Shown: positions 1 to 46,138 of the stretch, one piece after another
How the letters are laid out: the number at the start of each line of letters is the position of its first letter
Position numbering within the stretch: position 1 is the first letter of the stretch
NCBI GenBank assembly: GCA_021736985.1
Contig: JAIPEW010000022.1
Coordinates: forward strand, 1 to 46,138
Direction: 5' to 3'
Origin: Clostridiales bacterium
GTDB lineage: Bacteria; Bacillota; Desulfotomaculia; Desulfotomaculales; VENG01
DNA length: 46,138 bases
Position numbers and translations under genes: made by a program
Notes under the pieces: model-generated
The model's input: only the letters and a program-made list of their open reading frames with translations
Databases searched by the model: none
What the model was told of the DNA's origin: nothing

Positions 1-43
1 GCCAGCGTTCGTCCTGAGCCAGGATCAAACTCTCCAATAATAT
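1..43 (-). rRNA. rrs: 16S rRNA, 5' end (partial)
   Basis: Read on the minus strand, the first bases contain GAGAGTTTGATCCTGGCTC, the universal sequence at the 5' end of bacterial 16S rRNA, followed by AGGACGAACGCTGGC. Only the first 40-odd nucleotides are in the window and the gene continues leftward off the edge. The mature 5' end is placed at about 43 by comparison with other 16S genes, so that boundary is approximate. Two promoters upstream on the same strand fit an rrn operon starting here. Confidence 0.97.
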
Positions 44-166
44 TTTAATCTTTAGAAGAGTTTAATCTCTTTACTCGTGTATGACGAGGTATTTATCTTA
101 ACCAGGTTCACTGTTCAGTTTTCAAAGACCTTTTTTCGCAGCGCCGTTTAGCGCCGACAAGTAATA

Positions 167-195
167 ACTATACCAGACCATCTTCTAACTGTCAA
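167..195 (-). promoter_or_regulatory. rrn operon promoter, proximal
   Basis: On the minus strand a perfect -35 box TTGACA (190-195) is followed after exactly 17 bases by the -10 box TATAGT (167-172). It lies about 125 bases before the 16S 5' end and directs transcription into it. The intervening leader contains a short GC-rich inverted repeat around 138-157 and then an AT-rich stretch ending at the 16S gene. Confidence 0.85.
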
Positions 196-267
196 CTACT
201 TTTTTTAAAACTGAGTTAACTACTAAAAAGATTTTTCTAAAACGCTGTCTCGCCGACAGCAAAATAC

Positions 268-296
268 ATATTATCATTTATTTTTACTTTTGACAA
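268..296 (-). promoter_or_regulatory. rrn operon promoter, distal
   Basis: A second sigma-A type promoter points the same way. Its -35 TTGTCA (291-296), 17-base spacer and -10 TAATAT (268-273) lie about 100 bases upstream of the proximal promoter. Tandem promoters are usual for rRNA operons and allow both growth-rate control and basal expression. Confidence 0.7.
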
Positions 297-402
297 GTGG
301 TTATATCTGGTCTTTTTTTATAAATATCTGCGCATACATAAACATACTTCACTCATTAACATTTTCTCTTTTTATTTTAGTAATGTGAAAAACATGTCTT
401 TA

Positions 403-1065
403 TTATTCACTTAAAATTGAACTTTTTCCAAAAATACCTCCTGAAAAATCTGCAACAACTTCAGGAACTTCTCCTACAATTATACTTTCTGCAATGGGAA
501 CCTGTGTCGCTATATTAACTTTAGATGCACCTAAAGGTATTACTATTTTAACCATTGTATCAAAATTAAAATAGATTTTGTGCCTGGTCTGGTTTATACC
601 AGCATGTTGAAACTTATCGTCAACTTGAACATCCACTGTACCCATAGATCTTATTTTTACATTTATATCAGGCCCGTAGTGGGCAAATATATAGCTTCCC
701 GTAATTTGTCCCAGGGGAACATGCAGCACTTTATCTTCCAGCTCTTTTAATCTTTTTTGTACATTAAGAGCCATTTCCGACTGCAATTGGTTTACTTTTA
801 TCGTATTAGCCTGCATTACTGCTACCCGTCCCTGGTTATCCTTGTGCCATGTTATGAAATCCTGGTAGTCTATATTTTTTTTAGTCATTTCATTGCGCAC
901 CGTCTCATTAATACAATCAATAGCCATCTGGGTAACCTTTACTTCTGATATAGAATATATTGTAGGCCTGACATGATAATCAAGAAAAAGGAACATCCCG
1001 GCCAGCACGCAGGCAATTAACGTCAGAACAAAATACTTTTTAAAAGATTTTCTCTGTTTAAACAT
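403..1065 (-). CDS. yunB: Sporulation protein YunB
   Basis: The protein of about 220 residues resembles the YunB family, a mother-cell sporulation protein of endospore formers whose biochemical role is not known. A basic N-terminus is followed by one hydrophobic segment near residues 10-30, so it is probably anchored in a membrane with the rest outside. The C-terminal half has the family-like run of beta-rich segments (a VPLGQITG stretch mid-protein and VPIAES near the end). The start is ATG at 1065, preceded by GAGGGAGAAAA; an upstream in-frame start at 1125 lacks a ribosome site and falls in the tyrS terminator. It lies between the rRNA operon and tyrS as a single gene. Family assignment is by overall resemblance. 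Confidence 0.82.
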   Translation of the reverse strand: MFKQRKSFKKYFVLTLIACVLAGMFLFLDYHVRPTIYSISEVKVTQMAIDCINETVRNEMTKKNIDYQDFITWHKDNQGRVAVMQANTIKVNQLQSEMALNVQKRLKELEDKVLHVPLGQITGSYIFAHYGPDINVKIRSMGTVDVQVDDKFQHAGINQTRHKIYFNFDTMVKIVIPLGASKVNIATQVPIAESIIVGEVPEVVADFSGGIFGKSSILSE

Positions 1066-1124
1066 TTTTCTCCCTCTCAGAGGTGTTTTTATAGTATATG
1101 TTCTATACAACAAAAATTTTAACA

Positions 1125-1167
1125 TAAAAAAGCCGGGAATTATATTTAAAAACTCCCGGCTTTTTTT
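1125..1167 (-). terminator. Rho-independent terminator after tyrS
   Basis: AGCCGGGA (1131-1138) pairs with TCCCGGCT (1154-1161). The stem is flanked by A and T runs on both sides, so it can end transcription from tyrS on the minus strand and could also work in the other direction. It sits directly behind the tyrS stop codon. Confidence 0.88.
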
Positions 1168-2383
1168 ATATTAACTTGATAAACTTTCTTTTACCTACCT
1201 TAATTATTATATCCGGCTCTGGTTCAATTTTTTTATTTGAATCTGTTACCTTTTCATCATTTACTTTGACTGCCCCCTGGTTTATTAAGCGCTTTGCTTC
1301 ACTGGTACTGGAACACATACCAGCAATGCGCAACAATTTAGGAAGCCATATAACTCCTTGCTCCAATTCTTCATCAAGCACATGATATTCAGGCATATCT
1401 TCCGGCAAATACCGTTTCTGAAAAACTCTTTTAAATTGTTTTTCCGCCTGTAAAGCAGCATCTTCTCCGTGATAAAAACTCACCAGTTCCCTGGCCAGAT
1501 CCATTTTGATATCCCGGGGATTAACCCCATCACTCAAACGGGTTTCAATATCACGCAACTTATCCATGGATACTGAAGTTAACAGCGTAAAATAACTCAT
1601 AATAAGTTCATCAGGTATGCTCATGGCCTTACCATACATATCCTGCGGAATCTCGTCTATTCCTATATAATTACCAAGGCTTTTACTCATTTTCTGGACC
1701 CCGTCGAGCCCCTCAATTATGGGCATAGTTATGGCTATTTGCGGCTCTTGCCCCATTTCTTTTTGTAAATGGCGCCCCATAAGCAAGTTAAACTTCTGGT
1801 CAGTTCCTCCTAGCTCAATATCTGCATGTAACTCTACAGAATCATAACCCTGCATGAGCGGGTACAAAAATTCGTGCACACTTATAGGCTGATTAGAATA
1901 AAAACGCTTATGAAAATCATCTCTTTCCAACATGCGAGCTACCGTGTGCCTGGCAGCCAATTGTATTACATCAGCAAAATTAAGGAGGCTGAGCCACTGG
2001 CTGTTAAATACTAATGTTGTTTTTTCAGGCATCAATACTTTAAATATTTGGTTTTCATATGTAGCGGCATTTTGTTTCACTTCTTCTTCAGAAAGCTGCT
2101 TGCGTGTTTCTGACTTCCCTGTAGGATCACCAATCCGGGCAGTAAAATCACCTAGAATAATAGTAGTTTCATGACCCATTTCCTGGAACTGGCGTATCTT
2201 TTGCAAGACTACCGTATGGCCCATATGCAAGTCAGGAGCAGTAGGATCAAGTCCCAGTTTAATCTTTAAAGGTTTTCCTTCAGACTTAGAGCGTTTAAGC
2301 TTTTCTGCAAGCTCATTCTCTGGTATTATCTCTACGGTTCCTCTTTTTATAACCTCCATCTGCTTTTCAATCGTATACATCAT
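1166..2383 (-). CDS. tyrS: Tyrosyl-tRNA synthetase (TyrZ-like)
   Basis: This is a class I aminoacyl-tRNA synthetase that charges tRNA-Tyr, about 405 residues, the normal length. The N-terminal catalytic domain carries [14 protein letters not shown], where HMGH is the variant HIGH motif, and later KMSKS. An S4-like RNA-binding domain follows at the C-terminus (about 340-400). HMGH with KMSKS rather than KFGKS is typical of the TyrZ branch. The start is the ATG at 2383 with AAGGAG five bases upstream; the next codon is also ATG, and a longer form reaching 2461 would run through this ribosome site. No T-box leader is visible upstream, because the divergent penicillin-binding protein promoter begins within about 100 bases. 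The enzyme is cytoplasmic. Confidence 0.95.
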
Positions 2384-2495
2384 ATTGTCTCCTTTCCGCC
2401 CTTCCGTATCAACTTTTATGATTATATCAAAGAAAAGATCCATTTTACAATGATTCATCATTATACTATTTAAAGTAGTCTAACATAAACTGTTA

Positions 2496-2504
2496 TGATA
2501 TAAT
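2496..2504 (+). promoter_or_regulatory. Extended -10 promoter for the penicillin-binding protein gene
   Basis: TGATATAAT gives a perfect TATAAT (2499-2504) with the TGn extension. No good -35 is seen at the right distance (only TAGTCT). It lies 44 bases before the TTG start of the next gene, in the divergent gap with tyrS. Confidence 0.6.
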
Positions 2505-2547
2505 GCAGTTATGTATCAGATTAAATAGCATAAGGAGGAAATGCCCT

Positions 2548-4854
2548 TTGGGCAGACAAGATAATAATAAAAAAATCAAATTAAGTAAGCTTTTTATTAT
2601 AGTTATTATTTTATTTTTTTTAGCCGGGGCTGGGATGGCAACTGGTTTAGTAGCAGTAAGTATAAAGGACATGCCTGCATGGAATAAAAAACCTCTGGTA
2701 CCTGTAAGCGCTACCAGGATATATGATAAAAACAATGATTTAATTACCAGGGTAGGAGTTAAAAATCGCATTCCTGTTAATATTGACAAAGTACCCGGGG
2801 TAGTACAAGATGCCTTTATGGCTGCAGAAGATCACCGTTTTTACGAACATCATGGGATTAGTTTTAAATCAATAACAAGAGCTGCATGGAATGATATTAT
2901 GAATCAGGATATTGTAGAAGGCGGCAGCACAATAACCCAGCAATTAGTTAAGCTTGCTTACCTTACTCCCAAGCAGACATTTAAACGTAAAATCCAGGAG
3001 ATGTTATTATCTTTTAAGGTAGAGCGCAACTTTTCTAAACAAGAAATTTTACAAATGTATTTAAATAAAATCTATCTCGGAGAAGGAGCGTACGGAATTC
3101 AGGCTGCTGCAAAAACATACTTTAACAAGGATATTGAGCAAATTAATACTCTGAATGAAGCAGCAACTCTTGCCGCCCTGCCTAAAGCACCAAGCACATA
3201 TTCACCTTTTCAAAATTACGAGACAGCAAAATTAAGGCGCAACTTAATATTGAACAATATGGCTGAATATGGTTTTGCCAGTCCAGAAGAAGTTGCTAAA
3301 GTTAAAGAACAAGAAATATTCCTGCAAAAAGGGAAAAGCAAAGAGAATGATTACCCGTACTCGTATTTCATGGACTACGTAGTACATAAATTAATAAATA
3401 CCTACGGAGACGAAAAAGTATTCAAAGAAGGACTTAATGTTTACACTACACTGAACCCGGAAATTCAAAAAATAACAGAAGCTGCACTCTCTAATGCTGA
3501 CAATTATCCCTATTCCCGCGAAGGTGAAAACGGTGTATTACAACCGCAGGGAGCAATGGTAATATTGGACCCCTCTGATGGCACAATTGAAGCATTAGTA
3601 GGAGGAAGAGAGCATTCTCATAAAAGAGGGTTAAACCGGGCAACCAGACCCCGTCAACCCGGGTCTGCATTTAAACCTATTATTGCATACGGGCCTGCAA
3701 TAGAACTAAGAGGAATGGGCCCGGCATCCGTTATCGACGATGCCCCGGTAAACTATCCTAAATATAATAACTATGCACCTCACAACTACGATTACAAATA
3801 CCGCGGCCTTATTACTATGCGCACTGCGCTGACGCGCTCAGTAAACGTAGCAGCGGTAAAATTGTTGATGGAACATGTTGGCATATCTAATGCCATTAAT
3901 TTTGCAGATAAACTGGGCATAGACTTAAATGCCGTCAATCACGGCCCTTCTATGGCACTGGGTGGGCTTCACAAGGGAGTTACCCCAGTTCAACTGGCTG
4001 CAGCCTACGCGGCTTTTGCAAACCAGGGGTTATATAATGAACCGACTGCCATAACAAAAGTTGAAACGTCTAACGGACAAGTACTGGAAAAATACCAACC
4101 GGCACCTTTCCAGGTAATGAAACCTACAACTGCATTTTTAATTACAGACATGCTCAAATCCGTAGTAACCAGCGGAACCGGTACAGGTGCAAATATTGGC
4201 CGCCCCATGGCCGGGAAGACCGGTACCACGGATGAAAGTAAAGACATATGGTTTTCTGGTTATACACCTGATTACGTGGGAACTATTTGGATTGGGCACG
4301 ATAGTCCTACACAGATGCCCCGCGCATACGGCGGGACTTATCCGGCACGTATATGGCATAAAGTAATGAGCCAGGTTCATGAAAACATTGACGAATATCA
4401 TGATTTTTATAAACCAAGCAATATTGTAAGAGTCACTGTAGACAGTAAATCAGGCCTGCTTCCGGGACCTAATACACCTGAGGAACACATGGTAAACGAT
4501 TACTTTGTAAGAAAGAACATTCCTACTAAGATAGATAATGTTCACAAACTCGTAGAAATCTGCCCAGAATCAGGGAAGAAAGCTACTGAATATTGTCCTA
4601 ATCCTATAACCAAGGTTATGTTAAAACTGCCTTACAAAGTTCCGGATAAAGTACAAGATTCAGACCTTCGTGTTCCTACTAAAATGTGTGAACTGCACGA
4701 CCCTGACAACTGGACGCTGATGCCGGATAAAGAAGAAGTACCTGAATCAGAAGAAGAAAAATCTGATTCACAAGAGGACAACAACAAAACCAAGCCCGAA
4801 GAAACTGACTCGCAAAAAACCGAAAAAAATAATGATGAAACCTCAGAAGAATAA
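2548..4854 (+). CDS. ponA: Class A penicillin-binding protein 1A (transglycosylase/transpeptidase)
   Basis: This bifunctional peptidoglycan synthase polymerises lipid II and cross-links stem peptides outside the membrane. A basic cytoplasmic tail and one transmembrane helix (about residues 14-38) lead to a GT51 glycosyltransferase domain, with catalytic Glu in AAEDHRFYEHHG near residue 94 and GGSTITQQLVK after it. The penicillin-binding domain has SAFK (Ser about 373), SVN (about 431) and KTG (about 557). The last 50 residues are a Glu/Lys/Asp-rich disordered tail. The start is TTG at 2548, nine bases after AAGGAGG; the upstream ATG at 2541 is out of frame and the one at 2503 lies in the promoter. 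The yjbQ gene follows closely, so they may be co-transcribed. Confidence 0.95.
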   Translation: MGRQDNNKKIKLSKLFIIVIILFFLAGAGMATGLVAVSIKDMPAWNKKPLVPVSATRIYDKNNDLITRVGVKNRIPVNIDKVPGVVQDAFMAAEDHRFYEHHGISFKSITRAAWNDIMNQDIVEGGSTITQQLVKLAYLTPKQTFKRKIQEMLLSFKVERNFSKQEILQMYLNKIYLGEGAYGIQAAAKTYFNKDIEQINTLNEAATLAALPKAPSTYSPFQNYETAKLRRNLILNNMAEYGFASPEEVAKVKEQEIFLQKGKSKENDYPYSYFMDYVVHKLINTYGDEKVFKEGLNVYTTLNPEIQKITEAALSNADNYPYSREGENGVLQPQGAMVILDPSDGTIEALVGGREHSHKRGLNRATRPRQPGSAFKPIIAYGPAIELRGMGPASVIDDAPVNYPKYNNYAPHNYDYKYRGLITMRTALTRSVNVAAVKLLMEHVGISNAINFADKLGIDLNAVNHGPSMALGGLHKGVTPVQLAAAYAAFANQGLYNEPTAITKVETSNGQVLEKYQPAPFQVMKPTTAFLITDMLKSVVTSGTGTGANIGRPMAGKTGTTDESKDIWFSGYTPDYVGTIWIGHDSPTQMPRAYGGTYPARIWHKVMSQVHENIDEYHDFYKPSNIVRVTVDSKSGLLPGPNTPEEHMVNDYFVRKNIPTKIDNVHKLVEICPESGKKATEYCPNPITKVMLKLPYKVPDKVQDSDLRVPTKMCELHDPDNWTLMPDKEEVPESEEEKSDSQEDNNKTKPEETDSQKTEKNNDETSEE

Positions 4855-4878
4855 TATTCATACAAGAAGGTGATTCAT

Positions 4879-5295
4879 TTGAAACATTACAGGAAAGAAT
4901 TATGGTTCGAGGTAAAAAGCAGGCGAGGTCTTATTAACATTACGCCTGACATTGAACAAATCGTAAAAGAAAGCGGAATCAAAGAAGGATTGCTGCTGTG
5001 CAATGCAATGCACATTACAGCGAGCGTTTTTGTAAATGACGACGAATCAGGTTTGCACCAGGATTTTGAAGACTGGCTGGAAGGACTGGCACCTGAAAAA
5101 CCTCATTCCCGCTATAACCATAACAAGGGAGAAGATAACGGTGACGCCCACTTAAAACGTACTGTAATGGGCAGAGAAGTAGTAATGGCGGTCACAGGCG
5201 GGAAACTTGATTTAGGACCCTGGGAACAGGTATTTTACGGTGAATTCGACGGAAAAAGAAAGAAACGGGTCCTGGTAAAAATAATCGGCGAATAA
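4879..5295 (+). CDS. yjbQ: YjbQ family protein (UPF0047)
   Basis: The protein of about 138 residues matches the YjbQ/UPF0047 family throughout: a conserved core around [19 protein letters not shown], a His/Asn-rich stretch (residues 70-90) and the ending [16 protein letters not shown]. Members of this family have been reported to have weak thiamine-phosphate synthase activity, but the physiological role is unsettled. TTG at 4879 is chosen because GAAGGTGAT sits just before it and family members start at MKxYxKE-like sequence. A GTG at 4870 lies inside that ribosome site. It is 24 bases after the penicillin-binding protein gene and is followed by a strong terminator, so it is likely the last gene of that unit. 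Confidence 0.9.
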
Positions 5296-5296
5296 C

Positions 5297-5333
5297 AAAA
5301 AGTTCTCACCATATTCCTGGTGAGAACTTTTTT
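5297..5333. terminator. Bidirectional terminator between yjbQ and mutS2
   Basis: AGTTCTCACCA (5301-5311) pairs with TGGTGAGAACT (5318-5328) around a six-base loop. A runs precede and T runs follow, so the same hairpin serves the two convergent genes on both strands. Confidence 0.92.
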
Positions 5334-7695
5334 ACTTTAGATCAACAACAGTTGCTCCGCTGCCGCCTTCACCGTGTTTACCCAGGCGATAAGAATTTAC
5401 TCCTGCATGGGTTTTAAGTTTTTCCTGTATTGCCGAGCGCAGTGCTCCAGTCCCTTTACCGTGTATAATAAATACCTGGTTTAATCCACTTATTCCTGCA
5501 TCATCCAAATACTTATCCATCTTTTCCAGGGCTTCATCAACCCTCATACCTCTCAGATCCAAGCTAGTACTTATACCTGATGTTTTGTCTTTAACTAAAT
5601 GAGCAAAACCAGGTGAGGAAACATCTTTTTTATCTTCTTTTTCCACCGGCTGCAGTTCTGAAACAGGCAAGTTTATCTTAATTGTATCAAGCTGTATCTG
5701 CACTTCTTTCCCCTTACCGGGTGATTCCATTACTACCCCCTTTTTATTAAAACGAGGGACAAATACTTCTGCTCCAGCTTTAATATCCTGAGGGGATGCA
5801 GCAGTCTTGTTTTTGCTGCTTTTTTCTTTTTCGGTATATTTGCCGCGCATTTTTTTAAGCTTTTCCCTGGCATTGTGTATATCAGATTCTACATTAGCAG
5901 CCTTCTCTTTTTCTTTATTTTCACGAAGTTGTCTTATTAATTCTTCAGAGTCGTGTTTGGCCCTGCGCACTATTTCTTTAGCATCTGACCGTGCTTTTTC
6001 TATGATTTTATTTTTCTTGTTATTGAGTTCTTCTTCTTGCTCAAGATATCTATCTCTAATTGAATTTGCTTCCTGTCTTAATTCTTCAGCAGTCGTTCTT
6101 TCTTCTTCGGCTTGATGTTTAGCCTCTTCAAGTTTATTCATCAGTTCTGCTACTTCAATTTCTTCCCTGCTCATAAACTCCCTGGCTTTTTCAATTACAA
6201 ATGTCTCCAAACCCAGGCGCTGTGCTATCTCAAATGCATTGCTCCGCCCTGGTTTCCCTAAAAGCAAACGGTAAGTAGGCCGGAGTGTTACCGGGTCAAA
6301 TTCCACACTGGCATTTTCAACATGTTCCCTGGTATAGGCGTAGTTTTTTAACTCACTGTAATGAGTTGTAGCTATAGTACAGACTTCTGCATTTTGCATG
6401 TTATCAAGCAGAGCCTGCGCCAGTGCAGCACCTTCAGTAGGATCGGTACCGGCGCCCAGCTCATCCAATAATACAAGGCTACCGGGCCCGGCATTATTTA
6501 AAATGTTAACAATGTTGCTCATATGCGAGGAAAAAGTACTTAATGACTGTTCAATACTCTGCTCATCGCCAATATCAGCAAAAATATTGTGAAAGACTCC
6601 AACTACAGTGCCTTCTTCGGCCGGTACGTGCAACCCGGACTGGGCCATTAAAACCAGTAACCCCACGGATTTTAATGTAACCGTCTTACCTCCGGTATTA
6701 GGCCCGGTAATCACCAGGGCATTAAAATCAATTCCCAGGTGCACACTCACCGGCACAACTTCCCCGGTAAGCAATGGATGGCGCCCTTGTTTTATATCAA
6801 GAACCGGCTTATTTGCTACTCCTGGCTCCCAGGCATCTAAATACCCGCTGAAGCGCGACTTGGCCATGATAAAATCCAGATGAGCCAGGCATTTCAGTGT
6901 ATATAACAATTCTTCACTGCTGCCTGCAACAAGATCAGTAAGCGAAGACAGAATCCTATGTATTTCCTGTTTTTCAGCAGATAACAGGCGCCGCACTTCG
7001 TTATTGGCTTCTACTACCTGCATAGGTTCCACAAAAACAGTTGCCCCGCTCGATGACTGGTCATGTACTATCCCTTTCACATTCCCACGGTATTCCTGCT
7101 TCACGGGGACTACGTACCTGTTTTCCCGCACGGTAACAATAGGGTCTTGCAAATATTTTTGATAAGTAGAAGAACGAATTATCTGTTCTAATTTATCTTT
7201 TATCTGATGTTTGAGTGAAACCAGCTTTTTACGTATAGAATTTAATTCGGGTGATGCATTGTCAGATATTTCGCCACCAGGCGCTATAACTTGATCAATT
7301 TTATTTTCTAGTGTGTTAAAATTTCCCAGCCCCAGAGCAATTTCACCCATAATCTTATACTTATCCTGGCGCTCAAATAAAAAATTTTTTATCCTTCGAG
7401 CCGCAGAAAGAGTAACGCTGACCTTATATAAATCTTGCGAATCCAGAACTATTCTACGCGCTGCCCGGCTAATTTCATCTCTTATATCTTCCCAACCGCT
7501 TATATCAGCCCCGGGCTCTAATCTTAATAATTCTCTACCTTCTGTAGTTTCTGACTGCAAATATTTTATTTCTTTTACATCTATTTTAGGCAACATACCT
7601 TCTACAAGTTCCCTGCCCATAGAAGAACGAGTATACTCTGAAAGTTTTTGAAGCAATTTATCGTATTCAAGACGTTTCAGATTACGTTGATCCAT
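5332..7695 (-). CDS. mutS2: Endonuclease MutS2
   Basis: About 787 residues, the usual MutS2 length. The MutS-type core ATPase has Walker A GPNTGGKTV and Walker B LVLLDELGAGTDP. A long charged coiled coil follows (about 510-640), then a KOW-like segment, and a C-terminal Smr nuclease domain with LDLRGMRVDEA and HGKGTGALR. It lacks the mismatch-binding N-terminal domain of MutS1. In other bacteria MutS2 acts in recombination control, and in Bacillus as a sensor of collided ribosomes. The start is ATG at 7695 with TGGAG nine bases upstream; a TTG at 7710 overlaps that site and is rejected. It ends the minus-strand series that begins at polX and shares its terminator with yjbQ. Confidence 0.95.
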   Translation of the reverse strand: MDQRNLKRLEYDKLLQKLSEYTRSSMGRELVEGMLPKIDVKEIKYLQSETTEGRELLRLEPGADISGWEDIRDEISRAARRIVLDSQDLYKVSVTLSAARRIKNFLFERQDKYKIMGEIALGLGNFNTLENKIDQVIAPGGEISDNASPELNSIRKKLVSLKHQIKDKLEQIIRSSTYQKYLQDPIVTVRENRYVVPVKQEYRGNVKGIVHDQSSSGATVFVEPMQVVEANNEVRRLLSAEKQEIHRILSSLTDLVAGSSEELLYTLKCLAHLDFIMAKSRFSGYLDAWEPGVANKPVLDIKQGRHPLLTGEVVPVSVHLGIDFNALVITGPNTGGKTVTLKSVGLLVLMAQSGLHVPAEEGTVVGVFHNIFADIGDEQSIEQSLSTFSSHMSNIVNILNNAGPGSLVLLDELGAGTDPTEGAALAQALLDNMQNAEVCTIATTHYSELKNYAYTREHVENASVEFDPVTLRPTYRLLLGKPGRSNAFEIAQRLGLETFVIEKAREFMSREEIEVAELMNKLEEAKHQAEEERTTAEELRQEANSIRDRYLEQEEELNNKKNKIIEKARSDAKEIVRRAKHDSEELIRQLRENKEKEKAANVESDIHNAREKLKKMRGKYTEKEKSSKNKTAASPQDIKAGAEVFVPRFNKKGVVMESPGKGKEVQIQLDTIKINLPVSELQPVEKEDKKDVSSPGFAHLVKDKTSGISTSLDLRGMRVDEALEKMDKYLDDAGISGLNQVFIIHGKGTGALRSAIQEKLKTHAGVNSYRLGKHGEGGSGATVVDLK

Positions 7696-7725
7696 ATATA
7701 AACGCTCCAAGATAATATTTTTTGT

Positions 7726-10254
7726 TTAATCTACCCCACGAAAATAATGCCCCCTGGTAAATCCTTCTGGAGCATACCGGGTCAAATTATCCACTGAACG
7801 GCGGATAAATTTTTCGCTGTATGAATTATTCAACACTCTGTCCAATCCCTCGCGGTAAATGCTAACAATATCTTTTGTTAACCTGGCATCATGCAAGCGA
7901 GCATCTACCCTTAAAACTGACGCACCTGTATTTACTATGCTGTCCAGGTGTTCTATCATACAAAGCTCCCTGGAATTAAATATATGCATATTGCAAAATA
8001 TATCCATTTTCACGGGAAAGATAATTCCTTTCCGGTCCCTGAGAAATGACCCGGCAGATTTGCACGGCATACTGCAGCTTTTACCTTTTGCAACCCCTCC
8101 TGCAAGATCGCCCAACATACAGTACCTGGATACCATCAAGGGAACTGCCCCGTGAACCATTACTTCTGCAGAAAAACGTCCTTTTTGAATGATATTTTTA
8201 ACCTGCTGCAAGGTCATTTCCGGAGATAGCGTTATTCTGCGTAACCCCTTTTCTAGCAAAAAAAACGCACTTTGAGTATTAAAAACATTCAGAGTAAAAT
8301 CCCCGTACAGCACAATTTCATTTTCATACAGCGATAATTGAATAATCCCCGAGTTTGAAGCCTGTACACCGTCTACCGGCACTGAAAGTGCTTCTTTCCA
8401 GAACAGCACAAAATCATCATAATTAATATTTTGCAATATGCGCGGTGTAGAAAGAATTAAACGCGCTCCCCTGGAAGCACAATAATTCTTTGCTTCTTCA
8501 ATGTTTGTTTTACTAAATTTTTGAAAACCATCACCGCCGTAAAAAACTTCATCAGCCCCGGCCTGTACAGCAGCACGCATTGAGCCTATGTCAGAAACGG
8601 CAACTGCCAGCAGTGGAGCGGTATTTTCTTGACCAATATATTTTGCGCTGTTAAAAACTGTTTTTTGAAGGCGTTCTTTATATATATAAGTAGAAACGCT
8701 TTTATTACCCCGGGCCCTTGATCGCTGCAAACTTAGATCTTCTACTGCCTTTCTGCGTGCTTCATTTATTTCCCGTACAGGAAACATTACTTCTCCTTCA
8801 ATATTACAATATAAATCTTTTAACTCATAAGGTGTATTTCCCAACCGGTCTATTTGCTTTAATACAAACTCCCTGTCAAGCGGCCTTTTTGCAGCCTGCT
8901 CACCCCTTACAGCAGTAGCGCCTTTACCCTTACATCCTTCTTCATCCTCTATACTTACATGCATCTCCTGCCCTACAGCAGCATGGATAGTAATAATAAC
9001 CGGTATTTTTTTTGTCTCCCGCTCAGAGGTATAGGTTTTCTTAGCCCTCTCCATCAGCACTGCATCGTAATTTTTAAAAACTCTGTCCCCGCACCTTATA
9101 TCACCATTAGCATGCAATTTAATTACATCACCGGAGAAAGCACTGTTTGCCTTTTTACCGTTAATTAAAATTTCATGCACATCAATCCCTACACGCCCAC
9201 CCCGGGAAACCCAAACTTCCAGGCCATCACCGGTATTTAAGGTATTTTCAAGCTTTATCTCTACCAGTGATTTAATTTTATCATAACACTTAACGCGTCC
9301 TAGCAAAAGACCGCGGTTATTAGGCCGCTTGGAGCTCATCATATCCCGCCCGGAACGCCCAAAAAAGTATCCAGCAGTAAAACCCCGGTTAAAAATCTGT
9401 GCCAGATCTTTTTTCTCTTCACCTGTAATATAAAAATTACCATCTACAACTCTATCAATAATTGTTCTATATATACGCGTAACAGTTGCTACATATTCAG
9501 CTCGCTTTAACCTGCCCTCAATTTTAAATGCATCAATACCCGCCTCAATTAACCGGGGCATATTTTCCGACAAATTTAAATCCTTCGGGCTCAACAAGTA
9601 CTCACCGTTTTTCTGACCGTCATTAAGTACTTTTCCCGACTGGTCCTCCAGACTGTATCGCATACGGCACGGCTGAGCGCAACGCCCCCTGTTGCCGCTA
9701 CGTCCCCCGATCATGCTGGACATAAGACACTGCCCTGAATAACATATGCACAGAGCCCCGTGAATAAAAACTTCCACTTCCACTCCTGACTGCGACTTTA
9801 TATCTGCAATCTCCTCCAGGCTTAACTCCCTGGCTAAAACTATTCTATCTATACCTGCCTTACCTAATAGCTTTGCACCATCATTATTATGCACCGTCAT
9901 TTGTGTACTTGCATGCAGTTCCAATTCAGGAATAACACTACCTGCAACTTTCAACAACCCCAAATCCTGAATTATTACTGCATCTACACCTGCATTATAT
10001 AAAAAGTATAAAAAGTCTATTGCATCTTCCATTTCTGTATCTGCTATAATCGTATTTACTGCTGCATATACTTTAACTCCCCGAACATGGGCATATTCTA
10101 CTGCACGGGTTAACTCCTGCCGGTCAAAATTAGATGCTGACTTTCGCGCACTGAAATCCCTGCCGCCAATATAAACCGCGTCAGCCCCGTTTTGAACTGC
10201 TGCTATAAAAGCTTCCCAGTTTCCGGCAGGAACAAGTAATTCAGGTCTGCCCAT
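7726..10254 (-). CDS. Peptidase U32 family protein with DUF3656-type middle domain
   Basis: A long (842 aa) U32 family protein. Residues 1-320 form the U32 module, beginning LLVPAGNWEAFIAAVQNGAD and containing the cysteine cluster ICYSGQCLMS...RGRCAQPCR (about 165-195). The middle (about 380-510) looks like DUF3656, and the last third repeats a U32-like barrel (LLAVAVSDIGSMRAAVQAGAD) with its own MLGD...CSMPCKS cysteines. U32 relatives such as E. coli RlhA and TrhP hydroxylate RNA bases rather than cut proteins, so an RNA-modifying role is more likely than proteolysis; that is inference. The ATG at 10254 follows GGGGGAAATATAAA. It lies 18 bases after the NIF3-like gene and about 30 before mutS2, in one apparent operon. 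Confidence 0.9.
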   Translation of the reverse strand: MGRPELLVPAGNWEAFIAAVQNGADAVYIGGRDFSARKSASNFDRQELTRAVEYAHVRGVKVYAAVNTIIADTEMEDAIDFLYFLYNAGVDAVIIQDLGLLKVAGSVIPELELHASTQMTVHNNDGAKLLGKAGIDRIVLARELSLEEIADIKSQSGVEVEVFIHGALCICYSGQCLMSSMIGGRSGNRGRCAQPCRMRYSLEDQSGKVLNDGQKNGEYLLSPKDLNLSENMPRLIEAGIDAFKIEGRLKRAEYVATVTRIYRTIIDRVVDGNFYITGEEKKDLAQIFNRGFTAGYFFGRSGRDMMSSKRPNNRGLLLGRVKCYDKIKSLVEIKLENTLNTGDGLEVWVSRGGRVGIDVHEILINGKKANSAFSGDVIKLHANGDIRCGDRVFKNYDAVLMERAKKTYTSERETKKIPVIITIHAAVGQEMHVSIEDEEGCKGKGATAVRGEQAAKRPLDREFVLKQIDRLGNTPYELKDLYCNIEGEVMFPVREINEARRKAVEDLSLQRSRARGNKSVSTYIYKERLQKTVFNSAKYIGQENTAPLLAVAVSDIGSMRAAVQAGADEVFYGGDGFQKFSKTNIEEAKNYCASRGARLILSTPRILQNINYDDFVLFWKEALSVPVDGVQASNSGIIQLSLYENEIVLYGDFTLNVFNTQSAFFLLEKGLRRITLSPEMTLQQVKNIIQKGRFSAEVMVHGAVPLMVSRYCMLGDLAGGVAKGKSCSMPCKSAGSFLRDRKGIIFPVKMDIFCNMHIFNSRELCMIEHLDSIVNTGASVLRVDARLHDARLTKDIVSIYREGLDRVLNNSYSEKFIRRSVDNLTRYAPEGFTRGHYFRGVD

Positions 10255-10272
10255 TTTATATTTCCCCCAATA

Positions 10273-11226
10273 TTAATTACGACTGTATCTTAAAAATCCA
10301 GATATTGGTACTATTTCCACACCCTGTTTTTCTATTTCATCCAGCATAAGATTCATTCCCAGAGAATCACTGGACATATGCCCGGCATTTATAACATTTA
10401 TATGATTTTTTTCCGCTTCTTTACGGTGTTTTTCTCCCATGTGCATAACTATAAGTGTGCCTATCCCTGCTTCGACCATTTTAGCATAGGCATCTTCAGA
10501 ACCACTGGTACCACCGGTTACATCTACATAAACCTTACCGGCACTGCGCTCATTACTGCCAACAACTACACTGGGACCGGCATTATAACTTATTGCTTTT
10601 TTATATTCCGGTATAGCTTTCAGCAGTTTTATAATATCCCCTATGCTTTCCGGTTGTTCATTATCCACTAAATTCTGCAAATAAGTAGAAACATGATTAT
10701 CAGCCGGTGTATGACAGCACATAAAAGGTATATCCAACATGCGAGCAGCATCCACTGCACGGTTGTGATTTAGCGGCATTAGACCACGTTTAACTTCACT
10801 TATACGAGAAGACATCATTCCCTCGGCAACATTAATGGGAATTCCATACTTTGCCAGTAAGTCTTCCTGCAGGTGCATAACATCGTAAAGCGAAACTAGT
10901 CCCTTACCTTCGGGATGATGAGACATAACCATGTCTATTGCTTGCCCTTTTTCCTTTAACCTGTCGGCAAGGAGAACCTCTCCTGTTTCCATATCTATCC
11001 CTACTAAAATTTTTTTAACCTCACTATCCAGATCTCCGTTCAATACACGGGTATCTGCATATGGATTTAAAAAACGATCAAAATCAAATTCTGCTTTTTC
11101 ATCTTCTTTTAGCTCTTCATATTTATTCTTTTCCTTAACCATTATTTTTTCTACCTGTTCTTTTCCCCTGGGATCGTTTTCAATACCCTTTTGTACAAGC
11201 AATTCGTAAATCTCTTTAATTTTCAT
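10273..11226 (-). CDS. NIF3/DUF34-like metal-binding protein
   Basis: The 317-residue protein shows NIF3-family features: MVMSHHPEG (about 100-108), CCHTPADNHV in the middle and INAGHMSSDSLGMNLM near the end. These are histidine-rich stretches positioned like the metal ligands of the NIF3 fold. The function of the family is not settled; a hydrolase role has been proposed. The first 65 residues are a charged helical segment that fits a longer clostridial-type subgroup. The ATG at 11226 is preceded by AGGAGGAATTTTT. It sits between the glycosylase and the U32 gene, all on the minus strand with short gaps, suggesting one transcript. Confidence 0.78.
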   Translation of the reverse strand: MKIKEIYELLVQKGIENDPRGKEQVEKIMVKEKNKYEELKEDEKAEFDFDRFLNPYADTRVLNGDLDSEVKKILVGIDMETGEVLLADRLKEKGQAIDMVMSHHPEGKGLVSLYDVMHLQEDLLAKYGIPINVAEGMMSSRISEVKRGLMPLNHNRAVDAARMLDIPFMCCHTPADNHVSTYLQNLVDNEQPESIGDIIKLLKAIPEYKKAISYNAGPSVVVGSNERSAGKVYVDVTGGTSGSEDAYAKMVEAGIGTLIVMHMGEKHRKEAEKNHINVINAGHMSSDSLGMNLMLDEIEKQGVEIVPISGFLRYSRN

Positions 11227-11252
11227 AAAAATTCCTCCTGATTTTTATCATA

Positions 11253-11837
11253 TTATTTTTTAGAAATATACTTGCTGTTAGTTATATAAAAGCGCAGGGG
11301 CAGGTCAGCCCCTGTCTTAATACCTATTCTTGTCGTACTGGTTATCCCATTGATATTTTCAGTCCTGGGAGCTATAAAAAGCGTATTACCCGTTAAAAAT
11401 TTACCGTTATATTCCTTGCTGATCCCCATGGCCTGTACTAATTTTGCCGGACCCGAGCACAAATCCTTCAACTTATTTTTGTTTCTTCTTTTACACATTT
11501 CAGGTATACCTTCCAGCGGCTCAAGAGCCCTTAACAGCACAGCCTCTCCCACGCCTTCTTCAGCAGTTACCACGTTAAAACAAAAGTACATTCCGTAAAT
11601 AAAATATATATATGCACAGCCTGCAGGACCGAACATGGGTTTATTGCGTTTAGTCATACCGCGATTAGCATGACAGGCTGGATCACCCTGTATATAAGCT
11701 TCCGTTTCAACTATTTTACCTGCCTCAAATCCCCTGGGAGAACAGTAAACCAGCAAGCAGCCCAGCAGGTCTTTAGCTACAATTACTGTATCCCTATTGT
11801 AAAAAGAGAACTGAAGAGGATATAAATTACTAGTCAT
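11253..11837 (-). CDS. mpg: 3-methyladenine DNA glycosylase (AAG/MPG family)
   Basis: A 194-residue protein of the AAG/MPG fold that removes alkylated purines from DNA. Typical blocks are present: [33 protein letters not shown] (catalytic Glu in ETEAY), [34 protein letters not shown] and [14 protein letters not shown]. The length is normal. Its start overlaps the end of polX by eight bases, so the two are probably translationally coupled, and both belong to DNA repair. It is distinct from the HhH-type TagA/AlkA glycosylases. Confidence 0.93.
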
Positions 11838-13551
11838 AATCTCTCCCTAAATAATTTAAAAGTTCACTTGCGTCCATGGTATTTAAAAAGTGCTCCGGGC
11901 CCAACCAGGCTCGCCGGGCAACAGATATCCCGTAATCAATTTCACCCAGTCGCCTTAAATCATGTGCATCTGTACCAATAGATAACATTACCCCGTGCTT
12001 AACCGCCCGGTATGCATTATCTTCACTCAGATCCATGCGGTCCGGTGATGCATTGATTTCTAACGCGGTATTATACTCGGCTGCTGCCTCTATTACTTTA
12101 TCCACATCCACCTGGTAAGCATCCCTATACCCCAGTATTCTACCTGTTAGATGTCCTATAATATCAACATGGGGGTTTTTTATTGCCGAAATTATACGTG
12201 CTGTCATTTTCTCACGGTCCTGCTTAAATGCAGTATGCACAGAGGCTACAACTATATCCAGGCGAGATAATACATCATCAGGATAATCAAGGCTGCCGTC
12301 ACTTAATATGTCTACTTCTATTCCAGAAAGAATGGTCAGCTCTTTGAATTTATTATTCAAGTATTCTATATATTCTATCTGTTTTTGCAATTTTTCAACC
12401 GGCATACCTCTTGCAATTTTTAATGACTGAGAATGATCAGTAACAGCAACATAACTGTACCCCTTTTCTTGCGCCTTTGCAACTAATTCTTCCAGGCTGT
12501 TTTTACCGTCGCTCCAATTTGAATGCATATGCAGGTCGCCTTTTATATGCTTTTTATCAAGCAATACAGGCAGGTCTCCCGAGGATGCCAGGGAAATCTC
12601 ACCCCTGTTTTCACGCATCTCCGGCGGGATATAATCAATACCAATTTTTCTGTATATCTCTTTCTCAGAAGTAATTGGAATTAACCTGCCTCTTTCATCA
12701 TACAATCCTTCAGGATCTAAAAAAACACCCTGCCTGACGGCTAATTCACACAGGGCTTCCCAATGTCCTTCATTACCCGTCGCCTTAACCAGGGCCGGAT
12801 AAAACGAGGCAGGAGGTATAATTATAATATCCAGCATTATCATCCATATTGTTTTTAATTTAAGCCTATGTTTATCCCTGTAAAGAACTTCATCTACCAG
12901 GGGATGTTTTTCTATATCTAATATCAAATCATCAGGGAATTCAGTGGATACCAGTAAATTCAGGTCTTTCACTAACGGGTTCCACCGGCGGACACTACCA
13001 GCTGCAAAAACATCACTTACACAAGGATATGCCTCTAAAAAGTTCATAAATTCAACAGCTAACTCCCTGGCCAGGCTTAACAAAAAAATACCGGTATTTT
13101 TTCGCTGCATTTTAATATAACGCAATATTTCTTGTTCACGTTTTGCACCCATGCCGGGCAAAACACGAATTTGCTTCTTCCGAGCAGCTTGTTCCAGCTC
13201 ATCTAAATTTTTAATATTTAGATTCTCATAAAAAAGCCTGGCTTTTTTAGTGCCCAGGCCGGGTACTTGCATAATTTCTATAATACCCGGAGGTATTTCA
13301 GATCTTAACCTTTGTAATAGACTACATTCTCCATTTTCAAGCATTTCTCCTATTTTAGATAATATATTTTTTCCTACACCCGGCACATCTTTTAAAGTAC
13401 CGTCTTTATACATTTCTCTAATAGCTCTCGGGCTGCCGGCTAAAACCCTGGCTGCCTTCCTGTAGGCCTGTATTTTATAATAATTATCACCTTTAAACTC
13501 CAGGTAATTTGCTATATCCTTTAATGCCCAAACTATCTCTATATTGCGCAC
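11830..13551 (-). CDS. polX: DNA polymerase/3'-5' exonuclease PolX
   Basis: The 573-residue protein has family X layout: helix-hairpin-helix motifs in the first 140 residues ([27 protein letters not shown]), a nucleotidyltransferase palm (about 175-310) and a C-terminal PHP phosphoesterase domain (about 335-573). The PHP ligands look complete: [44 protein letters not shown]. The palm motif reads GSVRR...KDLNLL; the second catalytic Asp, normally D-x-D, is Asn198, while the third Asp (D241 in MLDIIII) is present. Polymerase activity may therefore be lost while the exonuclease remains. The start is GTG at 13551; an ATG just upstream is out of frame. The place between zapA and mutS2 is the same as in Bacillus. 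Confidence 0.92.
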
Positions 13552-13585
13552 TGCAAACGCCCCATTTTATTTTTTCTTTACTCAA

Positions 13586-13624
13586 TAAAAAACCCACGAA
13601 GTTCTCTCCATGGGATTTTTTCTT
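13586..13624 (-). terminator. Terminator between zapA and polX
   Basis: CCCATGGA and TTCGTGGG (minus strand; ends at 13614 and 13593) form an eight-base stem with two G-T pairs and a six-base loop, followed by TTTTTT. It lies in the gap after zapA, so polX probably needs its own promoter or readthrough. Confidence 0.7.
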
Positions 13625-13663
13625 TTATTTTTTCTCCAGACTTATATTTTTATTTCTTAAAAA

Positions 13664-13939
13664 TTATTCTTCTCCCTGTTTTTTAGTATTTTCAACATCT
13701 TCTTCTTTTTGTACATCAGCAGCATCTTCATCATAAATTCTCATTAATTCATCAGTTATATTCACAGCTGATAAGACTGCTGCTTTATGTATTGACAACC
13801 TGGGATTACGTCGCATAACCTTACGCATTGTCTGGTCGACATAGCGGGCAATTTTCATCATATACTCTGGAGAAGCATCGCCCCTTAACTTGTAATACTC
13901 TCCAAATATTTCAACATCTACCTTATTTTGGCCAGACAA
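13664..13939 (-). CDS. zapA: Cell division protein ZapA
   Basis: A 91-residue FtsZ-ring stabiliser. The N-terminal beta part (KVDVEIFGEYYKLRG) is followed by the ZapA pattern SPEYMMKIARYVDQTM and NPRLSIHKAAVLSAVNITDEL, then a helical coiled-coil tail ending in a charged stretch. TTG at 13939 is taken as start because GGGAGGG lies six bases before it; the TTG at 13954 is part of that ribosome site. Its position directly downstream of pheT matches the gene order seen in Bacillus. Cytoplasmic, acting at the division site. Confidence 0.9.
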   Translation of the reverse strand: MSGQNKVDVEIFGEYYKLRGDASPEYMMKIARYVDQTMRKVMRRNPRLSIHKAAVLSAVNITDELMRIYDEDAADVQKEEDVENTKKQGEE

Positions 13940-14000
13940 GAATAGCCCTCCCAAATTTTATACTAGTATACATTTTCGAGTTATTTTTCCAATATCCTTC

Positions 14001-14041
14001 TGTAAAAAAGGAAAAGTGGAAGAAAAGAAGTTCCTTCCACT
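14001..14041 (-). terminator. Terminator after pheT
   Basis: AGTGGAAG (minus strand, ends at 14041) pairs with CTTCCACT (ends at 14015), followed by TTTTCCTTTTTT. It separates pheST from zapA. Confidence 0.85.
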
Positions 14042-14082
14042 CAATTATAGACATTAAAGTTTTATAAAACCTGTTATCCCAT

Positions 14083-16509
14083 CTAACTGCGCAGGCGCGC
14101 ATCAAACTCTTTTTGTAATATCGAGGTTATAGAACTTATACGTTCATTCACTTCCTCATCCGTTAATGTGCGGTCTGCAGCCTGGAATTTGAGCGAAAAA
14201 GCCATGCTCTGGCAGCCCTCACTAACCTGGTTACCTTTATATACATCAAAAAGTTTTACATCCCTGAGCAATTCGCCGCCCGCCTTGCGAATTAACCTGA
14301 AAACATCCCGGGCTAAAATATCCTCGGCGACAACCACAGCCAGGTCTCTGTTTGTGCCGGGATACTTGGGCAGAGGAATATACCTATCTTTTTTACCAGC
14401 ATACTGAAGCAAAACTTCCATGTCAAATTCAAAAGCAGTAACTTTTTGATCCAGCTCGTAATTTTCCAGCACCAGCGGGTGTATCTCACCTATTATGCCA
14501 GCTTTTTCACCGTGCACCTGTATATACGCCGATCTTCCAGGATGATAGGTCATATTATCAAACGCAGGTTCAAGACTGCACCCCTTTACTCCCATCCTGT
14601 TTAAAACTGCCTCTAATATACCTTTAACATAATAAAAATCCATATTACCGGATGCTGTATTCCAGGCATTTTCAGTCTTACCGGTAAAGACTGCAGCTAA
14701 CTTTTCTCTCTCTTCGGGTAAATCACTATTATCCCGGGGGTGAAAAACTTTTCCTGTATCAAAAACTGCTGCATTATAGTTTCTCCTGCTGTAATTATGC
14801 CGTACAATATCTAAAACCCCGGGAAGCATCAACGTACGCATAATCTCCTGTTCTTCAGTTAAGGGATTTTGTATTTTAATTGTATTCCTCAAATAACTAT
14901 CTTCAGGTATTCTCAGGCGGTCAAACTCTTTTCTGGAATGGAAACTGTAAGTTATTGCTTCATATACTCCACAGGCAACCAGTTCACGCCTTAACTGCCG
15001 CATAATGCGCTGCCTTTCGGTTCTACCACCCTCGGTAGACTCACCTGAAGGCAATGTTTGCGGAATCCTATCATAACCGTGAATTCGTGCTACTTCCTCA
15101 ATCAGATCCACTTCTCTGCTGATATCAGGTCTAAATGTTGGCACTGTAACTAAGAAGCCTTCCTCATCTTCTTGCTGAACTTTAAACTGAAGGGAACTTA
15201 AAATATTTTTACATTCGTCTTGAGAAATTTCTTTACCCAACAAATATCCCACCCTGGAAGGCCTTATAGGAATAGTTTTTTCTTCTATATACTCCGGGTA
15301 ATTATCAATTTGCCCTGCTAATACGCTGCAAGCACCCATTTCCTGCAGCAGCTTAGCTGCACGCTGCGCTGCACGCAAACAACCGTTTACATCTATTCCT
15401 TTTTCAAATCGAAGTGAAGATTCAGAGCGCAGCCCCAGGTAATTTGAGGTACGCCGCACGCTTGACGGGTCAAAATATGCAGACTCAAGAAGAACCATAC
15501 TTGTGTCCCCGGTAACTTCGGAATCAGCTCCCCCCATAACTCCGGCGATTGCAACAGGCCCGGAAGAATCAGCAATAACCAGCATATCTTTTTTCATTTT
15601 ACGCTCTGTGCCATCCAGTGTTTGCAGAATTTCGCCCTCTTTTGCCCGGCGCACAATTATTTTCCCGTCTTTTAATTTATCATAGTCAAAAGCATGAAGC
15701 GGCTGTCCCAGCTCCATTAAAACATAGTTTGTAACATCCACTACGTTATTTATCGGGCGTATCCCTGCAGAACGAAGCCTCTCCTGCATCCAAACAGGAG
15801 AAGAAAAAACTTTAACACCGGTCAAAAGCTTTGCTACATAACGCCGGCAAAGTTCATTATTTTCTATAATGACTTCGGCTTTCCCATCTATGTACTCATC
15901 TAAAGACTTGGGATCAGCACCTGGTAATTTAAGACTGGTATTATATATTGCAGCAACTTCACGGGCTACACCAATCATGCTCAAGCAGTCGCCCCGGTTA
16001 GGCGTAAGTTCGAGTTCTATTACGGCATCGTCCAGGCCAGTATATTTTCTTGCATCTTCTCCTACCGGAGTATCCGAGGGTAATATCATGATACCGTGGG
16101 CCTGGTTCTCGGGCAAACTTTCCGTATCCAGTCCAAGCTCACCGCCGGAACACAGCATACCCCTGGATTCTATACCGCGCAATTTTGTTTTTTTAATTTT
16201 AAGTCCGCCTGCCAGGCGTGCTCCCTCGACAGCAACGGGAATTATGTTATTTTCTTTTACATTATCCGCCCCGGTTACAATCTGCCGGTTGTTTTCACCG
16301 CCTACATTGACACTGCAAATAATTAATTTATCCGCGTTGGGATGAGAACTAATTTCAACAATCTTTCCTGTATACACTTTTTCTATTTCTTTTCCCAGTT
16401 CAGCAACACTATCAACTTCCAACCCGGCAGATGTTATACTGTCAGCTAATTCAAGAGGAGAGACCGGAATATCTACATATTCTTGCAACCACTTATAAGA
16501 TACTTTCAC
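14083..16509 (-). CDS. pheT: Phenylalanyl-tRNA synthetase beta subunit
   Basis: The 808-residue large subunit of the (alpha-beta)2 enzyme that charges tRNA-Phe. In order: an N-terminal tRNA-binding OB domain (about 40-150), B3/B4 editing domain with GQPLHAFDYDKL (about 270), B5 domain, catalytic-like core, and the C-terminal anticodon-binding FDX-ACB domain from YIPLPKYPGTNRDLAVVV. The start is GTG at 16509 with AAGGAGG eleven bases upstream. It lies 39 bases after pheS and shares its T-box-controlled transcript. Confidence 0.96.
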   Translation of the reverse strand: MKVSYKWLQEYVDIPVSPLELADSITSAGLEVDSVAELGKEIEKVYTGKIVEISSHPNADKLIICSVNVGGENNRQIVTGADNVKENNIIPVAVEGARLAGGLKIKKTKLRGIESRGMLCSGGELGLDTESLPENQAHGIMILPSDTPVGEDARKYTGLDDAVIELELTPNRGDCLSMIGVAREVAAIYNTSLKLPGADPKSLDEYIDGKAEVIIENNELCRRYVAKLLTGVKVFSSPVWMQERLRSAGIRPINNVVDVTNYVLMELGQPLHAFDYDKLKDGKIIVRRAKEGEILQTLDGTERKMKKDMLVIADSSGPVAIAGVMGGADSEVTGDTSMVLLESAYFDPSSVRRTSNYLGLRSESSLRFEKGIDVNGCLRAAQRAAKLLQEMGACSVLAGQIDNYPEYIEEKTIPIRPSRVGYLLGKEISQDECKNILSSLQFKVQQEDEEGFLVTVPTFRPDISREVDLIEEVARIHGYDRIPQTLPSGESTEGGRTERQRIMRQLRRELVACGVYEAITYSFHSRKEFDRLRIPEDSYLRNTIKIQNPLTEEQEIMRTLMLPGVLDIVRHNYSRRNYNAAVFDTGKVFHPRDNSDLPEEREKLAAVFTGKTENAWNTASGNMDFYYVKGILEAVLNRMGVKGCSLEPAFDNMTYHPGRSAYIQVHGEKAGIIGEIHPLVLENYELDQKVTAFEFDMEVLLQYAGKKDRYIPLPKYPGTNRDLAVVVAEDILARDVFRLIRKAGGELLRDVKLFDVYKGNQVSEGCQSMAFSLKFQAADRTLTDEEVNERISSITSILQKEFDARLRS

Positions 16510-16548
16510 TGCTTTATAATCCTCCTTGAAACTTATTTTGCTGCAGGT

Positions 16549-17571
16549 TTAAATTTGCTCTAAAAATCGAAGATCATTTTCAAACAACAAGCGCAGGTCA
16601 TCTATACCGTACTTTAACATAGTAATACGCTCTAACCCCATACCAAAAGCAAACCCTGTATATTGTTCTGAATCATAACCAGATATTTCTAAAACCCTCG
16701 GGTGAACAGACCCGCAGCCGAGCACTTCAAGCCATCCTGTGCCGGAACACACCCTGCATCCTTTACCTCCACACATCACACAAGAGATATCTACTTCTGC
16801 GCTGGGTTCCGTAAATGGAAAATAACTGGGCCTGAAACGGGTACGGGTTTCACTTCCAAACATACTCTCAGCAAATACTTTAAGGACACCCTTTAGATCA
16901 GCAAATGTAATCCTGTAGTCTACTGCCAATCCCTCTATTTGGTGAAACATTGGAGAATGTGTAGCATCATCATCTTTTCGATATACCCTTCCCGGGGCAA
17001 TTATTTTTAACGGCACCCGGGGCGCAGCAGCTTCCATAGTGCGGACTTGTATGGGCGAAGTATGTGTGCGCAGCAGTACTTCGGACCCGGTGAAAAAAGT
17101 ATCTTGCATATCCCGGGCAGGATGATCCTTCGGTATATTTAGCGCCTCAAAATTATAATAATCGGTTTCAATTTCAGGCCCTTCAACAACATTGAATCCC
17201 AAACCGGTGAAAATATCTTCGATTTCACCTTGTATACGGGTCAGGGGATGCATTTTCCCCAACATGCACGGTTTACCCGGCAGAGTAACATCTATTTTCT
17301 CCCGGGAAAGGCGCTCCTCCAATTCCTTGTTCTTTAATTCATCTGTTCTACGTTCTAAATACTCTTCCAACTCTTCCCGCACGCTGTTTGCCAGCTGTCC
17401 TATCCGGGGACGTTCTTCAGCTGACAGAGATCCCATCCCGCGTAAAACTTTTGTTAGTTCACCTTTTTTTCCCAAGTACTTAACCCGAATTTCATTTAAC
17501 TTTTTCAGGTCACTGGCTTCATCCAGGCAAATTTTAGCTTCTCTAGCTATTGCTTTCAACTTATCTTCCAA
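16549..17571 (-). CDS. pheS: Phenylalanyl-tRNA synthetase alpha subunit
   Basis: The catalytic subunit of about 340 residues. An N-terminal coiled coil (1-90) is followed by the class II core, with [44 protein letters not shown] (motif 2 region) and [11 protein letters not shown] (motif 3). CVMC and CRVC pairs near residue 275 may bind zinc. The start is TTG at 17571: GGAGGTG sits seven bases upstream, and the 30 in-frame residues before it belong to the T-box terminator region. It is the first gene of the pheST operon and is controlled by the leader at 17608-17905. Confidence 0.96.
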
Positions 17572-17607
17572 TATGTAGCACCTCCGGTTTACATTAACAT
17601 TTTTAAG

Positions 17608-17905
17608 CTGTAAAAAAATAAAAAAACCGCCCCTCAGGGACGGATTTTCCCGCGGTACCACCCTGGTTTTTGCACATATCTCACATGCAAACCCCTCTTG
17701 GACGGACTGCCGTCTTCTCCTGGTAACGGCGGAAACACCGGCTACACCTACTAATAAATACTTTCATTTTACGTTCAGCTGCAGTTCCGGGGTGAACTTC
17801 AACTCACCGACCATAGAAAGGCTCTCAGTCCAGGGCCCATCTTCCCTAAAAAGGTCACAGTGAATATACTCTCCCCTTCATTACATTTAACTCTATGTAA
17901 AAAAC
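17608..17905 (-). promoter_or_regulatory. T-box riboswitch controlling pheST, Phe specifier TTC
   Basis: The minus strand carries AGGGTGGTACCGCGGG (17649-17664), the T-box consensus, directly before a terminator hairpin (17626-17643) with a T run. In Stem I the S-turn element AGTA (17867-17870) faces GAAG followed by TTC (17794-17796). The loop is bounded by GGGG/CCCC pairing below (17873-17876 with 17789-17792) and by TCACTG...CGGTGA pairing above. TTC is a Phe codon. The T-box TGGT would pair with a tRNA ending in A73-CCA, as tRNA-Phe does. Uncharged tRNA-Phe should favour the antiterminator and turn on pheST. Confidence 0.95.
17617..17644 (-). terminator. Intrinsic terminator of the pheS T-box
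   Basis: CCGTCCCTGAGGGGCGG followed by seven T on the minus strand. It is mutually exclusive with the antiterminator that uses the adjacent T-box sequence. Confidence 0.9.
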
Positions 17906-18037
17906 TAGTGCACTACTAACTTCTTATACAACATATACGCCCTAATTGAACCTGTAGCTTCGAACAGCCTCCAAAAAAATTCGGCGGTTAACAAATGTTA
18001 ACACAACCTTTCCATTAATTTTTGGGGACTTTTTGTA

Positions 18038-18066
18038 ATTATACCACAAGGTCACAAGCAAGACAA
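18038..18066 (-). promoter_or_regulatory. Promoter of the pheST operon
   Basis: TTGTCT (18061-18066), a 17-base spacer and a perfect TATAAT (18038-18043) point leftward into the long pheS leader. The first 125 bases of the leader, before the T-box proper, contain a small palindrome TTAACATTTGTTAA (about 17989-18002) of unknown meaning. Confidence 0.75.
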
Positions 18067-18123
18067 GAAAATTAAATAATTATAGGTACAATCAGGCCCG
18101 GTACCGGGCCGTCAACAACTATA

Positions 18124-18921
18124 TTATTTATGCCTCTGCCGGTTAATTTCATATAACATGATTCCAGCAGCTGCTGCTACATTAAGAGAATCAACATCTC
18201 CAAACATGGGAATATATACTTTATGACTTGCTAAATTCAGTATGTCTTTTTGAATACCACTGGTTTCATTACCCACAACGATTGCCACCCGGCCGGTCAA
18301 ATCAACATCAAATATTGGTTTACCAATACCGGGAAGACCTGCAACAATATTCATCTTTTCCAAAATTACTTTTTCTAACAATTCATCCCGCTGTACTCTT
18401 ACTACCGGCTGTTTAAATACATTTCCCATAGTTGAACGTAATGTTTTTGGATTATAAAGATCTACGGTTCCCGGCAGCAAAACCAGGCCATTTACACCTG
18501 CACTAGCTGACGTTCTTATTATAGTACCTAAATTACCGGGGTCCTGTATACCATCAATAATTACTATCAAGGAAGGGGATTTATAAAATAAATCTTCCAA
18601 TCCAGGTTCTTTACGATTTACAACAGCCGAGATTTCCTGTGAATTCTCTGTATGCGAGATTTCTTCAAATAATTCCTCGGTAACCTCTACTAAATTGATC
18701 CTGTTTTTCCGGGCTCTTCTTAACAGTTCACTTCCCCGGGGAGATTCAACTGCAGCAGAGGTATACATTATAAAATCAATACTTTCTCCAGTATCCACTA
18801 TCTCTTCAACGGTACGCAAACCTTCTACAATAAATTTCTCTTCCTGGTCACGAAAACGGCGCCTGCCAAGCTTTTTAGCATATTTTATGTATTTATTATA
18901 TTTACTTTGCACTACCGTCAA
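18124..18921 (-). CDS. SpoU/TrmH-family RNA 2'-O-methyltransferase
   Basis: A 265-residue SPOUT methyltransferase, probably modifying ribosomal RNA, with an N-terminal substrate-binding domain (residues 1-100, EEKFIVEGLRTVEE) and the knotted catalytic domain. The three SpoU motifs are visible: DGIQDPGNLGTIIRTSASAG (motif 1), VVGNETSGI (motif 2) and SLNVAAAAGIMLYE (motif 3). The start is TTG at 18921 after AAGGAAGG; a GTG at 18912 is an alternative. It lies between rplT and pheS, matching the place of B. subtilis ysgA next to pheS, so it is probably that orthologue. The exact target nucleotide cannot be told from sequence. Confidence 0.88.
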   Translation of the reverse strand: MTVVQSKYNKYIKYAKKLGRRRFRDQEEKFIVEGLRTVEEIVDTGESIDFIMYTSAAVESPRGSELLRRARKNRINLVEVTEELFEEISHTENSQEISAVVNRKEPGLEDLFYKSPSLIVIIDGIQDPGNLGTIIRTSASAGVNGLVLLPGTVDLYNPKTLRSTMGNVFKQPVVRVQRDELLEKVILEKMNIVAGLPGIGKPIFDVDLTGRVAIVVGNETSGIQKDILNLASHKVYIPMFGDVDSLNVAAAAGIMLYEINRQRHK

Positions 18922-18943
18922 TATAAGACGTCCTTCCTTACAA

Positions 18944-18974
18944 TAAAAAGCATGGCTCTATATTACCATGCTTT
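18944..18974 (-). terminator. Terminator after rplT
   Basis: AAAGCATGG (ends at 18974) pairs with CCATGCTTT (ends at 18947) around a ten-base loop and runs into TTTATTG. It closes the infC-rpmI-rplT operon. Confidence 0.82.
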
Positions 18975-18993
18975 ATTAGATTGAAATAAATTT

Positions 18994-19359
18994 TTAACTT
19001 TTAACACTTAACTGGGACTTTGCTGTTTCAGCTAGTTTATTAAAAGCTTGTTCATCTTTTACTGCTATATCAGCAAGCATCTTGCGATTAATATCTACAC
19101 CGGCCAGCTTTAAACCGTTTATTAACCTGCTGTAAGAGATATTATTATTTCTAGCTGCAGCATTAATGCGGGAAATCCATAACTTTCGGAACTCCCTTTT
19201 GCGCTGGCGGCGATCACGGTAAGCGTAGGACAGGGATTTCATAACCTGCTGATGGGCAATTCTATATAACTTACTTTTCGCCCCACGGTAACCCTTGGCC
19301 AGCTTTAACACCTTTTTATGCCTTTGCTGCGATGCAGCACCGCTTTTAGCTCTTGGCAC
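18994..19359 (-). CDS. rplT: Ribosomal protein L20
   Basis: A 121-residue, strongly basic large-subunit protein needed for early 50S assembly. It contains [20 protein letters not shown] and [13 protein letters not shown], both typical of L20. The start is GTG at 19359 (VPRAKSG, matching the usual MARVKRG) with AGGAGG seven bases upstream; the longer reading to 19380 would include the ribosome site. As in other Firmicutes, free L20 is expected to repress its own operon through the leader before infC. Confidence 0.96.
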
Positions 19360-19390
19360 AACTATTCCTCCTAACAACAAAATCTATATA

Positions 19391-19585
19391 TTAATATGGT
19401 AACACTCGCATAACTCTTTTAACATCACTTTGTCCCAGTCCCATTGACTTGCGCAGTTTTCTTTTACGCTTAGGACTTTTCTTACCCAAGATATGGCTGT
19501 GATAAGCATGATTGGCCTTTACTTTACCCCTGGGTGTTTTTTTAAAGCGTTTTGCAGCTCCACGGTGGGTTTTAATTTTAGGCAT
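19391..19585 (-). CDS. rpmI: Ribosomal protein L35
   Basis: A 64-residue protein with the L35 signature [17 protein letters not shown] and the C-terminal [11 protein letters not shown]. The length is normal. It lies between infC and rplT with short gaps. Confidence 0.97.
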
Positions 19586-19596
19586 TTTATCACTCC

Positions 19597-20124
19597 TTAC
19601 TCATCTTTAATCACTTGATTGGGTGCCAGTATCATAAACATGTTTTTTCCTTCCAATTTTGGCTTCTTTTCTACCGAAGCTAAATCGCCTATATCTTCAG
19701 CTACCTTATTTAAAAGCTCTTCCCCATTTTTAGGATGTACTATCTCACGACCTCTGAACATAATAGTTACTTTTACTTTATCTCCTTCTTTTAAAAAACG
19801 AACAGCATTCTTAGTTTTAACCCTAAAGTCATGGTCTTCAATATTCGGCCGCAGCTTGACTTCTTTGACTGTAATCGTACGCTGCTTTTTTCTTGCTTCT
19901 TTTTCACGCTTGCTCTGCTCGTATTTATACTTGCCATAATCCATTATGCGGCATACCGGGGGCTTTGCTTGAGGGGCAACTTCCACCAAGTCCAACTGCC
20001 TTTCCTCGGCCAACTTAAGGGCTTCTTTTATAGGCATTATGCCTAATTGATTGTTATCTTTATCAACTGCACGTATTTCTTTAACCCTTATAGCATTGTT
20101 GACCCGATGTTCCTTTGAAATAAT
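19597..20124 (-). CDS. infC: Translation initiation factor IF-3, ATT start codon
   Basis: The 175-residue factor binds the 30S subunit and checks start codon choice. Reading upstream of the first ATG (20037) stays open and gives the missing N-terminus [20 protein letters not shown], which matches the conserved IF-3 start. The initiation codon is ATT at 20122-20124, six bases after GGAGG, and the second codon is also ATT. A non-canonical AUU start is the known device by which IF-3 limits its own translation. The linker [19 protein letters not shown] and the C-domain ([10 protein letters not shown]) are intact. First gene of infC-rpmI-rplT. Confidence 0.95.
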
Positions 20125-20275
20125 GTTTCACCTCCAGTTAAATTAAAAAAGCGGGTGTTTTCCACCCGCTTTTAGACACACTAATAACGTGTTTCTAAAA
20201 AAAACCTTATAACTGCAAAAGCGTCTTAAGGTGAGAAGCGGCTGGCTCCTACTTTAATCATTTTATATTCTCAGG
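20125..20275 (-). promoter_or_regulatory. L20-type ribosomal protein leader before infC
   Basis: The 5' untranslated region of infC holds CCGCTTCTCACCTTAAGACG (20224-20243), a segment like that in known L20 leaders, followed by pairing segments and the terminator at 20145-20172. In Bacillus such leaders bind L20 by imitating its 23S rRNA site and stop transcription when L20 is in excess. I infer the same here from sequence similarity and position; no structure was computed. Confidence 0.8.
20145..20172 (-). terminator. Attenuator hairpin in the infC leader
   Basis: AGCGGGTG (minus strand, ends at 20170) pairs with CACCCGCT (ends at 20150), followed by TTTTTTAATTT, just before the infC ribosome site. 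It would be the terminator used when L20 binds the leader. Confidence 0.88.
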
Positions 20276-20276
20276 T

Positions 20277-20305
20277 ATTATAGCACGTATTTGCATCTAA
20301 GTCAA
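20277..20305 (-). promoter_or_regulatory. Promoter of infC-rpmI-rplT
   Basis: TTGACT (20300-20305), 17-base spacer, TATAAT (20277-20282). It starts only 16 bases after the thrS stop codon, so the infC operon is transcribed independently of thrS. Confidence 0.88.
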
Positions 20306-20320
20306 CACGGGGAAAAATAG

Positions 20321-22240
20321 CTAACAACTTGATTCGATTGCCTTCTTATTAATCTCTTCTTTTAAGCATTCAATAAATTCATTTACCGGACGCGCACCCA
20401 GGTCACCGCGCGACCGGTGGCGAACTGACACAGTAGCATCTTCAACTTCTTTATCCCCCACTACCAGCATATAAGGTATCTTTTGCGTTTGAGCCTCGCG
20501 TATCTTATAATTAATTTTTTCATTTCTATCATCAACTTCTGCCCGTATCCCCATGTCAAACAACTTTTCAGACAGTTCCCTGGCATAAGATTGATGCCTG
20601 TCTGTAATGGGAAGAATAGTTGCCTGTACAGGGGCAAGCCATGTTGGAAAAGCACCCGCAAAGTGTTCCGTTAATATTCCAATAAAGCGCTCAATGCTTC
20701 CAAATATAGTTCTGTGTACCATGACAGGACGGTGTTTTTCTCCGTCTTCACCTATATAAGTCAAATCAAATTTTTGAGGCATTTGAAAATCTAGCTGTAT
20801 GGTACCACATTGCCAGGTTCTATCCAGGCAATCTCTTAAATGAAAGTCAATCTTGGGACCATAAAACGCACCGTCTCCCTCATTGACCTTGTAATTTACT
20901 CCGTTGGTATTTAATGCATCGATTAATGCGTTTGTAGCCATTTCCCATATTTCATCTGACCCCATTGCCTTTTCTGGCTTAGTAGAGAGTTCAACATGGT
21001 AATCAAAACCAAAAGTTTTATAAAAATAATCTACGAGATTAATTACACCTATTATTTCATCTTTCACTTGAGAAGGAAGCATATATAAGTGTGCATCATC
21101 CTGGGTAAAACAACGTACTCTCATCAACCCGTGTAAAACGCCGCTTAATTCATGCCTGTGTACCAGTCCCAGTTCACCCATGCGTATAGGCAGCTCTCTA
21201 TAACTGTGAAGATTTGATTTATATGTAAGCATACCCCCGGGACAGTTCATAGGTTTGATTGCATATTCATTATCATCAATGTTGGTAAAATACATGTTTT
21301 CCTTATAATGATACCAGTGACCGCTTTTTTCCCAAAGCTGTCTGCTTAAAGCAATTGGTGTACGGATTTCCTGGTATCCTTTTTTAAGATGTTCTTCTCT
21401 CCAGAAATTTTCAAGGTTATTCCATACCACTATACCTTTGTGATGAAAAAAAGGGAAACCGGGAGCTTCTTCGTGCATACTAAATAAATTTAATTCTGGA
21501 CCTAACTTACGGTGATCCCTTCTTTTTGCTTCCTCAAGCCTGTGCAGGTATTCCTCTAAATGGGTTTTTTTAGGGAACGAGGTACCATAAATTCTTTGCA
21601 GCATTTTATTATGCTCGTTACCCCGCCAGTAAGCCCCGGCAACGCTTAGCAATTTTACTGCCTTAAGGCGGCCAGTAGAAGGTACATGGGGCCCGGCACA
21701 AAGATCTTCAAACTCTCCCTGCTTATAACAAGAAATAATTTCTCCCAAAGGCATTTCATTTATAAGCTCAACCTTATAATCTTCTCCCATGTTTTTAAAC
21801 TTATCCAGTGCTTCATCCCTTGGCAACACGTATTTATCAAAAGAATAATCCTCTTTAATAATCTTATTTATTTCTTCTTCTATTTTTTCCAGATCTTGCA
21901 GTGAAAAAGATTGGGACAAATCAAAATCATAATAAAAACCATTTTCTATGGAAGGACCTATAGCCAGTTTCACCTCCGGGTAAAGTCTTTTTACTGCTTG
22001 TGCCATCACATGAGCAGTACTATGACGAAATACTTCCTGACCTTCTTCTGTGTTAAAATCAACAAATTCAACCTCGGCATTTTCATTTAAGTTTGATGTA
22101 AGGTCTGTAAGTTCATTATTTACTTTAGCTGCAATTGCTTCTTTAGCCAGGCGGGGACTTATATCTTTAGCTATATCCAGTAATGCAGTCCCCTCCTTAT
22201 ATTCGCGTATAGTACCATTTTTTAATACAACTTCAACCAT
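20321..22240 (-). CDS. thrS: Threonyl-tRNA synthetase
   Basis: The 639-residue class II synthetase has the full domain set: N-terminal TGS domain (1-62), editing domain with HSTAHVMAQAV (about 73-83) and CAGPHVPSTG (zinc-type Cys/His, about 180), catalytic core with MNCPGGMLTYKS and RHELSGVLHGLMRVR (motif 2), GSIERFIGILTEHF (motif 3), and the anticodon-binding domain from LAPVQATILPI. ATG at 22240 follows AAGGAAGGAGATCTGT. It is controlled by the T-box leader at 22285-22550. Confidence 0.97.
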   Translation of the reverse strand: MVEVVLKNGTIREYKEGTALLDIAKDISPRLAKEAIAAKVNNELTDLTSNLNENAEVEFVDFNTEEGQEVFRHSTAHVMAQAVKRLYPEVKLAIGPSIENGFYYDFDLSQSFSLQDLEKIEEEINKIIKEDYSFDKYVLPRDEALDKFKNMGEDYKVELINEMPLGEIISCYKQGEFEDLCAGPHVPSTGRLKAVKLLSVAGAYWRGNEHNKMLQRIYGTSFPKKTHLEEYLHRLEEAKRRDHRKLGPELNLFSMHEEAPGFPFFHHKGIVVWNNLENFWREEHLKKGYQEIRTPIALSRQLWEKSGHWYHYKENMYFTNIDDNEYAIKPMNCPGGMLTYKSNLHSYRELPIRMGELGLVHRHELSGVLHGLMRVRCFTQDDAHLYMLPSQVKDEIIGVINLVDYFYKTFGFDYHVELSTKPEKAMGSDEIWEMATNALIDALNTNGVNYKVNEGDGAFYGPKIDFHLRDCLDRTWQCGTIQLDFQMPQKFDLTYIGEDGEKHRPVMVHRTIFGSIERFIGILTEHFAGAFPTWLAPVQATILPITDRHQSYARELSEKLFDMGIRAEVDDRNEKINYKIREAQTQKIPYMLVVGDKEVEDATVSVRHRSRGDLGARPVNEFIECLKEEINKKAIESSC

Positions 22241-22284
22241 ACAGATCTCCTTCCTTATTAGATAAAAATAAGTCTTTGTTCAAA

Positions 22285-22550
22285 AATAATATAAAAAAAC
22301 CGCTCCCGGCTACTGCCAGGGGCGATTTGGTTCCGCGGTTCCACCCTGATTGAGAAAATATTTTTCCTCACCTCTAAGCATATAACGGATGCTTACCGTC
22401 CCGGCTTACTTTTATTTAGGCCGGGCAACTCCAGGGGGGTCTTCAGTTCTATGTACCAGGAATGTTTACAGCTAATACATCCCTTCTCTGAAGATAACAT
22501 TTAGAACTTACTCATCCCTATCTTTGCATTTACAAATATACTTATAACAT
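22285..22550 (-). promoter_or_regulatory. T-box riboswitch controlling thrS, Thr specifier ACC
   Basis: T-box AGGGTGGAACCGCGG (22333-22347) precedes a terminator stem (22301-22324). In Stem I, AGTA (22509-22512) faces GAAG followed by ACC (22438-22440), a Thr codon. The loop is held by AGTTCTA/TAGAACT pairing above (22502-22508 with 22445-22451) and AGGG/CCCT below (22516-22519 with 22433-22436). The T-box TGGA would pair with U73 of tRNA-Thr. The specifier lies at the same alignment position as TTC in the pheS leader, which supports both readings. Confidence 0.95.
22292..22324 (-). terminator. Intrinsic terminator of the thrS T-box
   Basis: CGCCCCTGGC, loop AGTA, GCCGGGAGCG (ten pairs, one mismatch) followed by seven T on the minus strand. 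Confidence 0.88.
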
Positions 22551-22556
22551 TTAATA

Positions 22557-22585
22557 ATTTTAAAGCATAGATTCAGACATGTCAA
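22557..22585 (-). promoter_or_regulatory. Promoter of thrS
   Basis: Perfect TTGACA (22580-22585), 17-base spacer, TAAAAT (22557-22562). It starts just after the ytxC stop codon and feeds the T-box leader. Confidence 0.85.
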
Positions 22586-22603
22586 ACTGTTTTAACTGTT
22601 ACC

Positions 22604-23476
22604 TTACCTGTACTTTTTACAGAAAGCACAACCTTCACAAACTCTTACTTTACCTGTAAACACCTTTTTTATTGTCTCTACCACAGTATTATAACTTTCG
22701 CCGGGAGTAAAATGAAGTACAATTTCCCTTGGAGCAATTGATATTAAGGAACTTATTAACAGATCTTCATAATTAATATCACTGGCAATAAATTCTATCA
22801 TACATCCTTTTATATATTCTTCATCAATGCTTTTTTCATTCTCGTCATAAAGCTCAAAAACACCTTCTGCATTAAGCAGCACATTTACCTGGTTAACATA
22901 CGGGTCCTGTATCTCTACAAAATACTTTAACAGCTGTATGAATTCTTCGTATTCCCTTTCCATTAAAAAGTCATCTACAGCTTTGTCTGCAGCATCATAT
23001 AGTTCTTGCAAATACTCTTTTAATCTAAACCGAATAAACCCGTCAATGACGATATAATCATTATTGTCTAAATACCTATTAACTTCATCTAATATTTTAT
23101 CTTTTCTTTCCTGGCTGTAATAACTGCGATTATTTCTAACATATTCTAGTGCATTTGATAATATAATTTTACGTTCTTCTGGTTCAAAATAATAATATGT
23201 GCTTATTATTATTTTTTCTAAAATAATTTTTTCCCAGTAGTTTATTATAATCTCATAGATCTCATTGGCAATATTATCCTTGTAAATAGTATTAATATTA
23301 TTACTTTCTTTGCAATCAAAATTACAGGATAAAAAAGTGTAATTACCAACAAAATTCCTTTCCATATTTACATTTACTGGGAACCCACCCTTTTCAAAGG
23401 GCTTTAAATTATTGTGCAGCCTTTCTTGTAATATGTCCATGTGTTTTGTTGCTCCAATTAAAATAGAATTACTCAC
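22604..23476 (-). CDS. ytxC: Putative sporulation protein YtxC
   Basis: The roughly 290-residue protein resembles YtxC, a family found in endospore formers and usually located, as here, directly upstream of thrS; its biochemical role is unknown. It is rich in acidic and aromatic residues, has no signal peptide, and contains the mid-protein pattern YIVIDGFIRFRLKEYLQEL and the ending RVCEGCAFCKKYR with three cysteines. The start is GTG at 23476, eight bases after AGGAGG; a GTG at 23485 overlaps that site and is rejected. It may be expressed during sporulation, but no clear sporulation promoter was recognised. Confidence 0.82.
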   Translation of the reverse strand: MSNSILIGATKHMDILQERLHNNLKPFEKGGFPVNVNMERNFVGNYTFLSCNFDCKESNNINTIYKDNIANEIYEIIINYWEKIILEKIIISTYYYFEPEERKIILSNALEYVRNNRSYYSQERKDKILDEVNRYLDNNDYIVIDGFIRFRLKEYLQELYDAADKAVDDFLMEREYEEFIQLLKYFVEIQDPYVNQVNVLLNAEGVFELYDENEKSIDEEYIKGCMIEFIASDINYEDLLISSLISIAPREIVLHFTPGESYNTVVETIKKVFTGKVRVCEGCAFCKKYR

Positions 23477-23803
23477 TGGCCGCACCTCCTACTTATACAT
23501 GCATTACAATATAATATAAAAAGATATATTTATTTGTGCTAAAAAGTATAGACAAAAACTTATTCAGTAATGCTAGAAAATAATTTTAATACTCCCATGG
23601 TTAAAACATTTAATTTTTGTGAAACGGATGCGCAGCAGGACTTATACAATATAAACTAAAAAACAAAGCGTCAATATAAACAATACAAGTATTATTTTGC
23701 ATTTTCTCTTGTACTAATCAACTTATTAATTGATTTTTGTTACAAAAAGATTTATGTTAAATATAGTGAGTATAAACAAAATCACCTTTAGGAAGTGAAA
23801 TCC
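23477..23803. other. Divergent intergenic region, 327 bases
   Basis: This AT-rich gap lies between ytxC and the small plus-strand gene at 23804. TTGTTA (23745-23750) and AATATA (23768-23773) could be a weak promoter for the latter. I see no RNA gene, repeat or conserved coding frame in it. Confidence 0.4.
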
Positions 23804-24025
23804 ATGTCCCGAGATAACAATAAAGTTATTGAATTTGACACTAAAAAGAAAAAAAAGCTAAAAGCATTGGACTATGTTTCTCCGGAAAAAAAAGAAATGT
23901 TGCGCAAAAGAAAAATGGAAAAACAAAAGAAGATAAACCGTATGCGTACTATCAAATCGGTTGGTTTATTCTTACTTATATGCATAATACTCTATTTTTT
24001 AGGACCGGGATTAAAATTATTTTAA
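23804..24025 (+). CDS. Small basic single-pass membrane protein, unknown
   Basis: 73 residues. The first 50 are extremely lysine-rich and probably helical (KKKKKLKALDYVSPEKKEML), and the last 23 form one hydrophobic helix (VGLFLLICIILYFLGPGL). The likely topology is cytoplasmic N-terminus, short C-terminal end. ATG at 23804 follows AGGAAGTG; an in-frame GTG at 23795 is part of that site. The gene stands alone. Size and layout recall small division or spore membrane proteins, but nothing specific is recognisable. Confidence 0.6.
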   Translation: MSRDNNKVIEFDTKKKKKLKALDYVSPEKKEMLRKRKMEKQKKINRMRTIKSVGLFLLICIILYFLGPGLKLF

Positions 24026-24124
24026 TAGATTTCGGGCAATAAGCTCTGTTCACTCATAATATTCACCGCTCAGGAAAAAATATTAAAAAATAGCTCACCG
24101 AGTTTAGAACAAGAATTTGCTGCT

Positions 24125-24856
24125 TCAATCAAGACTTAAGATACTTTCTACTTCTTGCTGTAAAGTAGAAGATGCAGGCAAACTAACCAGGAGTTCCGGC
24201 CATGAAATTACATGCGGGCACTTTCCCTCCCAGTAATTTAAAGCTTTAAGTTGTTCCATGCGCTCTATTGACCTTACTTTCTCAGAGTCACATACTACAA
24301 ACATAAAAACATCTCTTTTATCCCATTGTAAAGCTTTTAATACTTCTATCATAACCCTCTGCCTGATAAGCTGGTGAGCAAGTATATTTTTCCCATTAGA
24401 TCCCAATTTTTCTTTACGCTTGGCCTCTACCAAACAAATGCTGCCTTCTGTAAAAATAGCTGCATCTATTTCAGTGTTTCTCAACTCATTAAATATTTTT
24501 TCTCTATCCTGATCGCTGTAATAATTATCTCGCATGCGCAGTTTAGTCTTTCTAACTGCATCTCGTATTCCCTTTATTATTCTTTTATACTCAACAAAAA
24601 AATTTTCTTTACACTCTTTATATTCCGCCGCGTAATCCCTAAAGCCTTTCCAAAACAATTCTAATTTTGCGCTGTCTAATTTATCCTCTTCCAAACCCAA
24701 ATACTTAAATCCTTTTTTAGCTAACACTGAACTATTATAGAGATTAATAAAAACTTTTGCTGTAAGGTTATTCTCCGCGCGGTTAATAATACCTGAAGAC
24801 CTCCCGAAGTTAAATATCTTGCTCGCAAAAAAAAATTTAATCACACTTAATTTCAT
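24125..24856 (-). CDS. Unknown protein with PD-(D/E)XK nuclease-like motif
   Basis: 243 residues, not assigned to a named family. The middle reads TEIDAAIFTEGSICLVEAKRK (about 128-148): an acidic residue, Asp, a hydrophobic strand and E-A-K, the arrangement of PD-(D/E)XK nucleases, followed by HQLIRQRVMIE that could supply the usual downstream Gln. A basic helical stretch precedes it. No transmembrane segment is certain, though residues 1-15 are hydrophobic and basic. The start at 24856 has no good ribosome site, so a different start is possible. It is divergent from the 39-residue gene at 24906. Confidence 0.55.
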   Translation of the reverse strand: MKLSVIKFFFASKIFNFGRSSGIINRAENNLTAKVFINLYNSSVLAKKGFKYLGLEEDKLDSAKLELFWKGFRDYAAEYKECKENFFVEYKRIIKGIRDAVRKTKLRMRDNYYSDQDREKIFNELRNTEIDAAIFTEGSICLVEAKRKEKLGSNGKNILAHQLIRQRVMIEVLKALQWDKRDVFMFVVCDSEKVRSIERMEQLKALNYWEGKCPHVISWPELLVSLPASSTLQQEVESILSLD

Positions 24857-24905
24857 ATTAATATTTGTGCTTTACTATAAATAATAAGTGCAAGGAGGTG
24901 AAACA

Positions 24906-25025
24906 ATGACCAATGAACTTATCGAAGAGATTTTACAAAGTATCGGGCTGGAGAAAATAAATAAAGATAATGAAAATGACGAGCATATCAGTAAACAACA
25001 AAAAGATTTAGTATACGTAAGTTAA
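24906..25025 (+). CDS. Small acidic protein, 39 residues, unknown
   Basis: An open frame of 39 codons (MTNELIEEILQSIGLEK... ending VYVS) starts five bases after a full-consensus ribosome site, AAGGAGGTG. The first 17 residues would form an amphipathic helix and the rest is charged. Its last 18 bases overlap the 3' end of the convergent exonuclease-like gene. Protein-level evidence is lacking, but a perfect ribosome site on an open frame in this AT-rich region is unlikely to be chance. Possible roles such as antitoxin or regulator are speculation. Confidence 0.55.
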   Translation: MTNELIEEILQSIGLEKINKDNENDEHISKQQKDLVYVS

Positions 25026-25724
25026 AACCGGGCGATGATCTGAAATATCAACACTTAACACTTTGCTGCATATTTTTTTGACATTAACTCCGCTGGCAAA
25101 CCAAAAGTCAATTTTCGGATTATACAAATTATCATAACACTCGAATGTACATGTTCCTTCAGGTCCAGCATCTATCATTTGAAACCTGCTATTACACATA
25201 ATATTATGTGTAATGGTTCCTTCCCCGGCATTTAAATCCCCGCCAATAATAGCTCTTCCAGGAAATTTTTTGTGTAAAATGCTTTTTATTTCTACAGCCT
25301 GCATTTCCTCATCTCCAAGCCCCAGGTGAAATGTTCCCACGTAATAATATTTATTATCTTTTTTTACACATACTAATAAAAAGCTGCGATCTTCCGTGTC
25401 TTTTTTCCCTTTAAAATGATGACGGATAACAGTTTTCATTGGATACCTGCTTATTATTGTATTACCATAACTCCCAGGATACATTTTTATAGACGTAATA
25501 AATTTATGCTTCCACTTAACACCAGAAGTTAAACTTAAAATTTCAGCTATTTCTTTAGCCTGGTGTATTCTTCCACTTCTTTTTGTATAAACATCAACTT
25601 CTTGAAGAACAGCAATGTCAATCCCACAATGATTTATAGTTTTTGAAATAAAATGCATATTTTGTTTTATTGTCCTTTTTATGCTTGAATTATAATAATG
25701 GCCTGACTTAATATTCCATGTCAT
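25008..25724 (-). CDS. Endonuclease/exonuclease/phosphatase family protein
   Basis: 238 residues with the EEP fold motifs in order: MTWNIKSG at the N-terminus (Asn metal ligand), IAVLQEVDVY (catalytic Glu), YVGTFHLGLGDEEM, IIGGDLNAGEG (Asp/Asn), and the C-terminal SDHRPVLTYVY. Members hydrolyse phosphodiesters or phosphoinositide-type bonds; the substrate here cannot be inferred. There is no signal peptide, so it is probably cytoplasmic. ATG at 25724 lies about ten bases after a GGGG run, a weak ribosome site. Confidence 0.85.
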   Translation of the reverse strand: MTWNIKSGHYYNSSIKRTIKQNMHFISKTINHCGIDIAVLQEVDVYTKRSGRIHQAKEIAEILSLTSGVKWKHKFITSIKMYPGSYGNTIISRYPMKTVIRHHFKGKKDTEDRSFLLVCVKKDNKYYYVGTFHLGLGDEEMQAVEIKSILHKKFPGRAIIGGDLNAGEGTITHNIMCNSRFQMIDAGPEGTCTFECYDNLYNPKIDFWFASGVNVKKICSKVLSVDISDHRPVLTYVY

Positions 25725-25777
25725 TACATGTATCCCCAGGACTGTTCACTCCCCGCGAAAAAGTAATAAATTATTTT

Positions 25778-26242
25778 TTACTTTTGTATACCGCATGCTT
25801 TACAAACTTCCTCGTAAAAAAAATAAGGATCCTGGTCCCAATAATCAGGGCTATATTCTACATTGTTATCTTCTATCCACGATAATGCTGATTTAATCAT
25901 TTCCAGGGCAACTTCAGAAGCACGCTGGTCACTAACAACAGCATAACTCAACTCGTCAATAAAACCAGCTTTTTCACTATTGATAACACTGTGCAAAACA
26001 ATATTATTTTTCGACAGTTTATAATAATCAAAACAAACATATTCGTACTCACTGCCTATTACAAACTTCTTTTTTCCGTAAGGATCTGTTATATCTTCAG
26101 CATAACGGGCCTTATCTTTATCAGTTGTTTGTTTATAAGTACCATCATATAAATTAAAGGGCGACAAAACATAGCCAAACTCGTCAAACGGAATTCCATC
26201 TTCCCATACATAAATTTCTTCCAAGTAATCTTTTAAAATCAT
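25778..26242 (-). CDS. Hypothetical acidic protein
   Basis: 154 residues, unrecognised. It is acidic and unusually rich in Tyr and Asp, with no signal peptide or membrane segment. ATG at 26242 follows a GGAGAGAAAAAC ribosome site, which supports a real gene. The C-terminal half has a helical segment (QRASEVALEMIKSALSWIEDN). Such small acidic aromatic proteins are sometimes immunity proteins or DNA mimics, but there is no direct evidence for either. It is a single gene on the minus strand. Confidence 0.6.
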   Translation of the reverse strand: MILKDYLEEIYVWEDGIPFDEFGYVLSPFNLYDGTYKQTTDKDKARYAEDITDPYGKKKFVIGSEYEYVCFDYYKLSKNNIVLHSVINSEKAGFIDELSYAVVSDQRASEVALEMIKSALSWIEDNNVEYSPDYWDQDPYFFYEEVCKACGIQK

Positions 26243-26365
26243 GTTTTTCTCTCCTTTTCCTGGTATTTAATAGTTTATTAAAAGATCAATTTTTTTAAAT
26301 TTTAATGTCGAATATTATATTTTTTTATTATAGAATTACTAATAAAATACTTAGGAGGCGAAAAT

Positions 26366-26995
26366 TTGTTTACTGGATCAAGGATAAAAAATAAAAGAGC
26401 TATTTTCACATTAACTTTAGCTTTTATACTAGGGTTTATAACTTTAGGATTAAATTTTACAAACCTTTGGTATTCCTACTCGGCAGCAGCAATAATACTA
26501 GCTTTATTAGCAATTATATTTGGCGGAAAACCTTTATCATTAAAAGAAATAAACTTCAAAGCTATTATAAAGGGTATTTTTTTAGCTATTATATTGTACG
26601 GTCTTTTCTGGTTTGGAACTCTAGGTGCAAGTAAATTGTTTAACTTTGCACCTGTTCAAATAGATTCTATTTATGACCTTCTTACACGCCAGAAATTATG
26701 GATAATAAGTTGTATCTTACTTTTTGTAACCGGTCCTGCCGAAGAAATATTCTGGAGAGGATTTCTGCAGCGCTGGCTGAGACAACATGTGAAAAAAGAA
26801 GCTGCCTTAGTTTTAAGCGCACTATTTTACGGTGGAATATATATTTTTTCAGGAAATATCATGTTATTTTTAGGTGCCTTTGCTGCAGGTTTATTCTGGG
26901 GATATTTTTACATAGTAGAAAAAAGCATTGTTCCTTTAATCATTTCTCACTCCTTATGGACATTTATGATTATAGTATTATACCCCTTAATATAA
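26366..26995 (+). CDS. CPBP-family intramembrane protein
   Basis: 209 residues with about six hydrophobic segments. The CPBP (Abi/CAAX-like) motif 1, EEIFWRGFLQRWL (Glu126, Glu127, Arg131), is clear, and motif 3 is SHSLWTF (His195). Motif 2, normally F-x3-H, reads FYGGI (154-158), so the usual second histidine appears to be missing and the protease may be inactive; this depends on my alignment. The start is TTG at 26366, eight bases after AGGAGG. It stands alone on the plus strand. Family roles include prenyl-protein processing and bacteriocin self-protection. Confidence 0.8.
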   Translation: MFTGSRIKNKRAIFTLTLAFILGFITLGLNFTNLWYSYSAAAIILALLAIIFGGKPLSLKEINFKAIIKGIFLAIILYGLFWFGTLGASKLFNFAPVQIDSIYDLLTRQKLWIISCILLFVTGPAEEIFWRGFLQRWLRQHVKKEAALVLSALFYGGIYIFSGNIMLFLGAFAAGLFWGYFYIVEKSIVPLIISHSLWTFMIIVLYPLI

Positions 26996-27070
26996 CCAAT
27001 TTTAACCTCTTGATTTATCCCTGTAAAAGAATTACTATAGAACAAATGTTCTATAGGGAGAAAATAAATC

Positions 27071-27361
27071 ATGAACAACAATACGTTATGGGAAAAACAC
27101 CGAATTTTTATTCCACAGATGCGCTCCAAAGCTACTCACCGCTGTAAGCACTGCAAGTATTTTATAAAAATCCAGGGTAAAAAAGAAATTAGATATGGTT
27201 GTGTTATAAACATACAAATCTACAAGCAGCAGGTAAAAAAAGTGCCTCCGGTCATTCCTATTATAGAAATAATAAAAGAAGTAGGAAAAGAAGGTTTAAA
27301 ACAATGTGTAAAAAATAATAATCCTGATGCACAGGCCTGCGGAAAATTTTATCCTAAATAA
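27071..27361 (+). CDS. Small five-cysteine protein, unknown
   Basis: 96 residues, starting at ATG 27071 after AGGGAGAAAA. Cysteines lie at 25, 28 (HRCKHCKYF), 44 (YGCV), 79 (KQCV) and 90 (QACGKF), with a proline-rich centre (KKVPPVIPIIEIIK). Five cysteines in this pattern could bind a metal or an iron-sulfur cluster, but I recognise no family. There is no signal peptide. It lies between the CPBP gene and the recombinase. Confidence 0.62.
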   Translation: MNNNTLWEKHRIFIPQMRSKATHRCKHCKYFIKIQGKKEIRYGCVINIQIYKQQVKKVPPVIPIIEIIKEVGKEGLKQCVKNNNPDAQACGKFYPK

Positions 27362-27572
27362 CAGATTAAAAATCGGAATTTATTCAATTTCTTTATTATA
27401 TTTTATAAAAATTTAAAATGTATCATATTGTGTATTTTTCTTTATTTGTTAACCTTATAGATTCTATTATTTAATGTAATTATAAGATAATACACTGTAC
27501 TTGCTCATTAATGTAACAAACTATATAATTATCGAAGAAATACATATATATATCAATGAGGTGTACTTTTAA

Positions 27573-28136
27573 ATGAACTATGTTCAACCTATTAAAGATA
27601 CTCAAAAGTTAGAAATTATAAAAAAAATTCTTAAAGCTGACAGCCTGCGCAACTATTGTTTTTTTGTGTTAGGAATTAATTGTGGAATACGCATTTCTGA
27701 ATTACTTAAACTCACTATAAAAGATGTTTCAGATAAAAATGGTAAAATTAAAGACAAAATTACTATAACAAATAATAAAGGGAAAACCAAAGAATTTCCA
27801 CTGGGAGTACAGGGAAAAAAAGCGCTTAAAGAATATATAAAAAAAACTGAAATGTCAGATGAAAGCCCATTATTTCCAAGCAAAAAAGGAAATAAACCAA
27901 TAACACGAGTACAAGCCTATAGAATTATAAATAATGCCGCACTGCATGCCGGTATTACAGAAGAGATAGGTACGCACACACTTAGAAAAACTTTTGGTTA
28001 TCATGCATATAAAAATGGTACTGATATAAAATTTCTGCAAAAACTTTTTAACCATTCCAGTGTAGAAATAACCCTGCAATATATTGGCGTAAGCCAGGGT
28101 GAATATGATCCTTTTTACATGGTTTTTGATATTTAA
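27573..28136 (+). CDS. Tyrosine recombinase, catalytic domain only
   Basis: 187 residues forming a phage-integrase type catalytic domain. Arg40 (GINCGIRISELL), a Lys near 71, His135-x-x-Arg138 (THTLRKT), His161 (FNHSS) and Tyr170 (TLQYIG) give the complete active-site set. The N-terminal core-binding (SAM-like) domain of XerC/D and most integrases is absent; the protein starts almost directly at the catalytic domain. ATG at 27573 follows GAGGTG. No phage genes or tRNA adjoin it, so it may be a domesticated or solitary recombinase. A terminator follows at 28285. Confidence 0.88.
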   Translation: MNYVQPIKDTQKLEIIKKILKADSLRNYCFFVLGINCGIRISELLKLTIKDVSDKNGKIKDKITITNNKGKTKEFPLGVQGKKALKEYIKKTEMSDESPLFPSKKGNKPITRVQAYRIINNAALHAGITEEIGTHTLRKTFGYHAYKNGTDIKFLQKLFNHSSVEITLQYIGVSQGEYDPFYMVFDI

Positions 28137-28197
28137 AAAAATGCGTATAATATTATAAAATTTAGTCATAATAAATGGTTGAAGGATTACAAAAAAA

Positions 28198-28225
28198 ATT
28201 TCCCCACATAAAAAAAAGGGGAAAT
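28198..28225. other. Hairpin downstream of the recombinase gene
   Basis: ATTTCCCC (28198-28205) and GGGGAAAT (28218-28225) form an eight-base stem. There is no T run on the plus side, so it is a weak terminator at best or a protein site. Confidence 0.4.
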
Positions 28226-28284
28226 ACATATAAGTAATTCGCGAGTAGAATTATTATTTCCAAAAATACAAAATTTTTATTCAT

Positions 28285-28313
28285 ACTATCTTTTTTTAAA
28301 AGATAGTTTTTTA
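28285..28313. terminator. Bidirectional terminator between recombinase and kinase genes
   Basis: ACTATCTTTT (28285-28294), loop TTT, AAAAGATAGT (28298-28307), followed by a T run. A runs on the other side let it also serve the minus-strand operon that ends at 28311. Confidence 0.8.
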
Positions 28314-28994
28314 TTTAATACTGAGGATCTTCTCACGAATCCTGTCCTGGACAGCTTCAGGGTTTTCATGACCGTCAAGCAATATAAAATCATATTCTTT
28401 AGCCATAATGTCAAGCTGTTTTGCCAGCAGACTCTGGTAGATCTGGAAACTTTCAAACATATCCCCTGATAAACATATATCCATACCTGATTCCCAGTAA
28501 TCCAGTGTACCATATGTTTCAAACGACCTGTAAAGAAGAACCTGTGGATCTACTTGTAAGTAAAATACCATATCAGGAACTGGCGCAAAACCAAAGAGTT
28601 TTTTTAACCATTTACTGGATGCTCTTCGAACTGCATCCCTGGCCATTAAGGTAAATATATACCTATCTGATAAAACTATAAATCCTGCTTTTAATGCCGG
28701 AAGTATCTTATTTTCTAATTGATCGGCAAAGTCCGTTGCATAAAGAAGGCTCAATGTTTTTTTTCCTAGAATGTTCCCCTTCTTTGCTTCTTGTATAGCG
28801 TCCCCTACCAGGTTCGAGCGCCTTAAACCGGCATCTGAAACAGCATGTCCCTCTTTTTCAAGCCACTGGCGTAGAAGAGTAACCTGGGTAGATCTTCCGG
28901 AGCAATCAGCACCTTCAATGACTATTAATTTACCTGTATAATCAACTTCTTTTACGTTTGGTATACCTTGCCCGTAAAAACTTAATTTTCCCAT
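28311..28994 (-). CDS. Thymidylate-kinase-like protein with altered P-loop
   Basis: 227 residues of the thymidylate kinase fold. The P-loop reads GADCSGRST (28-36): the Lys that binds ATP phosphates is Arg34. The DRY motif (110-112) is present but is followed by IFTLMARD, not the SxxAYQ of true dTMP kinases. A distinctive YWESGMDICLS stretch (about 168-178) replaces the LID region. It shares that signature with the gene just upstream, whose stop codon overlaps its start. It could be a weak kinase, a pseudoenzyme partner, or act on another substrate. Last gene of the three-gene operon. Confidence 0.8.
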   Translation of the reverse strand: MGKLSFYGQGIPNVKEVDYTGKLIVIEGADCSGRSTQVTLLRQWLEKEGHAVSDAGLRRSNLVGDAIQEAKKGNILGKKTLSLLYATDFADQLENKILPALKAGFIVLSDRYIFTLMARDAVRRASSKWLKKLFGFAPVPDMVFYLQVDPQVLLYRSFETYGTLDYWESGMDICLSGDMFESFQIYQSLLAKQLDIMAKEYDFILLDGHENPEAVQDRIREKILSIK

Positions 28995-29716
28995 TATCCA
29001 CTAATCTCCTTAACTTTACTTAAAAATTCTTCATAAATATTCGAATTGAAGTTTAATAGTACTTTGTTAGTGACAATCCTTCGCATTATCTGCTGCTGCT
29101 CCTCAATGCTTTCAGTGCCGTCCATTACAACAAAATCTTCTTTACTGCTCATTCTGTCATATTCTTTTTTAACTCTTCCCTGGAACAATCTAAAACTCTC
29201 TACAGGATCATTACTTAACTCCAGATCCATGCCAGCTTCATGATATTTTATCATGTTTCGGGCAGCAGTAATTCGCTCCAATGCAACATCTATAGGAACT
29301 TTAAAATAGAAAGTAAGGTGTGGGCGCATAGCAAAACTATACACATTGCGCACCCACTCATAGTCGCATTCCCTGGCCACATCCCTTGCAAATGCGGTAT
29401 AAGTATACCTGTCAGCAAGAACTATATATCCAGCTCTCAAGTGAGGTAATATCATTTTTTCATACCTGTCAGCAAAATCACTTGAATGCATCAAGGAAAA
29501 AGTAGTAGGTGTTAACATATTTTCCTTTTTAGCCTTTTTTGTATAACTTCTTACTAATTTAGATGAATTCCATTCAGTAAAGAATACCGGGTAATTTTGG
29601 TATTCAAGCCAGCATTTTAGCAAGTATAACTGGGTGCTTTTACCTGATCCGTCGCATCCTTCAACAACTATTAATCTACCATTATAACCAGCAGCAAAAA
29701 AATCTTCGGATTTCAT
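28994..29716 (-). CDS. Thymidylate-kinase-like P-loop kinase
   Basis: 240 residues. The intact P-loop GCDGSGKST (20-28) and DRY motif (102-104, then TYTAFARD) place it in the thymidylate kinase family. The residues after DRY and the YHEAGMDLELS segment (about 177-187) differ from canonical Tmk and match the neighbouring paralogue, so a different nucleotide or phosphate substrate is possible. Its start overlaps the stop of the Ppx/GppA gene and its stop overlaps the next start, which implies coupled translation of all three. Confidence 0.85.
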   Translation of the reverse strand: MKSEDFFAAGYNGRLIVVEGCDGSGKSTQLYLLKCWLEYQNYPVFFTEWNSSKLVRSYTKKAKKENMLTPTTFSLMHSSDFADRYEKMILPHLRAGYIVLADRYTYTAFARDVARECDYEWVRNVYSFAMRPHLTFYFKVPIDVALERITAARNMIKYHEAGMDLELSNDPVESFRLFQGRVKKEYDRMSSKEDFVVMDGTESIEEQQQIMRRIVTNKVLLNFNSNIYEEFLSKVKEISG

Positions 29717-31242
29717 TAAATCCCCTCTTTTGTTATAAATTTAAATCTTTTGCCATAAACTTTGTTAAAATTTGTAACCTTTTTATGTAACTCTCTAATT
29801 TCTAATTCTGAATTTTGAGTACCTATATTATATATTTCTACTTCTTTTTCCTTAATAATACATTCAATATCATTCACAATGCCTGCCTCACTACGATCAA
29901 GACAAATAGCCATGCGCAATAATATCCCCAGTTTTCTTACTAGTTTATTGTCTTTTAAAACAAAAACATCAGCGTATTTTTTAAAGTTTTCTTTTAAATT
30001 AATTTTACCGCTGTAAGCTACGATATGAGCAATCAATACTTGTTCCCTGTGAGTTAACCCGTTAATCCTGGTATTCAATAATATATACATGGCATGTTTA
30101 TGGCAGTTATAGTAACTGACCACAGTACCCAGATCGTGCAGCAAAGATGCTTTCCGAAGTAAATTACGCTCCCAAGTATCATGTCCATGCAGCGGGGCAA
30201 GCTGGTCAAACAGGGATAGAGAAAGCTTAGCCACATGTTCTACATGACTTTTTCTTACGTTATACAGCAACATCATATTTTGTACACTGCGTTCTGTTAC
30301 ATCATTCAATACAATAGATTTTCTGTTAGAAAACATGTACTCGTAGAAAAGACCTTCTCTTAATCCAAACCCGCTTACTACTACCCCCGGAGATTCTAAG
30401 TATTTCATTAATATTATAGCCATAGCTGAACCACCAACTATAATATCCACCCTATCTTTAGATAATCCTGCAAACGATTTACGTTCATCAGCAGAAACAT
30501 TCTGAAAACTTGAATATATCCTTTTTGCCTGGTTATAAGACAAAAAATAATTATGTATTAAATCAACGCTATAATTTATTTTATTTTTATGTACACGTGC
30601 TATATTTCGTATGGTACCGCCTATCCCAACTATGTTTAATTTATTAGCATTTTTTAGCCAGGTAATTTCTGTAAGCTTATTATATATATAATTTTCTAGC
30701 CTTTTAATTTCACCATCTTTAATCCACGGGCTGGAAATATATTTTTCAGTTAAAGTTATAGCACCAAATGGAAGGCTTACGTATTCAACCATTTTTCGGT
30801 TGCGGCATAATACTAGCTCAGTACTACCACCACCAATATCAACAATTATTCCATTACTAACGCTCATGCTGTTGATGACACCGTAATAACCATACCGGGC
30901 CTCTTCCATTTCTGATAAAACACGAAAGTGAATACCTGTTTCTTTATACAGTATGTCCAAAATTTGTTTATTATTAACAGCAGTGCGTACCGCTGCCGTA
31001 GCTACACCAATTGTATTTTCTACTTCGTTCGCCTGACAAAACCTTTTGAATAGCTTGACAGCTTTGACAGCCCTGTTCATCGGTTCTTGTTTTATTTTTT
31101 TTTCCGGGCCCATGCCCTCAGCAAGTTTGACTGTCTCCTTGATATCATCTAAAAACCTGTATGCCCCGTTATGTTTAATCTGCATAAGATTCAAACGTAC
31201 AGAATTAGACCCTAGATCAATGATACCTACATTTTTAGACAT
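29716..31242 (-). CDS. ppx: Ppx/GppA phosphatase with HD domain
   Basis: 508 residues. The N-terminal ASKHA-fold exopolyphosphatase/pppGpp phosphohydrolase region (1-300) carries IIDLGSNSVRL, GVATAAVRTA, IVDIGGGSTEL, GIGGTIRNIA and GGSAMAIILMKYL. The C-terminal part (about 320-508) is an HD domain (SLLHDLG, HAMYIL). This matches the long Ppx/GppA type. Known members cleave polyphosphate or convert pppGpp to ppGpp. The operon with two P-loop kinases is unusual and suggests a link between polyphosphate or guanosine phosphates and nucleotide phosphorylation, which is inference. Confidence 0.92.
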   Translation of the reverse strand: MSKNVGIIDLGSNSVRLNLMQIKHNGAYRFLDDIKETVKLAEGMGPEKKIKQEPMNRAVKAVKLFKRFCQANEVENTIGVATAAVRTAVNNKQILDILYKETGIHFRVLSEMEEARYGYYGVINSMSVSNGIIVDIGGGSTELVLCRNRKMVEYVSLPFGAITLTEKYISSPWIKDGEIKRLENYIYNKLTEITWLKNANKLNIVGIGGTIRNIARVHKNKINYSVDLIHNYFLSYNQAKRIYSSFQNVSADERKSFAGLSKDRVDIIVGGSAMAIILMKYLESPGVVVSGFGLREGLFYEYMFSNRKSIVLNDVTERSVQNMMLLYNVRKSHVEHVAKLSLSLFDQLAPLHGHDTWERNLLRKASLLHDLGTVVSYYNCHKHAMYILLNTRINGLTHREQVLIAHIVAYSGKINLKENFKKYADVFVLKDNKLVRKLGILLRMAICLDRSEAGIVNDIECIIKEKEVEIYNIGTQNSELEIRELHKKVTNFNKVYGKRFKFITKEGI

Positions 31243-31589
31243 ATTTTACTCCCGTAGAAATGGTTTTTATATTAAACGTCCACAAACAACGAAACATATT
31301 TGAGGCTCGCCATTACCCGTGCTCAATTTAAGTTACCCGCTACAAGTAAACTGTACTAAATTTCAAATTTTTATTTTATAACCAGTTTGACTATACTAGT
31401 TTTTTATAGTATACCCAATAAATGAAACCCGGTACTTAATAAAAGTACCGGGTTTCATACAATTTTTATTCTGATTAAACTCCCACGAGCTTCTTGCTCA
31501 CAACGGAGAATGAAAACTCTTCTGACAGCTGGATGGAGGGCCGGTAGGTCTACAAATTGTTGACTGCGACTAAACCAGTGTCTTTCGTG
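31243..31589. other. Intergenic region, 347 bases, with large hairpin
   Basis: Besides the 14-bp hairpin at 31422-31458, the segment 31483-31555 reads on the minus strand as a short open frame ending LSEEFSFSVVSKKLVGV-stop. This may be the worn C-terminus of a lost gene; no family is recognised. Nothing else is apparent. Confidence 0.35.
31422..31458. terminator. Perfect 14-bp hairpin downstream of the CoA-transferase genes
   Basis: ATGAAACCCGGTAC (31422-31435) pairs perfectly with GTACCGGGTTTCAT (31445-31458) around nine bases. The following sequence is AT-rich but has only short T runs. Probably a terminator for the minus-strand CoA-transferase genes. Confidence 0.65.
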
Positions 31590-32408
31590 TTAAGCAATAA
31601 ATATTCCCTCTGGATCAATAACGTTATATAAAAGATACAATTCATGGTAAGTAGGCGGTGCTGTTTCACCGCGGCACCAGGCTGTATTTAAGTCAAATCC
31701 TACATTTTCTTTGACCTTTTCTATATCTGCCCCGGGATGAAAAGTATCAAGATACATTATCCCATTTTCATCAAACCGGAACACAGCCATATTAGTTATC
31801 ACAGCAGATGGCCCGCCGCGATACATTGAGCCATATGCTTTCTGGCGGCTGACCCATTTACCGGAAGGCCAATCTTTTACCCGCCAACCGGGAGAAGTAA
31901 TATAGTCTACATTTTCTTTAAAACGACGTTTTTCCTGTACCATTATAAATACAGTGCGCGGGCATAAAGAATTGATGTCCGAATTACCGCCGCTGCCTGC
32001 AAGGCGCATGGTAGGATTCAAGTAGTCGCCTATAGCTGTAGTATTTACGTTTCCGTAACGATCAATTTCAGCTCCGCCTAAAAAGGCCATATCCATAGAA
32101 CCTTTTTGCAGCTGGTTAAATACATCAAATAAACCGCTGGCTACTGATGCCTTATGTTCACAGCGGGCATCACCTACTGATGCAGGCAGGTGTGCAGGTC
32201 TTCCATCCATAGAACCTGCTTCATATATAATAGAAGCACCGGGGGCTCCAGTGTGTTGAGCCATGGTAACAGCCAGCATGGGAAGGCCGGTTCCGGCAAA
32301 TACTACTTCCATGTCAGAAACTTCACGGGCCCCTGCAACGGCCAATAGATCTATAGTCTTATAATCTTCAGGTTTAGCAATCTCGTAATTTTCTTTCCAC
32401 TGCAGCAT
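31590..32408 (-). CDS. gctB: CoA-transferase subunit B (glutaconate CoA-transferase type)
   Basis: 272 residues resembling the beta subunit of glutaconate CoA-transferase. Family blocks: VVFAGTGLPMLAVTMAQ, SIIYEAGSMDG (the Glu is in the position of the catalytic glutamate that forms the CoA thioester), AFLGGAEIDRYGNVN, GSGGNSDI and DYITSPGW. The enzyme moves CoA between carboxylates in fermentation of glutamate or related acids; the exact acid is not determined by sequence. It directly follows subunit A with no gap. Confidence 0.85.
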   Translation of the reverse strand: MLQWKENYEIAKPEDYKTIDLLAVAGAREVSDMEVVFAGTGLPMLAVTMAQHTGAPGASIIYEAGSMDGRPAHLPASVGDARCEHKASVASGLFDVFNQLQKGSMDMAFLGGAEIDRYGNVNTTAIGDYLNPTMRLAGSGGNSDINSLCPRTVFIMVQEKRRFKENVDYITSPGWRVKDWPSGKWVSRQKAYGSMYRGGPSAVITNMAVFRFDENGIMYLDTFHPGADIEKVKENVGFDLNTAWCRGETAPPTYHELYLLYNVIDPEGIFIA

Positions 32409-33395
32409 TTATTTAGCCCCCCTCTTGACGCGCAAACTATAATTCATTGCAGTATTAACTCTTAAGTTATCTAAATGATTAAAACCAAGCTTGTTAAGAT
32501 ATTCATTAAAATCGCTTACTTTAGTAATCCACTCTTCTGCCCAGGCATCAAAGCCTTCCTGGGTTTTTGTTTTCGAATAAAAATCACGGATAAATTCGCC
32601 GTCAACTTCATAACAACCAAAACAGCCTGTGGGATGGGCCCCCCACGGCTGCTCCACTATTGCATCTACCAGGTAGTGAGGGATTAAATTATCATTGGGT
32701 TCCTGCCGGATTACTTCCTCAGGTACTATCTCTTCAGCTACTACAACCAATTTATCAGCTGCTTTCATAGCTTCGCTGTCGGTATACCTTTGCCCCTTTA
32801 CCTTTACAGTCCCCTCATCACCTACTTGCTGCACATGAGCTATACATACATTTGGGCTGGCAGCAGGCACATTCAGTACTTTTTGACCGCCGTAAAACTT
32901 GTCTTCCTGGTAACCAAACTTCTGAGCAGGTATACGCGGGTTGCTGCCGTCACGGAAACCTGCGCGACCTAACACGTCATATTCCGGATTAAGTATGTCT
33001 GTACCCAGGGCACAGTAAGTAGGTAAAAATGGTACTCCCATAGCTCCGGCAGCCAACCTGTAAACCATATGTACGTGACTGTAATCCTCTACTAATATTT
33101 CATCATTACTAACTTTTCTAGATAAATTAGCTCCTATCTTGCCGTACAACTCATGGCCCATAAAACTGGACTCCCATATTTTAACACATCCTGCACCTAT
33201 AAGTACTTCACCATGGGTTCCGGAATTCACTTCTACAAGGTGCAGATCTTTTTTCTGCTGGCGTACAATTTCGTATACTACAGCCATAGGACGACGCCAG
33301 ATAGTAAAACCGCTAAATGTCAACATGTCCCCGTCTCTAACAAATTTACTAACAGCTTCAGGAACAGTCATTAGTTTGTCTTTTCCTGTACTCAT
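32409..33395 (-). CDS. gctA: CoA-transferase subunit A (glutaconate CoA-transferase type)
   Basis: 328 residues, similar over the whole length to the glutaconate CoA-transferase alpha subunit: VSKFVRDGDMLTFSGFT near the start, GVPFLPTYCALGTDI, CIAHVQQVGDEGTVKVKG, PWGAHPTGCFGCYEVD and, near the end, EYLNKLGFNHLDNLRV. ATG at 33395 follows AAAAGGAGCTATATAA. It forms a two-gene operon with subunit B. Substrates of family members include glutaconate, 3-oxoacids and other short dicarboxylates. Confidence 0.87.
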   Translation of the reverse strand: MSTGKDKLMTVPEAVSKFVRDGDMLTFSGFTIWRRPMAVVYEIVRQQKKDLHLVEVNSGTHGEVLIGAGCVKIWESSFMGHELYGKIGANLSRKVSNDEILVEDYSHVHMVYRLAAGAMGVPFLPTYCALGTDILNPEYDVLGRAGFRDGSNPRIPAQKFGYQEDKFYGGQKVLNVPAASPNVCIAHVQQVGDEGTVKVKGQRYTDSEAMKAADKLVVVAEEIVPEEVIRQEPNDNLIPHYLVDAIVEQPWGAHPTGCFGCYEVDGEFIRDFYSKTKTQEGFDAWAEEWITKVSDFNEYLNKLGFNHLDNLRVNTAMNYSLRVKRGAK

Positions 33396-33594
33396 TTATA
33401 TAGCTCCTTTTAATGTTAATTAATTTGCTGAAGAATATAAAAATAAAGCTCCTTCTGCTAAGACAAGAAAGAACCTACTTATTATAAATCATATTTATCT
33501 ATTATAGACCATTAGTTATAATGATTAAATAATAAATTGTTATTTTTTATTAAAAATACTGTATAAAAAAAGTTTTTTGTCAGATTTTTGCGTA

Positions 33595-33627
33595 TTAAAA
33601 AAGGATTTCGCATTTTGAGCGAAACCC
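33595..33627 (-). terminator. Terminator after the RND pseudogene
   Basis: GGGTTTCGC (ends at 33627) pairs with GCGAAATCC (ends at 33603), then TTTTTT on the minus strand. It is a relic of the once functional efflux gene end, still intact. Confidence 0.78.
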
Positions 33628-33633
33628 ATTTTT

Positions 33634-34303
33634 TTAAGCCTTTACCCTTTTTTCCAGTACCGTATAAATCATGCTGTATACCACCGGTATAACTACCAGG
33701 GTTAAAAATGTAGATATCAAAAGACCGCTCATCAGAGAAACAGACATAGCACAAACAGGGGACTTCCAGAAAAAAGAAGGGGGACCAACCCGAAAATGGT
33801 AGTCCCGTCAAACACTACTCCAACCTTTTGCAAGTCCAGGGAAGACAGTTTTTTCTCCAGGACATTTTCTATATTCACGGCACTGTGGACCGGTTTACAT
33901 CACTGAAAACTGTTACCACCCGGTCCCGGTCGTACCTTTTTATAGTTGACCGCTGAGCATCAAGTTTTACATCAGCAATTTGTTTCAGCAGTACTTTATG
34001 CCCAACTGCTGAAGATTTTATAGCCAGGTTTTCTAATTTTTCCCTGGTATTAATATTACTTTCCACCAGTATATCGTACTTATTACCGCTTTTGCGGAAC
34101 ACAGAGGCTACAGCCCCTCTCAGGGCGATTATTTACCTGCCTTTGTATGTCATAGTTACTGATTCCCATCTCCAGGGCCCGGTCACTGTCTACATCTATT
34201 CGAAACTAATATTTTTTATCACTGGAGTCATCTTTAATATTTGAAGTTCCAGGTATTTTTTCCAATGCTGACTGTATATCTTTAGTGGACAGTTTAACTT
34301 GTT
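33634..34303 (-). pseudogene. RND efflux transporter remnant (AcrB type)
   Basis: Minus-strand fragments in different frames match RND pumps in the right order. First come KLSTKDIQSALEKIPGTSNI and, after a stop, FRIDVDSDRALEMGISNYDI (about 34300-34140). Next is KYDILVES...LLKQIADVKLDAQRS (34100-33900), then NIENVLEKKLSSLD (about 33870). Last is LMSGLLISTFLTLVVIPVVY ending EKRVKA-stop (33730-33634). That is periplasmic-domain pieces joined to the last transmembrane helix, with at least one stop, frameshifts and a large internal deletion; a full pump has about 1,030 residues. It is not functional. Confidence 0.85.
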
Positions 34304-34343
34304 GTAAAAAAAGCTAGTTCCCACCCGGAATGGATAGGAACTA
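34304..34343 (-). terminator. Terminator after the GcvT-like gene
   Basis: TAGTTCC (ends at 34343) pairs with GGAACTA (ends at 34315) around a 15-base loop, followed by GC and seven T on the minus strand. Confidence 0.72.
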
Positions 34344-34374
34344 ATACTAGTAGAAGCTTTTCTCTTTGCAGCTT

Positions 34375-35484
34375 TTAGTCTACTTCGTGTGTCCGCTTCT
34401 TCTCTGGATCATACACAGGGAACCGTACAACAGTTGCTGTGCAAAACATTCCCTCACCGATAACTTCCAGTTTGGTACCTACAGCTGACAATTCAGGTTT
34501 TACCCGCACTAGTGCCAGGGATTTTTCCAATCTGTTAGAATATGCTGGTTTATCATTGACTACTCCCACTTCCTCGCCATTGTGCATCAACTTTTCTCCG
34601 CCTTTAAGTACATAATCGATGTCTGCTTCAATACCACAAACCTTAACGCGTTCTTTTCCTTCAGCAGCCATAACAGCTTCTTTTCCGCGGAAATCGCCTT
34701 TATTGCGGTTTACAACCCAGCCTAAGCCAACTTCCCATGGTGTATACTCCATTAAATCAAAACGACGCCAGAGCAATCCGGCTTCCATACGAAGCGGGAA
34801 TATGCTGGAAAGAGAGCACGGCTTGATCCCCATATCTTTCCCATAGCTGAGTATATTATCCCAGATATCGCATGCAAGATCCGGGCTTACAAAAATTTCA
34901 TAACCCCGTTCGCCAGAAAATCCTGTGCGGGAAAGTACGCAGGGGTAACCAAACAATTCAGTTTCCTGGTGGCGAAAATATTTCATAGGCCACAGCTCGA
35001 TAGGAGTGTGCTGGTCTAGGAGCTCAACTGCCTTCGGACCTTGCAGAGAAATAAGGTGTGTACCGCCGTCATACTCAACGACAGCGTCTTTACCTACGGC
35101 AGACTCTTCTACCATTTTCCTCGCACAGCCGTCTCCATGACAGACCATATACTCGTTATCACCCATGTTGAAAACAATGCCATCATCACAAATCGTTCCA
35201 TTTTCCCTGAGGAACGGGCCGTATTTCGACTGCCCTGGCTTTAATTTAGTCATATCGTGAGTCATGGCATGATTCAGTACATCTGCAGCATCTGAACCCC
35301 TTACATTGAATTTTAAGAAAGCAGTCAAGTCATACAATCCTGCTGCATCGCGAACAGCATCGTGTTCTTCTTGGATATCGGTCTTATATTTCATTGGTAC
35401 GCCCATGCGAATATACTCTTCAAGTTTGGCACCCAAGTCCCGATGGCGACAACTTAATGCAGAAGCTCTTATAATTTTAGTCAT
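34375..35484 (-). CDS. GcvT-family tetrahydrofolate-dependent aminomethyltransferase-like protein
   Basis: 369 residues of the GcvT fold: YDLTAFLKFNVRGSDAADVLN (about 65-85), GICDDGIV-like block (TICDDGIVFN), LISLQGPKAVELL, SRTGFSGERGYEIFVS, LRMEAGLLWRRFDL and a C-terminal barrel. GcvT relatives move one-carbon units to tetrahydrofolate in glycine cleavage, dimethylglycine or DMSP demethylation. No gcvH, gcvP or lipoylation genes are nearby, so glycine cleavage is not supported. ATG at 35484 follows AAAGGAGAAAAG; the longer start at 35526 overlaps a hairpin. The nearby CoA-transferase genes might handle a product, but a dead gene lies between them. Confidence 0.8.
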   Translation of the reverse strand: MTKIIRASALSCRHRDLGAKLEEYIRMGVPMKYKTDIQEEHDAVRDAAGLYDLTAFLKFNVRGSDAADVLNHAMTHDMTKLKPGQSKYGPFLRENGTICDDGIVFNMGDNEYMVCHGDGCARKMVEESAVGKDAVVEYDGGTHLISLQGPKAVELLDQHTPIELWPMKYFRHQETELFGYPCVLSRTGFSGERGYEIFVSPDLACDIWDNILSYGKDMGIKPCSLSSIFPLRMEAGLLWRRFDLMEYTPWEVGLGWVVNRNKGDFRGKEAVMAAEGKERVKVCGIEADIDYVLKGGEKLMHNGEEVGVVNDKPAYSNRLEKSLALVRVKPELSAVGTKLEVIGEGMFCTATVVRFPVYDPEKKRTHEVD

Positions 35485-35503
35485 CTTTTCTCCTTTCAAG
35501 TTG

Positions 35504-35544
35504 ATAAGTGTTACAAGCTTTTTCAAAAATCTTGTAACACTTAT
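35504..35544. repeat. Perfect 14-bp inverted repeat in the GcvT-like gene leader
   Basis: ATAAGTGTTACAAG (35504-35517) and CTTGTAACACTTAT (35531-35544) are exact inverse copies 13 bases apart. The repeat lies between a TATAAT box (35563-35568) and the ribosome site of the GcvT-like gene. It lacks a T run, so an operator for a dimeric repressor or an RNA hairpin switch is more likely than a terminator. Confidence 0.75.
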
Positions 35545-35562
35545 AAAATAAACCTTATTTTT

Positions 35563-35590
35563 ATTATAGATGCAAATTTATCCAATTTAA
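35563..35590 (-). promoter_or_regulatory. Possible promoter of the GcvT-like gene
   Basis: Perfect TATAAT (35563-35568) on the minus strand with a weak -35 (TTAAAT, 16-base spacer). Transcription would start near 35556, just before the inverted repeat. Confidence 0.5.
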
Positions 35591-35639
35591 GAATAAACCT
35601 TTATATCTACCCTGGCCAAACATTTACTGTTCTTACTAG

Positions 35640-36090
35640 GCCTTTACTTTAAGAACCTGCTATTTTAATTAGCACACTCAGTTCAAAACGCTGGCGATTT
35701 ACAATGGCTGCTCGATGGGCTCTCTCTAAACTAGTCCATGGCACACTATTAAAAAACAGCACTACTAAGCATTTTTTGAGATATTTCTTCTCTTAGAAAA
35801 ATCCAATTTTATGCTCAGTATTTTAAACTTTAATACCCCTCCCCCTATTTCACTGCTCTAATCGATTATCTTATTTTAGCATCACCCACCAATTAATAAT
35901 CTATCTATTTTTTTTAGCTAATAGCTATAAATTTCGCTAATATCGGTCAATTTCCTTGACTATATCTTGTTATATTAGCAACTATTTTGCCGAGTTGATT
36001 ATTAAAAAAAATAAGAATTTAGTATAATCTTCTGAAAATTAATGCATCACAGCAAGATAGTTATATATGCATATAATTTGGGGCCCGCAG
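35640..36090. other. Gene-free AT-rich region with a short coding relic
   Basis: On the minus strand about 35653-35745 reads VPWTSLERAHRAAIVNRQRF...KIAGS-stop. The pieces just upstream in a shifted frame (EEISQKMLSSAVF) suggest the C-terminus of a decayed gene. The family is unknown. The rest is very AT-rich and shows nothing I can support. Confidence 0.3.
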
Positions 36091-36094
36091 TAAT

Positions 36095-36120
36095 AAAAAA
36101 AAGCCGCCCCTCAGGACGGC
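36095..36120 (-). terminator. Terminator downstream of the tRNA-Val 3' fragment
   Basis: GCCGTCC (ends at 36120), loop TGA, GGGGCGGC (ends at 36103), then eight T on the minus strand. It is probably the original terminator of the tRNA transcription unit. Confidence 0.85.
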
Positions 36121-36190
36121 ATATAAAAAGTTAAAGCCACCAGCTCAAGACTGGCGGCAACTGATTGCAAGTGAAAGCTCGCATAATATC

Positions 36191-36234
36191 TGGTGGGCGG
36201 GAGAAGAATTGAACTTCCGACCTCTTGCGTGTCA
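36191..36234 (-). tRNA. tRNA-Val(GAC) 3' half, partial; probable integration scar
   Basis: The minus strand reads TGACACGCAAGAGGTC, then GGAAGTTCAATTCTTC and CCCGCCCACCA. This is the anticodon loop with GAC, the 3' half of the anticodon stem (GCAAG), variable loop, T arm and acceptor 3' strand with encoded CCA. The 5' half (D arm and acceptor 5' strand) is absent; upstream bases turn into unrelated AT-rich sequence. Elements that integrate into tRNA genes leave exactly such a 3' duplicate at one end, with the intact tRNA at the other. The orientation puts the element to the right, toward 46138 and beyond. Confidence 0.8.
36191..36234 (-). mobile_element. Probable attachment site (att) at the left edge of a defence island
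   Basis: The tRNA 3' fragment coincides with a change in gene content: housekeeping and metabolic genes to the left, DNA modification and phage-defence genes to the right. No integrase is present between 36235 and 46138, so it would have to be beyond the window or lost. Confidence 0.6.
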
Positions 36235-36331
36235 ATTTTATGGAGTAAATTTTAGGAGAAATCGACTAACCTCAAAAGCCTTGTATAATGCTTTTTCAGG
36301 CCAAATTCCAAGACTTTTTATACCAAGTGCT

Positions 36332-37000
36332 TTAAGTAAATTCTTTTCTAAAATTACAACTGCTTTCAACAGGACATTCTTTGCATTTTGGTCTTCCTCT
36401 ACCTTTGCAAACTAAAGCCCCAAAATCTAGTAATGCATAATTATATTTTATATAATTTTTACAAGGCAACATTTCCCAAGCTATTTTTTTAACTTCTTTA
36501 TTTCGCCTGACATCTCTAGGACCATTTAAACCCAAAAATCTTGAATATATACGTACTACATTTGCATCAATTACCGGTACTCTTTTGCCAAGGCAAAAAC
36601 ATGAAACCGCATTTGGTATATATATACCTACATGAGGCAAAGCTTTGATTTCATCTATAGATTTGGGAATACCTTTTTCTACTAAAACTTTAGAAATATC
36701 TTTAAGTACTTTAACCCTTTGTTGGTAAAGTCCGAGTGGTTTTATAATTTTTTCTATATCCTGAACCGGGCTATACAATAACTTTTCAGATGATGGAAAA
36801 GCTTCTAAAAAACTAGAGTAGACTTTTTCAACTTGAAGTGCTGTGGTTTTACGCAGAAGTAGTTCGGCAATTAAACTCTCATAAACAGTTATATTTTTAA
36901 CTCTCCAGGGAAATATACGAAAATTTATATCTCCCCAAAATAGCAAGTTGTCAATAAAAAAAAATTTATCTTCGTAATTTTTATTATTGGTGACTGTCAA
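36332..37000 (-). CDS. Mig-type HhH-GPD DNA glycosylase (T/G mismatch, predicted)
   Basis: 222 residues, an EndoIII/MutY superfamily glycosylase. The helix-hairpin-helix reads LPHVGIYIPNAV, with Tyr127 where EndoIII has its catalytic Lys, followed by VPVIDANVVRI with the conserved Asp145. A [4Fe-4S] cluster motif, Cys198-x7-Cys-x2-Cys-x5-Cys215, closes the protein. Tyr plus Asp in these places and this length match Mig of Methanothermobacter, a glycosylase that removes T from T/G pairs arising when 5-methylcytosine deaminates. The adjacent C5-methyltransferase gene fits that role. MutY is less likely because the C-terminal MutT-like domain is absent. The start is TTG at 37000 after AAAGGTGG. 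Confidence 0.82.
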   Translation of the reverse strand: MTVTNNKNYEDKFFFIDNLLFWGDINFRIFPWRVKNITVYESLIAELLLRKTTALQVEKVYSSFLEAFPSSEKLLYSPVQDIEKIIKPLGLYQQRVKVLKDISKVLVEKGIPKSIDEIKALPHVGIYIPNAVSCFCLGKRVPVIDANVVRIYSRFLGLNGPRDVRRNKEVKKIAWEMLPCKNYIKYNYALLDFGALVCKGRGRPKCKECPVESSCNFRKEFT

Positions 37001-37807
37001 CTGATAAAAACCACCTTTTATACTGGTCCATTTTATTCAAACCGATTCTTTATAAAAAACCATATTTTAAACAGTACATTGAATTTGTATTATTATGTAA
37101 AGCATGTAAGATAATCTTTTTTAAAAAGATATTTTTTAGCAGAAATGTTTAGTTTAATTAAAGACATAAGGACAGGATAAGACTACATTGTCAAAACAAA
37201 AGTAGTCCAAATGAAATCATTTTAGAAATACATAAAATATGGAATACTGATTGGAAAAACAGAAGAAATTTTTAATAACTTAGCGGTCGTTCGAAATGTC
37301 ATCGGCCATTATTGCCTGCGGGTATTCATAGGCCTGAGTTTGCTTTGATCTTATGAATTTTGCAGTTTTTATCTAGTATGTGTTGGCTGTACTCCGAAAA
37401 AAGTGCTAGGGTAATATGTTAATAACAAATAAAGGCAACTTTCCCCATCATTTTGAGAATAAAAGCCAGACCTCCGCAGGGAAATTAATCTACGTGGGTA
37501 TATCTAAATTAAGTCTTGATTATATGATTTAGCTTTTCCGGTCAGGAAAAACTAAATCTATTTCCTCCTTTTTCAAGGTGTAGTGCAAGTATTATTAGGT
37601 GAGGTACTGTATCCATCTTAAAATTTACGCTTTGAAAATTGGGTGATCGGTACCAAGTTAATTATTGCTTTTAGAGCAAAAAAAAGTGATTCAATTACGC
37701 TTGGCTATATGTAAATGGTTAATAATTTACCCCAATCTTACCCCAATGCACTTAAAAAAGAGTTTAAATTACTGGTGTTAGTTAAAAAACTATTTGCAAA
37801 TACTGCT
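37001..37807. other. Gene-free region, 807 bases, inside the island
   Basis: No open frame of credible composition or recognised RNA is seen. One minus-strand fragment at about 37730-37760 reads CIGVRLG-stop, which recalls the last residues of some phage integrases, but it is too short to claim. The base composition and many stops suggest decayed DNA. Confidence 0.3.
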
Positions 37808-39043
37808 TTATACTGCTTGCACACCCGGAATTTGAACATCTAAGTACAATTCTAAAGTTCTTTTAACTTCAGCAGCTATAAGACTAGAAAGCTCAACTGG
37901 CACTCCATTTCCTATAGCTTTAAACTTATTAGTTAAAGCCATATCACTGGGCAGAATATATGAATCCGGTGCAGTTTGAAGCCTGAGTGCTTCTCGAACT
38001 GTTAACCTTCTAGGCTCCACAGGATGAAGGTGAACTTCATTATTCCCGTACGCAACTGCCGGGCTATACCGGAACCTGTGTAGCCTTTTAAATGACCTTC
38101 TACCTGTATCCCCTTCCCAAATTTCATTAAATTTTCTTGATATTGGCCGAAAATGCTCTAACTGGTTGGGTATTTCTTGGGTTAAGCCTTTAAAATTACT
38201 ATAAACACACAATCTTTTAGCGACTTCAGGAATTTTATTATCATTAAAGACTTCTGTAATAGTTAAGTTCATCTTAGTTTTATCCCTGAATGACCATTTT
38301 TCAGGCCAGTTAAAACTTCTTGGATCTTCGCTTTGGAAAAGTTTTTGAGGCCACCTGAAAACCAAGTTATCTCGAGAATCTGGTGTATTTAGTTGAAGAT
38401 AATTGCTTAAATCTTCATTCGTTGGAACATTTAAACCCCGCTTCGAAAGTTCATCAATAATATCATTTCTAAAACCTATAACGAAAACTCTATGCCTGTC
38501 CTGAGGAATACCATAATCAAGAGCATTTAACACATTATACCAAACAGTATAATTAGTTGTTCTGTTAAAATCGTTAACTAATTCTATAAAAACTTTCTTA
38601 TGTTTTTTAGTTCTATATAAACCATCCACATTTTCAAAAACAAAGAAATATGGTTTTAACTCTCTCACTTTTTGAAAATAATCGTTAATTAGGCGCCCTC
38701 TTTCTCCAGTAACTCCTTTGTTATTACCACCAATAGAATAATCTTGACACGGAGGCCCACCAATAATACCCCAAAATTCCTTTTGACTATGGTTAATAAT
38801 TTCCCTAGCAGTTATTTTAGTGATATCAACTCCACTTTCTGGTATAGTACAGATATTATAACTTTTGTCTAGTAAATTAATTTTTTTTAGATTTTCAACG
38901 TGATTCTTTAGCGCATAATTATATGCTTCTACATAAGAAGGGTCTATTTCACAACCCCATAATATTTCATATCCCTGGTGAATAAAACCACAATCCATTA
39001 ATCCTGCTCCGGAATAAAGTGATATAACCTTTATAGATTTCAT
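37808..39043 (-). CDS. C5-cytosine DNA methyltransferase
   Basis: 411 residues with the standard order of C5-methyltransferase motifs: SLYSGAGLMDCGF (motif I, AdoMet binding), IIGGPPCQDYSIGG (motif IV, catalytic Cys99), FENVDGL (motif VI, about 136-142), IPQDRHRVFVIGF (motif VIII) and AIGNGVPVELSSLIA (motif X). The target recognition region is roughly 200-340. It transfers a methyl group to cytosine C5 within an unknown target. The facing endonuclease gene is broken, so it now acts alone or as the modification arm of the neighbouring drmAB system (the role of DrmMII). ATG at 39043 follows GAGGAAGATGAT. Confidence 0.93.
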   Translation of the reverse strand: MKSIKVISLYSGAGLMDCGFIHQGYEILWGCEIDPSYVEAYNYALKNHVENLKKINLLDKSYNICTIPESGVDITKITAREIINHSQKEFWGIIGGPPCQDYSIGGNNKGVTGERGRLINDYFQKVRELKPYFFVFENVDGLYRTKKHKKVFIELVNDFNRTTNYTVWYNVLNALDYGIPQDRHRVFVIGFRNDIIDELSKRGLNVPTNEDLSNYLQLNTPDSRDNLVFRWPQKLFQSEDPRSFNWPEKWSFRDKTKMNLTITEVFNDNKIPEVAKRLCVYSNFKGLTQEIPNQLEHFRPISRKFNEIWEGDTGRRSFKRLHRFRYSPAVAYGNNEVHLHPVEPRRLTVREALRLQTAPDSYILPSDMALTNKFKAIGNGVPVELSSLIAAEVKRTLELYLDVQIPGVQAV

Positions 39044-39248
39044 ATCATCTTCCTCTCATACCCTACCAAATTTATAAAGCTTTAGAAACTTACATTCTTT
39101 TACAAAATAATCAAATCATATTTATTCTTGCTTTTAGGAGTAAAATTTATAATTTCTTTAATATTAGTAAATATTCCTTTGTATTATTGAAATTTAATTA
39201 ATTTTATAGATCCTGGTTTGATGTTTTCTTTTGATGTTTTATAATGAC

Positions 39249-39282
39249 TTTACAGTTTTTGTTTAAATACAAAAACTGTAAA
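39249..39282. repeat. 34-bp palindrome between methyltransferase and endonuclease genes
   Basis: TTTACAGTTTTTGT (39249-39262) and ACAAAAACTGTAAA (39269-39282) are exact inverse copies separated by TTAAAT. The site lies in the divergent promoter region, 66 bases before the endonuclease start. It is a good candidate operator, but no controller (C) protein gene is visible in the window. Confidence 0.72.
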
Positions 39283-39347
39283 TTTAAAACTTTTTTTTCG
39301 TGACTTATTCTCAAAAACTAGCGAGTAACTTAAAGGAGAGTTTAATT

Positions 39348-40519
39348 TTGCATAACGGTATATTTTCTTTCAATGAACTGGTATCTTCAGAACTTTATAT
39401 TGATGCTATATAGCAAGGCGGTAATGAAGGTAATGTTAAAGATGACCCTTTAAACCAGCTAATGGGATGCGGTAATCAAGGTGGATTTCGTATTGTAGGA
39501 AGACCACCATCTTATAAATATGCAATTTTATACTCTAGTTTGGACGAACCAGACTGGCCTGACGATTTGGATCTTGAAACAGGAGTTTTTACTTATTATG
39601 GAGATAATAAGCAACCGGGTTATAACTTGCATAAAAAAAAGGGGAACAGGTTACTAAAATATACTTTTAATTTATTACACTCTTCTCAAGTTGATCGTAA
39701 AAAAATCCCCCCTTTTTTTATTTTTACAAAGGAACCTCAGGGTAGAGATGTAATATTTAGGGGACTAGCAGCCCCCGGTGCTGAAGGATGCCCGCCAACT
39801 TAAAGCTTAGTAGCTATTTGGAAAAATAAAGAAGGTTCTCGTTTTCAAAATTATAAAAGTATATTTACAATTCTTGATGTTCCAGCTATATCCCGTAACT
39901 GGCTCAGTGACATAAAAGAAGGTAATGTTCTAAGTAACAATTGTCCAGCTGCGTGGCACAAGTGGGTAGAAACAGGTTTCTATACCCCTTTAAAAGCCCC
40001 AAAAACAGTAGAGTACCGTACAAAAGCAAGCCAAATACCTTCTAGCAAGCAGCACTATGAAATCATTCAATACATATATCAATATTTTAAAGATGACCCT
40101 TACACTTTTGAAAAATGTGCAACAGAAATAGCACGTCTTATGGATAATAATATTACTAGTTATAAACTCACTAGAAGATGGGTAGACGGGGGCGTGATGC
40201 TACAGGCAAATACCGTATAGGAATGAAAGATAACGCAATAACAGTTGATTTTGCTTTAGAAGCTAAATGTTATTTTATTGATAACCCGGTAAGAGTAGAA
40301 CAAACATCTCGTTTAATTTCACGTTTAAGATACAGGCAATTTGGCATACTAGTCACTACTTCACATGTTCACCACCAGGCATACAAAGAAATAAAAGAAG
40401 ACGGACACCCTGTTATTATTATAACAGCAATAGATATAGTAAACATATTAACCCGGGCAAGTTATAATACAAAAGATAGTGTGAGAAAGTGGTTATATCA
40501 AAACTTTCCTAAAACATAA
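39348..40519 (+). pseudogene. Type II-like restriction endonuclease, broken (AspBHI-N plus Mrr-type nuclease)
   Basis: Starting at TTG 39348 (ribosome site AAAGGAGAG) the frame gives a roughly 390-residue endonuclease. The N-terminal region (NGIFSFNEL, GNQGGFRIVGR, LETGVFTYYGDNKQPG, PPFFIFTKEPQGRDVIFRG) resembles the AspBHI N-terminal domain. The C-terminal part has an Mrr-like PD-(D/E)XK core with VDFALEAKCYF and FGILVTTSHV. It is interrupted by TAG at 39411-39413, TAA at 39801-39803 (between PGAEGCPPT and LVAIW) and a one-base loss near 40190, where DGG should continue RDATGKYRIG. Three separate lesions mean the nuclease is dead. Confidence 0.87.
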
Positions 40520-40555
40520 ATATAATGACTAACTAATAAAGCATTACATAATAGT

Positions 40556-40582
40556 AAGCCCGCGCTTAGCGCGGGCTTTATT
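40556..40582. terminator. Bidirectional terminator between the endonuclease remnant and drmB
   Basis: AAGCCCGCGC (40556-40565), loop TTA, GCGCGGGCTT (40569-40578), followed by TTATTAAAATTTT on the plus strand and an A/T-rich tail on the minus strand. It serves two converging genes. Confidence 0.87.
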
Positions 40583-40594
40583 AAAATTTTACTT

Positions 40595-42508
40595 TTAATA
40601 TATACTTCTTATAATCTCTCCAAAATATCCTAAGTTTGAATTAGCATGCTCCCCCACTACAAGTGCCCTGTCTAAAAACATATTAAACTCCTCGCAAGCT
40701 GTTTCTGGTACCAAAGCACAATTATGGCACGCAGCCAAGTTACACGAGTTTGGCCCCTGGCCACCACGTGCTCCTAGTTCCATACATACCGGGTCAGTAG
40801 AACACCACTGGGCATTTGCAAGTGCCCCGCGTATAACCGGTTCTAAATAACCAGGTTTGCCCATACGGACAAGACCACCAAGCGTACCCTCTGCATCTCC
40901 AGCTGCTGTATAGATTAATACTCCTGCCATGGGAGCCTCTTTGTTAGTAGATACATACAACCTTTCCTTCAAAGAAGCTGAACTGTACCCGCATTCAAAA
41001 GTAAGCCTGTTCATTAAAAGATGAGCAAAAGTATGCAATAAAACAAACTTTGAACTTACATGCCTTTCTTTCAATTTTTTATTTTTTTGTTCCTCTGTAT
41101 ACCTCTCCACCAGTGGTTTTAACCGTTCATTAATAATTTCATAATTAGAACTTACCCATTCTTCTATCTTGTTTTCGTCAAATTCTATAAAAATACCCTC
41201 ACCATATACAATAAATGCAGGCAACCACATATTTTTACCATGTGGCAAATCTGCCCACATTAGTGACTTCATATCATCAGGTTCTAGCTCGCTTTCAGGA
41301 AATATTCTTCTAAATCCTGCCAGTGCCCGTGTTTCTTTTAATTTATCAATAAGCATTATTCTTGAAAAAAACTTAGTAATATCTTGCTCGTACATGCTTA
41401 AATCTGCTTGCTTTATTCGCAACTGGTCCTCGTCTCTCTCAGTACGAAGAGCATTAAATTCCTCGCGCCGAAAACTAGTCTCTATATCATCTCCTTCAAT
41501 TTTTTCCTCTTCTTGCTGGGTCTTGGAATCATTCCCTAATACTGCTTTTAATGCACTTTCTATTTGCTTATCTTTATAAGGATTTAACATACGGGCGTTT
41601 ATTTGGCGCAAGTAATCTGGAGTTAACTCACTTTCTGCACCTGACTTAACAAGTGTTTTTATTATTGTTGAAAAAGGTAAATCCTCCAACGTTGCTACAA
41701 GCTCTGAAGGCACATCATCCTTTTCTCTTGGCAAGTAAATAGCACTATATATATCTGCAAAATAAACATTAGATGCACTACGAAGCGAGCCACGTAACGG
41801 GCGATCACAATTTTCTCCTTCTTCAGTCCCGTGCCAAGGACGTTTACCCTTGCAAGTATATTCATTTTCATTTTCTAAGTATTTAGTTAAATATGTTTGG
41901 CCATTAGAGTAGGCAATCGTTATACTAGCAAGAGGGCGTTTGGCACCACAATTACATACGATTTGTTGGCTAGCAAGCGTGGCCCCGCCGGTGCTAACTA
42001 GGCGCATAGGCTCTTGGCAACTAGGGTTAACCGAGCGATGAACCCATTCCCTCCATGGAAAATCTTGTATATGACCGTGATCGCAAATCGCTACAAAGGG
42101 AACTTGAACTAAATACCTTGTTTTACCTTCTTTCTCGCATTTTTTACACTTAGCTTTTTCACGAGATGTAAGTGGCAACTTCTCTAAATAACCACACGTT
42201 GTACAATAATGCCACTGTGGAAAGCGTAAAAAGGGAACATTAAGCCAGCAGTTAGGTATATCTTCTCCTTGACCCTTAGTTCTATAATCCGGGGGAAGGC
42301 GAAAATGGTCAACTTTTAATCGTTTTTCTAAACGCCACTCGTTTATCTTAAACTCGTTAATATCAATATTTTCATTACTAGTAGATTCTCTCTCGTACCA
42401 GTGGTCAAGGCCACAAGTAATAAGAGAAATACCATCCCTAGCCACAAACATTGCCCCTACACCAAAAGGAGCAATAAGCTGGGCACGCCTTATTGGGCTA
42501 TTACTCAT
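40595..42508 (-). CDS. drmB: DrmB-like DUF1998 protein (DISARM component)
   Basis: 637 residues. The N-terminal IRRAQLIAPFGVGAMFV is a DrmB-type opening. Several zinc-ribbon-like pairs follow: CTTCGYLEKLP with KCKKC (about 107-135), ICDHGHIQDFPW, VCNCGAKRP. The C-terminal DUF1998 domain (about 490-610) ends with QWCSTDPVCMEL, SCNLAACHNCALVPETACEEFN. In DISARM, DrmA and DrmB form the core complex that binds and blocks incoming phage DNA. Its start overlaps the end of drmA by eight bases, so they are coupled. No drmC (phospholipase D-type) gene follows; a terminator and the dead endonuclease gene do. Confidence 0.88.
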   Translation of the reverse strand: MSNSPIRRAQLIAPFGVGAMFVARDGISLITCGLDHWYERESTSNENIDINEFKINEWRLEKRLKVDHFRLPPDYRTKGQGEDIPNCWLNVPFLRFPQWHYCTTCGYLEKLPLTSREKAKCKKCEKEGKTRYLVQVPFVAICDHGHIQDFPWREWVHRSVNPSCQEPMRLVSTGGATLASQQIVCNCGAKRPLASITIAYSNGQTYLTKYLENENEYTCKGKRPWHGTEEGENCDRPLRGSLRSASNVYFADIYSAIYLPREKDDVPSELVATLEDLPFSTIIKTLVKSGAESELTPDYLRQINARMLNPYKDKQIESALKAVLGNDSKTQQEEEKIEGDDIETSFRREEFNALRTERDEDQLRIKQADLSMYEQDITKFFSRIMLIDKLKETRALAGFRRIFPESELEPDDMKSLMWADLPHGKNMWLPAFIVYGEGIFIEFDENKIEEWVSSNYEIINERLKPLVERYTEEQKNKKLKERHVSSKFVLLHTFAHLLMNRLTFECGYSSASLKERLYVSTNKEAPMAGVLIYTAAGDAEGTLGGLVRMGKPGYLEPVIRGALANAQWCSTDPVCMELGARGGQGPNSCNLAACHNCALVPETACEEFNMFLDRALVVGEHANSNLGYFGEIIRSIY

Positions 42509-45500
42509 CGCCTTCCCCTCCTTGCTTGTAGAGAGTTGTTATTTTAGTCCTGCACTCGGCATCGACATTTCTCATTGACATGGGTGTAGGCCATGAAAGG
42601 TATTCTTGTTCTTTTGTAGCGTAAGAACCTGCTCTCCTTAATAGTGGTATATCAGTTGAATTCATGCTTTCCCATAATGTGGGCTCCCATTTCAACCACT
42701 GGCGCACCCTTTTATCAAACACATTTTTAGTATTTTCCACCTCATCATTATCAATAAAATTCACGCGGTTTAATACTATACTTCTTAAATGTTCTATTAT
42801 ATCGTTAGGGTACGGGTATGGTCTTTTTGCTATATCTTCATCACCAGCTTGCCTAACATACGAAACCATGACAGCATGTAAAACACGATCAAGTGCCGGC
42901 GGGGAAAAAGGTGTGACACTTGTAGGTTCAACTTGAGCATAAAGCCGTTCATGATAACTTCTAAACTTTTCAAAATGAGAGCGGTCTCTTGGTTTAGATG
43001 CACCATAAATAGTTACTACTATTCCTGTTTTTTCCCACCAGCGTCGCCCAACACGACCGGTTACCTGTATATACTGCGAAGTAGTCTTAGGCTGGCCAAC
43101 TACACTCATTAATGATAAACGGTCAATATCCACGCCTACCTCAATAATATTCGAAGCTAGGCAAACATCTACAGGGTATTTATTACTTGTACAGTTTTTT
43201 TCTAACTCTGCAATAGCTTCAGGGACTTGATCCCCCCGTAACCTGCTCGTTAACTCTTGTATATTATATAATTTCCTAATCTCCTGAAAATCCACCCCCA
43301 AGCGGTTTTTAAGCACTTTAAAATAATCGGGAATATCTGATTGGAACAAGGAAAGAGTAGTTCCTAATTCCCTCAGGCTATTAAAAAAGAGTAGTAAACT
43401 CCACCACGGGTCCCTTTCTTCATTATTCAAAGAATATGGTGCTTGAGTTAAAGCAGTAAACGTTCGTACTTGTGTTGTTTGTATAGACCCTAAACCCGGC
43501 GCGTGAACTCCAACATATTTTTTTCCAGGTAGCAAGTTACCACTAGAATCCCTGGCATAACAAGAAAAAAATGAATCACTTGCATCAAGACCTGGCGGGG
43601 GAAATAAGACTACATCGTCCCGGCCGTAAAGAGCCTTTATTTGCTCTGTATACTTGCGGATTGTTGCTGTTGAAGACACGATCTTAGGTACTACCGGAGT
43701 ATCTCCCCGGCGGTCTGTACACAATTCTTCGATTACAACTTCGTAAAGGCCAACCATAGAACCCAAAGGACCAGAAATTAAATGCAACTCATCTTGTATA
43801 ATTAATTCAGGCGGGGAAGCATCCCGTTCTCCTCCCAAATTAATTCCAAATATTGATCTTGCCTGCGGCCGCCAAGCTAGCATGGCAAACTTGTCCACTG
43901 TACCTATAACTAGTGAAGGCCTGTGCTCGTAAATATCTTCATCAACAACATACACTGGTAATCCATTGCTAAACTCGCAATGTTTATCAGGGCATTTAAA
44001 AACTACAGTATTACCCTTTTGCTCGTATCCCAATACTCGCGGGATTCTTTTGTTCTTTGGAGGGGGTCCTTTATACCTTCCCATTTCAGCCCCACACCAG
44101 GGACATTGCCCTATTACAAAAAGGTTTTCCTCTTTGCTACTCTTTCTTAATTTATTTAATGCTTCTACAGCCTGGTCACGCTTGTTTGGTGTAGTACTAC
44201 CTCCTAGCCATATGCCTATAGAAAATTCAGATTCCCCCAGGTTATCTTTAGTTTTCCTCCGAAGATAATCCATAGCACAAATAAGCGCTGACGCCCGCTG
44301 GAATTGTTGCGCTGTCAATAGCCTGAGTGTATACCTCATCAAAACGTTAACACCTGTATCGGAAGGGTCTACCAACCGGCGCATAAACATCGAAAATGCT
44401 GCCAGTCCCAAGTACGCTTCAGTTTTACCACCACCAGTAGGAAACCAAATTAATTCAACTACCCGTCGATCAGGAATTTTCCCGTCTGCAGCAGAATAAA
44501 GGGACATTAAAAAAAATGCTATTTGAAAAGGTCTCCACTTACCCTGGTTTTCCCCTGTGTTTAATGGATCAGGCTCAATATATTCACCCTCAAATATATA
44601 GGAAGAAATTTTTGAATCGAACTGTGCTTTTCTTGGCTTACGTCTACCTTGAAGTTGCTGTAGTAACATTGCGTGGTTTGCTAGCTGAAATGCACGCCAA
44701 GCATTTTTATCATTCCACAAATAATCAAGGCCATCTTCCATTCTTTCCACACACCGCTCGCATTCTTCTACATGTTTTTGGGCAGGTTTTTGATATCCTT
44801 TATAAAGAGAATGTATTTCACTTTTCTTTTGTTCAATCCAGTTTTTGTATAATTGAATTATTTCTTTTAAAGCATCTATCCCGTTATCTCCTGGTACCAA
44901 ACCGGCTAAAGAGGCCATTGATACATCTACTTTTGTGCCGTCTTTTCTTTTTATTTCTGGTGTTGTATTAGGTGACTCGTATACTGGCAAGGATTCCGCG
45001 CTTACCCATTGTGCTTTATCGACATCAAAAACTTCCCAGTCAGCTGCACAACCATGACCGATAGCATAAGTTTGTGATTCTTTATATAACAGTGCTAGAG
45101 ATTGTTCTTCTTCTTCCATTTCTTCTGGAGATAAACCCGGGTATGGTAATATATGAGCTTTTTTATCCGGGGATTCAACACGTGTTTTTAACCAAGATTG
45201 GAATAAACATATACTATCATAACCATTATATTCTTCTTTAGTACTTTCACTACTAGAACGGTTTACAATACACACTGTTAAAAGACGCGTGCGAGAATTT
45301 AAATGCTGTCGTGAAAACACTTCTAAATTGATATCAAGCCCTTTAGTATTTTCTTCTTCAAGAGAACTTGATTTAACTAATCCTTCACCATCAAAACACA
45401 AATCACTTTCGCTAAACCTGGCATTAATACTTACTGGTTCTCTTAACCACCACTCTCTATCTTTGTCATTGACAGAAACTTTTTTCTTGTAATAACGGCC

Positions 45501-45992
45501 TCCTGTTACTTTTACAACGAGTTCCGAGCCTTCCGGAAATTCTGCTAAAAAACTTATGCCCATGCTACTGGGTTTTAATGAATTAGCCGTTGAAAGCTCG
45601 AAATCATCTGGTTCTTGCTCGCTACTACCTCTTATATTTTCCCTTTTTTCAATTTTTTCTGCACTTTTCACTTGCTCGTCAGTTGTAAAATCTTCTCCAT
45701 CTTTATTTTCTTCATCTCCACTATTATCTACCTTACCAGTTTGAGAACTCTCATCTTCCATTAATGTACCTAGCGGGTATAATACTCCAACTCCATAACG
45801 TGACGTTGGCTTGTCACGCTGTAGTATTTCTTCTCCTAAACCTTTTTGTTTCCATGGTTTGTAAAATTCTTTAACCGTGTCAAAATTAATAGTATCTGAA
45901 CAATTTATTTCTTCACCTTGCGGTGAAGGGCCAACAAGTTCTTCTTTTAAGGCCTCAATTATTTGTTCTCTGTTTTCTATATGCGTAGCCAC
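42501..45992 (-). CDS. drmA: DrmA-like helicase (DISARM component)
   Basis: 1,163 residues, a large superfamily 2 helicase. Walker A WFPTGGGKTEAYLG lies near residue 520, the DEAD-type box IIQDELHLISG near 735, SSTATIRK (motif III) near 770, NIIEVGVDIDRL near 950 and QVTGRVGRR (motif VI) near 980. A Cys pair set (CPWCGAEMG ... CPDKHC) interrupts the region between. The N-terminal 500 residues, with a Glu/Asp/Ser-rich stretch at about 80-140, are characteristic of DrmA. The start is GTG at 45992 after GAGGGAGGG. It heads the drmA-drmB operon in the window; a further upstream partner may lie past the edge. Confidence 0.9.
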   Translation of the reverse strand: MATHIENREQIIEALKEELVGPSPQGEEINCSDTINFDTVKEFYKPWKQKGLGEEILQRDKPTSRYGVGVLYPLGTLMEDESSQTGKVDNSGDEENKDGEDFTTDEQVKSAEKIEKRENIRGSSEQEPDDFELSTANSLKPSSMGISFLAEFPEGSELVVKVTGGRYYKKKVSVNDKDREWWLREPVSINARFSESDLCFDGEGLVKSSSLEEENTKGLDINLEVFSRQHLNSRTRLLTVCIVNRSSSESTKEEYNGYDSICLFQSWLKTRVESPDKKAHILPYPGLSPEEMEEEEQSLALLYKESQTYAIGHGCAADWEVFDVDKAQWVSAESLPVYESPNTTPEIKRKDGTKVDVSMASLAGLVPGDNGIDALKEIIQLYKNWIEQKKSEIHSLYKGYQKPAQKHVEECERCVERMEDGLDYLWNDKNAWRAFQLANHAMLLQQLQGRRKPRKAQFDSKISSYIFEGEYIEPDPLNTGENQGKWRPFQIAFFLMSLYSAADGKIPDRRVVELIWFPTGGGKTEAYLGLAAFSMFMRRLVDPSDTGVNVLMRYTLRLLTAQQFQRASALICAMDYLRRKTKDNLGESEFSIGIWLGGSTTPNKRDQAVEALNKLRKSSKEENLFVIGQCPWCGAEMGRYKGPPPKNKRIPRVLGYEQKGNTVVFKCPDKHCEFSNGLPVYVVDEDIYEHRPSLVIGTVDKFAMLAWRPQARSIFGINLGGERDASPPELIIQDELHLISGPLGSMVGLYEVVIEELCTDRRGDTPVVPKIVSSTATIRKYTEQIKALYGRDDVVLFPPPGLDASDSFFSCYARDSSGNLLPGKKYVGVHAPGLGSIQTTQVRTFTALTQAPYSLNNEERDPWWSLLLFFNSLRELGTTLSLFQSDIPDYFKVLKNRLGVDFQEIRKLYNIQELTSRLRGDQVPEAIAELEKNCTSNKYPVDVCLASNIIEVGVDIDRLSLMSVVGQPKTTSQYIQVTGRVGRRWWEKTGIVVTIYGASKPRDRSHFEKFRSYHERLYAQVEPTSVTPFSPPALDRVLHAVMVSYVRQAGDEDIAKRPYPYPNDIIEHLRSIVLNRVNFIDNDEVENTKNVFDKRVRQWLKWEPTLWESMNSTDIPLLRRAGSYATKEQEYLSWPTPMSMRNVDAECRTKITTLYKQGGEGDE

Positions 45993-45998
45993 TTTCTA

Positions 45999-46138
45999 CC
46001 CTCCCTCTTTATAATTCCATTTTCCTTTGATATGCTCACACATTCTCAAAATTTTGTTACCATTAACATTTTGATAGGTAGATAAAACTTGAAGCAATGC
46101 AATTATCTGTTAGCAAGATGTGACCTTCACCAAGGGTG
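45999..46138 (-). other. Possible end of an upstream gene at the window edge
   Basis: On the minus strand, up to the stop at about 46002, one frame reads QIIALLQVLSTYQNVNGNK and continues to KWNYKEGG-stop. A second frame is open from the edge (LGEGHILLTDN) and stops at about 46067. The composition looks protein-like. It may be the C-terminus of an upstream DISARM-operon gene with a frameshift, or chance. The drmA ribosome site GAGGGAGGG overlaps its end. Confidence 0.35.

Follow-up and report, generated by a model that had tools for sequence, protein, structure and literature searches.

A probable DrmC-less DISARM-type operon with a NERD-UvrD gene, a putative split DrmE and a C5-methyltransferase beside a Mig-type glycosylase

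The drmA-drmB core and its neighbours

DISARM-type genes are found at one end of the window, that is, the whole stretch of DNA analysed here, which measures 46,138 nucleotides and is an entire contig (C14) of a Clostridiales bacterium. Reading from the contig end inwards, the features are as follows.

45998..46138, minus strand: IS110-type element (right end), adjoining drmA on its upstream side
42501..45992, minus strand: drmA, YprA-family helicase; Walker A (TGGGKT), DELH and QVTGRVGRR motifs intact
40595..42508, minus strand: drmB, MZB/DUF1998 protein; 8-bp overlap with drmA
39351..40519, plus strand: AspBHI-type restriction endonuclease pseudogene (RE_AspBHI_N and Mrr_cat), converging on drmB
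37808..39043, minus strand: C5-cytosine DNA methyltransferase of the BsrFI/Cfr10I lineage, intact
36332..37000, minus strand: Mig-type HhH-GPD DNA glycosylase, predicted T:G repair, intact
36190..36235, minus strand: 46-bp exact copy of the tRNA-Val(gac) 3' end, the distal attachment repeat of an island

All five genes, drmA, drmB, the endonuclease, the C5-methyltransferase and the Mig-type gene, lie where the original prediction had placed them, and it was also right that drmA and drmB overlap and run leftward. DrmB passes the NCBIfam model NF038324 (458 bits, cut-off 240), and DrmA comes just below the cut-off of NF038325 (931 bits, cut-off 950); the PADLOC DrmA model matches the window protein at E 3.6e-218, and both drmA and drmB are DISARM-type. 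Elsewhere in the window, positions 33875-34102 encode a 75-aa AcrB/RND transporter-like fragment (PF00873, below cut-off), likely a pseudogene remnant, and about 6 kb at 23486-29715 hold no open frame of at least 250 aa in an otherwise gene-dense contig.

The endonuclease gene retains both of its domains in a broken frame. Compared with the intact gene at a related locus (L026), it carries exactly three lesions, the number first reported: two nonsense codons (TAG at 39411, TAA at 39801) and the loss of a single base near 40192. The L026 protein, of 392 aa, matches AspBHI (4oc8) over its full length in both domains (E 2.7e-110), and the nearest solved relatives of the endonuclease are AspBHI, LpnPI and MspJI, enzymes that cut DNA containing modified cytosine. 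By homology, the window gene thus belongs to a probably 5mC-dependent family and appears to be an optional extra at drm loci. Since the family is 5mC-dependent, the gene would not be the classical type II partner of a C5-methyltransferase; that role was considered and dropped on the AspBHI match, the predicted dependence on 5mC and the broken frame. A modification-dependent endonuclease beside a C5-methyltransferase likewise does not fit the type II restriction-modification-repair cassette that had been proposed for this locus.

The methyltransferase has intact PPCQ, ENV, QDRHR and GNGVP motifs and is the sole PF00145 match in the genome. PADLOC scores it highest with DruM2 (382 bits) and MTase_II (369 bits), and DrmMII reaches 127. 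For the neighbouring glycosylase, which matches PF00730, the closest solved structure is Mig (1kea); the alignment with it shows the Tyr/Asp site and four Cys expected of Mig, and we regard the protein as Mig-type with a predicted T:G glycosylase activity. The PADLOC label for Mig-type glycosylases, the one at 36332-37000 included, is the misleading 'Type II nicking endonuclease' (PDLC03398). Mig and Vsr are known to repair the T:G mismatches that arise at 5mC sites, and this accounts for their pairing with such a methyltransferase.

The other half of the operon on a second contig

Because contig C14 ends 146 bp before drmA, neither an absent drmC nor a reduced system can be read from the window. 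Three further operon genes sit at one end of a second contig of this genome, C32, which also carries an intact tRNA-Val(gac) (coordinates within locus L119).

10072-11811: NERD nuclease-UvrD helicase gene, at the contig end
8513-10069: gene for the C half of DrmE (E2), at the contig end
7518-8516: gene of 332 aa (E1), putative N half of DrmE, at the contig end
6025-6099: intact tRNA-Val(gac)

Contig C32 terminates behind the NERD-UvrD gene, inside the left end of an IS110-type element. The right end of such an element closes the window in the matching orientation, as judged against the other genomic copies. After the intact tRNA-Val(gac) on C32 comes a tyrosine integrase of which only a C-terminal remnant is left, and the 46-bp tRNA-Val copy sits just past Mig, so that copies bound the island on both sides. 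Given the matching IS110 ends and the flanking tRNA-Val copies, the most likely order of the island is tRNA-Val, integrase remnant, E1, E2, NERD-UvrD, IS110, drmA, drmB, endonuclease remnant, methyltransferase, Mig and repeat; the join of C32 to C14 across the gap is inferred from these facing ends and repeats. The 'reduced DISARM variant' suggested earlier was abandoned once E1, E2 and NERD-UvrD had come to light on C32. A premature stop suspected in the C-half gene on C32 was discarded, as the stop is the natural end of the gene.

E1 and E2 together would represent a DrmE split into two genes, judging by their relatives, profile comparison and position. None of the NCBIfam models is passed by E2 of this genome; its 535-aa counterpart at L026, 52% identical, passes DrmE_C and DrmE_fam (PF24957 and NF038316), and E2 matches the C half of one-piece DrmE when profiles are compared (99.9%). 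E1 has no match among the family models and is colinear with the N half of one-piece DrmE in the same type of comparison (75%, E 2.5e-5). Both proteins are modelled with confidence (pLDDT 93.6 and 89.8), and the folds show modest similarity to helicases: E1 to a RecA lobe carrying a Tudor-like insert (Z about 7-8), and E2, over residues 17-221, to the second lobe of helicases of the Hef/XPF/RIG-I type (Z about 10). For neither protein did Foldseek return a match below 1e-3 among the families listed. As the folds are helicase-like and the Walker A pattern is absent from 64 of 65 E1 or one-piece DrmE proteins, DrmE may tentatively be read as a degenerate helicase.

In NERD-UvrD, the NERD residues E52, D54, E68 and K70 (E-x-D...E-x-K) and the helicase Walker A and B residues are invariant across 28 aligned sequences, as expected of an active nuclease-helicase; a pattern search finds the motif pair in 61 of 66. 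No DrmC was matched anywhere in the genome of the window with PDLC02595, one of many DrmC models, and the same model does match in B. subtilis. The absence of drmC noted in the original prediction is therefore upheld at genome level for this model, although the window alone could not have shown it. The further claim that a restriction gene takes the place of drmC fails: the AspBHI-type gene is present at few loci, and it is NERD-UvrD that is found where DrmC is missing. An iterated profile search found DrmC (PLD) essentially missing from the operons of related loci. Among Bacillota loci, drawn separately and combined with order-level relatives, six carry NERD-UvrD, six carry DrmC and none carries both, an exclusion that is weak in the Bacillota sample alone (one-sided P 0.08). 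NERD-UvrD is the best candidate for the nuclease of DISARM systems that have no DrmC. At one DrmC-type DISARM locus (L173), a Mig-like gene directly follows DrmC; the repair link is thus not limited to NERD-UvrD systems.

Recurrence of the unit in other genomes

A single-protein search of genome contigs with the methyltransferase found nothing, so a DrmB alignment was used as the query and gave 80 loci. Pooling these with relatives yielded 83 non-redundant drmAB loci, and upstream genes were counted in the 73 that have at least 4.2 kb upstream. As the sample was drawn by DrmB similarity, the resulting fractions describe one DrmB clade rather than all DISARM: NERD-UvrD is present in 61 of the 73 loci (in 55 together with DrmE), split DrmE in 59 and one-piece DrmE in seven. 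Loci with NERD-UvrD span about 15 phyla, with Actinomycetota the commonest (29/63). A search of plasmids found no DNA-level match to the window region.

The gene order of this locus recurs, complete and intact, in a genome of the same taxonomic order and another family (G476), which reads Mig, methyltransferase, intact endonuclease, drmB, drmA, NERD-UvrD, E2 and E1 and shares 65-73% identity with the five window genes. A C5-methyltransferase is nearby in 57 of the 83 loci. In 26 of these 57, Mig or Vsr is encoded within 1 kb of the methyltransferase or fused to it, a count that covers drm-linked C5-methyltransferases and is not an enrichment over type II systems; in the other 31 no repair gene is close by. 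In samples, HhH-GPD, Vsr and a methyltransferase fusion were confirmed by Pfam. The G476 order and these counts bear out the view that a DISARM core, a C5-methyltransferase and a repair gene form a real recurring unit. Fusions of a C5-methyltransferase to a Mig-like HhH-GPD domain occur in Actinomycetota drm loci, at four non-redundant loci by profile (L065, L066, L112 and L094, at 9882-11939), of which L094 is Pfam-confirmed.

AspBHI-type endonucleases are found at five other drm loci. The gene is intact at L026, L068 (49% identity) and L178 (28%), is cut by the contig end at L111 and persists as a remnant at L105. Only four of 398 Bacillota genomes exceed the PF18062 cut-off, and in two of these (the genome of the window and G386) the gene is at a drm locus. 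On plasmids, AspBHI-type endonucleases at L141, L143 and L144 adjoin Z1/PD-(D/E)XK (MZA-like) defence genes or a C5-methyltransferase.

In a quick tree with SH-aLRT support only, the methyltransferases of the window and L026 pair at support 100, nested in a clade (99) with M.BsrFI, type II methyltransferases partnered with Cfr10I and other drm-linked methyltransferases. On this tree, the enzymes must have moved between drm and type II settings at least four times. The condition set for refuting the original prediction, that the methyltransferase groups only with type II partners and that no other genome shows the drmAB grouping, gives a split outcome: the enzyme belongs to the BsrFI/Cfr10I type II lineage, but the grouping with drmAB recurs elsewhere. 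In view of the switches, methyltransferases appear to be swapped in and out of these operons, and 'DrmMII' would here denote a role more than a lineage.

Interpretation and comparison with known systems

The best explanation, which we consider probable, is that the island carries a DrmC-less DISARM-type anti-phage operon made up of drmE(N), drmE(C), NERD-UvrD, drmA and drmB, together with a swappable C5-methyltransferase and a dedicated T:G repair enzyme. The window genes would then be half of a widespread and apparently unnamed version of DISARM. Gene content, order, recurrence and motifs were observed directly, and each functional step that follows is inferred from them. The methyltransferase would mark host DNA at a short site. 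DrmAB is known to load on DNA that has free 5' ends and lacks the mark, and to unwind it (PMC9142583), and we assume that this holds here. Split DrmE, with its predicted helicase fold and lost ATP site, may serve as a scaffold or sensor, and NERD-UvrD would supply the nuclease-helicase role otherwise thought to be that of DrmC. Mig here, and Vsr elsewhere, would mend T:G mismatches arising in host DNA from deamination of the 5mC that the methyltransferase makes. Where intact, the AspBHI-type endonuclease could add a layer that cuts cytosine-modified phage DNA, provided that its target context differs from the methyltransferase site; such a complementary second layer is plausible by analogy with BREX and BrxU (PMC8565348). 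It is speculation that the endonuclease died in the window through conflict with the methyltransferase's own 5mC mark.

It is unlikely, in our judgement, that the island is merely decaying and has no present function. The three lesions of the endonuclease, the reduction of the integrase to a C-terminal remnant and the IS110 element between the NERD-UvrD gene and drmA would all be explained in this way, and because of the dead endonuclease, the integrase remnant and the IS inside the operon, this copy looks partly decayed and may be failing. However, the other seven genes are full-length open frames with motifs intact where checked, and at the IS end a purine-rich GGGAGGG is retained immediately ahead of the drmA start.

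Quite improbable is a chance neighbourhood in which a type II restriction-modification-repair cassette lies beside drmAB and its methyltransferase does not serve them. The grouping of the methyltransferase with M.BsrFI and Cfr10I-partnered enzymes at high support and the exchanges forced by the tree would suit such an arrangement, as would the 806-bp spacer between methyltransferase and Mig (37001-37807; 163 bp in L026), of which the genome holds no other copy. Yet the adjacent endonuclease, by homology of the 5mC-dependent AspBHI family, could not partner a C5-methyltransferase, the genome has no other PF00145 enzyme, C5-methyltransferases are frequent at related loci, and at some of them (e.g., L046 and L051) the methyltransferase directly follows drmB with overlapping reading frames.

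An ordinary class 2 DISARM that has lost DrmC, with NERD-UvrD as an unrelated passenger, would share DrmA, DrmB, a DrmE-like protein and a C5-methyltransferase with class 2, and DrmC is reported to be dispensable and often missing (PMC9142583), but this is highly improbable, as NERD-UvrD is too conserved for a passenger, with its catalytic residues retained and the gene placed between drmE and drmA at 61 of the 73 loci, or behind drmB at a few Bacillota ones.

Going further, the DrmC-less operon could represent a third, DrmC-less class of DISARM that spans many phyla, with a NERD-UvrD effector, a split pseudo-helicase DrmE, built-in 5mC repair and sometimes a mark-tolerant 5mC-dependent endonuclease; we put this forward tentatively, as a possibility we take seriously and hold with less than even confidence. 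Since DrmC is dispensable and often missing, it is in question which protein is the DISARM nuclease, and the conserved nuclease-helicase encoded by operons that lack DrmC is a direct candidate for it. That the methyltransferase recurs with Mig or Vsr, in some cases as a fusion, suggests that the defence operon itself deals with the cost of 5mC deamination, and the presence of a 5mC mark and a 5mC-dependent endonuclease at one locus poses a puzzle of self-harm that lends itself to bench experiments. The literature searched contained no description of a DISARM variant that includes NERD or Vsr/Mig, and the novelty of the variant is provisional because the coverage of that literature is incomplete.

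Several known systems share parts of this arrangement. TALON also combines a YprA-family helicase and a NERD nuclease in one operon; its helicase is ARMADA-like and accompanied by TPR-CSD and TBP genes, whereas drmA and drmB of the window are DISARM-type, and the TALON paper does not describe NERD together with DISARM (PMC12458937). Type II C5 systems with Mig (pFV1) or Vsr likewise join a C5-methyltransferase to a T:G repair enzyme, and the window Mig is nearest to 1kea, but the partner here is a DISARM operon instead of a type II endonuclease. The AspBHI/LpnPI/MspJI family is represented by an intact relative that matches AspBHI in full; the gene here stands at a DISARM locus beside a C5-methyltransferase, and the window copy is dead. 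BREX with BrxU (PMC8565348) similarly pairs defence against unmodified DNA with a modification-dependent endonuclease; the proteins are different, and the host mark here is 5mC, the type of mark that AspBHI-type enzymes attack. Class 2 DISARM (drmE, drmA, drmB, drmC and drmMII) resembles the variant in having DrmA, DrmB, relatives of DrmE and a C5-methyltransferase in one operon. The variant differs from it in lacking DrmC and having NERD-UvrD, Mig or Vsr alongside, in a DrmE that is split into two genes in most loci, and in a methyltransferase nearer to BsrFI-type enzymes and the PADLOC DruM2 and MTase_II models than to DrmMII.
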